This document shows, piece after piece, positions 1 to 52,680 of a stretch of DNA of 52,680 nt (positions are counted from its first letter, which is position 1; each line of letters opens with the position of its first letter). The notes below the pieces were generated by a model. That model was not told where the DNA came from. It did not search any database and saw nothing but the letters and a program-made list of their open reading frames with translations. The position numbers were made by a program, and so were the translations under genes. This DNA is from Bacteroidota bacterium (GTDB taxonomy: Bacteria; Bacteroidota; Bacteroidia; Bacteroidales; VadinHA17), in assembly GCA_025350595.1 (NCBI GenBank), contig JANXXP010000091.1, positions 1 to 52,680 of the forward strand, written 5' to 3'.

Positions 1-60
1 GCTTTTTGCAAGTTAAGCATTGATGATCTGGAAATTAAGAGCTGGGAGGAGTATAAATAA
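1..60 (+). CDS. 3' end of a CDS truncated by the window edge (...AFCKLSIDDLEIKSWEEYK*)
   Basis: Frame 1 is open from base 1 to the TAA at 58-60; product not identifiable. Confidence 0.35.
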   Translation, partial: AFCKLSIDDLEIKSWEEYK

Positions 61-220
61 AGACAAAAGACAAAAGACAAAAGACAAAAGTAAAAAGTAA
101 AAAGTAAAAAGATAAAAGGTAAGAACTGCAAGACCGCAAGACTGCAAGACTGCAAGACCGCAAGACCGCAGGACAGTCAGACAGTCAAACAGTCAGACAG
201 TCAGATATATAGATATATGA
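61..220. repeat. Consecutive short tandem repeats: heptamers (AGACAAA)4(AGTAAAA)3(AGATAAA)1 at 61-116, then octamers (ACYGCARG)6(ACAGTCAR)4(ATATATRR)2 at 125-220
   Basis: Read directly; octamer phase is unbroken from 125 to 220 and includes the ATG at 217. Confidence 0.93.
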
Positions 221-666
221 TTAAAATACGAAAAGCAACCCCGTCCGATGCTCCGGTAATTATTGATTTCCAGCAGAAAATGGCATGGGAAACAGAAGAG
301 CTGACACTGGAACTGGCAATTGTTTCCAAAGGAGTGAATACCGTTTTCACAACTCCTTCCAGAGGGCAGTACTGGGTTGCTGAAGAGAAAGGAATTATTG
401 TTGCCTCATTACTAATAACCTACGAATGGAGCGACTGGAGAAATTCAGATGTATGGTGGTTTCAATCAGTATATGTTCTGCCTGAGTGTAGGAGAACCGG
501 TATTTTCAGATCGATGTACAACTTCATCAAGGACGAGGCTGATAAACAGAATGTTGCAGGACTGCGCCTGTATGTAGAGACGAATAATTCAAGGGCTCAG
601 AAAACCTATGAAGCTCTTGGTATGAGAAGCGAACACTACACAATGTATGAATGGCTGAAGGATTAA
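217..666 (+). CDS. GNAT family N-acetyltransferase
   Basis: 149 aa; GNAT motif A-like RRTGIFRSMYNFI and C-terminal LYVETNNSRAQKTYEALGM. Confidence 0.85.
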   Translation: MIKIRKATPSDAPVIIDFQQKMAWETEELTLELAIVSKGVNTVFTTPSRGQYWVAEEKGIIVASLLITYEWSDWRNSDVWWFQSVYVLPECRRTGIFRSMYNFIKDEADKQNVAGLRLYVETNNSRAQKTYEALGMRSEHYTMYEWLKD

Positions 667-669
667 GCT

Positions 670-1755
670 ATGCAATGGCTTACTGTTATACTGATCCTCC
701 CCTATATTTACTTTCTTCTAAAGATATACAGAAGTCTTCTGGCAATAAAGCCTTTTGGCACAGTACCCGTTCCATCAATATTTGTTTCAGTTGTTGTAGC
801 CAGCCATAACGAAGAAGAAAATCTTCCTCTGCTTCTTAGAAGTTTAGGCGCTCAAAATTATCCTGATGAGTTGTTTCAGGTTATAATAGTGAATGATAAT
901 TCAACTGACAAAACATTTGAAACAGCTACAGATTTTTGCGACATCAAAAACTTAGTTGTGATTAATAATAAAGGGACAGGGAAAAAACAGGCTATCAAAA
1001 CCGGAATAGAAGCATCAACAGGAAAGCTTATTATCACCACCGATGCAGATTGCCAAATGGGTGAAAGATGGATTTCAACAATAGCAGCCTTTTATGCAGA
1101 ACAAAAACCTGATATGATTATCTGTCCTGTTCAGTTTGAAACAAGACCAGGATTTTTCGGCAGGTTTCAGGAGCTGGAATTTTTGAGTCTACAGGGAATT
1201 ACAGCAGGCTCAGTTCAGTGCAAGAAAGCCTCTATGTGTAATGGAGCAAACCTGTCTTTTACCAGAGAGGCTTACCTTAATAATTCAGAAAATCTGCACA
1301 ATGAAATTTATTCAGGTGATGATGTATTTCTCCTGCATAGCCTGAAGAAGAATCATTCTCCTATTTTGTGGCTCGAATCTCCTGACACAATTGTTACAAC
1401 GAAGTCATCGACAACAATCGGCTCGTTTTTGAAACAGAGAAGAAGATGGATTTCAAAAGGGAAAGCATATACCGATAGCTTTACTATTCTTTTAGGGATT
1501 GTAACATTTCTTGCAATTATTGTACAGGCATCACTTCTGGTCAATGGAATCTTTTACCCGCAGTCCTTATGGATTTTTCTGACTGTTTTTCTTCTGAAAT
1601 CTGTACCTGATTTTTTAATTCTTAGTAATACGGCAAAGAGATATGGAAAAAGAGAGCTCCTGAACTGGTTTATTCCATCACAGATTGTTTATCCATTTTA
1701 TGTTTTGAGTGTGGTTTGTTATTCTTTGATATCAAATTTTAAACAGCAAAATTAG
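670..1755 (+). CDS. Glycosyltransferase family 2, membrane-associated
   Basis: SVVVASHNEEENLPLLLRSL, DDNSTDKT-like motif, TTDADC, QRRRW; C-terminal TM segments. Confidence 0.88.
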   Translation: MQWLTVILILPYIYFLLKIYRSLLAIKPFGTVPVPSIFVSVVVASHNEEENLPLLLRSLGAQNYPDELFQVIIVNDNSTDKTFETATDFCDIKNLVVINNKGTGKKQAIKTGIEASTGKLIITTDADCQMGERWISTIAAFYAEQKPDMIICPVQFETRPGFFGRFQELEFLSLQGITAGSVQCKKASMCNGANLSFTREAYLNNSENLHNEIYSGDDVFLLHSLKKNHSPILWLESPDTIVTTKSSTTIGSFLKQRRRWISKGKAYTDSFTILLGIVTFLAIIVQASLLVNGIFYPQSLWIFLTVFLLKSVPDFLILSNTAKRYGKRELLNWFIPSQIVYPFYVLSVVCYSLISNFKQQN

Positions 1756-1833
1756 CTGCAAGGACAAATTTTTAATACTATCCTTATTAAATTATATCAC
1801 TGTCCTAAATTTGGGGTACATTATAATAGACCA

Positions 1834-4014
1834 CTAGTTCCCCATCTCAGAAAGGAATTTAATCCTGATCAATCTGATTTCTTCCTCTTCGAATTCATTA
1901 CCGAGCTCTTTTATTGCCACATCAAGTGAATCAGTTTCAGCTTCTTCCCGAAAATAGGAGTAAATATCATGCTGACGCTCCTCATCAATTGTCCTGTTGA
2001 TATAATAATCGAGGTTTATCCGGGTTCCGGAATGAACTATTGCTTCAATCTCTGAGATCAATTCCCCCATTTCCATTCCTTTAGCGTCGGCAATATCTTC
2101 AAGGGGCCGTTTAGCGTCAATACTCTGAATTATATAAACCTTTATCCCCGATTTATTGACAACCGATTTTACAACCATGTCGAGTGGCCTTATAATCTCT
2201 TTTTCCTCAACATAAGTCTTAATAAGCTCAATAAATTCTTCTCCGTATCGTTGCGCCTTTCCTGCTCCAACCCCTGATATATTCTGAAGCTCGTCGATTG
2301 TTATGGGATATTGGATAGCCATATCTTCAAGGGAAGGATCCTGAAAAATGACAAATGGAGGAACGTCCTTCTGTTTCGAAATCTTCTTCCTCAAGTCTTT
2401 AAGTATACTGAAAAGCTCTTCATCAACTGCAGATGTTCTTGCTCCGAAAGCATTTTCCTCATCAGTGGTATCAGCATAATCGTGATCTTCGGCAAGCATA
2501 AACGAAACGGGGTTTTCGATAAACTCCATTCCTTTTTGTGTCAGTTTAAGCAGGCCATAGTTCTCAATATCCTTTGTGAGGAACTTAGCAATAAGAGCCT
2601 GCCTTATAACCATGTTCCAGAATTTTTCATCCTTATCTTCTCCTAATCCGAAGAATTCCAGTTTATGATGCTTATACGATTTAATTGCTGCTGTAACTTT
2701 TCCTGAAAGGATATTGGCAATATGATCAGCTTTAAATTTTTCCTTAACTAAAAGAATCGTTTCTAAAACGTTTACAACAGCGTCATTACCTTCAAATTGC
2801 GCTTTTGGATGGAGACAATTATCACAGGCTTCACAGTTATCTTTCAGGTACTCTTCACCAAAATAATGAAGGAGGAGCTTTCTCCGGCACACTGAAGATT
2901 CAGCATATGATACTGTCTCAAGTAAGAGTTGCTTTCCTATCTCCTGTTCAGCAATCGGTTTCCCGTGCATAAACTTTTCGAGTTTCAGGATATCATTATA
3001 ACTATAGTAAGCTATGCAGTTCCCTTCACCCCCGTCGCGTCCGGCTCTTCCGGTTTCCTGGTAATAACCTTCCAGGCTTTTTGGAATATCATAATGAATT
3101 ACAAATCTCACATCGGGTTTGTCAATTCCCATCCCAAAAGCTATAGTGGCAACTATTATATCAGCATCCTCCATCAGGAATTTGTCCTGATTCAAAGTAC
3201 GGGTAGCTGAATCCATTCCTGCATGGTATGGAAGCGCTTTAATCCCATTAACTTTAAGTACTTCAGCAATCTCCTCAACTTTCTTACGGCTCAAACAATA
3301 AATAATCCCGGATTTCCCGATGTTATTCTTAATATATTTTATAATCTCCTTTGTGACATCCTGTTTCGATTTAATCTCGTAATAGAGGTTTGGTCTGTTG
3401 AATGACGATTTAAAAATATCGGCTTCGAGGATTCCCAGGTTTTTCTGAATATCGTGCTGAACTTTTGGGGTGGCAGTTGCTGTAAGGGCAATAATCGGGG
3501 CTCTTCCGATTGTGTCAACAATTGGTCTTATCCTCCTGTACTCCGGTCTGAAATCATGGCCCCATTCTGATATACAATGCGCCTCGTCGATAGCATAAAA
3601 AGAAATCTCTATGCCTTTCAGAAATTCAATATTTTCTTCTTTTGTGAGAGATTCCGGAGCAACATAAAGCAGTTTCGCTTTTCCAGATAATACATCCTTT
3701 TTGACTCTGGCTATCTCAGTTTTTGTAAGAGATGAATTCAGGAAGTGGGCTACCCCATCATCGGTACTGAAGTTCCTCATTGCATCTACCTGGTTTTTCA
3801 TAAGGGCAATAAGGGGAGAAATGATAATTGCTGTTCCTTTCTTCATAACAGCCGGTAACTGGTAACAAAGAGACTTCCCTCCTCCGGTTGGCATAAGCAC
3901 AAACGTATCTCTGCCAGCCAGAACATTCTTTATAATTGGCTCCTGGTTACCCTTAAAAGTATCAAAACCAAAATACTTTTTTAAGTAATCATGTATTGTA
4001 GAATTATTCAACAT
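1834..4014 (-). CDS. recQ: ATP-dependent DNA helicase RecQ
   Basis: 726 aa; GGGKSLCYQLPA, DEAHCISEWGHDFRPEY, QETGRAGRDG, zinc-site CRRKLLLHYFGE...CDNC, HRDC-like region. Confidence 0.96.
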   Translation of the reverse strand: MLNNSTIHDYLKKYFGFDTFKGNQEPIIKNVLAGRDTFVLMPTGGGKSLCYQLPAVMKKGTAIIISPLIALMKNQVDAMRNFSTDDGVAHFLNSSLTKTEIARVKKDVLSGKAKLLYVAPESLTKEENIEFLKGIEISFYAIDEAHCISEWGHDFRPEYRRIRPIVDTIGRAPIIALTATATPKVQHDIQKNLGILEADIFKSSFNRPNLYYEIKSKQDVTKEIIKYIKNNIGKSGIIYCLSRKKVEEIAEVLKVNGIKALPYHAGMDSATRTLNQDKFLMEDADIIVATIAFGMGIDKPDVRFVIHYDIPKSLEGYYQETGRAGRDGGEGNCIAYYSYNDILKLEKFMHGKPIAEQEIGKQLLLETVSYAESSVCRRKLLLHYFGEEYLKDNCEACDNCLHPKAQFEGNDAVVNVLETILLVKEKFKADHIANILSGKVTAAIKSYKHHKLEFFGLGEDKDEKFWNMVIRQALIAKFLTKDIENYGLLKLTQKGMEFIENPVSFMLAEDHDYADTTDEENAFGARTSAVDEELFSILKDLRKKISKQKDVPPFVIFQDPSLEDMAIQYPITIDELQNISGVGAGKAQRYGEEFIELIKTYVEEKEIIRPLDMVVKSVVNKSGIKVYIIQSIDAKRPLEDIADAKGMEMGELISEIEAIVHSGTRINLDYYINRTIDEERQHDIYSYFREEAETDSLDVAIKELGNEFEEEEIRLIRIKFLSEMGN

Positions 4015-4239
4015 ACTTTCCCCTGCTCGTGAAATTGAAAAACTGCAAAAAGTTGATTTTACAGTTTATATAAAGTTAATAAATTTCCATATCAAATAAT
4101 AATTTTATTATATTTTTAACAAAAAAGATCCCGCTGGATTAGTTTGAAGAATTTTTCAGGTAGTTTGATTTCTTATTGTTTTGAGAAAAAGAATTGTCAT
4201 CTTTACAGGCTAATTTTAAAATAATTTATTTAAAAGCTC

Positions 4240-5115
4240 ATGGCATTATTTAGTAAAAAGAGGAAGAAGGGGGAAAAAGAGATGTCATTTCTTCAGCATC
4301 TCGAGGAGTTAAGGTGGCATATAATCCGATCAATATTAGCCATTGTGTTCTTTATGATACTTGCATTTATTTTTAAAAACTTCCTGTTCGATCATGTGAT
4401 CCTTGCCCCGAAAAACCCGGCTTTCTTTACAAACAGGTTGTTATGTCATCTTGGAGAGGTTCTTAACACTCCGGCATTATGCATCAATACAAAGCCACTG
4501 AATCTTATAAATATAAATATGTCCGGTCAGCTTACGACCCACTTTGCTGTCGCAATGGTTGCAGGATTGATCCTTGCCTTCCCTGTAGTGCTCTGGGAGT
4601 TCTGGAAATTCTTCAGGCCTGCACTTAAGCCTAAAGAAGCCAAATATGCACAGGGAACAGTATTTGCTGCTTCAGGGCTCTTCTTTATCGGAGTACTTTT
4701 CGGATATTTTATGCTTTCTCCATTGTCAATTCATTTTCTAAGCACCTACGAAATCAGCGCCGAAGTTACAAATCAGATCAATATAAGGTCATATATTAGT
4801 ACCCTTTCATCGATAGTTCTTGCCACCGGGCTTATTTTTGAACTGCCGATTATAACATTCTTCCTTACAAAGGTTGGCCTGATAACTCCAACCTTTATGA
4901 GAAAATACAGAAAACATGCGATAGTGCTCATATTTATTATTGCAGCTATTATCACTCCTCCTGATGTCTTTTCACAAACACTTGTAGCTATACCTCTTCT
5001 GCTTCTTTATGAAGTAAGTATTTTTATATCTTCAGGTGTTATGAAACAAAAAGAAAAAGACCGGGAAGAGTTCTTTAAGGATGACGATGAAAAAACTGAA
5101 ACTGCTACTTCATAG
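4240..5115 (+). CDS. tatC: Sec-independent protein translocase TatC
   Basis: [55 protein letters not shown]. Confidence 0.96.
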
Positions 5116-5123
5116 TAACTTAC

Positions 5124-5849
5124 ATGAAACTTTACACTGAAAATCTTGTAAAAAAGTATCGGAACAGGACAGTTGTAGATCATGTTTCGGTGGAGGTTGA
5201 ACAGGGAGAAATTGTAGGATTACTTGGACCAAACGGAGCAGGAAAGACTACAAGCTTTTACATGATCGTTGGTTTAATTAAACCCCGTGAGGGAAAAATA
5301 TTTCTGGATGATCAGGAAATTACCTCTCTCCCTGTATATAAACGAGCAAGACTTGGTATAGGATATCTTGCACAGGAAGCTTCTGTATTCAGAAATTTGT
5401 CGGTAGAGGATAACATAAAAGCAGTTCTTGAGATGTCAGGATTTCCTAAAGATGAACAGAAAGAAAGGCTTGAGACTCTCCTCGGTGAATTCGGACTTAA
5501 CAGAATAAGACAGAGCAAAGGGATTCAGCTATCGGGTGGAGAAAGAAGACGAACTGAGATAGCAAGGGCTCTTGCCCTTAAACCTAAGTTCATCTTGCTT
5601 GACGAACCATTTGCAGGAGTTGATCCTATTGCAGTTGAGGATATACAGGAAATTGTTTCGAAGTTAAGGGAGAAAAAAATCGGAATTCTGATAACCGATC
5701 ACAATGTTCATGAGACACTTTCCATAACAGATCGGGCCTATCTTCTTTTCGAAGGAAAAATACTTATGTCAGGCACATCATCACAACTTGCTGAAGATGA
5801 GCACGTAAGAAAAGTTTATCTTGGAAAAAACTTTGAATTAAGAAGGTAA
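5124..5849 (+). CDS. lptB: LPS export ABC transporter ATP-binding protein
   Basis: Walker [10 protein letters not shown], signature [45 protein letters not shown]. Confidence 0.96.
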
Positions 5850-5858
5850 CACAATCAA

Positions 5859-5889
5859 TTTGTTTTGATAAGAATTTATTATACTTTTG
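5859..5889 (+). promoter_or_regulatory. Candidate Bacteroidota-type promoter for tRNA-Leu (TTTG - N19 - TACTTTTG)
   Basis: TTTG at 5859-5862 and TACTTTTG (TAnnTTTG) at 5882-5889, just upstream of the tRNA. Confidence 0.6.
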
Positions 5890-5904
5890 CGGAGAATTTT
5901 ATTC

Positions 5905-5986
5905 GCGGATGTGTCGTAATTGGTAGCCGAGCAAGACTTAGGATCTTGTGCCGTAAGGCGTGGGGGTTCGAGTCCCTTCATCCGCA
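5905..5986 (+). tRNA. tRNA-Leu, anticodon TAG
   Basis: Acceptor GCGGATG/CATCCGC, anticodon stem CAAGA-CTTAGGA-TCTTG, long variable arm, T-arm GGGTTCGAGTCCC; CCA not encoded. Confidence 0.95.
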
Positions 5987-6062
5987 CAAAATGACAAACC
6001 GCCGTAACCTCTTTAATAGTGCGTTTTGGCGGTTTTTAACTATGCAATAAACAAGAATAAAA

Positions 6063-7412
6063 ATGAATATTTCAAGAGAAAACACCGACGATCTGAATGC
6101 AGTATTGACAGTAAAGATCGATAAAGCAGATTATGAAGAAAAAGTTGAAACTTTATTGAAAGATTACAGGAAAAAAGCTTCAATAAAAGGGTTTCGTCCG
6201 GGAATGGTTCCAATAGGACTTGTAAAAAAAATGTATGGAAGAGCCATACAGATTGATGAAATCAATAAAATAGTTACAGAAAACATCCAGAAATATATTA
6301 CTGACGAGAAACTGGAAATCCTAGGCGATCCTCTGCCAAAAACAGATGAGCAGCAGCTGATTGATTTTGATACCCAGGAAGACTTTTCTTTCTCATTTGA
6401 ACTTGGCCTCGCTCCTGTTATTGATCTTAAACTGACTAAAAAGAATAAAGTTAACCAGTATGAGATTATCATCGATGAAAAGATGAAAAACGATTACGTT
6501 TCAAATTATACCCGCAGGTATGGTGATCTGAGAAAAGCTGAAGCCACTGAGGGGAAAGATGTGATTAAAGGTAAAATAGAAGCTATCGACAATAAGGGCA
6601 ATATTATAGCCGGGGGCCCTTCATCTGATGATACCTCTCTGGGTATTGATATAATTAAAGATGAAAAAATAAAGGAACACTTTATAGGTAAAAATCTGAA
6701 TGACACTATAGATTTCGACATTAAAAAAGCTTTCCCTAATGATACTGAAATAGCAGGTATCCTGCACATAAAGAAGGAAGAAGTTGCAGGCCTGGAGGAA
6801 AATTTCAGATTTACTATTCATGATATAAGCCGTTTCCATCCGTCTGAAGTCGGAAAAGAACTCTTCGACAAAATATATGGAGAAGGTGTTGTGAAGTCGG
6901 AAGAAGAATTCTTGAAAAAGATTGAAGAAGAAATTGCTATCAACTTAAAACGCGAGAGTGAGTTTAAACTGATGCTTGATATTAAAAACCTGGCTATCGA
7001 AAAAACTGATTTCCAGCTTCCTGAAGAGTTCCTTAAAAAATGGCTTCTGAAAGTTAATGAGAATACCACAATTGAGCAGATCGATAAAGAATTCGACAGC
7101 TTTAAAAAAGACCTGAAATGGCAGCTTATCAGAAACAAGGTTGCCCGTGAAAACGAAGTAAAGATCACCGAGGAAGAGCTGCTGAAAGAAGCTGAAAACA
7201 TAACAAGATATCAGTTCCAGCAGTACGGGCTATTTTATGCCACCGATGAACAGATAAGCAACTATGCAAAAGAAACTCTCAAAAAGGAAGAAGATGCAAA
7301 AAGGATAGCTGATAAAATTCTGGAAGAAAAAGTTACCTTACTAATGAAAGAACTTGTGAAACTTGAAGAAAAGAGTGTCACAGTTGAGGAATTCAATAAG
7401 CTTTTTGAATAA
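6063..7412 (+). CDS. tig: Trigger factor
   Basis: 449 aa; N-terminal KASIKGFRPGMVPIGLVKKMYG ribosome-binding region; followed by clpP-clpX. Confidence 0.95.
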   Translation: MNISRENTDDLNAVLTVKIDKADYEEKVETLLKDYRKKASIKGFRPGMVPIGLVKKMYGRAIQIDEINKIVTENIQKYITDEKLEILGDPLPKTDEQQLIDFDTQEDFSFSFELGLAPVIDLKLTKKNKVNQYEIIIDEKMKNDYVSNYTRRYGDLRKAEATEGKDVIKGKIEAIDNKGNIIAGGPSSDDTSLGIDIIKDEKIKEHFIGKNLNDTIDFDIKKAFPNDTEIAGILHIKKEEVAGLEENFRFTIHDISRFHPSEVGKELFDKIYGEGVVKSEEEFLKKIEEEIAINLKRESEFKLMLDIKNLAIEKTDFQLPEEFLKKWLLKVNENTTIEQIDKEFDSFKKDLKWQLIRNKVARENEVKITEEELLKEAENITRYQFQQYGLFYATDEQISNYAKETLKKEEDAKRIADKILEEKVTLLMKELVKLEEKSVTVEEFNKLFE

Positions 7413-7448
7413 CAGTCAACACGTTGCGATGATTAATTTTAATTTCAC

Positions 7449-7456
7449 TATCTTTG
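7449..7456 (+). promoter_or_regulatory. Candidate -7 element TATCTTTG upstream of clpP
   Basis: TATCTTTG at 7449-7456 with GTTG about 22 bp upstream, 26 bp before the start codon. Confidence 0.55.
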
Positions 7457-7481
7457 TCAGTTAATTTTTAATACTGTAAAT

Positions 7482-8159
7482 ATGAGTATGCTTGACGATT
7501 TTGGTAAGTACGCAAAAAGTAAACGCGGAATCAGTAGTCTGAATCTGCACAGGTACACTTCCGTACATAATAGCTATATATCCCCGACAATTATTGAAGA
7601 ACGTCAGTTGAATATTGCTTCAATGGATGTTTTTTCACGTCTGATGATGGACAGGATAATTTTCCTTGGATTGCCTATTGATGATTATGTTGCTAATATT
7701 ATACAGGCTCAGTTGCTTTATCTCGATTCATCTGATCCCGGAAAAGATATTCAGATATATTTCAACACCCCGGGCGGATCAGTTAATGCTGGTCTCGGTA
7801 TATATGATACAATGCAATATATTTCTTCGGACATTTCCACCATCTGTACCGGAATGGCAGCCTCAATGGGAGCCGTTCTGCTTACAGCCGGGAAAAAAGG
7901 CAAAAGATCAGCTCTGAAGCACTCAAGGATAATGATTCACCAGCCCATGGGTGGAGCTGAAGGACAGGCTTCTGATATTGAAATTACAGTTCGTGAAATT
8001 GTTAAACTCAAGAGAGAACTTTACGAGATAATTGCCCTCCATTCAGGAAATTCCATTGAAAAAGTTGAGAAGGATTCCGACAGAGATTACTGGATGACAT
8101 CTCAGGAAGCGAAAGACTATGGAATGATTGATGAAATACTCATGAAAACTCAAAAATAG
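7482..8159 (+). CDS. clpP: ATP-dependent Clp protease proteolytic subunit
   Basis: [34 protein letters not shown] with catalytic Ser/His context. Confidence 0.97.
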
Positions 8160-8164
8160 GCTTA

Positions 8165-9379
8165 ATGGATAAATGTTCATTTTGCGGGAGAACAAAGAAA
8201 GAAGCGAACATGCTTATTGCAGGTCTCGAGGGTCATATCTGTGACCATTGTATCGAGCAGGCTCACAGCATAATGAAAGAAGAACTAGGCAGTAAAAAGA
8301 ATATTTCATTTGATTCAATCAATCTTCTTAAACCTTTAGAAATAAAAAAATTCCTCGATCAGTATGTTATTGGTCAGGATCAGGCAAAAAAAATAATCTC
8401 CGTAGCTGTTTACAACCACTACAAAAGATTGATGCAGAAAGCTGATTCAGAAGATATTGAAATAGAAAAATCGAATATTATTCTTGTAGGCGAAACAGGA
8501 ACAGGGAAAACACTCCTTGCAAGAACAGTTGCTAAAATGCTGCATGTCCCATTTACTATTGTCGATGCAACAGTTCTTACAGAAGCAGGTTATGTAGGTG
8601 AAGATATTGAAAGTCTGCTTACCAGGTTACTGCAAAATGCAGACTATGATGTTAAAGCAGCTGAAAAGGGTATTGTTTTTATTGATGAGATCGATAAAAT
8701 TGCCAGGAAAGGTGACAATCCCTCAATTACCCGCGATGTATCGGGCGAGGGTGTTCAACAGGGACTTCTGAAATTACTCGAAGGCTCAATAGTTAATGTA
8801 CCTCCACAGGGAGGACGAAAGCATCCTGAACAGAAGATGATACCTGTTGACACTAAAAATATTCTTTTTATCTGTGGTGGAGCTTTTGAAGGGATTCAGA
8901 AGAAGATCGCACAAAGACTAAATACACAAGTTGTTGGTTTTGGTGCTTCAAAAATAAGAGATAAAGTAGATAAGGATAACCTTCTTCAGTATATTGCCCC
9001 TCAGGATCTCAGAGCTTTCGGGCTAATCCCAGAAATAATCGGAAGATTACCGGTACTTTCACATCTCGATCCTCTTGACAAGGATGCACTCAGAGCTATA
9101 CTCACAGAACCGAAAAATGCACTCGTTAAACAGTATATCAAACTGTTTAAGATGGATAATATAGATCTCACTTTTGCAGATGGGGTCCTTGATTATATAG
9201 TGGACAAGGCAATTGAATTCAAACTAGGCGCAAGGGGACTCAGATCAATCTGCGAAGCCATAATGCTTGATGCCATGTTCGAAATGCCATCTGTTGAAAC
9301 AAATGATCTTGAAATAACAATCGACTACGCTGACAGGAAACTGGAAAGAATAAATCTAAAAGTTCTGAAAGCTTCATAA
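8165..9379 (+). CDS. clpX: ATP-dependent Clp protease ATP-binding subunit ClpX
   Basis: N-terminal CSFCGRTK...CDHC zinc finger, [26 protein letters not shown]. Confidence 0.98.
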
Positions 9380-9381
9380 AT

Positions 9382-9411
9382 AAAAAGGGGCCAAAACAAG
9401 CCCCTTTTTTT
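9382..9411. terminator. Bidirectional intrinsic terminator downstream of clpX
   Basis: AAAAAGGGGC-caaaacaa-GCCCCTTTTTTT. Confidence 0.9.
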
Positions 9412-9433
9412 CAACCTAACCTAACCTTATCAA

Positions 9434-10291
9434 TTACGGCATCAAACGATGCTTATGTTTCAGAGTTATCTCTTTTGACTGAGTCCCTCGTGTAACAGTA
9501 GCTTTTGCATCACAATCTCCAGTTCCATAATCGAGAACGACAGGATCAACTCCGGTTCTCTCAAATTTTATAGTTCCGCTAACGATGAATTCACAAACCC
9601 TTTTCCAGTGCAATGCTGTCAAAATAGTATTTGTATACGCCACTCCATTAATATTTATTCCTGTAGCTGTTCCGGTAATAAGGCACTCATCATCCCAAAT
9701 TGTCTTTGTATTCCAACCCGCAGTAAACTCCCTCTGATGATCAACAGTACGCGAGATTGTTTTGCCATCGGGGAGAGTGAGTTTTCCTCCGGTTAGTTTA
9801 TCAGTTATTACCATGTTCCCATTGTTGTTCAAACCAACTGTTTTAATTTCTTTGGTACCTTCAATTTTGATACCATTAAAGAGATAATTATCGAAAGTAA
9901 CTGTTCTTGTTGCGTTTACGACATTCCGTCTGTCAGTTACGTTAATAATAATTTTACCTGAACGGGTACTTCCGTTAAAACCTGTACAGCCGGTTCCGTA
10001 ATTAATTGTTATTGTTTTGGGAAATGTTCCGGCAGAGATAGTAATTGTAGGACAAGAATCAGTTAGAGCCACTCCTTCTGAGAGATATCCTTTGGCCGGA
10101 CCCATCAGGTTCTCCATAATTATTGAAGCATTATCAGCAGTATTGTTGACATCTTCATATGCAACATCGGTTACTGAATTATCATCAGCCAGATCGACAC
10201 TCGTCTGTTCAATAAGGCTGCTATCCTTCTTACATGATGAAAATGAAAGCACTCCCATCGCTGCAATCATCAGAAAAATTTTTGTTTTCAT
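9434..10291 (-). CDS. Hypothetical lipoprotein
   Basis: Signal MKTKIFLMIAAMGVLSFSSCKKDSS; start placed at the ATG at 10291 rather than the ORF-track start. Confidence 0.75.
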   Translation of the reverse strand: MKTKIFLMIAAMGVLSFSSCKKDSSLIEQTSVDLADDNSVTDVAYEDVNNTADNASIIMENLMGPAKGYLSEGVALTDSCPTITISAGTFPKTITINYGTGCTGFNGSTRSGKIIINVTDRRNVVNATRTVTFDNYLFNGIKIEGTKEIKTVGLNNNGNMVITDKLTGGKLTLPDGKTISRTVDHQREFTAGWNTKTIWDDECLITGTATGININGVAYTNTILTALHWKRVCEFIVSGTIKFERTGVDPVVLDYGTGDCDAKATVTRGTQSKEITLKHKHRLMP

Positions 10292-10400
10292 AAAGTCTAT
10301 TTTAAAATTAGTATTTGCGTTTATTAATTCTTTAGATGATAACAAATCGGAAAGGTTTAATGTTTCAAAAAAAATAATTGAAATAAATAAAAACAGGAGT

Positions 10401-10425
10401 TAAGCGAAGTTTAAAACTTCGCTTA
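10401..10425 (-). terminator. Inverted repeat, probable terminator of folA
   Basis: TAAGCGAAGTTT-A-AAACTTCGCTTA with 12-bp perfect arms; T-rich tract follows on the minus strand after ~8 nt. Confidence 0.5.
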
Positions 10426-10453
10426 GGGTTCCCAGGCCAACTTCACTTATTGG

Positions 10454-10942
10454 TTATTTTTTCCGAAGATATATTGTGTAAGTATATGGAATGTCGTGAT
10501 TTTCAGAGTCTATAAACTCTTCCCTTTCAGTAGTTTCCCATATTCTGAGATCGATCTCCGGAAAATAAATATCAGCGGGTGCCTTTTTATGAACATGTGT
10601 TATATAGAGTCTGTCGGCAAGGGGCATGAACTGACGGTAAATGCTCCCTCCTCCTATTATAAAGATTTCTTCGTTCTTACCGCACTTTCGTAATCCGTCT
10701 TCTATTGAGTAGCCAGTAACTGCGCCTTCAAACGTTTCTTTCGGATTATCCGTAAGAACGATATTTTTCCTGTTGGGAAGAGGTCTGCGCGGCAATGACT
10801 CCCAGGTTTTCTTCCCCATAATGATTGTATTCCCTGTCGTCAGTCTTTTAAACCTCTTCAGATCTTCGGATATGTGCCAAAGGAGCTCATTATCCTTCCC
10901 TATGCCCCAGTCTTCAGAAACGGCAACAATAATTGAAATCAT
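10454..10942 (-). CDS. folA: Dihydrofolate reductase
   Basis: ISIIVAVSEDWGIGKDNELLWHISEDLKRFKRLTTGNTIIMGKKTWESLPRRPLPNRKNIVLT. Confidence 0.97.
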   Translation of the reverse strand: MISIIVAVSEDWGIGKDNELLWHISEDLKRFKRLTTGNTIIMGKKTWESLPRRPLPNRKNIVLTDNPKETFEGAVTGYSIEDGLRKCGKNEEIFIIGGGSIYRQFMPLADRLYITHVHKKAPADIYFPEIDLRIWETTEREEFIDSENHDIPYTYTIYLRKK

Positions 10943-10954
10943 ACCTTATATTTA

Positions 10955-11749
10955 TTATACAGAAATTTCACCTTTAATATGCGGATGGCAAATGTAGTCT
11001 TTCAGGGTAAAATCTTCAAACCTGAATTTTAGAATATCATTTACCCCAGGATTTATTACCATTTTTGGTAACCTATAGGGCTCTCTTGTCATTTGCTGTT
11101 TTACCTGGTCTAAATGATTCAGATAGATATGCGCATCTCCAAGTGTATGCACAAAATCGCCTGGTTTAAGGTTTGTTGCCTGTGCAACCATGAGTGTTAA
11201 AAGAGCATATGATGCAATGTTAAAAGGGACACCGAGAAAAATATCTGCGCTTCTCTGATACAGCTGGCACGACAATTTTCCACCTGCCACATAAAACTGA
11301 AACATCAGATGACAGGGAGGAAGAGCCATCTTTTCCAAATCACCTACATTCCATGCGCTTACAATATGCCGGCGTGAGTCGGGGGTATTCTTAATTGAAT
11401 TTATTACATTAATTAACTGATCTATCTTCTTCCCTCCGTCAGCCGGCCAGGTGCGCCATTGATAGCCATACACAGGACCCAGATTTCCATCTTTATCAGC
11501 CCATTCGTTCCATATCTTTACTCCATTATCATTCAGATACTTAGTATTTGTATCTCCTGAAATAAACCAAAGCAATTCATGTATTATAGATTTCAAATGA
11601 AGCTTTTTAGTCGTAAGAAGTGGATAGCCTTCTTCAAGATTAAATCTCATCTGATAACCAAACACACTTATTGTTCCGGTACCGGTCCTGTCTGTTTTTT
11701 CAGTACCGGTTTTAATTACATGATCAAGCAGGTTGAGATATTGCTTCAT
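10955..11749 (-). CDS. thyA: Thymidylate synthase
   Basis: 264 aa; [50 protein letters not shown]. Confidence 0.98.
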
Positions 11750-11809
11750 TCCAATTGATTAATTTTATTTTTCAGGTGAAATTTTTACGAAAACAACAAG
11801 GGGAATGTT

Positions 11810-12406
11810 CTATGTCTTTTTAAGATTTCTTTTCTCAATCTCATCCCTGACAGAAGCGGCACGTTCGTAATCTTCAGTTTTGACAGCTTCATCGATCATC
11901 TTATAGAGTTCCTCAATTGAATATGTACTATACTTGGTGTTATCAGGTTCAAAGAAATTTTCAGCTTCGTTTGTTGAAGAGATCTCAGAATCGGTTGGAT
12001 TAATTGTAATTCCTGCTTTTTCAAGAATTTCTTCAGAAATAAATATCGGACAGTCAAATCTTAAAGCCAGAGCCACTGCATCGGATGTTCTGCTGTCAAT
12101 TGAATATTCCTTTATGCCGTTGGTGCAAACAAGTTTTGAAAAGAAAACACCTTCTTCAAGTTTAGAGATCATCACTTCAACAATGGAGATGTCAAACTCA
12201 TCTGCAAATTTTTTAAAAAGGTCATGAGTTATGGGACGGGGAGGGTCTAGATTTTCAAGTTTAATTACGATAGCCTGAGCTTCAAACCCTCCAATAATGA
12301 TTGGAATTCTTCTTTCTCCATTTTCTTCAATCAAAATCAGTGCATAAGCCCCGGATTGAGTCTGACTGTAAGATATTCCCATCACCTTTAGCTTTACTCT
12401 CTTCAT
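11810..12406 (-). CDS. Bifunctional nuclease (DUF151/BFN) family protein with C-terminal UvrB/UvrC-like motif
   Basis: GERRIPIIIGGFEAQAI, SRTSDAVALALRFDCPIFISEEIL, C-terminal DEAVKTEDYERAASVRDEIEKR. Confidence 0.88.
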   Translation of the reverse strand: MKRVKLKVMGISYSQTQSGAYALILIEENGERRIPIIIGGFEAQAIVIKLENLDPPRPITHDLFKKFADEFDISIVEVMISKLEEGVFFSKLVCTNGIKEYSIDSRTSDAVALALRFDCPIFISEEILEKAGITINPTDSEISSTNEAENFFEPDNTKYSTYSIEELYKMIDEAVKTEDYERAASVRDEIEKRNLKKT

Positions 12407-12529
12407 ATCAATCGTTTATACATCAGATGAATATCCCTCCTTTTTTATGCGCTTGACAAATATAAAGATAATTGAAGTAACACGATGACTTACTATATTC
12501 ATTTTTATCAACATTTCTCTCCAGCTATA

Positions 12530-13394
12530 TTAACTCCAGGTTGCAATCCCAATTAACCCATTACTTAAAAAATAAAACATGAAAATTAAGTTTAGTATTG
12601 CAGCTAATAATGAATGAAAGTAGAAAATTTTAGACATTTTTTCATGGTATTTACTGCAGATATAGTAAAAAGCCCAAATTGTTACTAACGAATAACATAT
12701 GCTGCAAATAAGGACTAAAATTGAAATTAGATTCATCGTGCCAATTATTTGAAACATATCGTATCTATTATGAATTGTTAATTTTAACAAAACTGCAACC
12801 ACTACAATGAATGAATATGGAGTGAGTGGCAATAGTCTAATTAACAAAGCATTTTTACTTTTCTTTTCCCCAAATAAATAGACTAAAACAGATAGAAATC
12901 CAAAAACAATTGAACTTTAAAATACCAGAAAAAATAAATAATATATTGAAAGCAGGGAGTATGCCTGCAAATTTTCAATTCTGATTGGATCGTTTTCTTC
13001 CCAGGTATTGTTAAATTTAATTTCCGGAATGATATCTTTTATTTTATCTTTTAACTTTAATCGCCCTTCTTCCTGCAATTTTAAGATTGCCAATACTACA
13101 AAAGTCTTTGAAATTGACCCGAGTCGAAAAATAGTATTTTCATTTGCATTGATGTTTTTTTTCAATATCAGCTTTCCCAAAACCCTGTACCATAATTGTT
13201 TTATCGCCTGATAAAATAACTATGCCTGCACCAGGTGTTTTGGTATCTTTTAATACAATTTGAATTGAGTTTTTTAACTCTTCAAGAGTTTTGGGCTTAT
13301 TGTCGTTGAAAGTCTCCTGGGCGAAAGATTTTGAACAATTAATAATTGAAAGCAGAAAAAGTAATATTGAAATTGTTTTAGAAATCTTCCTCAT
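12530..13394 (-). pseudogene. Decayed beta-lactamase-family serine hydrolase with C-terminal TM region
   Basis: N-terminal fragment (13140-13394) and SxxK-containing fragment FRLGSISKTFVVLAILKLQEEGRL (12917-13180) lie in different frames; a TM region (12530-12847) continues in the second frame after a TAA at 12917-12919; most of the catalytic domain is absent. Confidence 0.8.
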
Positions 13395-13610
13395 TTTCTT
13401 TTTTCTAAATCTCCCTAAAATTAAGTTCTAATGCAAATTATTATGATGGAATATGCTTCAGTAATGTAGTAGCGGATTAGCAGGTCGGACAGAACAAAAA
13501 AAGCAATTTGTGAATGATATTATAAGTGCAATGAATTTCATCGGAATATAGTGTGAGTTACCAAACAGACCTGTGATTTTCAGCTAACTTTAAAAAAATC
13601 ACCGTATTGG

Positions 13611-13640
13611 TTTGGAAATAATCTAATTTGTATATCTTTG
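13611..13640 (+). promoter_or_regulatory. Bacteroidota-type promoter upstream of rplU (TTTG - N18 - TATCTTTG)
   Basis: TTTG 13611-13614, TATCTTTG 13633-13640; leaves a ~90 nt leader. Confidence 0.7.
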
Positions 13641-13734
13641 CAGTCCAATTTTGGATAAATCCACAGGGGCAAACAGAAGTTATATACTCAATTGATTATA
13701 TACGCCTCACGGAGTAACGTAAAAAAGATAAGTA

Positions 13735-14250
13735 ATGTACGCAATCGTAGAAATTGCAGGCCAGCAGTTTAAAGTAGAGGAAGGCAAAAAGATTTTTGTT
13801 CATCGCCTTGAAGAAGTTGCTGGCAGCGAAGTTGAATTTGATAAGGTTCTTTTAATTGAAGACGAAGGAAAAATCACTATCGGGGAACCGACAATTAAGG
13901 ATGCTATTGTAGAAGGTAAAGTTCTTGACGACACAGTGAGAGGCGATAAGGTTATCGTTTTCAAAATGAAGAGAAAAAAAGGTTACAGAGTAAAAAACGG
14001 ACACCGTCAGAACTTTTCTCAGGTTGAGATTCTCAGTATTACCACAAAAGGCGCTCCAAAAAAAGTAACTCCAAAAAAAGAAGTAAAGGTTAAAGAAGCT
14101 AAAGTTACTGAAGAACCTGTTGCAGAGAAAAAAACAGCAGCAAAGAAAACTGTTACTAAAAAAGCAGAAGCTCCAGTAAAGAAAGTTTCAGAGAAGAAGG
14201 TTGCTGAAAAGAAACCTGCAGCAAAGAAAACCTCAAAAGGTAAAGAATAA
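13735..14250 (+). CDS. rplU: 50S ribosomal protein L21 with long Lys/Ala-rich C-terminal extension
   Basis: MYAIVEIAGQQFKVEEGKKIFVHRL...VFKMKRKKGYRVKNGHRQNFSQVEILSI, followed by a basic low-complexity tail. Confidence 0.96.
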   Translation: MYAIVEIAGQQFKVEEGKKIFVHRLEEVAGSEVEFDKVLLIEDEGKITIGEPTIKDAIVEGKVLDDTVRGDKVIVFKMKRKKGYRVKNGHRQNFSQVEILSITTKGAPKKVTPKKEVKVKEAKVTEEPVAEKKTAAKKTVTKKAEAPVKKVSEKKVAEKKPAAKKTSKGKE

Positions 14251-14286
14251 TCAGATTTAAGTATAAGCAAATAAAAATATAGAATT

Positions 14287-14547
14287 ATGGCACACAAGAA
14301 AGGGGCGGGTAGTTCACGCAACGGTCGCGATTCACAGAGTAAACGACTTGGAGTGAAGCTCTTCGGCGGCCAGACAGCCAAAGCAGGAAACATCATCGTC
14401 CGTCAGAGAGGAACAAAACATAATCCGGGTCTTAATGTAGGTCTCGGAAAAGACCATACCCTCTTTGCACTCACCGACGGTGAAGTTGAATTCAGAAGAA
14501 AAGGAGATAATAAGACTTATGTATCGGTAAAACCGGTAACTGAATAA
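14287..14547 (+). CDS. rpmA: 50S ribosomal protein L27
   Basis: [29 protein letters not shown]. Confidence 0.98.
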
Positions 14548-14569
14548 GCTATTCTCTTAAAAGATACTT

Positions 14570-14618
14570 ACTCCCGGAATTCTTTTCTTACACAGGAAAG
14601 CATTATCGGGAGTTTTTT
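14570..14618 (+). terminator. Probable intrinsic terminator after rpmA
   Basis: ACTCCCG ... CGGGAGT followed by a T run. Confidence 0.65.
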
Positions 14619-14631
14619 AATATTTTTACAG

Positions 14632-14657
14632 CAGGCTTCTTCGAGCCTGTTTTTTTA
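14632..14657 (+). terminator. Second intrinsic terminator between rpmA and serS
   Basis: CAGGCT-tcttcg-AGCCTG followed by 8 T. Confidence 0.8.
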
Positions 14658-14674
14658 TTAATACATAACTGATT

Positions 14675-15949
14675 ATGTTAACGATTAACCTTATCCGCGA
14701 AAGAAAAGAATTTATTATTGAAAGACTGAAAGTTAAAAACTTCAAAGCAGAAGAGATTATTGAGAAAATTCTGGCCCTCGATTCAGCACGCCGTGAAATA
14801 CAATTGAAAACCGATTCTATGCAAGCTGAGATGAACCTGATATCCAAAGAGATAGGGAATCTTATGAAGAGCGGAAAGAAGGAAGAAGCCGAAGCAGGAA
14901 AGGTAAAAACATATACACTTAAAGAAGATATCAAATCTCTGTCCGACAAATTAATACCAATCGAGACTGATCTGAAAAACGAGATCGTCAGGCTGCCTAA
15001 CCTGCCTCATGAATCAGTTGTACCGGGATACGGAGCTGATGATAATGTCAAGGTAAAAGAGGGAGGTGTTCTTCCTCAACTTCCGGAAACTGCTCTCCCC
15101 CACTGGGATCTTATTAAAAAATATGATATTATCGATTTCGATCTTGGGATAAAGCTAACAGGAGCCGGATTTCCTGTTTACCTGGGGAAAGGGGCAAAAC
15201 TCCAGAGAGCTCTGATAAATTTTTTCCTTGAAGAAGGAGGGAAAGCCGGTTACAGAGAAGTGATGCCACCAATCATGGTAAATGAAGATTCAGGCTTTGG
15301 CACAGGGCAATTGCCTGATAAAGAAGGACAAATGTATCATGCAACAAATGATAATTTTTATCTTGTTCCAACAGCTGAAGTGCCTGTAACAAATATCTAC
15401 AGGGATGTTATCCTTAGTGCAGAAGTGCTACCTGTAAAGAATGTTGCATATACTCCCTGTTTCAGAAGAGAGGCAGGATCATGGGGAGCTCATGTACGGG
15501 GACTCAACCGGCTTCACCAGTTCGATAAGGTCGAAATTGTTCAGATTGCCCACCCCGATCATTCATATCAGTCTCTCGAAGAGATGGTAAGTCACGTTGA
15601 GGGACTAGTGTCAAAACTTGAACTTCCATACAGGATTTTAAGGCTTTGCGGGGGCGACATGTCATTTACATCTGCAGTTACATACGATTTTGAAGTTTGG
15701 TCAGCTGCTCAGAAACGGTGGCTTGAGGTTAGCTCTGTCTCAAACTTTGAATCATTTCAGGCAAACAGACTGAAATGCAGATTTAAAGAAAAAGGCGACA
15801 AACAGACCCGGCTTGTTCATACTCTTAATGGTAGTGCCCTGGCTTTGCCAAGAATAGTAGCCGCCATCCTTGAGAACAATCAGACTGGGGGTGGAATTAA
15901 AATACCTAAGGTACTTATTCCATATACCGGTTTTGAGTTAATCAACTAA
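14675..15949 (+). CDS. serS: Seryl-tRNA synthetase
   Basis: GTGQLPDKEGQMY, FRREAGSWGAHVRGLNRLHQFDKVE, LNGSALALPRIVAAILENNQT. Confidence 0.98.
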   Translation: MLTINLIRERKEFIIERLKVKNFKAEEIIEKILALDSARREIQLKTDSMQAEMNLISKEIGNLMKSGKKEEAEAGKVKTYTLKEDIKSLSDKLIPIETDLKNEIVRLPNLPHESVVPGYGADDNVKVKEGGVLPQLPETALPHWDLIKKYDIIDFDLGIKLTGAGFPVYLGKGAKLQRALINFFLEEGGKAGYREVMPPIMVNEDSGFGTGQLPDKEGQMYHATNDNFYLVPTAEVPVTNIYRDVILSAEVLPVKNVAYTPCFRREAGSWGAHVRGLNRLHQFDKVEIVQIAHPDHSYQSLEEMVSHVEGLVSKLELPYRILRLCGGDMSFTSAVTYDFEVWSAAQKRWLEVSSVSNFESFQANRLKCRFKEKGDKQTRLVHTLNGSALALPRIVAAILENNQTGGGIKIPKVLIPYTGFELIN

Positions 15950-15962
15950 CAATACTTTATTT

Positions 15963-16004
15963 GAAGTAAGAATGAAGAACAACGAAAAGCGAAGTAAGAA
16001 GTAA
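15963..16004. repeat. Degenerate heptamer array (GAAGTAA, GAATGAA, GAACAAC, GAAAAGC, GAAGTAA, GAAGTAA)
   Basis: Six consecutive 7-mers beginning GAA directly after serS. Confidence 0.75.
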
Positions 16005-16056
16005 ACATTTCTGAATTCAACATTTGCAGGTTCTTAATTGTTACTTCGTAAATATC

Positions 16057-16944
16057 ATGGAAAAAAACCGCCAATCATACATCTATGCAGGGCTGGCAAT
16101 TTTATTCTGGTCAACAGTTCCCACTGCTTTTAAGATAAGCCTTGGAGAGCTGGATATCCTCACAATGCTCACAATAGCTGTTCTGACCTCAACACTGGTG
16201 CTGTTTATAATTATTATCTCTTCGAATAAAATAAATCTGCTTAAAAAATCAACTCCCAAAGGACTTTTAGGTTCCGCTATTCTCGGGTTTATTAATCCTT
16301 TTGTATACTATATAGTTCTGCTTAGTGCATATCAGCTTCTTCCTGCGCAGGTTGCTCAGCCTTTGAATATGATCTGGCCTATAATACTGGTTTTCCTTTC
16401 GGTACCCATCCTCAAACAAAAAATTGAAAGAAAGAGTTTCGTTGCCCTTTTTATCAGCTTCATCGGAGTATATATAATTTCATCTCAGGGTACTCCCTTT
16501 AAACCAGTTCATTCAAATATTGCCGGAGTATTTCTAGCAACAGGCAGTTCAATTTTCTGGGCTGTATATTTTATACTTAATATTAAAGATAATAGAGATG
16601 AAGCGGTTAAACTATTTCTGAATTTCATGTTTGGCTCCGGTTATCTTATTGTAGCGATGATTATTACAGGGAAATGGCAAATTGAACCCGGATTTAAGGG
16701 AGTCGCTGCCGCTGTTTATATAGGTATATTTGAGATGGGGATATCATTTCTTTTCTGGCTCAAAGCTCTGCAAATGGCTTCTACTACAGATAAAGTTAGC
16801 AACCTGGTATATTTTGCCCCATTTCTTTCTCTGATCTTTGTACACTTTATTCTTCATGAATCCGTTTACTATACTACCCCGGTTGGATTGTTGCTTATCA
16901 TTGCGGGAATATTGATACAGAACCGGAAAACTTCCCGCAGATAA
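16057..16944 (+). CDS. EamA/DMT-family transporter
   Basis: ~10 TM helices; start chosen at the ATG at 16057 (MEKNRQSYIYAGLAILFWSTVPTAFKISL); the ORF track begins at a TTG at 16024. Confidence 0.85.
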   Translation: MEKNRQSYIYAGLAILFWSTVPTAFKISLGELDILTMLTIAVLTSTLVLFIIIISSNKINLLKKSTPKGLLGSAILGFINPFVYYIVLLSAYQLLPAQVAQPLNMIWPIILVFLSVPILKQKIERKSFVALFISFIGVYIISSQGTPFKPVHSNIAGVFLATGSSIFWAVYFILNIKDNRDEAVKLFLNFMFGSGYLIVAMIITGKWQIEPGFKGVAAAVYIGIFEMGISFLFWLKALQMASTTDKVSNLVYFAPFLSLIFVHFILHESVYYTTPVGLLLIIAGILIQNRKTSRR

Positions 16945-16949
16945 ATAGT

Positions 16950-16957
16950 TATCTTTG
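16950..16957 (+). promoter_or_regulatory. Candidate -7 element TATCTTTG upstream of S41 peptidase
   Basis: TATCTTTG 38 bp before the ATG. Confidence 0.5.
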
Positions 16958-16994
16958 CCATCTCGGTTTTTTGGAAATTTAATAATAGAATGAT

Positions 16995-18296
16995 ATGAAG
17001 AAGTTGATTTTATTACCAATACTATTACTGACACTATTTGCCTCATGCAAGAAAGACCCGGTAAAACCTATTGATTCAGGACTTACCGATGCAATGGCCA
17101 GAGATACAGTGTATTATATCATGAAAGATTATTATTACTGGTATAATCTTATGCCAACGGTGACTAAAGAGAATTATAAAACTCCCTATGAGATACTGGA
17201 AGCTATGCGATACAAAACCCTCGACCGGTGGAGTTATATCCTGACAGGTGATGAGTATAATGCCCAGGTAACCGGAACCTTTGTGGGACACGGTTTCAGA
17301 ATCGGACTTGATGCTTTGGGCAATGCCCGCATAGCAATGATATATTATAACTCACCATTGTATGCTGCAGGAGTTAGAAGAGGCTGGATCGTAGAAAAGA
17401 TTAATGGAGTTGACCTGGCTCCAATATTATTGCGAAATGACGGGGCTGCTTATAACACACTTATCCAACCAGGTACAGCAGGGATTACAAATATTTTCCT
17501 CTTCAAGAAACCTGATGGAACTGAAACAACCATTTCTTCAACCAAAGCACAATTCGCAATTAACACTGTTCTTGCTTATGATACTCTTCACCTGGCAAGC
17601 GGAGTAACCGGACATCTGGTCTTTGAGGAATTTTTCCCCCCTGCAATATCTGAACTGGCTACCGCTTTTGCATATTTTAAGGCAAATAATATTAAAGACC
17701 TGATCCTTGACCTGAGATATAATTCAGGCGGCTATCTTGATATAGCTCAAACACTTGCAAGCTATATAGCAGGTGACTCAAAAGCAGGAATCATATTTGC
17801 AAAACTGTCATATAACGATAAACATCCGGAGGCAAACACTTCTATCTTTTTTAAAACCACTGCTTCTTCCTTAGGTATGACCAGGATGGCAGTAATAACA
17901 TCACGTTCCACAGCATCTGCGAGCGAAGATGTAATAAACGGGCTTAAACCCTTCGTTAATATTGTCACAATAGGCGACACCACAAACGGTAAACCTACCG
18001 GGATGAATGGGTGGGATATTGGATTGGCACATAAATATTATGTATTCCCCGTTACTTTTAAAGTGGTTAACTCCTTGGATCAGGGAGAATTCTTTGCCGG
18101 GTTTTTCCCATCCAAAGCATTAGCTGATGATATCGCTCATGACTGGAGTGACAGGAATGAAGCCTGTCTGAAAGAGGCTATTCATTATATGGAAACAGGT
18201 GCTGTATCGACAAAGGGTAATGCATCATTTAAACGCTATCCACAATTTTCTGAAAAACCGGAATGGATGAATAATGCAATTGTAATGCATAAGTAA
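16995..18296 (+). CDS. S41 family C-terminal-processing-type peptidase, lipoprotein
   Basis: LFASCKKD lipobox; LILDLRYNSGGYLDIAQTLASYI; catalytic ITSRSTASASEDVINGL. Confidence 0.9.
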   Translation: MKKLILLPILLLTLFASCKKDPVKPIDSGLTDAMARDTVYYIMKDYYYWYNLMPTVTKENYKTPYEILEAMRYKTLDRWSYILTGDEYNAQVTGTFVGHGFRIGLDALGNARIAMIYYNSPLYAAGVRRGWIVEKINGVDLAPILLRNDGAAYNTLIQPGTAGITNIFLFKKPDGTETTISSTKAQFAINTVLAYDTLHLASGVTGHLVFEEFFPPAISELATAFAYFKANNIKDLILDLRYNSGGYLDIAQTLASYIAGDSKAGIIFAKLSYNDKHPEANTSIFFKTTASSLGMTRMAVITSRSTASASEDVINGLKPFVNIVTIGDTTNGKPTGMNGWDIGLAHKYYVFPVTFKVVNSLDQGEFFAGFFPSKALADDIAHDWSDRNEACLKEAIHYMETGAVSTKGNASFKRYPQFSEKPEWMNNAIVMHK

Positions 18297-18349
18297 CAGG
18301 CAAATATAAAGAGAGCCATTTCTATCATAATTAAAATAATTACAACCTA

Positions 18350-18910
18350 TTGAAGTCCAAGCCTCCAGAAAGAATAATTCTTGGGATCGACCCGGGTACC
18401 AGCATGACCGGATACGGTGTAATAAAGACTGTCGGAACGGTACCTGAACTTATTGCTATCGGAGCAATAGATCTTTCAAAATTTGATGATCACTATGTCA
18501 AATTAAAACATATTTTTGAAAGAACAATTGGAATTATTGATGAGTATCATCCTGACGAGCTGGCTATTGAGGCCCCGTTTTTTGGAAAGAATGTTCAATC
18601 GATGCTTAAGCTTGGTCGGGCACAGGGTGCCGCAATTGCAGCCGCACTTACCCGTTCACTGCCAATTTTCGAATACGCTCCAAGAAAGATTAAGATGTCA
18701 ATTACCGGTCAGGGTGCTGCATCGAAGGAGCAGGTAGCCGCAATGCTGATGAACATTCTGAAATTCAATCTTGATGAAATTAAGCTGGATGCTACCGATG
18801 GTCTGGCAGCCGCCTTATGCCATTTTTACCAGACAAATAAACCAACACAGGAAAAAGCCTTCAACAGCTGGAAGGATTTTATAACTAAGAATCCCAAAAG
18901 AGTAAAGTAA
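18350..18910 (+). CDS. ruvC: Crossover junction endodeoxyribonuclease RuvC
   Basis: [62 protein letters not shown] start. Confidence 0.96.
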
Positions 18911-18921
18911 GCGGTATCTGA

Positions 18922-19623
18922 TTATACAACTGCAAAAGCCAGAGCAGCAACACTTACTTTTACCCCTTCAACTTTAAGAAGCTCATTTGCACACGATTCT
19001 ATTGTTGATCCGGTGGTAATAACATCGTCGATAAGCAAAATATGCCTACCCATAATACTTTCAGGATCAATTACGCGAAATATGCCCTCAACATTAGTCC
19101 ATCGCTCATAGCGCGACCGGTTTGTCTGAGTAGCTGAAACAGTTATTCTTGCAAGTGATGTTGTATTAACGGGCAGTCCTGTCGCATCTCCGATTCCGTT
19201 TGAGATATAATCACTCTGGTTAAAGCCCCGGATCCGTTTTTTTGATGGGTGGAGCGGAACTGGTATTATAAGATCAATATCAGTTACAAACCCCGAAGCT
19301 TTAAGAGATTTACCATATATCCGGCCCAGTTCAAATCCTATCTCCTTTATTCCTTTATATTTAAGATTATGAATAAGGTTTCGTATTCTGCTTCCCCTAT
19401 TATAAAACGAAAATGCTGCAGCTTTTTGTATCAAGCATCTGCCCCAGAATAGTTTTTCGACCGGGTTTTCATTTTGAGTATGATAATTAGTTCTGGGAAT
19501 TACAATATAACATTCTGTACATAGAAGGTGTTCATTCCTCATTAAATGATTGCCACAGGCATAGCAAAGCCTTGGAAAGAGGAGGCTTATAAAATCATCC
19601 CACAAACTATAAAAGTAACTCAT
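18922..19623 (-). CDS. ComF family phosphoribosyltransferase-like protein
   Basis: CYACGNHLM..LLCTECY zinc motif; IPVPLHPSKKRIRGFNQSDYI; HILLIDDVITTGSTIESCANEL. Confidence 0.92.
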   Translation of the reverse strand: MSYFYSLWDDFISLLFPRLCYACGNHLMRNEHLLCTECYIVIPRTNYHTQNENPVEKLFWGRCLIQKAAAFSFYNRGSRIRNLIHNLKYKGIKEIGFELGRIYGKSLKASGFVTDIDLIIPVPLHPSKKRIRGFNQSDYISNGIGDATGLPVNTTSLARITVSATQTNRSRYERWTNVEGIFRVIDPESIMGRHILLIDDVITTGSTIESCANELLKVEGVKVSVAALAFAVV

Positions 19624-19729
19624 GCAGCGATGCAGAATAATTACTATAAATATATAAAATAAAAAATATATTCAGTTTCTTAAGGTAATAAAAAGAAACC
19701 CTTTCGCTTCTCATCTTCCCAAGTGGGGG

Positions 19730-19768
19730 AACGCCTGTCCCGCTTCGGCGGGGGCCGGGATAGGGGTT
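19730..19768. repeat. GC-rich nested inverted repeat (REP-like candidate)
   Basis: Outer CCTGTCCCG (19734-19742)/CGGGATAGG (19756-19764); inner CCCGC-TTCG-GCGGG (19739-19752). Confidence 0.7.
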
Positions 19769-19807
19769 ATTGAATAGATAAAGAAGACCGGAAAGGGAGT
19801 TACATTG

Positions 19808-20206
19808 TTACAGGATAATCTTACTGCTGATTTTGGCAGCAATCTCTTTAAATTCATCCGACGAGAATTTAAGTTTTGGATTCCTGAAATTTACATCCTC
19901 CATATTATCCATCGGAACGAGATGAATATGTGCATGAGGAACTTCAAGTCCCAGGATTGCAACTCCTATTCGCTTGCAGGGAATGGCACTTTTAATAGCC
20001 ACCGAGATCCTTTTAGAAAAAAGGATTAGCCCCGAAAGTTGTTTGTCATCAAGATCGAAAATATAATCTGTTTCTTTTTTGGGCACAACAAGGGTATGAC
20101 CTGCTTTCAATGGATTGATATCGAGAAAAGCAAAATAATTATCATCCTCAGCGATTTTATAACAGGGAATTTCCCCGTTAATAATTTTTGTGAAAATAGT
20201 TGACAT
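19808..20206 (-). CDS. HIT family protein
   Basis: STIFTKIINGEIPCYKIAED; HIT motif PHAHIHLVP. Confidence 0.93.
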   Translation of the reverse strand: MSTIFTKIINGEIPCYKIAEDDNYFAFLDINPLKAGHTLVVPKKETDYIFDLDDKQLSGLILFSKRISVAIKSAIPCKRIGVAILGLEVPHAHIHLVPMDNMEDVNFRNPKLKFSSDEFKEIAAKISSKIIL

Positions 20207-20227
20207 GATGACGATAATAAGTAACTA

Positions 20228-20701
20228 TTATATTGAAATGGAGATTATTTCAAATGGAATTACTCCCGATGGTACTTTAATCTCAATTATATCGCCCACT
20301 TTTTTACCAATTAATCCCTGGGCTATCGGAGAACTTATAGCAATTTTTCCGAGTTTGAAATTTGCTTCACTCTCAGGAACCAGCTGGTATTCCATTGTTG
20401 TATTGGCAGATTTATTCCTGATCTTTACTTTATGCAATATTCTGACATTTGAAACATCGATTCTTGTTTCATCAATTATCCTTGACCTGGCAATAATATC
20501 GTCAAGCTTTGCAATTTTCATTTCAAGCATACCCTGTTCCTCTTTGGCAGCAGCATACTCAGCGTTCTCAGAAAGATCTCCCTTATCCCTTGCGTCTGCA
20601 ATCTGTCTGGAAATCATAGGTCTCTCAACATTCCTTAATTGGTCAAGTTCCTCTTTAAGTTTTTGAAGACCCTCTACTGTCACATAAATTACTTCTGACA
20701 T
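20228..20701 (-). CDS. greA: Transcription elongation factor GreA
   Basis: GLQKLKEELDQLRNVERPMISRQIADARDKGDLSENAEYAAAKEEQ; SSPIAQGLIGKKVGDIIEIKVPSG. Confidence 0.97.
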   Translation of the reverse strand: MSEVIYVTVEGLQKLKEELDQLRNVERPMISRQIADARDKGDLSENAEYAAAKEEQGMLEMKIAKLDDIIARSRIIDETRIDVSNVRILHKVKIRNKSANTTMEYQLVPESEANFKLGKIAISSPIAQGLIGKKVGDIIEIKVPSGVIPFEIISISI

Positions 20702-20719
20702 TTTTCTCTCCTCCTATTT

Positions 20720-20760
20720 AAAAAAATATGAAGAATTCCGGGCTTGCCGGAACTCTTCAT
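20720..20760 (-). terminator. Intrinsic terminator on the minus strand, between the basic lipoprotein gene and greA
   Basis: ATGAAGAaTTCCGG/CCGGAAcTCTTCAT hairpin (20728-20760) followed on the minus strand by T7. Confidence 0.8.
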
Positions 20761-20862
20761 AAAACAAATGTAAAAAAAAATTTAATTAATCACAAATAAA
20801 AGTGACGTGATTACGTGTTTTACAAGTATTTATCATACAAACTTAAAACCCGTAAGGATTAA

Positions 20863-21228
20863 TCAGGGCTTTTTAAACTTTTTCTTCTTCTTCTTTGCAC
20901 TTTCTTTATCACGGAGTTCCAAATTATTTTTATCCCTTTTCATACGAGCCTGTACGTCAGGTGTTTGAATGTCGACTGTTCGTTTCCTGGATAACTTAAT
21001 AGATTTTTCAGATTCCCTTTGGAGCTTCTTATCATTAGCTTCCTGCTTCTTTTTGGCCTCAAGCACCTTTCGCGGTTCTTTAACCTTTACATCTTTACTG
21101 ACATGACGTGTTTTACCAAACAATTGTCTCTCCGGATTCCTGTGAAATATCCTAACGTTACATGACACCAGAGTAAATGAGATAACAAATAGAAGAAAAA
21201 AAATCTTTTTGCCAGATAAATTATTCAT
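20863..21228 (-). CDS. Hypothetical basic lipoprotein
   Basis: LLFVISFTLVSCNVRIF lipobox, then Lys/Arg-rich sequence ending KKKKKKFKKP. Confidence 0.65.
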   Translation of the reverse strand: MNNLSGKKIFFLLFVISFTLVSCNVRIFHRNPERQLFGKTRHVSKDVKVKEPRKVLEAKKKQEANDKKLQRESEKSIKLSRKRTVDIQTPDVQARMKRDKNNLELRDKESAKKKKKKFKKP

Positions 21229-21310
21229 TATCAGAACTTACAATAAATATTTCTCAATTACGTTAAATTCCCGGTGGTAATAGTAATTTTGCCATATTAA
21301 ATATTTTCCG

Positions 21311-21781
21311 GTGGTAACAGATTCAAAATTAAGATTTTTATCAATTATATTGGCACTTACACTTATCTTAAGTTCGTGCAATAAAAAAAACGATGTTATT
21401 CCTAATGTAAGCGTTGATTTCCACATCGACCTGAATGACCCCGAGTTCGTAACCCTGACAGGGATAGGAAATCACGCCATTGTAACATCCCAGACAAATA
21501 ACTGGGGCGCACTTTCTGCAGGATTCAATTATAATGGAATAATCGTTTACACCTCAGATATTGATGTATTCAACGCTTACGACCGTACCTGCCCTCATGA
21601 TTATGTTTTAAATGGTGCCAGTATTAAAGTTAATGTAGACTTTACAATAGCCGTCTGTCCGCAGTGTAGTACCAAATATGCACTTTCAGCAGGAGGAGTT
21701 CCATTCGCAGGACCCGGAAGATACCCACTGAAGAACTACAGAACAAATTTCGACGGCAGGTATATAAGAGTTTATAATTAG
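21311..21781 (+). CDS. Small Rieske-like (2Fe-2S) lipoprotein
   Basis: [11 protein letters not shown] lipobox; CPH...CPQCSTKY paired ligand motifs; GTG start uncertain. Confidence 0.7.
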
Positions 21782-23172
21782 TACCTGTAATGATCCGGTT
21801 TATATGGTCCGGCCTCAGGGACGCCGATATAATCAGATTGATCTTTGGTAAGTTTTGTCAGTTTTACACCTAGCTGCTCGAGGTGTAAACGTGCAACCTC
21901 TTCATCAAGATCTTTTGGAAGGCGGTAAACACCTATTTCGTATTTCTTTTTCCAGAGTTCTATCTGGGCAAGAGTCTGATTACTGAATGAGTTACTCATT
22001 ACAAATGAAGGGTGTCCTGTCGCACATCCGAGGTTAACCAGTCTTCCTTCAGCCAGAATAAAAATTGAATGTCCGTCAGGGAACAGATATTTATCGACCT
22101 GAGGCTTGATGTTTATTTTCTTAATCCCTTTAAAGTCATTCAGATTATCAACCTGTATCTCATTATCGAAATGTCCGATATTGCATACGATAGCCTGATC
22201 TTTCATCTTTTTCATGTGGTCAAGAGTGATAATATCCCTGTTGCCGGTTGCGGTAACGAAAATATTACCTTCAGCCAGAGTATCTTCAACTGTTTTGACT
22301 TCGAAGCCTTCCATAGAGGCCTGAAGAGCACAAATCGGATCTATTTCAGTAACAATTACTCTCGATCCATAAGATTTCATCGATCGTGCACAACCTTTTC
22401 CAACATCTCCATATCCGCAGACAACAACAACTTTACCTGCCAACATCACGTCGGTTGCTCTTTTAATACCATCGGCAAGCGACTCACGGCATCCGTACAG
22501 ATTATCGAATTTTGATTTTGTAACTGAATCGTTAACATTTATTGCAGGAACCAGAAGTTCGCCGTTTTCGAGCATCTGATACAATCTGTGAACACCGGTT
22601 GTGGTTTCTTCAGAAATCCCTTTTAGTTCCTTTACAGTCCGCTGCCATTTACCCGGTTCGTCAGCAAGAAGATTTTTCAAAGTTGCAAGAATAATAGCTT
22701 CTTCCCTGTTTTCGGGTTTCTTATCGAGTACCCCGGGTGTTTTTTCAGCTTTATATCCAAGATGTACCATAAGTGAGGCATCACCACCGTCATCAACCAA
22801 AAGGTTTGGACCTTTTCCCTCAGGAAAGGTAAGTGCCTGAGCTGTACACCACCAATATTCTTCGAGGGTTTCACCCTTCCATGCAAAAACCGGAATACCT
22901 CTGGCAGCAATTGCAGCAGCAGCATGATCCTGGGTTGAGAATATATTACAACTGGCCCATCTTACATCAGCTCCAAGTTCAGCTAGAGTTTCAATAAGCA
23001 CGGCAGTCTGGATTGTCATGTGAAGAGAGCCTGTAATACGTGCCCCTTTTAATGGTTTTTCGGAAGAATATTTTTTTCTTATTGCCAGCAGTCCCGGCAT
23101 CTCTTTTTCTGCTATTTCAATTTCTTTTCTGCCAAAATCTGCTAATGATATATCCTTTACCTTGTATTGCAT
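21778..23172 (-). CDS. ahcY: Adenosylhomocysteinase
   Basis: [71 protein letters not shown]; start set at the ATG at 23172. Confidence 0.97.
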
Positions 23173-23242
23173 TTTATGGGTTTTAAATTTATAATTCATG
23201 AAAAATTCAGAGCGCAAAGATAACAAAAACTATTATTAATAT

Positions 23243-24172
23243 TTAAGTCAATATTTGAAGAGTTTTTAATTTATCAAGTTCCATCTGTTTGGCCAACTGT
23301 TCGATATTGTCAAACTTTAACTCGTCCCTGAGTCTTTTTCTGAATATTACTGTAATTTCCCTGTCATATATATCCCGATCAAAATTCAGGATGTTAACTT
23401 CGATACTTTTAATTTTGGGATCACTGTTTACTGTTGGATTTGAACCAATATTAAGCATTCCGGAGTATTTTTTATTATCCAGATATACTTCAACTGCATA
23501 GACTCCATTAGCTGGTATAAGTTTAAATTGATCGTCAGGAAGGATATTTGCTGTTGGAAATCCAATTGTTCTGCCTATCTGTCTCCCCTTAACAACCCTC
23601 CCGGTAACAGGGTATGAATATCCCAGCCACCTGTTTGCATCATCGAGTCTGCCTGTCAATAAAGCCTCACGGATTAGAGAAGAACTTATAGCGCCCTCCT
23701 CAGTCTGAAAACCCTTCACCTGTTCAACTATAATATCAAGAGATTCCGTACATTTTTTTATTGTTTTAAAATCACCTTCCCCTTTTCTTCCAAAATGATG
23801 ATTATACCCTATGACCAGATGTTTTGTACCTATCTTGTTCACAAGCACATCATTAATAAAATCACATGCTCTAATATTGCTGAAGGTCCTGGTAAATTCA
23901 ATAATAATGAGATGGTCTATTTTTGCATCTTCAAGAAGAATCTTCTTTTCCTCTATTGTTGTAAGAAATGAGAGGTTCGCCGTGTTTTGTTCCAGTACAA
24001 GTCTGGGATGTGGTGAAAAGGTAATAACGACAGTCTCCCCTTTTATCTCTCCTGCCCTTGCAACAAGGCAATCAAGAAGAGATCTGTGCCCGCGGTGCAC
24101 TCCGTCGAAGATTCCCTGAGTAACAACCGGATTAACTAAATTAAGACTGCTATATCCTTCATGAATGATCAT
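23243..24172 (-). CDS. ribF: Bifunctional riboflavin kinase/FAD synthetase
   Basis: GIFDGVHRGHRSLLDCL; GYNHHFGRKGEGD; GRTIGFPTANIL...NGVYAVEV. Confidence 0.95.
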   Translation of the reverse strand: MIIHEGYSSLNLVNPVVTQGIFDGVHRGHRSLLDCLVARAGEIKGETVVITFSPHPRLVLEQNTANLSFLTTIEEKKILLEDAKIDHLIIIEFTRTFSNIRACDFINDVLVNKIGTKHLVIGYNHHFGRKGEGDFKTIKKCTESLDIIVEQVKGFQTEEGAISSSLIREALLTGRLDDANRWLGYSYPVTGRVVKGRQIGRTIGFPTANILPDDQFKLIPANGVYAVEVYLDNKKYSGMLNIGSNPTVNSDPKIKSIEVNILNFDRDIYDREITVIFRKRLRDELKFDNIEQLAKQMELDKLKTLQILT

Positions 24173-24248
24173 AACTGAGTATTATAGCTGCAAAAATAGT
24201 AAAGCACATCGAAATGAGTCTATATAATGATTTTGTTTTTGTACTTTT

Positions 24249-26306
24249 ATGGAAAGATTTCCTAATAATCAATCTATCATGACTTCTGCCAGTTTCTTCA
24301 TTGCCGATCCCTGGTTAAAGCCATTTACAGGCCAAATTGAAAAACGTATCGCGAAAAGTCTTTTAAAAGAAAAGCAGCTGATTGGGAATGGTACCCTCAT
24401 TGATTTTTCCATGGGACATTTTTACTATGGGCTGCATCAAAACTATGATAGCTGGATATTCAGGGAGTGGGCCCCAAACGCCACCTGTATTTATATTACC
24501 GGAAATTTTACCGATTGGAAAGAGAAGGACGAATTTAAGTTGAACAGGCTTAATCCGATGGGAGACTGGGAAATTATTCTTCCGTTGGCAGCCATAAAGC
24601 ACGAAGACCTCTTTAAACTGTCAGTTCACTGGGAAGGAGGCCAGGGAGAACGTATTCCTGCCTATGCCAACCGTGTTGTACAGGATGATAAAACCAAAAT
24701 ATTCAGCGCTCAGGTATGGTGTCCCAATAAAGAATATAAATGGGAGATTAAAGACTTTAAAGCGCCAGAAAGTGCACCACTGGTCTATGAAGCACATATA
24801 GGTATGGCAACCACTTTGGAGAAAACAGGTACATACCGCGAGTTTACAGAAAATGTCCTTCCACTGATAATAAAATCGGGATACAATACTATTCAGCTGA
24901 TGGCAATTCAGGAACATCCTTTTTATGGATCTTTCGGATATCATGTTTCAAGCTTTTTTGCTGCATCATCTCGGTTTGGAACGCCTGACGAACTCAAGGA
25001 ACTCATCGATAAAGCACATTCGGCAGGGATAAGGGTTATCATGGATCTCATTCACTCTCATTCAGTCAAGAATAGTAATGAAGGACTTGGCCTTCAGGAT
25101 GGCTCCCCCGGGCAGTATTTCCATTCAAACGAGAGAAGAAATCACAGGGCATGGGATTCTTTATGCTTCGACTATGGGAAAGATAATGTAATCCACTTTC
25201 TGCTTTCAAACTGTCGTTACTGGCTCGAAGAATACAAGTTTGACGGTTTCAGGTTTGATGGGGTCACCAGTATGATTTATTATGATCATGGTCTGGATAA
25301 AAACTTCACAAAATATGATGAATACTTCGATGGTTCTCAGGACGAAGATGCTCTTATTTATCTCTACCTTGCCAATAAACTTATCCATAATTTTAAACCT
25401 GGAGCTGTAACAATTGCTGAAGAGATGAGCGGGATGCCCGGAATTGCGGCTTCTGTTGAAAGAAAGGGGTTTGGATTTGATTCCAGGCTGTCGATGGGTG
25501 TACCTGATTTCTGGATTAAACTTGTTAAGGATACTATTGATGAAGCATGGGATATGGGAAAGCTCTTGTACGAATTAACACAACATCGTCCGGAGGAGAG
25601 AATTATATCCTACTGCGAATCTCACGATCAGGCTATCGTAGGCGATAAAACTTTGATATTCAGAATGTTGGACGCTGAGATATATACAGGGATGGCTAAA
25701 TCGTACCATAGCTTCACTGTCGACCGTGGCATAGCGCTGCATAAAATGATCAGGCTCATAACCTTTAGTACAGCCGGAGGAGGATATCTGAATTTTATGG
25801 GCAATGAATTCGGACATCCTGAATGGATTGATTTTCCAAGGGAAGGAAACAACTGGAGTTATAAATACGCCCGACGCCAATGGCAACTTGCAGAAAATAA
25901 AGACCTTAAATACTACTATCTCTCGAATTTCGATAAAGGGATGATGAAACTGCAGCGCGATTTCAAAATACTGAATGATCTTTCTATAAACAGGGTGTAT
26001 GAGAATAATGAAGATAAGGTAGTTGCTTTTACAAGAGGGGATTTATTATTTGTATTTAATTTTCACCCCACCACCTCCTTCACTGATTATGGGATTCCGG
26101 TAAAAGGAAAGTACAGCATAGTCCTCGATACCGATGATAAACTTTTCGATGGTTTCAATAGAATTGACAGGAGTACCGTTTATCTCTCGATGAGAAAAGC
26201 AGAAAGGAGCATTATCAATGCCCCTTTATACCTTTATTTGTATCTGCCTTCGAGAACAGCTCAAGTGTTTAAAAAGGAATCTGTCAGGAAAGCGACTGAT
26301 CTTTAG
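24249..26306 (+). CDS. glgB: 1,4-alpha-glucan branching enzyme (GH13)
   Basis: YEAHIGMATTLEKTGTYREFTENVLP, HSHSVKN, FDGFRFDGVTSMIY, TIAEEMSGMPG, SYCESHDQAIVGDKT, NFMGNEFGHPEWIDFPREGNNWSY. Confidence 0.93.
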   Translation: MERFPNNQSIMTSASFFIADPWLKPFTGQIEKRIAKSLLKEKQLIGNGTLIDFSMGHFYYGLHQNYDSWIFREWAPNATCIYITGNFTDWKEKDEFKLNRLNPMGDWEIILPLAAIKHEDLFKLSVHWEGGQGERIPAYANRVVQDDKTKIFSAQVWCPNKEYKWEIKDFKAPESAPLVYEAHIGMATTLEKTGTYREFTENVLPLIIKSGYNTIQLMAIQEHPFYGSFGYHVSSFFAASSRFGTPDELKELIDKAHSAGIRVIMDLIHSHSVKNSNEGLGLQDGSPGQYFHSNERRNHRAWDSLCFDYGKDNVIHFLLSNCRYWLEEYKFDGFRFDGVTSMIYYDHGLDKNFTKYDEYFDGSQDEDALIYLYLANKLIHNFKPGAVTIAEEMSGMPGIAASVERKGFGFDSRLSMGVPDFWIKLVKDTIDEAWDMGKLLYELTQHRPEERIISYCESHDQAIVGDKTLIFRMLDAEIYTGMAKSYHSFTVDRGIALHKMIRLITFSTAGGGYLNFMGNEFGHPEWIDFPREGNNWSYKYARRQWQLAENKDLKYYYLSNFDKGMMKLQRDFKILNDLSINRVYENNEDKVVAFTRGDLLFVFNFHPTTSFTDYGIPVKGKYSIVLDTDDKLFDGFNRIDRSTVYLSMRKAERSIINAPLYLYLYLPSRTAQVFKKESVRKATDL

Positions 26307-29300
26307 TCAATCCACCGAAGAAGGTAAAAATCCTGTTTATGAGGGAGATCTTTGTGTTTAGGGTAGATTCGGATTCCATAAAAGAATGATCCCGCTTTTT
26401 CCGGAACAAGCTTAGCCCTGTAAAGACATTTTCCATGTTTACAGCTGATTAGTTTAAACTCTTCACTTGCTACAAATTCATGTTCCCCGTTTTTCCTTCT
26501 GCGGGTTATAATGAATTCAACTCCCACATTCTCTTTCGGGATAGTTTTTACATCAAGTGCAATCTCAGCAACATAATCCAGTCCAGAGCGGTAAACATTT
26601 TCTCCTGCTTTTTCAAAGCTATAATTCAGTACTTCAATATTATCCCATTCTTCTCTCATGGTATTTTTCCAGCCAGCCAGCTCTTTAGCCTTCTCAAAAC
26701 TGTTTTCTATTAAGTATTTATTCCGGTTGAAAAGTTTGAAGTAGTATTTTTCATAATAGTCGTCGATCTGCCTCTTCATCGTAAACTCAGGAGCGATCTT
26801 CACCATAGTGTTTTTTACCAGACTCATCCATTCAACAGGAACTCCCTGATCATTAAATGCATAATAGGCCGGAACAATTTCAAATTCCAACATATTATAA
26901 ATAGTCTCAGCATCAATGTCATCCTGAAGATCTGAGTTTGAAAAAGTTGCCTTCTTTGGCAATGCCCAGCCTGCATATGCCCGATATCCTTCCACCCACC
27001 ATCCGTCAAGTACGCTAAAATGGATAGTTCCATTCATAACGGCCTTTTCACCGCTTGTGCCAGAAGCTTCAAGAGGTCGTGTGGGAGTATTAAGCCAGAT
27101 GTCAACTCCTCGTACAAGATATTTAGCCATTTCAATATCATAATTCTCAAGGAATACCACCTTCCCGGCAAATTCTGGCATTTGCGATATTTCGAAAATT
27201 CTTTTTATAAGATCCTGGCCACCACCATCATTAGGATGCGCTTTCCCTGCAAATATAAACTGAACAGGTTTCAGAGGATTATTTACTATTCGTGCGAGTC
27301 TGTCGAGATCTCTGAAAAGAAGCGTAGCTCTTTTATAAGTGGCAAACCTTCTGGCAAATCCGATAGTAAGGGCCTTTTCATCGAGGTGACTACTGATATT
27401 CAGAAGAGTACGGGGACTGACATGCTTATCAATCATATCGGTTTGAAGCCGCTTCCTTATATTTGCAAATAACTTCTTTTTCAGACCTGTTTTGATCGCA
27501 TAAATTCTTTTATCCTCTACATTATATAATCTTTCCCAAAGACTTCTGTCGGTCTGGTCAAAATGAACAGTACCGGTTAATTCCTTATATAACTCAAGCC
27601 ATTCAGGTGCTGTCCAGGTTGGATGATGAACCCCATTTGTGACATAACCAATGAAAAGTTCCTCTTTAAGATAACCTGGCCACAATTTATTGAACATTTC
27701 CTGGCTTACCTCTCCGTGTAATTTACTAACACCATTCACCTCCTGCGACATACGGGTTGCAAGATAGCTCATGTTGAATTTTTTATCAGGATCACCCTCG
27801 CAACGTCCCAGAGCCATCATTTCATCCCAGGAAATCATGAGCCTGCTGTGATAATGCGATATATACTTTCGAAGAAGGTCCTCATCAAATGCATCATGCC
27901 CCGCTGGTACAGGAGTATGGGTTGTAAAAAGGGTAGATGATCTGACTACTTCAAGCGCCTGATTAAATGTAAGATGCTGATCGGTAATAAGGCTTCTTAA
28001 CCTTTCAAGACTAATGAAAGCTGAATGTCCCTCGTTGCTGTGAAAGAGATCGGGTTTTAATCCAAGAGCTTCAAGTGCCCTTATACCTCCAATCCCAAGT
28101 ATAAGTTCCTGCCTTAGCCTGTTTTCATTATCACCACCATAAAGGTAATGAGTTACTGTCCGGTCTTCAGATACATTATCATCAAAATCTGTATCAAGAA
28201 GGATAAGTCTGACTTTTCCCACCATTGCTTCCCATACACGAATTCTGATCGTTCTTCCCGGCCATCCCAGACTTACAGTAAGATGATTCCCTTTAGCATC
28301 TTTTATAGGGTTGATCGGAAGACGTGAGAACTCTTCAGCCTCATATATTGAAAGCTGTTCTCCTCTGGGTCCAAGTTTTTGTTTGAAATAACCATATCGG
28401 TAAAGAAGGCCAATACCGGTTATCCCAAAATTCGAATCACTTGCTTCTTTCAGATAATCGCCTGCGAGTATTCCAAGTCCGCCGGAATAAGTCTTAAGAC
28501 ATGGGTGTATACCAAACTCCATGCTGAAATAAGCAACTGTTGGTCTGGTTTTATCATCAGGACGATTTTTATAAACCAGGAACTGGTCATAAACATTTTT
28601 CAGATCTCCGACAAAATCATCATCTTCTTCAAGTACCAGAAGTCTTTTATAGTCAATTTTTTCAAGGAGCAGTTTAGGATTATGCTTTACATCCTCCCAC
28701 TGTGATGGGTCCATTCTTTTAAATAATAATTCAGCTTCAGAGTTCCATGACCACCAGAGATTATTTGCCAGTTCTTTCAGCGCAGCTAATTTTTCAGGAA
28801 CATCGCTCTGAACATAAATATCTTTCCAGACGGGAACCTGATGTGGTTTTCGAACATGTAATCCGGGTGCTTCAACAAATCTTGAGAATTCGCGTGGCTC
28901 TTCTCTTCTTTCACTGCTATGGTCAAGTGCAAGCTGGTAAGCATTATAATAGTATTTTACCAGGCTGTCCCACATGGCTATTCGCGATACTTCATGAGCT
29001 TTTTCCCTTGCCTCCTTTATTTCATTCTCATTCAGCCCTAAAAACATTGACATGAAATTCCTGATCTCATCGATAACCATCCCTTCTTTATTGTCAGTTC
29101 TTTCAATTACCGATATTCCGTTTCCGGGATTTTCAAAATAGTTTCTAACCCAGAGACCGAACCCTGACAATGAAGTGGTAACTGTTGGTATCGAAAACAT
29201 AAGACTTTCGAGAGGTGTGTACCCCCATGGTTCGTAATATGAAGGGAAAACTGAAAGGTCAAATCCAATAAGCAGATCAAAATAAGGAAGGTTAAAAATA

Positions 29301-30526
29301 CCATCGTCTCCATTCAGGTAAGATGGGGCAAAAATGATCTTAACTTTCGAATTTTTATCGTTATAAAGTTTATTTGATGCGATCCTGTTCAAAACCGGAT
29401 CAGAATGATCATAGTGGAGGCTGTGTGTAAGATATTTATCGCCCTGGTTAGCTGGTCCGTTATTGTAAAGAATATCCGAAATATCCTGGCGTGGTCCTTT
29501 GTGATAAGCAGGAATAAGTAAGAATGCAACACATTCCTTTTCGTTTTTATCATTGGAATTCAGCTCCCCCAGAGAGTCAATAAAAATGTCAATCCCTTTA
29601 TTCCTGAATTCATACCTTCCGCTGTTAACAATAAAAACACAATCATTGGAAAGCGGATAACCAAGAACTGCTTCAGCTACTTTCTTAAGTTTGTCTTTGG
29701 CTCTTTGTCTTACTTCTTCAAATTTGTCCTTCGCCGGTACAAAAGAATCTTCAAAGCCATTGGGGGTAACAATATCAACGTTTTTTCCAAGAAAATGACT
29801 GCATTCGTGGGAAGTTATCTCACTAACTGTTGTAAAAACGTCAGCCTCTGTGGCTGAAATTTTTTCGAGCGATTGTTTTGCTACAACGTTGAATTCTCGA
29901 GCTACCTGGGCAGGAATATATTCCTCCATTTTTCCATAAAGCGGTCGATTATTGCCTGCAATGCATCGTCCAAGCGCTGTTGCATGGGTTGTGAAAGAGG
30001 TGGCAATCCAGGGAGCATACTTTTTCAGATACAGGATCCCTGTTCCAGTCATCCACTCATGAAACTGAGCGATTATATTATGATGCTCATGATAAAAAGT
30101 GGTAAAACTTTCGATAAGTTTTCCGGCAGCATATCCAAACAGAGCGGGTTCAACGTAGTCCCATTGCCCGGTAATACTGTCTAGTTTATATGTTTCCCAG
30201 AATCCCGCAAAAATTTCATTCTGCTGTCCAAAATATGGAGTAAAGTCTAAAAGTATAACTATTGGTTTCCCGGCAATATTCCATCTCCCTGTTTTCACTT
30301 TTAATCCTTCAGAGGCAGCCCTGCTCTTCCAATCAATAAATAGCGTGTCGTCGGGAATGAATTCAGGATTTATAACATCTTCCCTCCATACATCCGGTCC
30401 GATAAGAATAAAATTATCCCCAAGCTCATTAACAATACTAAGTGCTTTTGTTGAGATTACCGTGTGTATACCTCCTACTTTATTGCATACTTCCCAACTT
30501 GTTTCAAAAATAAAATCAACCTTCAT
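26303..30526 (-). CDS. GT3 glycogen synthase fused to GT35 alpha-glucan phosphorylase (DUF3417-type)
   Basis: 1407 aa; N-term FIFETSWEVCNKVGGIHTVISTKA...FPSYYEPWGYTPLES; C-term NLWWSWNSEAELLF, YFSMEFGIHPCLKTYSGGLGILAGDYLKEASD, LEASGTSGEKAVMNG. Confidence 0.93.
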   Translation of the reverse strand: MKVDFIFETSWEVCNKVGGIHTVISTKALSIVNELGDNFILIGPDVWREDVINPEFIPDDTLFIDWKSRAASEGLKVKTGRWNIAGKPIVILLDFTPYFGQQNEIFAGFWETYKLDSITGQWDYVEPALFGYAAGKLIESFTTFYHEHHNIIAQFHEWMTGTGILYLKKYAPWIATSFTTHATALGRCIAGNNRPLYGKMEEYIPAQVAREFNVVAKQSLEKISATEADVFTTVSEITSHECSHFLGKNVDIVTPNGFEDSFVPAKDKFEEVRQRAKDKLKKVAEAVLGYPLSNDCVFIVNSGRYEFRNKGIDIFIDSLGELNSNDKNEKECVAFLLIPAYHKGPRQDISDILYNNGPANQGDKYLTHSLHYDHSDPVLNRIASNKLYNDKNSKVKIIFAPSYLNGDDGIFNLPYFDLLIGFDLSVFPSYYEPWGYTPLESLMFSIPTVTTSLSGFGLWVRNYFENPGNGISVIERTDNKEGMVIDEIRNFMSMFLGLNENEIKEAREKAHEVSRIAMWDSLVKYYYNAYQLALDHSSERREEPREFSRFVEAPGLHVRKPHQVPVWKDIYVQSDVPEKLAALKELANNLWWSWNSEAELLFKRMDPSQWEDVKHNPKLLLEKIDYKRLLVLEEDDDFVGDLKNVYDQFLVYKNRPDDKTRPTVAYFSMEFGIHPCLKTYSGGLGILAGDYLKEASDSNFGITGIGLLYRYGYFKQKLGPRGEQLSIYEAEEFSRLPINPIKDAKGNHLTVSLGWPGRTIRIRVWEAMVGKVRLILLDTDFDDNVSEDRTVTHYLYGGDNENRLRQELILGIGGIRALEALGLKPDLFHSNEGHSAFISLERLRSLITDQHLTFNQALEVVRSSTLFTTHTPVPAGHDAFDEDLLRKYISHYHSRLMISWDEMMALGRCEGDPDKKFNMSYLATRMSQEVNGVSKLHGEVSQEMFNKLWPGYLKEELFIGYVTNGVHHPTWTAPEWLELYKELTGTVHFDQTDRSLWERLYNVEDKRIYAIKTGLKKKLFANIRKRLQTDMIDKHVSPRTLLNISSHLDEKALTIGFARRFATYKRATLLFRDLDRLARIVNNPLKPVQFIFAGKAHPNDGGGQDLIKRIFEISQMPEFAGKVVFLENYDIEMAKYLVRGVDIWLNTPTRPLEASGTSGEKAVMNGTIHFSVLDGWWVEGYRAYAGWALPKKATFSNSDLQDDIDAETIYNMLEFEIVPAYYAFNDQGVPVEWMSLVKNTMVKIAPEFTMKRQIDDYYEKYYFKLFNRNKYLIENSFEKAKELAGWKNTMREEWDNIEVLNYSFEKAGENVYRSGLDYVAEIALDVKTIPKENVGVEFIITRRRKNGEHEFVASEEFKLISCKHGKCLYRAKLVPEKAGSFFYGIRIYPKHKDLPHKQDFYLLRWID

Positions 30527-30565
30527 TATCGTACAAAAATTTGTTTCACAATATTAATCTTCAAC

Positions 30566-32044
30566 TTATTTACTCTTTTTTTCTTTCTTAATTGGCTTTT
30601 TAGTGCCGGTTTTCTTTTTCGTAACAGATTTTGCTTTTGGATGTACTTCAATACTTTTCTTAACAGGAACCTTAGGCAAAACTTTGCTTGCCGGTTTTGC
30701 CGGTTTTGACGGTTTCTTTACTGTCATCCTGGAATTCTTCTTAACTAATTTTTCAATCTCAAATGCCTGTCTCTCTATAATCATATCCTTTTCTATGATC
30801 TGTGAACCGAGTTTGAATATCTGATCCTGCTCAGCTGATTCAGGAAAGTACTTTTTAAGTCTGATCTCAAAATCGCTGAGTACGTTCATATAATTCATGA
30901 AGGCATCATAGGGCGTTTCATAAGGATTGAAATATGCGTGTACTGCTCCGTCGGAAAAGAATTTTGTTGCCATGTAGTAAAAATGGTCGCTCGACTGGAG
31001 ATATTCCCAGTCTTTTCTTATCTGAACATCATCACATTTATTTACCTTTCCTGCCAAACTATACAATTTATCAAGAGCAGCAACCTGCAGTTCGTTTCCA
31101 TGCCATGCGGTTATATCGCGTTCTTCATCTGCCCAGGATATGGCTGATGGAATGTTTATTGCTGAAACTGGTTGTAATGAATCGGCAATCTCAGTAGGAG
31201 TTATAAATTTAAATGGTGTCTTTTTGAGAATAGCCCCGGGCATATGATATAGAAAATCAAATATTCCTGTCTCTTTCCAGTTGTGCTCCCCGAATGTCTC
31301 ATAATCGAGAAAAATATTTAAAAGTTCACTCTTAGGTGCCAGTTTATTTATCCATGTAGCATACTTTTCGGCTGTCAACGGCCACATATTCCACTCCCGG
31401 TTTGAAAACCGAAATGCAATATCATCACTTAAAACAAAGTTTCGCAAGAGTACTTTCAGACGTGGGTTGATTGAATTACAATACAGGAAGTTAGGACTCT
31501 TCCATCCTAAAACATGTTTGGCTCCCTCTGTGAGTATCGATTTAAAACCCATATCTGCTACCCAGGAACCTATTTCATCTGAGTATATTAATTCCGTATT
31601 TCTGAAAGAGGTAGGCTCCACTCCGAGAAATTCTTTTAACATCTCTTTGTGTTTATTGACCTGGCGTTCAAATTCACTTCTGCTTTTAATCGAAACAAGT
31701 GAGTGGGAATTTGTTTCACAAAGAAACTCCACCATACCAGTCTCAGCCAGCTTTTTAAAAGAATCCAGAACCTCAGGTGCATAAAGCCTGAACTGACTTA
31801 TTGCCAGCCCTGAAAGGCTAAACGTTACTTTAAATTTACCTTTATGTTTCTGAATGAGTTCTAAAATAATGTCATTCGCAGGGAGATAACATTTTTGAGC
31901 AATTTTTCTCATTATTGACTCATTCGAGAAATCATCATAATAATAATGATCATGTCCGATATCAAAAAACCTGTACCTCTTAAGACGGAAAGGTTGATGA
32001 ACCTGAAAATACAAACAAATCGCTTTTTTGCCTGATGCACTCAT
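30566..32044 (-). CDS. GH57 family alpha-amylase-like protein with basic C-terminal tail
   Basis: ICLYFQVHQPFRLKRYRF, FRNTELIYSDEI, NIFLDYETFGEHNWKETGIFDFL; C-term KPSKPAKPASKVLPKVPVKKS...KK. Confidence 0.9.
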   Translation of the reverse strand: MSASGKKAICLYFQVHQPFRLKRYRFFDIGHDHYYYDDFSNESIMRKIAQKCYLPANDIILELIQKHKGKFKVTFSLSGLAISQFRLYAPEVLDSFKKLAETGMVEFLCETNSHSLVSIKSRSEFERQVNKHKEMLKEFLGVEPTSFRNTELIYSDEIGSWVADMGFKSILTEGAKHVLGWKSPNFLYCNSINPRLKVLLRNFVLSDDIAFRFSNREWNMWPLTAEKYATWINKLAPKSELLNIFLDYETFGEHNWKETGIFDFLYHMPGAILKKTPFKFITPTEIADSLQPVSAINIPSAISWADEERDITAWHGNELQVAALDKLYSLAGKVNKCDDVQIRKDWEYLQSSDHFYYMATKFFSDGAVHAYFNPYETPYDAFMNYMNVLSDFEIRLKKYFPESAEQDQIFKLGSQIIEKDMIIERQAFEIEKLVKKNSRMTVKKPSKPAKPASKVLPKVPVKKSIEVHPKAKSVTKKKTGTKKPIKKEKKSK

Positions 32045-32047
32045 ATT

Positions 32048-33346
32048 CTAATACTTTTTATTCTCAACAACTCTATAATATATGTCTTTTACATGTCTGG
32101 CTGAGTTATCCCATTTAAGCCGGATAACTTCTTCTTTGCCATTTTTAATAAACATGTTAGCCAATGCCGGATAATTAAGGATACCATAAATTGCATCGGC
32201 CATTGCATCTATATCCCAAAAGTCGGTTTTTACAGCATGAGTAAGGATCTCGGCTACTCCCGACTGTTTACTTATTATTACCGGGACATTAGATTGCATT
32301 GCTTCAAGTGGAGAAATACCAAATGGTTCTGATACCGAAGGCATTATATAAACATCGCTCATGTCGAGCATTGTAAAAACGTCCGCCCCTTTAAGAAATC
32401 CGGTAAAATGAAACCGATCTGTTATTTTTAGCGCTGCAGCCCTTCGCATCATCTTTTCCATCATGTCACCCGAGCCGGCCATTACAAATCTTACATTGTC
32501 CATAACCTGTAAGACCTTATAAGCGGCTTCAATAAAATATTCAGGACCTTTCTGGAGGGTTATCCTGCCAAGGAATGTGACTACTTTTTCATCAAATCCT
32601 TTTTCAATTAAATGATTTTCTGAAATAAATACAGGTTCAACAGCATTATATACCGTTTCGACCTTATCAGGATTAATATTGTATTTGTTAATAACGATAT
32701 CCCTTGTAAGATTACTAACCGTGATTATTTTAGAGGCTGCATCCATTCCGCTCTTTTCGATCCGGTACACATCTGGATTGACACTCCCTCCACTGCGGTC
32801 AAAGTCTGTGGCATGAACATGAATAACAAGCGGTTTCCCCGACACTTCCATAGCTGCAATTCCGGCCGGATAAGCAAGCCAGTCGTGAGCATGAATAATA
32901 TCAAAATCATTTTCTTCTGCTATGACAGAGGCAACAACAGCATATTTGTATATTTCATCCATCAGGTTATTATCGTATCTGCCCGAGAAGTCTACTGTCC
33001 CTTTATCATTTGCGTGAACATAGAGGTTATACCCTGAGACTTCTGATCTTGTCATTTTCCAGAAATCTTCAGGATCAGTATAGGGAACAATTTTTGATGA
33101 GATCTCAATTTTTTCAAGCGGGCGCCTGAATCCTTTAAAATAAATCTGTTTGTAGGCCACAGGTATTTTGTTCGCACCAACAAGCCGTACTACAGACTGA
33201 TCCTCATCGCCCCATGCTTTTGGTACAACAAAGATCACTTCCAGATCATCAAGGGTAGCCATGCCTTTTGTTAAACCGTAACTGGCAGTTCCTAACCCGC
33301 CTGAGATGTGAGGCGGAAATTCCCATCCAAACATTAACACACGCAT
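32048..33346 (-). CDS. GT4 family glycosyltransferase (glycogen synthase-like)
   Basis: MFGWEFPPHISGGLGTASYGLTKGM, DIIHAHDWLAYPAGI, FLGRITLQKGPEYFIEAA, PSVSEPFGISPLEAM. Confidence 0.92.
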   Translation of the reverse strand: MRVLMFGWEFPPHISGGLGTASYGLTKGMATLDDLEVIFVVPKAWGDEDQSVVRLVGANKIPVAYKQIYFKGFRRPLEKIEISSKIVPYTDPEDFWKMTRSEVSGYNLYVHANDKGTVDFSGRYDNNLMDEIYKYAVVASVIAEENDFDIIHAHDWLAYPAGIAAMEVSGKPLVIHVHATDFDRSGGSVNPDVYRIEKSGMDAASKIITVSNLTRDIVINKYNINPDKVETVYNAVEPVFISENHLIEKGFDEKVVTFLGRITLQKGPEYFIEAAYKVLQVMDNVRFVMAGSGDMMEKMMRRAAALKITDRFHFTGFLKGADVFTMLDMSDVYIMPSVSEPFGISPLEAMQSNVPVIISKQSGVAEILTHAVKTDFWDIDAMADAIYGILNYPALANMFIKNGKEEVIRLKWDNSARHVKDIYYRVVENKKY

Positions 33347-33358
33347 ATCTTCCCTCAG

Positions 33359-35308
33359 TTATTGATTTTTATACTTAGTTTCAAGAAGATCTATAATTCT
33401 AAGCACTTCACCCACACTCCAGGCTTGCGAAATTGCTCCTTCCGGAAAATGCGGTGGATCTCCGTCATAGATTTCGGAAATTGTACTTACACCATGCTCG
33501 CTCATTACAGCTTCAAGACCATAAATTAATTTTTTAACCTTATTTACACCTTGCTGTCCATACACTTTTAACCATCCTTCGCAGAAGGGACCATAAAGCC
33601 ATGGCCAAACTGTGCCCTGGTGATAAGTACTATCCCTTTCTTCCTGATTACCTTTATATGTCCCCTGATACATCTTGTTCCCCGGAGAAAGGGTTCTTAA
33701 GCCCCTGGTTGTAACAAGGTATTTATCTGCAATATCCAGAACCTTTTTCATTTGTTCTTTGTCAAGCATTGAGAAAGGCAATGAAACAGCGATTACCATA
33801 TTAGGCCTTATAAAAGTGTTTTTGCCTTCTTCATCATTAACATAATCAGCCAGACAGCCAAATTTTTCGTCCCAGAATAAGTCAAGAAAAGATTTTTTTA
33901 TCAGTTCAGCCAGATATTCATATTCCGTGATAAACTTTTTATCCTTTTCGATCTTTGCCATTTCGAGTGAAAAGCAAACAGCATTATACCATAGAGCATT
34001 GATCTCAACGTCATAACCCCTTCTTGGGGTCACAGGAATTCCATTTACCACTGCATCCATCCACGTAAGAGATTTCCCTGGGGCATCAGCATAAATAAGT
34101 CCGTTTTCTCGCATGTGAATATTAAAAGCTGTGCCATTCTTAAATGCATTTAATACTGATTTTGCAGCAGAACCATATCTTTCCCAGCCATCAGTTCCTC
34201 CCTGTTCAATATATTGCTGAACAGCCCAAAAAAACCAGAGTGGGGCATCAACTGAATTAAATGCAGGATTGCTTTCGTTTCCCATATTCGGGAACAGGCC
34301 ATCTTTCATCTTTTCAACCTGAGTATCCATCACATCCCTGAAGAGAACGAGCTTATGTCTTGCTAATGCCAGACCAGGAATAGAGATGAAAGTGTCGCGG
34401 CCCCATGCTCCAAACCATGGGTAACCTGCAATAATTAAAGTTTTTCCTCCCCGCTTTTCAACAAATTGCTGGGCGGCATTTCTTAAACAATTAATATAAC
34501 TGTCTCTTGGAGTTTTACCAGTAACATTTTTGGTAAACTTCGGTTTAAATCCAGATGTCTTTTCCTCTTTGGTGGAAGCAGAAAAAACTATAATATCTCC
34601 TTCTTTTGCTTTAAATTCAAAGAAGCCCGGGGTAAAAAGATCTTCGGAAAAATCGTACCCCCGTTTTTGTTCTTCAATGTATTCCACACCAAGATACCAA
34701 TCGGGTACATGTACAAATTCAACCTTTGTTGAGAACTGCATATTTAATGAAGGGAAACCTTCATATAATTTCGATTTTATACCATTTTCAACTGGCTCAA
34801 CCTTTGTATTAGCAGTCAGGTTGGCATGTGTAAGCTGATGAATATTCCTAAAAGCAAGGAAGGGCCGTAGTTGTAATTTCATTGGCTCCGATGCTTCAAG
34901 AATAGAAATTCTCATAAGATACTGCTCTTCATAATGAACCAGTAATCTTTCCATCTTCAGAATTACTCCACCAACCCTGTATATTCTTGAGGGAATAGTA
35001 TCAGTGTTGAAGTCCTCCATATACTTATGTCCTTTTGGACTGAAATAATCTCCTTTGTATTTTCTTATGCCTGTATTAAAACTTTTATCCTTATTAACAA
35101 CTGTCAAATCGAGTGATGAAAGCAAAACAAATCTTTCGCCTCCCAGTTCGTCAACCGGACATACAAGCAGTCCATGATATTTACGGGTGTTGCATGCAAC
35201 AAGAGTAGTTGATGAGTAAGATCCGGCCCTGTTTGTACGGATTATTTCTCTCCCCAACGAATACTCAAGGTTTACTACCTGACTCTTCTCGAATTTAATG
35301 TAACTCAT
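33359..35308 (-). CDS. Amylo-alpha-1,6-glucosidase (glycogen debranching enzyme)
   Basis: SYSSTTLVACNTRKYHGLLV, AGYPWFGAWGRDTFISIPGLAL, DSTYHQGTVWPWLYGPFCEGWLK, ISEIYDGDPPHFPEGAISQAWSVGEVLR. Confidence 0.93.
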   Translation of the reverse strand: MSYIKFEKSQVVNLEYSLGREIIRTNRAGSYSSTTLVACNTRKYHGLLVCPVDELGGERFVLLSSLDLTVVNKDKSFNTGIRKYKGDYFSPKGHKYMEDFNTDTIPSRIYRVGGVILKMERLLVHYEEQYLMRISILEASEPMKLQLRPFLAFRNIHQLTHANLTANTKVEPVENGIKSKLYEGFPSLNMQFSTKVEFVHVPDWYLGVEYIEEQKRGYDFSEDLFTPGFFEFKAKEGDIIVFSASTKEEKTSGFKPKFTKNVTGKTPRDSYINCLRNAAQQFVEKRGGKTLIIAGYPWFGAWGRDTFISIPGLALARHKLVLFRDVMDTQVEKMKDGLFPNMGNESNPAFNSVDAPLWFFWAVQQYIEQGGTDGWERYGSAAKSVLNAFKNGTAFNIHMRENGLIYADAPGKSLTWMDAVVNGIPVTPRRGYDVEINALWYNAVCFSLEMAKIEKDKKFITEYEYLAELIKKSFLDLFWDEKFGCLADYVNDEEGKNTFIRPNMVIAVSLPFSMLDKEQMKKVLDIADKYLVTTRGLRTLSPGNKMYQGTYKGNQEERDSTYHQGTVWPWLYGPFCEGWLKVYGQQGVNKVKKLIYGLEAVMSEHGVSTISEIYDGDPPHFPEGAISQAWSVGEVLRIIDLLETKYKNQ

Positions 35309-35439
35309 ATCCTTCCCGTTTGTGATGAATAAAAAAGTTAAGTAAGATACTATAAATTATTGAACCCTGCAAACAGGCCTCTTATCCGCAAAAAAATTTA
35401 TTAAAATTTTAATAATCTGGTGTCGGGAAAAAAAAAGAA

Positions 35440-35447
35440 TACCTTTG
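35440..35447 (+). promoter_or_regulatory. Candidate -7 element TACCTTTG upstream of the DUF4369/TlpA pair
   Basis: TAnnTTTG 44 bp before the ATG. Confidence 0.5.
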
Positions 35448-35490
35448 CAATTCAATAATTCAAAATAATTATCAATTAACATCTTACTTA

Positions 35491-36657
35491 ATGAATACAA
35501 AGATCTTCTTAATTTTGTTCGCAATAATTGTTTTTACCGGATGTAAAAAAAATATGGTCCAGATCTCCGGTACACTTGTAAATCCTGTGATAGGCGAATA
35601 TATTTTTCTCGACGAACTGAAGTCAAATGAATTAGTTACAGTTGATTCAATGAAGGTGTCAGATAAAGGAACCTTTAGCTTTAGAAAAGAACTTAAACTG
35701 CCTGCTTTTTACCTTCTGAAAATTAACAATAATAACTTTCTTACCATGCTCCTGGCACCAGGTGAAAAGCTAAATCTGAATGCTTATCACGATTCTTTGA
35801 ATTATCCGGTTTCTGTTACAGGTTCTGAAGGGACAGAATCGATGGCGGAGTACAATAAAACTCTCAGAAAAACCATTACTGAATTAAGCGGATTAAACAA
35901 AATTTACACTCAATACATTGATAGTGCAAATTTACCGGCTGTAATGGAATCACTCGACAGTACGGCTCAGAAATATCTTACCGAGATTAACACTTACACT
36001 AAAAAATACATTGACAAAAATATTAAATCACTTGTTAGTCTTGTTGCTCTATATCAACAGGTTGCACCAAGCGTTTATGTTCTGAACCCTGCAAAGGATT
36101 TAAATTATTTTGTAAAAGTAGACTCCTCACTTTCAATCCTTTATCCGGGATATGAACCGGTCACTTCGCTTCATTCTCAGGTTATGGAGTTGTCTGACAG
36201 CAAAAAGGGACAACCGATAGCGGAGCCTGCAGCAGGAAAAGGTGCGGTTGCTCCTGAGATAGCTCTTCCGACTCCTGAAGGCGATACCGTTAAGCTATCA
36301 TCCACACGAGGATCAGTAGTGTTGCTCGATTTCTGGGCCTCATGGTGTGGTCCCTGCCGAAGGGAAAACCCTAATCTTGTTAAGGCATACAACCTCTACC
36401 ATAGTAAAGGATTTCAGATTTATCAGGTATCCCTCGACAAGACCAAAGATGACTGGGTTAAAGGAATACAGGATGATCAGCTTGGGAAATGGTTACATGT
36501 CAGTGATATACAATACTGGAATTCAATAGTTATTCCTATTTATAAGATTGAATCCATTCCTATGAATTTTCTTCTTGATAGAGAGGGACGGATAATTGCT
36601 TCAAATCTCAGGGGCGAAAAGCTGCTGACAAAGTTAGCTGAACTATTTAAGAATTAA
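35491..36657 (+). CDS. DUF4369-type lipoprotein with C-terminal TlpA-like thioredoxin domain
   Basis: IVFTGCKKN lipobox; VVLLDFWASWCGPCRRENPNLVKAYNLYHSKGFQIYQVSLD. Confidence 0.9.
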   Translation: MNTKIFLILFAIIVFTGCKKNMVQISGTLVNPVIGEYIFLDELKSNELVTVDSMKVSDKGTFSFRKELKLPAFYLLKINNNNFLTMLLAPGEKLNLNAYHDSLNYPVSVTGSEGTESMAEYNKTLRKTITELSGLNKIYTQYIDSANLPAVMESLDSTAQKYLTEINTYTKKYIDKNIKSLVSLVALYQQVAPSVYVLNPAKDLNYFVKVDSSLSILYPGYEPVTSLHSQVMELSDSKKGQPIAEPAAGKGAVAPEIALPTPEGDTVKLSSTRGSVVLLDFWASWCGPCRRENPNLVKAYNLYHSKGFQIYQVSLDKTKDDWVKGIQDDQLGKWLHVSDIQYWNSIVIPIYKIESIPMNFLLDREGRIIASNLRGEKLLTKLAELFKN

Positions 36658-36697
36658 ATTGTCTACTTATTTAATGAAAACGGTAATCCTATTCTGA

Positions 36698-37858
36698 ATG
36701 AAACGAATTCTATTTTTATTGGCTGTCGTTCTTATTTTTTCTTCTTGCAGGCACAAGGGAACATTCTCAGTTAAAGGTGTTGTAAAAGGAAGAACAGAAA
36801 AACACATATATCTTAATAGGCTGGATGTTAATACTCCTATGCTTTTAGACTCTTCAAAAATAAGCAGCAACGGGAAGTTCAGTTTCAGGATCAAGGCTTC
36901 TGAAGGTGATTTTTATCAGCTTGGATTTTCTACAGCAGATTTTATTACCCTTCTGGCAGAGCCAGGGGAAAAGATTGAACTTTCTTTTGGAGGTAAAAAT
37001 CTTTTTGAAAATTATACTGTCAGAGGATCAAAAGGATCTGAAAAGTTACAAATGCTCGATCTGAAGCTGAATGAAACAAAAAGTAAACTTGATTCACTTA
37101 GAACGATTTACAATAAAGCCTCTCTTGAACCCGGATTTGATGTTAAAGGTCCAGAGCTTGAAGCAGATTTTAGCGCATTAATTAAGGAACAACGCAAGAA
37201 AAATATTGAATTTATTATCACCAACATAAATTCTCTGGCTTCAATAAAGGCTTTATATCAGAAGATCAATCCTGATACATATGTTCTTTATGACCCAAAA
37301 GATCTTCAGTATCTCAAAATAGTCACCGATTCACTTACACATCATTTTCCTAACTCAAAGCATGTACAGGCACTCGCCAGGGATTTTGCGAAAGAGATGA
37401 ATCAGATGTACGCCAACCAGATTGAACAGATTACCAAAGACTTACCTCAGACTAAGTTGGATCCCAATTTAAAAGATACCAATGGAAAAAGAATAGCCCT
37501 CTCCTCCTTAAAGGGGAAATTTGTTCTGCTGACATTCTGGTCGGTTCGTTCAAATGACTGTATTCAGGAGAATCTTCAACTGAAGGAATATTACAAAATG
37601 TATAGTAAAAAAGGGTTTGAGATCTATCAGATTAATATTGATGAAAATGAAGCTGACTGGAAAACAGCTGTCAAATTTGATGAGTTACAATGGATAAATA
37701 CAAGGGAAGATGATCCTGCAAATCCAAGAAATGCTATCATCTTTAATGTTAAAACCCTGCCGGCAAACTATCTTTTTGACAAGGAGAGTAAGATCATTGC
37801 CACGAATCTTCATGGTAAATTCCTGCAATTAAAACTGGAACAGTTATTCAATAAATAA
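36698..37858 (+). CDS. Paralogous DUF4369/thioredoxin-fold lipoprotein lacking CxxC
   Basis: LIFSSCRHKG lipobox; FVLLTFWSVRSNDCIQENLQLKEYYKMYSKKGFEIYQINID aligns with the upstream gene. Confidence 0.87.
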   Translation: MKRILFLLAVVLIFSSCRHKGTFSVKGVVKGRTEKHIYLNRLDVNTPMLLDSSKISSNGKFSFRIKASEGDFYQLGFSTADFITLLAEPGEKIELSFGGKNLFENYTVRGSKGSEKLQMLDLKLNETKSKLDSLRTIYNKASLEPGFDVKGPELEADFSALIKEQRKKNIEFIITNINSLASIKALYQKINPDTYVLYDPKDLQYLKIVTDSLTHHFPNSKHVQALARDFAKEMNQMYANQIEQITKDLPQTKLDPNLKDTNGKRIALSSLKGKFVLLTFWSVRSNDCIQENLQLKEYYKMYSKKGFEIYQINIDENEADWKTAVKFDELQWINTREDDPANPRNAIIFNVKTLPANYLFDKESKIIATNLHGKFLQLKLEQLFNK

Positions 37859-37867
37859 ACCACAATT

Positions 37868-38614
37868 TTGGCTCAAACCGGGAAAATATATTTCGCTTCT
37901 GATTTTCATCTGGGATTACCTGCAGGATCACCTCCTGTAGAAAGGGAGAAAAAAGTAGTCAACTGGCTGAATTCAATTACCCATGATGCTAAGGAAATAT
38001 ATTTGCTCGGTGATATATTTGATTTCTGGTGGGAGTATAAACTTGTAGTTCCACGAGGATTCACAAGGTTCCTTGGGACTATTGCCACAATTACAGATTC
38101 AGGTATCCCTGTTCATTTTTTTACAGGGAATCACGATATGTGGGTAAGTGATTATCTTACTATTGAATGCGGGGTTATTGTTCATACAGCCCCGGTTACT
38201 ACGTTATTCGATGGGAAAAAATTTCATCTGGCACATGGAGAGGGACTTGGAACAAAAGATTTCGGCTATAAGATTCTTCTTTCAATATTTCATAATAAGC
38301 CACTCCGTATAATATATTCCGCGCTTCATCCAGCTATTGGAATTGGTATCGGACTCCGGTGGTCCTTAAGTTCAAGATTGGGAAAGGGTATCACAAAAGA
38401 GTTTCTGGGGGAAGAAAAGGAGGATCTAATCAGGTATGCCAAATCAGTTCTTAAAAACGACAATATAGATTACTTCATTTTTGGGCATCGTCATCTGGCA
38501 ATGATCTATAAATTGCAGAATGAAGAGGAAATAGTATTTCTGGGTGACTGGATCAAAAACGGGAGTTATGCTGAATGGGATGGAAAATCTCTTCAGTTTA
38601 AAACATTGAATTAA
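37868..38614 (+). CDS. lpxH: UDP-2,3-diacylglucosamine diphosphatase-like metallophosphoesterase
   Basis: IYFASDFHLGLP, YLLGDIFDFWWEYK, FFTGNHDMW, HLAHGEGLG, FGHRHLA; TTG start. Confidence 0.88.
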   Translation: MAQTGKIYFASDFHLGLPAGSPPVEREKKVVNWLNSITHDAKEIYLLGDIFDFWWEYKLVVPRGFTRFLGTIATITDSGIPVHFFTGNHDMWVSDYLTIECGVIVHTAPVTTLFDGKKFHLAHGEGLGTKDFGYKILLSIFHNKPLRIIYSALHPAIGIGIGLRWSLSSRLGKGITKEFLGEEKEDLIRYAKSVLKNDNIDYFIFGHRHLAMIYKLQNEEEIVFLGDWIKNGSYAEWDGKSLQFKTLN

Positions 38615-39726
38615 TCAGTTCTATCCTCAACCTTAACAGTTAAAGTATAATAGGAATACTGTTCGCCTGCCTTTTCAAACTGGTATTCCAGTTTGCTTCC
38701 CGATTTTCTTGCCATATCAATAAGACCCATATTCCCGGTGCTATCAGAACTTATGGTCTGTCCGGAAAGAGATTTTCTGAAAAGTTCTTTTAGACCAACT
38801 TTGTCGTAAGTATTAATTGTATCGAGTTTTTCCTTCAGATGATCAACCTGTGTATCAAGAATCAGATTCCCGGAAGTAAGAGTGTATTCTTTCCCAACCA
38901 TTCTTATTAATGCAACCGGCATTCCGAATTGTTCTTCAGCTTCCCTGCCAGGACTATATTTCGCAACATTTTCGAGAATCTCCACAAGAATACTGAATAC
39001 CCTCTTCCTAACATTTGCTTCTATATCTTCCTCAGCAAGTTTTGTTTCTGTGAATGAAAGAACTTCCTTTCCTACATCCGATGATATGTGTCCCGACCAC
39101 ATAAGGTATATATTATTATCCGCCATAAGCCTTTCTAGCAGAGAAATGTCTGTGCCGTGAAATACCTTTTCTGCTGCTCCGCTATGCGATCCCATACCAC
39201 CTGAATCAACTGTTTTACTCAAAATAAAGTACGAGTATTCATCGTCAATAGGGACAAAGTCAAAATCAAGTTTATTTCCAGTCTTTTTTGCCATTTCAAT
39301 CAGACCCAGTCCTGCTCCTCCCTTTTTGCTGAATTCCGAAGTACTGAGCATTTGCCTGTAAACATTCCTTATCTCCCCTGATTCAAGATTATTTATCTCA
39401 TCCAGTTTAACTTTAAGTTCGTTGATGCTTGCTGTGGGAAGAACATTACCTGTTGTAACAGTATAGCCGGTATTGGTTTTTGAGTAAACAACCAGAGACA
39501 TATTTGCATGCTGGCTCTTATTACTATGCCTTGAAACATTCTGAAGACTCTCGAGGACAAACATGAAAAGTCTTTTTCTGCCAACAAATCCAAATTCTGA
39601 ATTCTCCATCTCTTTTTCTAGAAGCATGAGAAGATTAACAGAATTTTCATTAGTGACAACACCTCTGTATACGAACATGAGGCGTTCACTCATCATTTTA
39701 TCGCGAATAAGGCGAATTAGATCCAT
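38611..39726 (-). CDS. Tandem SiaB-like (DUF6272-type) GHKL-fold protein, two domains
   Basis: Two N-box/G-box pairs: ESLQNVSRHS...GGAGLGLIEMAKKTGNKLDF and EILENVAKYSPG...GNMGLIDMARKSGSKLEY; start placed at 39726 (MDLIRLIRDKMM). Confidence 0.72.
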   Translation of the reverse strand: MDLIRLIRDKMMSERLMFVYRGVVTNENSVNLLMLLEKEMENSEFGFVGRKRLFMFVLESLQNVSRHSNKSQHANMSLVVYSKTNTGYTVTTGNVLPTASINELKVKLDEINNLESGEIRNVYRQMLSTSEFSKKGGAGLGLIEMAKKTGNKLDFDFVPIDDEYSYFILSKTVDSGGMGSHSGAAEKVFHGTDISLLERLMADNNIYLMWSGHISSDVGKEVLSFTETKLAEEDIEANVRKRVFSILVEILENVAKYSPGREAEEQFGMPVALIRMVGKEYTLTSGNLILDTQVDHLKEKLDTINTYDKVGLKELFRKSLSGQTISSDSTGNMGLIDMARKSGSKLEYQFEKAGEQYSYYTLTVKVEDRTD

Positions 39727-39852
39727 GCATGAAAGATCAGAAAAATTATAAGATGTTAAAAATACTAAAATTTGATTATTCCAACAACAAAAACAGGGAT
39801 AAAGGAATTTATAACAAAAAATATGAACTGACCAAATCAAAAATAATTATTA

Positions 39853-40398
39853 TCAGCTGCCTCCGGTCAGTATAGATTTCATTTCATTATGGCATTTGAG
39901 ACAGATGTTAGCACTTTTTTGATCTATATCTTCAACATACGTACTTGACCTCATTACACAGCTTGGAATGTGACAGTGTATTAAGCCCAGAGTATGCCCG
40001 AGTTCGTGAATAGCCTCTTTGATGAACCGATCAATTATAAGCTTATCATTAGAATTCATCCCATAACGCTCATTGCTTAATCTGTAAAGAGAGGCAATTC
40101 CCGTTCTTCCATTTAGATAAGCTTGACCATAAATATAGGTCAGGATTGGTATAAAAAGATCAACACTAAATAATCCAAGTGTTTTTGTGTCTTTTGAACC
40201 GAACAAAATATCAACTTCTTTCAGTAGTTTAACTCCGTTGTATTGTCTTCTGACAGGGTCGTAAAATTCGCTTAAATCAAGATGTCCTTCTTTAATATTC
40301 ACAGAAGCATGAAATTCCAGTTTTACAGCTTCAGCGACATTCTTAAGAAAATATTCCTCGAAATATCCGAATGAGATCAATGTAATATTAATCTCCAT
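39853..40398 (-). CDS. Archaemetzincin-like zinc metalloprotease (M54-type)
   Basis: HELGHTLGLIHCHIPSCVMRSST...ICLKCHNEM matches HExxHxxGxxHCxxxxCVM plus CxxC. Confidence 0.88.
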   Translation of the reverse strand: MEINITLISFGYFEEYFLKNVAEAVKLEFHASVNIKEGHLDLSEFYDPVRRQYNGVKLLKEVDILFGSKDTKTLGLFSVDLFIPILTYIYGQAYLNGRTGIASLYRLSNERYGMNSNDKLIIDRFIKEAIHELGHTLGLIHCHIPSCVMRSSTYVEDIDQKSANICLKCHNEMKSILTGGS

Positions 40399-41728
40399 GT
40401 TTTAAACTGTACTTTGAAATCTTATTATAAAGCGTTACTCTGTCTACCTGTAAGGCTTTTGCCGCACGGGAAATATTCCAGTTATATTTATTTAGGATTT
40501 GAAGTATATGCAATTTCTCGAGATCATCAAGACTCTCAATGGAATTCGTCATCAGGGTTTTTTCAAGAGGCAGATCCTTAAGAGAAATTTTCTTTCCATT
40601 TCCTACAACAATTGCCCTCTCGATCATATTTTCAAGTTCCCTTACATTCCCCGGGAAATTAAATTCTTCCAGACGGTTAAGCGCTGCAGAATCGATGGTG
40701 ACCGGAGGTCTGTTCATAGATGTGCAATACTTTTTTATGAAATATTCAACCAGCAGCGGAATGTCGTCAATTCGCTCACGTAAAGGAGGAACATGAATAT
40801 TTACAACGTTAAGCCTGTAATATAAATCCTCCCTGAATATTCCCTTTTCAACCATTCCTTTCAGATCTCTGTTTGTTGCACAGATAACCCTGAAATCAGA
40901 AGATATTTCCTTATTCCCTCCTACCCTTATAAACTTCTTTGACTCCAGAACACGAAGCAGATCAATCTGCATCTTCATTGAGATAGTTGCAATCTCATCA
41001 AGAAAAATGGTGCCATTATCAGCCATCTCAAAGCGGCCTTTGCGGTTATACATAGCCCCCGTAAAAGCTCCTTTTTCATGTCCGAACAATTCACTTTCCA
41101 ATAAACTTTCAGTCAATGCTCCACAATGTACACTAACCAAAGGAAAAAACTTCCTGGGAGAATTTGAATGAATAGCTTTGGCAACCAGCTCTTTGCCAGT
41201 ACCACTTTCTCCTGAAATCACAACCGAGGAATTAGATTGTGCAACACTCTCAATATCTTTAAGAACCACCTTTATGGCTTCACTTTTGCCAATCAGATCT
41301 TCTACATTTTCAAGCGATACGACCTTCTTTTTCAGGTTTTCATTTTCTTCAACAAGGGTAATTTGCTTTGAAGCATTCCTGATAAGATGCGAAAGGTCGT
41401 CAGGATCAAAAGGCTTCGTTACATAATCAAATGCCCCGTCTTTCAGGGCCTGAACTGCTGTATCGACAGTAGCAAAAGCTGTCATTACAATTACTATGGA
41501 ATCGGATTTCAGAAGTTTTATTCTTCTGAGCATTTCCAAACCGTCCATTCCTGGCATTTTTATATCAGCCAGAATTATGTCGAAGCTGTCGGATTCAAGA
41601 ATTGATAGCGCTCTGTTTGCATTTTCTGCACATTCCACACGATATCCGTCTTCTATGAACCAGTTATACAATGAGTCTCTTACAGATTCCTCATCGTCCA
41701 CAATTAGTATTGATATCTTTTTCGCCAT
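40388..41728 (-). CDS. NtrC-type sigma-54-dependent response regulator
   Basis: Receiver ILIVDDEESVRDSL...ADIKMPGMDG; GESGTGKELVAKAIH, GAFTGA, Fis-type HTH NISRAAKALQVDRVTLYNKI. Confidence 0.96.
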   Translation of the reverse strand: MAKKISILIVDDEESVRDSLYNWFIEDGYRVECAENANRALSILESDSFDIILADIKMPGMDGLEMLRRIKLLKSDSIVIVMTAFATVDTAVQALKDGAFDYVTKPFDPDDLSHLIRNASKQITLVEENENLKKKVVSLENVEDLIGKSEAIKVVLKDIESVAQSNSSVVISGESGTGKELVAKAIHSNSPRKFFPLVSVHCGALTESLLESELFGHEKGAFTGAMYNRKGRFEMADNGTIFLDEIATISMKMQIDLLRVLESKKFIRVGGNKEISSDFRVICATNRDLKGMVEKGIFREDLYYRLNVVNIHVPPLRERIDDIPLLVEYFIKKYCTSMNRPPVTIDSAALNRLEEFNFPGNVRELENMIERAIVVGNGKKISLKDLPLEKTLMTNSIESLDDLEKLHILQILNKYNWNISRAAKALQVDRVTLYNKISKYSLKHGD

Positions 41729-41740
41729 TGATTGTTTTCC

Positions 41741-43411
41741 TTAAATCCTGATTATAGGCAAAGTTATTGATATTGTAGTTCCCTTTCCAAGTTCTGATTT
41801 AACTTCGAGTTTACCATTATGACTTTTTATTATGCCATGAACTATTGCAAGACCCAACCCGATACCACTGGTATCATGTTTCGTTGAAAAGAATGGTTGA
41901 AAAATATGTGGAAGGTCATCCTCTGGTATCCCTATTCCGTTATCAGCTATCTCAATTATTATTGATTCACTATCAGGGTTATTGGTAGAAATTATAATTT
42001 CTCCGTTTTCCAGAACTGCTTCCGAAGCATTTACAATTAATGCTACACAAGCCTGTTTAATCTGATTTGGACTGCAGAATATCAGATCCGATTTTGCCTT
42101 AAAATCCGTCAAAAAACTGATATTCGCAATCTTAATCGGATGGGTCATTAACTCGAAGGTATCCATTAATATTTTATGAAGATGTTTCGATTCAAAATCT
42201 TCCTGATCCTTTCTCGAAAAATCGAGCAAACCCTTCACTATCTCACCACAACGTTTTGTTTCATTTTCAATAAGCTTTAAATGTTTTAACATTGTTTCCT
42301 TTTTGGCATCATCCAGGACAGGATTACTAAGCTGTTTATGAATCAGTTTAGTATAGATAAGAATACCCGATAGAGGATTATTTATTTCGTGAGCTACCGA
42401 AGATGATAATTTTCCCAGAGATGCGATTCTTTCAATATGAATCAGCTCGTTTTGTGCAGCACCTAATTCTTCTGACTTTTTCTGAACCTTATATTCAAGC
42501 TGTTGTGACCAGTTTCGTAATTCTTCTGTAGCTGTCTGAAGGTTATCAAGCATATCATTAAATGCCTGCGAAACCATCCTCATGTCGTCTAACTGATTGG
42601 ATCTTATTTCAAGTCTGGTATTTTTATTTCCGTTTGCTACAGCCAAACTGGCTTTAATGATATCATTCAATGGATCTTTAATCTTCTTTCTTGTAAATAA
42701 AATCAGAACTGAGACCAACAGAATTGTTGAAAGTGTCGCTAATAGATAAAACTTTGTTGAAGATTTTGCAACTGCATTATCCAGGTCATACAAAGGCATT
42801 TTTATAATCAGTGAACCAAGCACTTCATCACTTTCCTGATGTGCATGACAGGCACTTGTGTAGCAGGATTTTTCATTTAGAATGGGTGACCTGATTATGA
42901 GATGACGATGACTGTTATCATTCTTGTTCATGCTGCATTCACTCTTAACATCTATGATACGGTAAGACTTTTCTTTCCTTGGAAACATAGACTGAAGATT
43001 TTTATGACAAAGGAGACAGTTCGGATTACTGTGTGCTGCTGTATCAGAAGTAAAAGATGAATAGACAAGATTGTCGTGCACATCATACATGTTAACATCG
43101 TCAATACCCGACATAGTATTTATGATATCAAGTGTACTCTGAAGTTTGCTCTTGTCGTTTTCGAGCATTGAATGGTATAGAGAACCTTCTACAATTGATC
43201 CGATATTATTACCGTTCTGACGAATGACCGTATTAAGATTCTGCTCATAAACTGACCGGAATATGAAACCAAATAACACAAACAGAATAACAGATGACAG
43301 AGTTATGATATAGACAACCCTGCTGTAGATAGAAGATTGGAATTTAATATACTTTTTAAGGAATGTTTTTACCTTATTTTCTTTGACGGTTGAATTTTCT
43401 GACAGACCCAT
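41741..43411 (-). CDS. Membrane sensor histidine kinase with c-heme-type motifs in the periplasmic domain, HAMP
   Basis: Two TMs flank a domain with CLLCH (43004-43018) and CYTSACH (42845-42865); HisKA SSVAHEINNPLSGILIY; HATPase DNGIGIPEDDLPHIFQPFFSTK; start set at 43411. Confidence 0.93.
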   Translation of the reverse strand: MGLSENSTVKENKVKTFLKKYIKFQSSIYSRVVYIITLSSVILFVLFGFIFRSVYEQNLNTVIRQNGNNIGSIVEGSLYHSMLENDKSKLQSTLDIINTMSGIDDVNMYDVHDNLVYSSFTSDTAAHSNPNCLLCHKNLQSMFPRKEKSYRIIDVKSECSMNKNDNSHRHLIIRSPILNEKSCYTSACHAHQESDEVLGSLIIKMPLYDLDNAVAKSSTKFYLLATLSTILLVSVLILFTRKKIKDPLNDIIKASLAVANGNKNTRLEIRSNQLDDMRMVSQAFNDMLDNLQTATEELRNWSQQLEYKVQKKSEELGAAQNELIHIERIASLGKLSSSVAHEINNPLSGILIYTKLIHKQLSNPVLDDAKKETMLKHLKLIENETKRCGEIVKGLLDFSRKDQEDFESKHLHKILMDTFELMTHPIKIANISFLTDFKAKSDLIFCSPNQIKQACVALIVNASEAVLENGEIIISTNNPDSESIIIEIADNGIGIPEDDLPHIFQPFFSTKHDTSGIGLGLAIVHGIIKSHNGKLEVKSELGKGTTISITLPIIRI

Positions 43412-43505
43412 TGCATGATTCCTATAATATTTTATTCTGCCTGCTAAAATTACCAATAAAATTTCATTTTACAGCTCCGGGGAAGAATACAATTTTTCAG
43501 AAGAA

Positions 43506-44216
43506 CTAATTAAGAAATGACTTCTGAAACTCATCCCAGATTTCATGAGGCAGTTCTGAAAGAGGCTGATCTCGCAACTCACCACCATCCTGTAAGAAAA
43601 CCATTGAAGGTTCAGGTGAATACTTGGCCATCGATACGGCCAGAAAATCCTTGAATCTTTCAAGTTCCTTTTTGGTCCAGGAAACAGCTTCTTCAGCCAT
43701 ATAATATGAATTTGTCTCTGCAATCCATTCAATTGGTCTTATCAGGCAAATCCATCCTTTTCCATAAGGGTCCTCATTTAGAATCTCCGGATTTTCAGAA
43801 AGCATATTATTTGTCTTGGTTATTATCCCTGAGAGAGGTGAAAATATCTGAAGCTGCTTTCCGTTCTGATCAATCTTTGCCAGTAACCCTCCCTTTTTTA
43901 CAAATGTACCCTGAGGTGTAAGGTAGCCAAATTTAACTTCCCCGGTTACATGCTGCAGAAAATCATCAATTCCAACCCTGGCTATTCCTGATTTTTGCAG
44001 ATACGCCCAGGTATGGAAATTGCTGTAGAAAAAGCCCTGTGGGATTCTAAGAATACCGGCAGTCAGAATTCCCAATTCCTTCTTTATCCTGCTGACAATT
44101 TCAGCCCTTCTGTTTATAATTATCCAGAAAGGGACTATCAATATCAGGAAAGTGATAATTATAATATACTCTAGCCCTTTGGTTTCAAATATATTATTGT
44201 AACTGAATCCGTCCAT
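43506..44216 (-). CDS. TM-anchored GcvH-like (lipoyl/biotinyl-type) protein
   Basis: N-term TM IIIITFLILIVPFWIII; HTWAYLQKSGIARVGIDDFLQHVTGEV...KIDQNGKQLQIFSPLSGII; C-term FLQDGGELRDQPLSELPHEIWDEFQKSFL. Confidence 0.85.
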   Translation of the reverse strand: MDGFSYNNIFETKGLEYIIIITFLILIVPFWIIINRRAEIVSRIKKELGILTAGILRIPQGFFYSNFHTWAYLQKSGIARVGIDDFLQHVTGEVKFGYLTPQGTFVKKGGLLAKIDQNGKQLQIFSPLSGIITKTNNMLSENPEILNEDPYGKGWICLIRPIEWIAETNSYYMAEEAVSWTKKELERFKDFLAVSMAKYSPEPSMVFLQDGGELRDQPLSELPHEIWDEFQKSFLN

Positions 44217-44266
44217 TTTCTTAATTTTTTATGTTTAAGTAAAAGTTAATAATTCCTTTTTGTCAC

Positions 44267-45496
44267 TCAATCCTTATCATGCACCCATGAAGGGGATTCC
44301 CTTAACACCGGCATCCTGTTAATTACCCATCTGAAAATCCAGATTTCAGTAAATATTACAGTAAGTGTGACAACCAGTTCCATCCATGTTGGAACATATC
44401 TTATGGCGGCATCCCATCTGAAACCGATTACGGTAACATTAAGCCTGTTCAGTATAACCCCCAGCATTGTGAGAATTGCCGCTACTTTAATCAACAGGAT
44501 ATTATTCCTGCGATAACCGTAAAAGAATAACATCATTGGCAGAAGCACAAAACCAAACATCTCAAGAAGATACCAATATCCCATTGGTGTATTTAACAGG
44601 TCCCATCGCTTTCCGTGAACAAAGATGAGAACGTGTAAGAAAAAGTATGCAAACATGGCAACAGCGCAGATCTTTGATAGTCCTGAAATAATCGAATTAT
44701 GCGCCTTATGGTTTTTCTCACTTATCTGGTTGGCAAAGACTCTATTGCTTATTGACCCTTCAAAAATTACCATAGAAAGTCCTGCAAAAACACTTGAAAC
44801 AAAAAACAATACCGGAATAAATTCAGAATACCATAGCGGATGTATTTTATCTTTAGCCATCAGATAGAGAGCACCTAACCCGGATTGATGAAGTGTGGAT
44901 AAAGTGATGCCAAAAATAACTGCTGCAATTGTCATTCCTGACAGGATTTTTCTTGCACGTTTTGCGCCCAGCCACTCTGCAACGGCAGGTGAAAACTCAA
45001 TTAGCTGAGCGATCATATATAGCAGAAAGTGCCAGGCAACCAGGAATAAAACAGAACTTGTTCCAAAACTGTTTCCTATAATCGGATTGATGACGTTCCA
45101 TGGACGTCCCAAATCGAGTAGTAAGGCTCCCGCATAAAAGACATAAGCCAGAAAACCATTCAGGACAGTAATCCTTACAATGGAATGGTATTTCTGCATA
45201 TTCAAAATATAAACCATAAATGTCAGTACATAAGCTCCTCCTGCAAATGCGACGCCTGTAACAACATCAAACCCAATCCATAAACCCCATGGCACTTCCT
45301 GTGTAAGGTTTGTGACTGCCCCCAGCCCTTTCCAGAAACGAATGATAATAATGATAAGCCCTAATGCAATTACCGGTATTGAAATGATATTAAACGGAGT
45401 CAGAAATTTGCCCCTGGGTTTTAATTCACCGGAAAGGAACTTCCAGATTGATTTACCATCATTATCTTTTGCGACAGCAAAGTTTATATTACTCAT
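44267..45496 (-). CDS. NrfD/HybB-type polytopic membrane protein
   Basis: WIGFDVVTGVAFAGGAYVLTFMVYILN, GALLLDLGRPWNVINPII, FILSTLHQSGLGALYL-like HQSGLG motif; start set at 45496. Confidence 0.9.
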   Translation of the reverse strand: MSNINFAVAKDNDGKSIWKFLSGELKPRGKFLTPFNIISIPVIALGLIIIIIRFWKGLGAVTNLTQEVPWGLWIGFDVVTGVAFAGGAYVLTFMVYILNMQKYHSIVRITVLNGFLAYVFYAGALLLDLGRPWNVINPIIGNSFGTSSVLFLVAWHFLLYMIAQLIEFSPAVAEWLGAKRARKILSGMTIAAVIFGITLSTLHQSGLGALYLMAKDKIHPLWYSEFIPVLFFVSSVFAGLSMVIFEGSISNRVFANQISEKNHKAHNSIISGLSKICAVAMFAYFFLHVLIFVHGKRWDLLNTPMGYWYLLEMFGFVLLPMMLFFYGYRRNNILLIKVAAILTMLGVILNRLNVTVIGFRWDAAIRYVPTWMELVVTLTVIFTEIWIFRWVINRMPVLRESPSWVHDKD

Positions 45497-46352
45497 TTTC
45501 TTCCTCGTTTGATTGATTAGTTTTGGTTGCTTCACGTATACCTAATAAAATGGCAGGCCATAAAACAAATATCGTTGGTACGCTATAAAGAAATCCTTTC
45601 GATAACTCCGGATAAGATTTTGATTGTAGCGAAGTATTTAAACCAAGTTCATCAAACGGGACGGCTGCAATACTTAAGAATCCAGTTCCTCCTGCTTCGT
45701 GCTCTCCGTATATATGATCAAAATATTGATTTGGATTTTCAACTATTCTTTTTCGGGCTTCTTTGATTAGATCTCTGCGTTTTCCGAAAACCAACGCCTC
45801 AGCAGGGCAATTCTCGACACAAGCTGGAACTTTTCCCTCTGTCAGCCTTGAATAACACATATTGCATTTCTCAATTTTCGGATTTGCACTGTGATATTCA
45901 AATTTTGGAACATCGAAAGGACATGAAACCATGCAATAACGACATCCCATGCACTTATTACCTCTCCAGATTACTGGCCCCTCTTTTGTTTTATACATTG
46001 CCTGGGTTAGGCAGGCGGCAGTGCATGCGGGCTCATTACAATGCATACACTGCTTTTTCATAAAAGCTTCCCCTTTAGAGGATTTGAATGCATTAACTAC
46101 GGTCCGGTGCGATTCATCTGTTTTTCTCACCACTCCTGCCTCAATTGTACCAACAGGTGCAGGCAATCCATTTGCCTCAGCGCATGAGGATTCGCAGGTT
46201 TGGCAACCTGCGCACCGGGTTGAATCGTACAGTACACCTGAGAATTCGATACTTGTTCCTTTTCCAGGTATCGCTTTTAATTCCTTCCCTATGGCAAGTG
46301 TGGCTCCTGTAACTCCAAGAACTTTAAAAAAGTGCCTTCTGTTTAAAGCCAT
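45489..46352 (-). CDS. Tat-exported HybA-like four-cluster 4Fe-4S ferredoxin with C-terminal TM
   Basis: Tat signal NRRHFFKVLG; CAGCQTCESSC, CMHCNEPACTAAC, CMGCRYCMVSC, CNMCYSRLTEGKVPACVENCPAEAL; C-term TM TIFVLWPAILLGI. Confidence 0.92.
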   Translation of the reverse strand: MALNRRHFFKVLGVTGATLAIGKELKAIPGKGTSIEFSGVLYDSTRCAGCQTCESSCAEANGLPAPVGTIEAGVVRKTDESHRTVVNAFKSSKGEAFMKKQCMHCNEPACTAACLTQAMYKTKEGPVIWRGNKCMGCRYCMVSCPFDVPKFEYHSANPKIEKCNMCYSRLTEGKVPACVENCPAEALVFGKRRDLIKEARKRIVENPNQYFDHIYGEHEAGGTGFLSIAAVPFDELGLNTSLQSKSYPELSKGFLYSVPTIFVLWPAILLGIREATKTNQSNEEENE

Positions 46353-46372
46353 AATTGTTTCTTTATAAAATT

Positions 46373-48085
46373 TTAATATAATTCGTAGAACCAGATTTGT
46401 CTTGATGGATCAATGAATTTTGTCTGAAAATCTTCCCATTCTTCCGGTCCCAGGTTTGAAAGTACACCATCCCTGAGTTCCCCGCCATCCTGAAGAGCAA
46501 GAGGCGCCAGACTGAGTGAATCAGCGTTGAGTGCTGCGGCAAGAAAATCTTTTAGTCTCGAAAATTCACTTTTAATATACTGCCTCTGTTTATCTGCCAT
46601 AAATAATAACTGATTTTCTCTGAGCCAGTTGGAAGGCTCAATTTTATAAACCCAACCCTCATTGTACGGTGAAGAATTTATTATTGATGAATCATTATCA
46701 AGTGAGGTGTTTAACTCTTTAATAATACCTGAGACAGGCGAATAAAGATTTAACTGCTTGCCATTTTGAATAATGGACATAATCGGCTCTCCTTTTTTTA
46801 TAGAATCACCCTTATCTTTCATTTTGATGCGGGTAATGGCTCCTGTGATACGCTGCATAAAATCATCAATACCTACTTTTACAATACCATTTTGTTCCAT
46901 AAAAGCCCATGTATGTGTTTTATCGAAGTATAATCCTGCAGGCACAATCATCTTATTTTCATCAAGCACAGGTTGTAATATCGCAACCGGAGTCTTAACT
47001 AAAGATTTAGTATTCCTGAATAACCTTAGAATAAAGTTTATAATAAGACCAAGCAGGATCAATACAGAAATTATCGCCAAAGTTGACTTTAACAAAGACT
47101 TATCGACTGAAGTTCCAGGATAAACCTTTGCTTCATATAACTTATCAACAGTTGAAAGTCTTTCACTTGCTATAAGATCGGTATATCCATTAATATAAAG
47201 GAATTGTTGTCCGTCAGTCAGTACCCATTTCATAAAGGCAATTTCAGTTTCATTTTTTGGTGCGTTTAAAGAGACAGAATAAATATTACTGATTAAAGTT
47301 TTTGGATATTTACCAATCCAGACCCCTCTTGATAAAACATTGAAATCATCATAGATATTTTCATTATAATCAATCATTCCGTTTCCGTTTCTGTCTAATG
47401 GCAAAAGCTTAATATTCTCAGCAATTGTTTGTTTATTGATATCAACTATGTTAACCATTTTGCAAAACCCAATCGCCAGGGGATCTTTCTGAATAGCAGC
47501 AATCATACTTTCTCCGTTTTCTACTTTAATTCCTTCATGTTTATTCGGATCTGTTTTGAGAAATCCTGCCAATCCTTTTGATACTGATTCATCATTAATC
47601 CAATAATAGTGAACTGGTGAAGTCTGCTTATTCTTCATCAAAGTTCCCCAATTTTTAGAATCAATATTATTTATGAAACCGGAAAGAGCATCGGGAGAAA
47701 TTCCATGTTTTGATATTTCCTCCAGGAAGGGATTTTTTGAATTTATTATAGGAACAATAACATCGCGGCCAATAATAACTTTCCATAATGACTCACGGTT
47801 AGCTCCTGAAAAATATGCACTGGAAATAAAACCATTATTCCCTTTTTCAATTAAACTGCTAACCATTTTTGTATCAGAAACGGTTAACACCTTAATTTTC
47901 TTATCAGGATAAATTTTATTGTACTCATTTGCCAATTTAATTGACAGCTTAGATAAATCAGGAGTACTGAATATCTTTAATGAATCTCCTGCCTGGCTTT
48001 TGTTTTCTCTTACTAAATCCATACTGCTTGAATAGCTGTAATTCATTAATAGAATGCCGATTAATAAATAAATTGCCCTTTTCAT
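46373..48085 (-). CDS. PstS-like solute-binding domain - TM - GcvH-like domain fusion
   Basis: Signal peptide; SLKIFSTPDLSKLSIKLANEYNKIYP...GFCKMVNI; TM STLAIISVLILLGLIINFIL; HTWAFMEQNGIVKVGIDDFMQRITGAI...IIQNGKQLNLYSPVSGII; LQDGGELRDGVLSNLGPEEWEDFQTKFI. Confidence 0.88.
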   Translation of the reverse strand: MKRAIYLLIGILLMNYSYSSSMDLVRENKSQAGDSLKIFSTPDLSKLSIKLANEYNKIYPDKKIKVLTVSDTKMVSSLIEKGNNGFISSAYFSGANRESLWKVIIGRDVIVPIINSKNPFLEEISKHGISPDALSGFINNIDSKNWGTLMKNKQTSPVHYYWINDESVSKGLAGFLKTDPNKHEGIKVENGESMIAAIQKDPLAIGFCKMVNIVDINKQTIAENIKLLPLDRNGNGMIDYNENIYDDFNVLSRGVWIGKYPKTLISNIYSVSLNAPKNETEIAFMKWVLTDGQQFLYINGYTDLIASERLSTVDKLYEAKVYPGTSVDKSLLKSTLAIISVLILLGLIINFILRLFRNTKSLVKTPVAILQPVLDENKMIVPAGLYFDKTHTWAFMEQNGIVKVGIDDFMQRITGAITRIKMKDKGDSIKKGEPIMSIIQNGKQLNLYSPVSGIIKELNTSLDNDSSIINSSPYNEGWVYKIEPSNWLRENQLLFMADKQRQYIKSEFSRLKDFLAAALNADSLSLAPLALQDGGELRDGVLSNLGPEEWEDFQTKFIDPSRQIWFYELY

Positions 48086-48130
48086 AGTCTAAAATATTAT
48101 AGCATTTTTTTAGGTACTCAGTTAGTGTTA

Positions 48131-48146
48131 TTCAACTATAGTGCCA
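48131..48146 (-). promoter_or_regulatory. Candidate sigma-54 (-24/-12) promoter TGGCACTATAGTTGAA
   Basis: Reverse complement of 48131-48146; matches TGGCACRNNNNTTGCW except R and the C of GC; 46 bp before the start at 48085. Confidence 0.65.
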
Positions 48147-48290
48147 AATAGAAAAATAAGGCTTAATGACTTGTATTTATGCACATTAACACATGTCTTG
48201 CGAATTGAGAAAATAATGTATAGTGTTGAATTTACTTACACTGATTATTTTTTAGCTTCCCATACCCTTTAAATCAAAGAGAAATCGAGT

Positions 48291-48370
48291 TGTTGTATAT
48301 ATTTTCAACAGCTGTTGATATTTGCAACACTTTCGCAATATTTTGGCTTAATTTGCCAATACTTTCGCAA
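48291..48370. promoter_or_regulatory. Candidate upstream activator-binding array
   Basis: TGTTG 48291-48295, palindrome TCAACAGCTGTTGA 48305-48318, CAACA 48325-48329, ACTTTCGCAA direct repeats 48329-48338 and 48361-48370, TTGGC/GCCAA inverted repeat 48343-48359. Confidence 0.55.
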
Positions 48371-48519
48371 AAAATATTTTCAAATAATACTTTATGTAAT
48401 GATTTATTAATTTGCTGACAAGGGTAGTAGATTCTTCACTCATTCTTTCCTTTTCCTGGGATTTTGAGTAATTATCGCGAAGGGGAGGGTAGGAATCTTA
48501 TCGAGCTTCTGATATGCCT

Positions 48520-48903
48520 TTAAAATTTAAGCACCTGGGTTATAGAGCCCTCCATTTCGACTATTTTAAAAGGCTTGCTGATGTATTTTTGAATTAATCC
48601 GATATTCATTGCTTCTCTTATCTCAGGTGTAAAATCAAATCCGGTCAGTAAAAAGAATATAAGAGCTGGAAAATCATCTTTGGCAAGTTTTATAAACTCC
48701 AACCCATTCATCTCAGGCATTCTCATATCGCTTATTACAAGTACAATCTCAGGATTGGAATGAAGCAGAGCTAATCCTTCCTTTCCTGAAAAAGCGGTAA
48801 ATATTTTGTATTTCTTCTGAAAATTAAATTTAAACAGCATGAGGTTAGTCGGCTCATCATCAACATACAGAATTGATTTATTATCGATCATATTTGAGTT
48901 CAT
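48520..48903 (-). CDS. Stand-alone CheY-like response regulator
   Basis: SILYVDDEPTNLMLFKFNF, VISDMRMPEMNGLEFI, KYISKPFK; overlaps the kinase gene by 4 nt. Confidence 0.93.
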   Translation of the reverse strand: MNSNMIDNKSILYVDDEPTNLMLFKFNFQKKYKIFTAFSGKEGLALLHSNPEIVLVISDMRMPEMNGLEFIKLAKDDFPALIFFLLTGFDFTPEIREAMNIGLIQKYISKPFKIVEMEGSITQVLKF

Positions 48904-51900
48904 CTAATTATTGGCAGTGAAATTGTCACAGTTGTCCCTTTTCCAATTTCAGACCGGATATCAAGAGTACCATTAAGCTCCATTATTATCTGAAAACTTA
49001 TGGATAACCCAAGGCCTTTCCCTATTCCCTGCTCCCTTGTTGTGAAAAACGGATCAAATATCTTATTTAGAAATTTATTGTCAATTCCATGGCCGGTATC
49101 ATTAACAATAACTATGATTGACGAATCATCCAAACAGGTTGAGATTGTAATTATTCCCTTTCCCTCAATTGCCTGAACTGCATTGGTCAGTATATTCATT
49201 AATGCCTGATGCAATTTGCCTTCGTTTCCAAATAGCGTAAAAACATCCTGAGTAAAATGTTTTTGAATTTCAATCCTGTTTCTTGTCTGGTTAATCAGCA
49301 TAATCAGACAATTATTGATAATCGTATGAATGTCACAGTTTTCTGTAATTGATTCTGTTTGCCGGTTAAAACTATTCAGACTCTTAACAATTTCGGTAGC
49401 TCTGGTCAGTCCAATATTAACAGCATCTATAAGAGGGGTAACATTTTCAGTATGTTCTTTCAGATTATCATTAAAGTAGGATTCAATTCCCTGGATCCCT
49501 CCATTAATAAAGTTCAAAGGATTATTTATTTCATGCGCCACTCCGGAAGCAAGTATTCCTATTGAAGCCATTTTTTCAGACTGAAACAACTTTTCCTGGG
49601 TCTCTTTCAATGAATAGAGTGTTGCTTCCAGTTCTTCTCTCTGTTTATTTAACTCTTCAACGTTTTGAATCAACTCTTCGTTTGTAGTCTGTAACTCCTC
49701 TTTTTGCTCAGTTACTTCATTAGTCTTTTCTCTGACAATAATTTCAAGCTGTCTCTTTTGGTTTTTCAATGATGTAATACGCAACTTGTAAATGCTGTAT
49801 AAAATCATTAAGACAAATGCAATGGCAAATATTCTAAATATAAATGTTTTCCACCATGGAGGTCTGATTACAAATGGATAAGAATATTCCTTGCTAAGAT
49901 ATCCTTCACTATTCATGGCTTTAACTTTAAAAGTATAATTACCATGCGACAGGTTTCCATAAGATGCTTCATTTCGTGTACTGAAGACGCTCCAATTTTC
50001 ATCTAAACCCTCAAGTTTGTATTGATATTTTATCTTTTTGTTGTGCTTCTGGGTAATTCCAATAAAATTAAAAGTTATGAAATTGTTTTTGTAACCCAGA
50101 CTTAAATTAACAGGCAACCCATACCATTTTGTTATTCCCCTAAAATGAATATCACTAACACGAACCCCGTTTCCCATAATAAGGTTGGTGTCCGGATTAT
50201 TAATAAAATATTCCCAGTTAAAATTATTATTAAATAAACCGATACCTGTTAACTGAATATTAGGAGGAATACTATCTGGTCTTTCTCCTTCGGGATGATA
50301 AACAGTAAGATTTTCGTTTGCTCCTATCCATATAGTCCCGTCTGTTACTTCTAACATTGCTTCTCTGTTGCAGCCAATTCCAAGAAATCCATCTTCATAA
50401 GTGAAGTTTTCAAATAAAACTGGTTGCGATTCATTTGTTCCGTCAGAAATTCCATCTTTTATCGCTTTATTAATATTGTAATACCTTGTTAAGTTATATG
50501 ATGAAAGTTTACTCAACCCAAATCGTGTCCCAAACCAAATATTATCTTTTTTGTCAAGTAAAACTGAATATACGTAATCACTCATCAGTCCTTCTTTCTC
50601 AGTAAATTTAGTGAATGTTTTACCATTGTATTCCGATACACCTCCCCCATTAGTTATAAACCAAAGGTTACCGCTTTTATCCTGTACAATTCCGTAAACA
50701 TAATTGTTTGTCAATCCATCTTTTTTGGAAAATTGTGTAAAAGAATTACCATCGTATTTTGAGACCCCGCCGCCCTCAGTTCCGAACCATATATTGTCTT
50801 TACTATCCTGAAAAATACTAAAAACACGATTATTTATTAACCCCTCTTTAGTAGTAAAATTTGTAAATGATAATCCGTTGAATTTGCTTACTCCTGCCGT
50901 TGTTCCAAACCACATATTTCCGACTTTATCCTGAAGAATTGACATAACACGGTTACCAATTAATCCTTCTTTTTCTGTAAAATGGGTAAAGAAAATTCCA
51001 TCAAATTTATCCACTCCTCCTCCATCAGTACCAAACCAAATATTTCCAGTTTTGTCTTGTAAAATACAATAAACACAGTTATTACCTAAGCCCTCATTTT
51101 CGGAATAATTACTAAATGATCTGCCATCATATCTGGATACTCCATGGCGCTCAGTGCCAAACCAAAGATATCCTTTGCTATCTTCTAGTATACTATTTAC
51201 CCGATTATCGTTTAGTCCCTCTTTTTCAGTGAAATGGGTAAATAATTCTCCGTCGTATTTTGATAAGCCACCTCCATCTGTACCAAACCACAAAATACCA
51301 TATTTCCCCTGGAATATACAATTAACAGTGTTATTGCTGAAACCTTCTTTTTCTGTAAAATGAGTAAATGATTTGCCATCGTATTTTGAGACACCCCCTC
51401 CATCTGTACCAAACCAAAGATTCTTGTTTTTGTCCTTAAACATACTTTTTACAAGATTATTACTTAAGCCTTCCTTTACTGTAAAATGAGTAAAAGATTT
51501 CCCATCGTATGCTGATACCCCTCCTCCATACATACCAAACCAAATCTTACCGTCTTCATCCTGCAGAATACTGCAGACATGATTATTACTCAAGCCTTCC
51601 TTTTCAGTGAAATGTGAAAATGATTTCCCATCGAATTTAATCACACCTTCTCCATTAGTGCCAAACCAAAGGTTATCGCGTTTATCCTGAAAAATAGAAT
51701 ATATACATTTGTTGCTTAAACCTTCCTTCTTTGAAAATTTCGTAAAGTATTTCCCATCAAATTCTGATACTCCTCCTCCATCTGTACCAAACCAGATATT
51801 TCCTGTAGTGTCTTGAAGTATATTGTAAACACGATTATTGCTTAATCCTTCATTCTCTGTAAAATGGGTAAAGAATTTCCCGTCATATTTTGTAACTCCT

Positions 51901-52151
51901 CCACCATTGGTCCCGAACCATAAATTACCGCTTTTGTCTTCAAGGATACTATAAACTTTATTATTGCTTAAGCCTGATTTTTCAGTAAAATTAGTAAATG
52001 ATTTACCGTCATATCTTGATACTCCGCCTAAAGTTCCAATCCAAAGATTCCCATTTCTATCTTGCAGCAAACATGTTACCTGATTATGATTTAACCCCTG
52101 AAGCTTGCTTAACGAACTGAAATTATATGGGTTGGGATCTCTTAGAGACAC
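48900..52151 (-). CDS. Two-component regulator propeller sensor histidine kinase (main ORF; true N-terminus lies upstream in another frame)
   Basis: 13 propeller repeats of the type WFGTDGGGVSKYDGKSFTHFTEKEGLSNN; YYY domain; TM; coiled coil; HisKA ASGVAHEINNPLNFINGG; HATPase. Confidence 0.93.
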   Translation of the reverse strand: MSLRDPNPYNFSSLSKLQGLNHNQVTCLLQDRNGNLWIGTLGGVSRYDGKSFTNFTEKSGLSNNKVYSILEDKSGNLWFGTNGGGVTKYDGKFFTHFTENEGLSNNRVYNILQDTTGNIWFGTDGGGVSEFDGKYFTKFSKKEGLSNKCIYSIFQDKRDNLWFGTNGEGVIKFDGKSFSHFTEKEGLSNNHVCSILQDEDGKIWFGMYGGGVSAYDGKSFTHFTVKEGLSNNLVKSMFKDKNKNLWFGTDGGGVSKYDGKSFTHFTEKEGFSNNTVNCIFQGKYGILWFGTDGGGLSKYDGELFTHFTEKEGLNDNRVNSILEDSKGYLWFGTERHGVSRYDGRSFSNYSENEGLGNNCVYCILQDKTGNIWFGTDGGGVDKFDGIFFTHFTEKEGLIGNRVMSILQDKVGNMWFGTTAGVSKFNGLSFTNFTTKEGLINNRVFSIFQDSKDNIWFGTEGGGVSKYDGNSFTQFSKKDGLTNNYVYGIVQDKSGNLWFITNGGGVSEYNGKTFTKFTEKEGLMSDYVYSVLLDKKDNIWFGTRFGLSKLSSYNLTRYYNINKAIKDGISDGTNESQPVLFENFTYEDGFLGIGCNREAMLEVTDGTIWIGANENLTVYHPEGERPDSIPPNIQLTGIGLFNNNFNWEYFINNPDTNLIMGNGVRVSDIHFRGITKWYGLPVNLSLGYKNNFITFNFIGITQKHNKKIKYQYKLEGLDENWSVFSTRNEASYGNLSHGNYTFKVKAMNSEGYLSKEYSYPFVIRPPWWKTFIFRIFAIAFVLMILYSIYKLRITSLKNQKRQLEIIVREKTNEVTEQKEELQTTNEELIQNVEELNKQREELEATLYSLKETQEKLFQSEKMASIGILASGVAHEINNPLNFINGGIQGIESYFNDNLKEHTENVTPLIDAVNIGLTRATEIVKSLNSFNRQTESITENCDIHTIINNCLIMLINQTRNRIEIQKHFTQDVFTLFGNEGKLHQALMNILTNAVQAIEGKGIITISTCLDDSSIIVIVNDTGHGIDNKFLNKIFDPFFTTREQGIGKGLGLSISFQIIMELNGTLDIRSEIGKGTTVTISLPIIR

Positions 52152-52531
52152 ATCTCTGACATTTACTATTTCCGGTAATTCAGCAGTAAAAGGTCTGATT
52201 ATAGCTGCCTTTTTTTCCGGAAGTAAAAAAGTATCCTGACCGGGTGTAATAACTTCGGGATTACCTGCTAAAATTATTTTGGGAGTGCCGGAAGTGTGAA
52301 TATTGTTGTCAGTATATACAACCCTTGGCTTACCACATGAGTTTTTAATGGTGTTCCGGCGGGTATTTCTTTAGGAAGTAATAAACTGTCTTTGGGTATT
52401 TGATGACCACCGGAATCAACAACTTTAGGGAATATTTCCCTGGAATGGATCTCCCTCTGTGGCGATTTACAGGAGAAAAATAAAAAGACAAAAGTATAGA
52501 ATAACTTACCTTTCATTTTAACATAAATCAA
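52152..52531 (-). pseudogene. Frameshifted N-terminus of the propeller kinase (lipoprotein signal plus linker)
   Basis: ORF 52274-52531 has lipobox-like LFYTFVFLFFSCKSPQ; the kinase frame reads back without stop through ...IKNSCGKPRVVYTDNNIHTSGTPKIILAGNPEVITPGQDTFLLPEKKAAIIRPFTAELPEIVNVRDVSLRDPNPYNFSS. Confidence 0.75.
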
Positions 52532-52680
52532 TGCCCGAAAGATACCTTTTACTTATGCAAGATAACAAATATCAGGTCAGTTTTATATTTGAAACTTCAT
52601 TAATTTGGATCCGATTATTGGATAATGGTACATTTTCTGTTTTTGTCTGAATTCTCTTGTATTTATTATTATCATAGCTA

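Follow-up and report, generated by a model that had tools for sequence, protein, structure and literature searches.

A stretch of 52,680 nucleotides from contig JANXXP010000091.1 of a Bacteroidota bacterium, referred to here as the window, encodes a protein in which a domain resembling the phosphate-binding protein PstS is joined to one resembling GcvH, and raises the question of what such a fusion might do. A reading made from the sequence alone (the sequence-only reading) had suggested that ligand binding in the periplasm could be coupled through one TM helix to a lipoyl-type domain in the cytoplasm. That description left out the operon context, which holds most of the interest of this locus.

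Architecture and topology of the fusion protein

The reading frame on the minus strand is open from an ATG, and its features are collected in Table 1; the signal peptide is predicted from hydropathy and a predicted helix only. Residues 385-506 of the product matched Pfam GCV_H (E=1.2e-26), and residues 32-253 matched PBP_like_2 with E=0.0023, which is under the family cut-off. A family profile built from 18 relatives matched H-proteins in the PDB (1onl, E=1e-22) as well as PstS proteins (4gd5, E=2e-9). In the AF2 model (mean pLDDT 71.6) a PBP domain (residues 34-316 approximately), a helix (329-357) and a GcvH fold follow one another. When this model was used in Foldseek, the phosphate-binding PstS group ranked first (4jwo, E=9e-15) and H-protein 1onl was also matched (E=4e-9, rmsd 2.2 Å over 100 columns). 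The build proposed in the sequence-only reading, a 570-aa frame with signal peptide, PstS-type fold, one TM and GcvH fold, was thus confirmed: profile and Foldseek agreed on the N-terminal SBP fold, Pfam, profile and Foldseek on the C-terminal GcvH/lipoyl fold, and structure prediction left neither the SBP fold nor the lipoyl barrel missing.

The TM helix starts at residue 336 and has a mean hydropathy of 2.7. Counted per 15 residues, K and R amount to 3.9 after the helix and 1.2 before it, and the count after exceeds the count before in 91 of 99 fusion sequences, a set that includes some duplicates. Since basic residues are enriched after the TM, the PBP domain is placed outside and the GcvH-like domain in the cytoplasm, which agrees with the topology proposed earlier.

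So odd an architecture in a draft MAG might also arise from a chance fusion or an assembly chimera. It is, however, identical in 17 aligned relatives with 33-70% identity, many of them on long contigs, and because many independent assemblies share it at this level of identity a chimera is excluded and the probability of this explanation is negligible.

Table 1. Features of the fusion gene, its operon and its upstream region (nucleotide positions refer to the window)
Feature	Position	Strand	Residues	Remarks
Fusion ORF, 570 aa	46373..48085	-		predicted signal peptide, degenerate PstS-like domain, TM, GcvH-like domain, conserved tail
Periplasmic PstS-type domain	47126..47989	-	33-320 (about)	phosphate-binding loops lost
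EF-hand-like loop DRNGNGMIDYNE	47360..47395	-	231-242	key positions kept in 83-88 of 88 fusions
Single TM helix	47018..47080	-	336-356 (about)	basic residues on cytoplasmic side
Cytoplasmic GcvH-like domain	46568..46933	-	385-506	
Codons G442-K443	46757..46762	-	442-443	Gly in lipoyl-lysine column, Lys at +1; both invariant, 93 fusions
C-terminal tail	46376..46567	-		LQDGGEL...W.DFQ..F motif, common to second TM-GcvH
HmcB-like periplasmic Fe-S protein	45489..46352	-		twin-arginine-type signal; NCBIfam HmcB 323 bits, below cut-off of 420
HmcC-like NrfD-type membrane subunit	44267..45535	-		NCBIfam HmcC 405 bits, below cut-off of 550
Second TM-anchored GcvH-like protein, 236 aa	43506..44216	-		AF2 mean pLDDT 80; same shifted Lys
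Sensor histidine kinase	41741..43456	-		CxxCH and Cx4CH heme-type motifs in extracytoplasmic part
Sigma-54-dependent response regulator (NtrC/ZraR type)	40388..41728	-		
Archaemetzincin-family metalloprotease	39853..40398	-		NF033823 over cut-off
Sigma-54-type promoter TGGCACTATAGTTGAA	48131..48146	-		TGGCAH-N5-TTG conserved upstream of fusion
Upstream site TGTAAGTAAATTCAACA	48224..48240	-		putative enhancer-binding site of regulator
Upstream site TGTATATATTTTCAACA	48294..48310	+		
Third, weaker upstream site TGTTGATATTTGCAACA	48313..48329	+		

Loss of the lipoyl-lysine position

Aligned with E. coli GcvH, all 93 fusions (93/93) carry Gly in the lipoyl-lysine column, and in all 93 the next residue is Lys. 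Among 70 second TM-GcvH proteins the same column is occupied by G in 65, D in 3, E in 1 and N in 1, never by K, and the +1 position by K in 65, R in 4 and N in 1. AF2 models of the fusion and of the second TM-GcvH show a tight NG turn right before the shifted Lys (441-442 in the fusion, then K443). The canonical GcvH of the same genome, encoded elsewhere, retains K in this column. A one-position shift of the lysine reportedly blocks lipoylation of E2 lipoyl domains, as Wallis and Perham are said to have found in 1994. The loss of the lipoyl-lysine position is established at the level of sequence, and since the column is Gly in all fusions a role as lipoyl carrier is unlikely; a working carrier was rejected as a candidate on account of this column. 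K443 is nonetheless invariant in every fusion, which argues for some role of this residue.

In a tree of 64 domains, K occupied the lipoyl column in only 3 of the 62 non-canonical ones. The GcvH domain of the fusion and the second GcvH formed sister groups (support 0.999), so that the PBP domain was probably gained in this lineage after a duplication. All GcvH-like domains scanned scored over the Pfam GCV_H cut-off, and the fusion missed the NCBIfam GcvH equivalog cut-off (73.7 vs 115.85 bits). Fold and sequence family (PF01597) are therefore common to GcvH and the fusion domain, but the latter lacks the lipoyl-lysine column, is TM-anchored and carries the extra LQDGGE tail, and its operon contains no gcv genes. 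LbpA of the sHdr pathway is likewise a GcvH paralogue recruited to redox metabolism; unlike the fusion, it can be lipoylated, and its lysine is strictly conserved throughout the authors' alignment of 95 proteins (PMC6067878); no hdr cluster is present at the window operon.

The PstS-derived domain has lost its phosphate loops

Stand-alone PstS homologues, one of them from a pst-type gene cluster of the same genome, contain the loops ISGAFALYP, GGAGKG and RSDxxGAA. The Arg of RSDxxGAA is present in 8/8 stand-alone homologues, whereas the fusions mostly have I, L, V or T at this column, and Arg is not among its six commonest residues in 88 fusions. The final Gly of GGAGKG is a gap in 88/88 fusions. 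An EF-hand-like loop of the form D-x-N-x-N-G-x-I-D-x-x-E is retained, with D in 87, N in 86, N in 86, G in 83, D in 83 and E in 88 of the 88 fusions at successive key positions; the DxNxNGxxDxxE loop also occurs in most stand-alone proteins and is common to the fusions and the Bacteroidota PstS homologues. In these alignments the loss of the phosphate loops is established, while the calcium-type loop was kept under selection and may bind calcium. A normal PstS is also encoded in this genome, in a pst-type gene cluster; the fusion shares the PstS fold, but is without phosphate loops, membrane-anchored and outside a pst operon. The candidate role of phosphate sensor was ruled out by the loss of these loops.

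Binding of phosphate (or another anion) coupled to a working lipoyl carrier would fit the correct assignment of both folds and an invariant Lys only one residue from the canonical site. It is nevertheless very improbable, as the lipoyl column holds Gly, the shifted Lys becomes R or N in 5/70 second GcvH proteins, the working relative LbpA strictly retains its lysine, and the PBP domain is devoid of phosphate loops. The coupling of ligand binding to a lipoyl-type domain that had been proposed is therefore not supported for this protein.

A conserved operon with redox and regulatory genes

The gene order is strongly conserved and consists of the fusion, an HmcB-like Fe-S protein, an HmcC-like NrfD protein, the second TM-GcvH, a kinase with heme motifs, a sigma-54 regulator and an archaemetzincin. 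The fusion is nearly always the first gene of the operon, and the archaemetzincin (window 39853-40398) the last in nearly all loci. Where 8.5 kb or more of downstream sequence was available (55 loci), the kinase was found in 53, the regulator in 52, the protease in 52 and HmcC in 49. All 67 kinases examined contain one CxxCH, and 65 contain Cx4CH as well. Just upstream of the operon and on the same strand, a large beta-propeller-type sensor kinase and a stand-alone receiver are encoded (window 48520-52151).

The HmcB- and HmcC-like neighbours resemble the Hmc complex of Desulfovibrio and HybAB, but the fusion and the TM-GcvH are found instead of the multiheme HmcA, and both Hmc-like proteins score under the equivalog cut-offs. 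A multiheme gene is absent from the window operon and present in some relatives. It is conceivable, though doubtful, that the fusion is a structural subunit of an Hmc/Nrf-like quinone:periplasmic oxidoreductase, in which the PBP-derived domain would take the place of HmcA and serve for docking in the periplasm, and both GcvH-like domains would support HmcC from the cytoplasm in the manner of the NqrA and RnfC barrel-sandwich domains. The adjacency of fusion, HmcB, HmcC and second GcvH in most loci is consistent with this role, as are weak NqrA_N barrel-sandwich matches to related domains; the fusion, however, contains no redox cofactor motif.

A sigma-54-type promoter precedes the fusion gene

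Upstream of the fusion, 71/77 loci carry the motif TGGCAH-N5-TTG, which the antisense strand shows in 0/77. Its -12 element is TTGAW in most loci, which departs from the canonical TTGCW. Further upstream, a TTCAACA-type half-site is present as well in 68/77 loci; one to five copies of the half-site occur in 74/77 upstream regions, and the surrounding sequence forms the dyad TGTWKA-W4-TTCAACA. In G000 and G049, both fully listed, clusters of at least two upstream sites were found at the fusion operon only. At 13/18 type-A operons from other parts of the phylum a sigma-54-type site of similar or higher quality was found, against 1/18 on the antisense strand at the same score; one of these operons has a perfect site, TGGCACTATGGTTGCT.

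Kinase, NtrC-type regulator and -24/-12-type promoter are all present, as in a sigma-54 two-component operon. In the self-regulated sigma-54 envelope operons of the ZraPSR and Psp type, an NtrC/ZraR-like regulator and a kinase likewise accompany a sigma-54-type promoter in front of an effector gene. The effector in the fusion operon differs in being PBP-TM-GcvH plus a redox module, and the kinase in its heme motifs. With the sites assigned from position and conservation only, the regulator would drive its own operon, perhaps only that one. TGGCAC-N5-TTGAW occurs at 9 sites elsewhere in G000; since that genome encodes about six sigma-54 activators, these sites are attributed to none in particular. 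A wider regulon was considered and rejected, as single upstream-site matches elsewhere were mostly background-like (44 in G000 vs 16 for a reversed control pattern). A single palindromic match to the upstream-site motif, located at a recQ-like gene's 5' end (window 3997-4013), is probably due to chance.

Distribution and variant loci

The fusion was found in about 24 of the 146 genomes searched in its own order. Among 84,980 species genomes scanned, 256 relatives turned up; the 80 best of them all bear Bacteroidota titles and overlap partly with the roughly 24 genomes of the order. In a survey of the phylum, 50/395 genomes had a match, the own genome being counted. Elsewhere in the phylum the operon opens with a TM-GcvH that has no PBP domain; HmcB and HmcC come next, then in many cases a soluble GcvH-like protein, and finally kinase, regulator and protease.

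Some loci consist of fusion, kinase, regulator and protease without HmcB, HmcC and the second GcvH. HmcC was not found anywhere in 13/13 genomes picked for such a locus and was found in 6/7 controls, a test that is weakened by the incompleteness of MAGs. A strict Hmc-subunit role is weakened by these genomes, which keep the fusion together with the regulatory genes. The seventh control, G065, has in place of HmcBC a multiheme cytochrome c together with a cytochrome b561 that is joined to the second GcvH; along with the adjacency of HmcBC in most loci, this exchange favours the subunit role. At L040:9412-11690, HmcB/HmcC give way to a multiheme cytochrome c and, after it, a cytochrome b561 that carries the second GcvH-like domain as a fusion.

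In G125, a TM-GcvH without PBP lies directly before kinase, regulator and protease. At L189 and L191, receiver domains are fused to GcvH-like domains as identified by Pfam, and a heme-motif kinase, a protein with 13 CxxCH motifs and HmcB/HmcC-like genes adjoin; the frames lie at L189:9243-10400, L189:10490-11281, L191:8038-8844 and L191:8888-10048. About 25 frames in the phylum survey are of similar length, judged by length only. At L136:1493-6539, a 531-aa protein with receiver and GcvH-like domain is encoded directly upstream of HdrC/HdrB/HdrA-like genes, which were named by eye.

The fusion might also be a sensor whose sole, direct target is the heme-motif kinase, like accessory proteins of the ZraP/CpxP type: its periplasmic domain would bind a ligand or misfolded protein and its GcvH-like domain would signal to the kinase or the regulator. 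The minimal loci, the position of the PBP-less protein of G125 and the receiver-GcvH fusions are in line with this role. We consider it unlikely, since it explains the conserved HmcBC module and second GcvH (49/55 loci) less well.

A proposed transmembrane adaptor in a probably self-regulated operon

Architecture, lost cofactor position, lost phosphate loops and conserved operon are established from the sequences, and the architecture is well supported; the mechanism that we infer from them is as follows. We favour, at slightly less than an even chance, the reading of the fusion as a transmembrane adaptor or sensor that derives from GcvH, carries no lipoyl group and belongs to a self-regulated sigma-54 two-component operon watching the quinone/periplasmic redox state or the envelope. 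The kinase would sense through c-type heme, and the regulator would bind the paired upstream sites and drive the operon. The PBP-derived domain may bind a protein or a non-phosphate ligand, with its loop stabilised by calcium, and could signal its state across the membrane by way of the TM. For the GcvH-like domain we propose docking of HmcC, the second GcvH-like protein and/or the kinase or regulator, and no role as cofactor carrier. The HmcC-less loci, the PBP-less TM-GcvH of G125, the receiver-GcvH fusions, which point to signalling and away from a subunit, and the promoter favour this signalling/adaptor role. With HmcB and HmcC present in most loci, a plain subunit role retains some, though lower, probability.

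More tentatively, the variants could belong to a phylum-wide signalling or bioenergetic system, in which a cofactor-free GcvH fold would act as a switch on NrfD-type quinone modules, either transmembrane or carried by a receiver, under the control of a heme-sensing kinase and a sigma-54 circuit of its own; in Bacteroidales, this system would have recruited a phosphate-binding protein turned calcium-dependent sensor. If the reading that we favour is right, GcvH, known from textbooks as a lipoyl carrier, has a large branch without cofactor that serves signalling or assembly on membrane redox complexes, and a periplasmic binding protein has moved from transport to a membrane-anchored, cytoplasm-coupled role. 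Automatic annotation would label such cofactor-free domains as glycine cleavage protein H.

The single components are known. In the open literature searched, no description of the operon or of receiver-GcvH fusions was found, nor of PBP-TM-GcvH combined with cofactor-free GcvH on receivers and beside NrfD-type modules; a review of NrfD proteins does not mention GcvH (PMC8076601). Being compact, recurrent and probably self-regulated, the operon lends itself to direct tests of its input (heme redox, ligand) and output. Elsewhere in the window, inspection of the ORFs revealed a gene cluster for glycogen/alpha-glucan metabolism (24249-35308).
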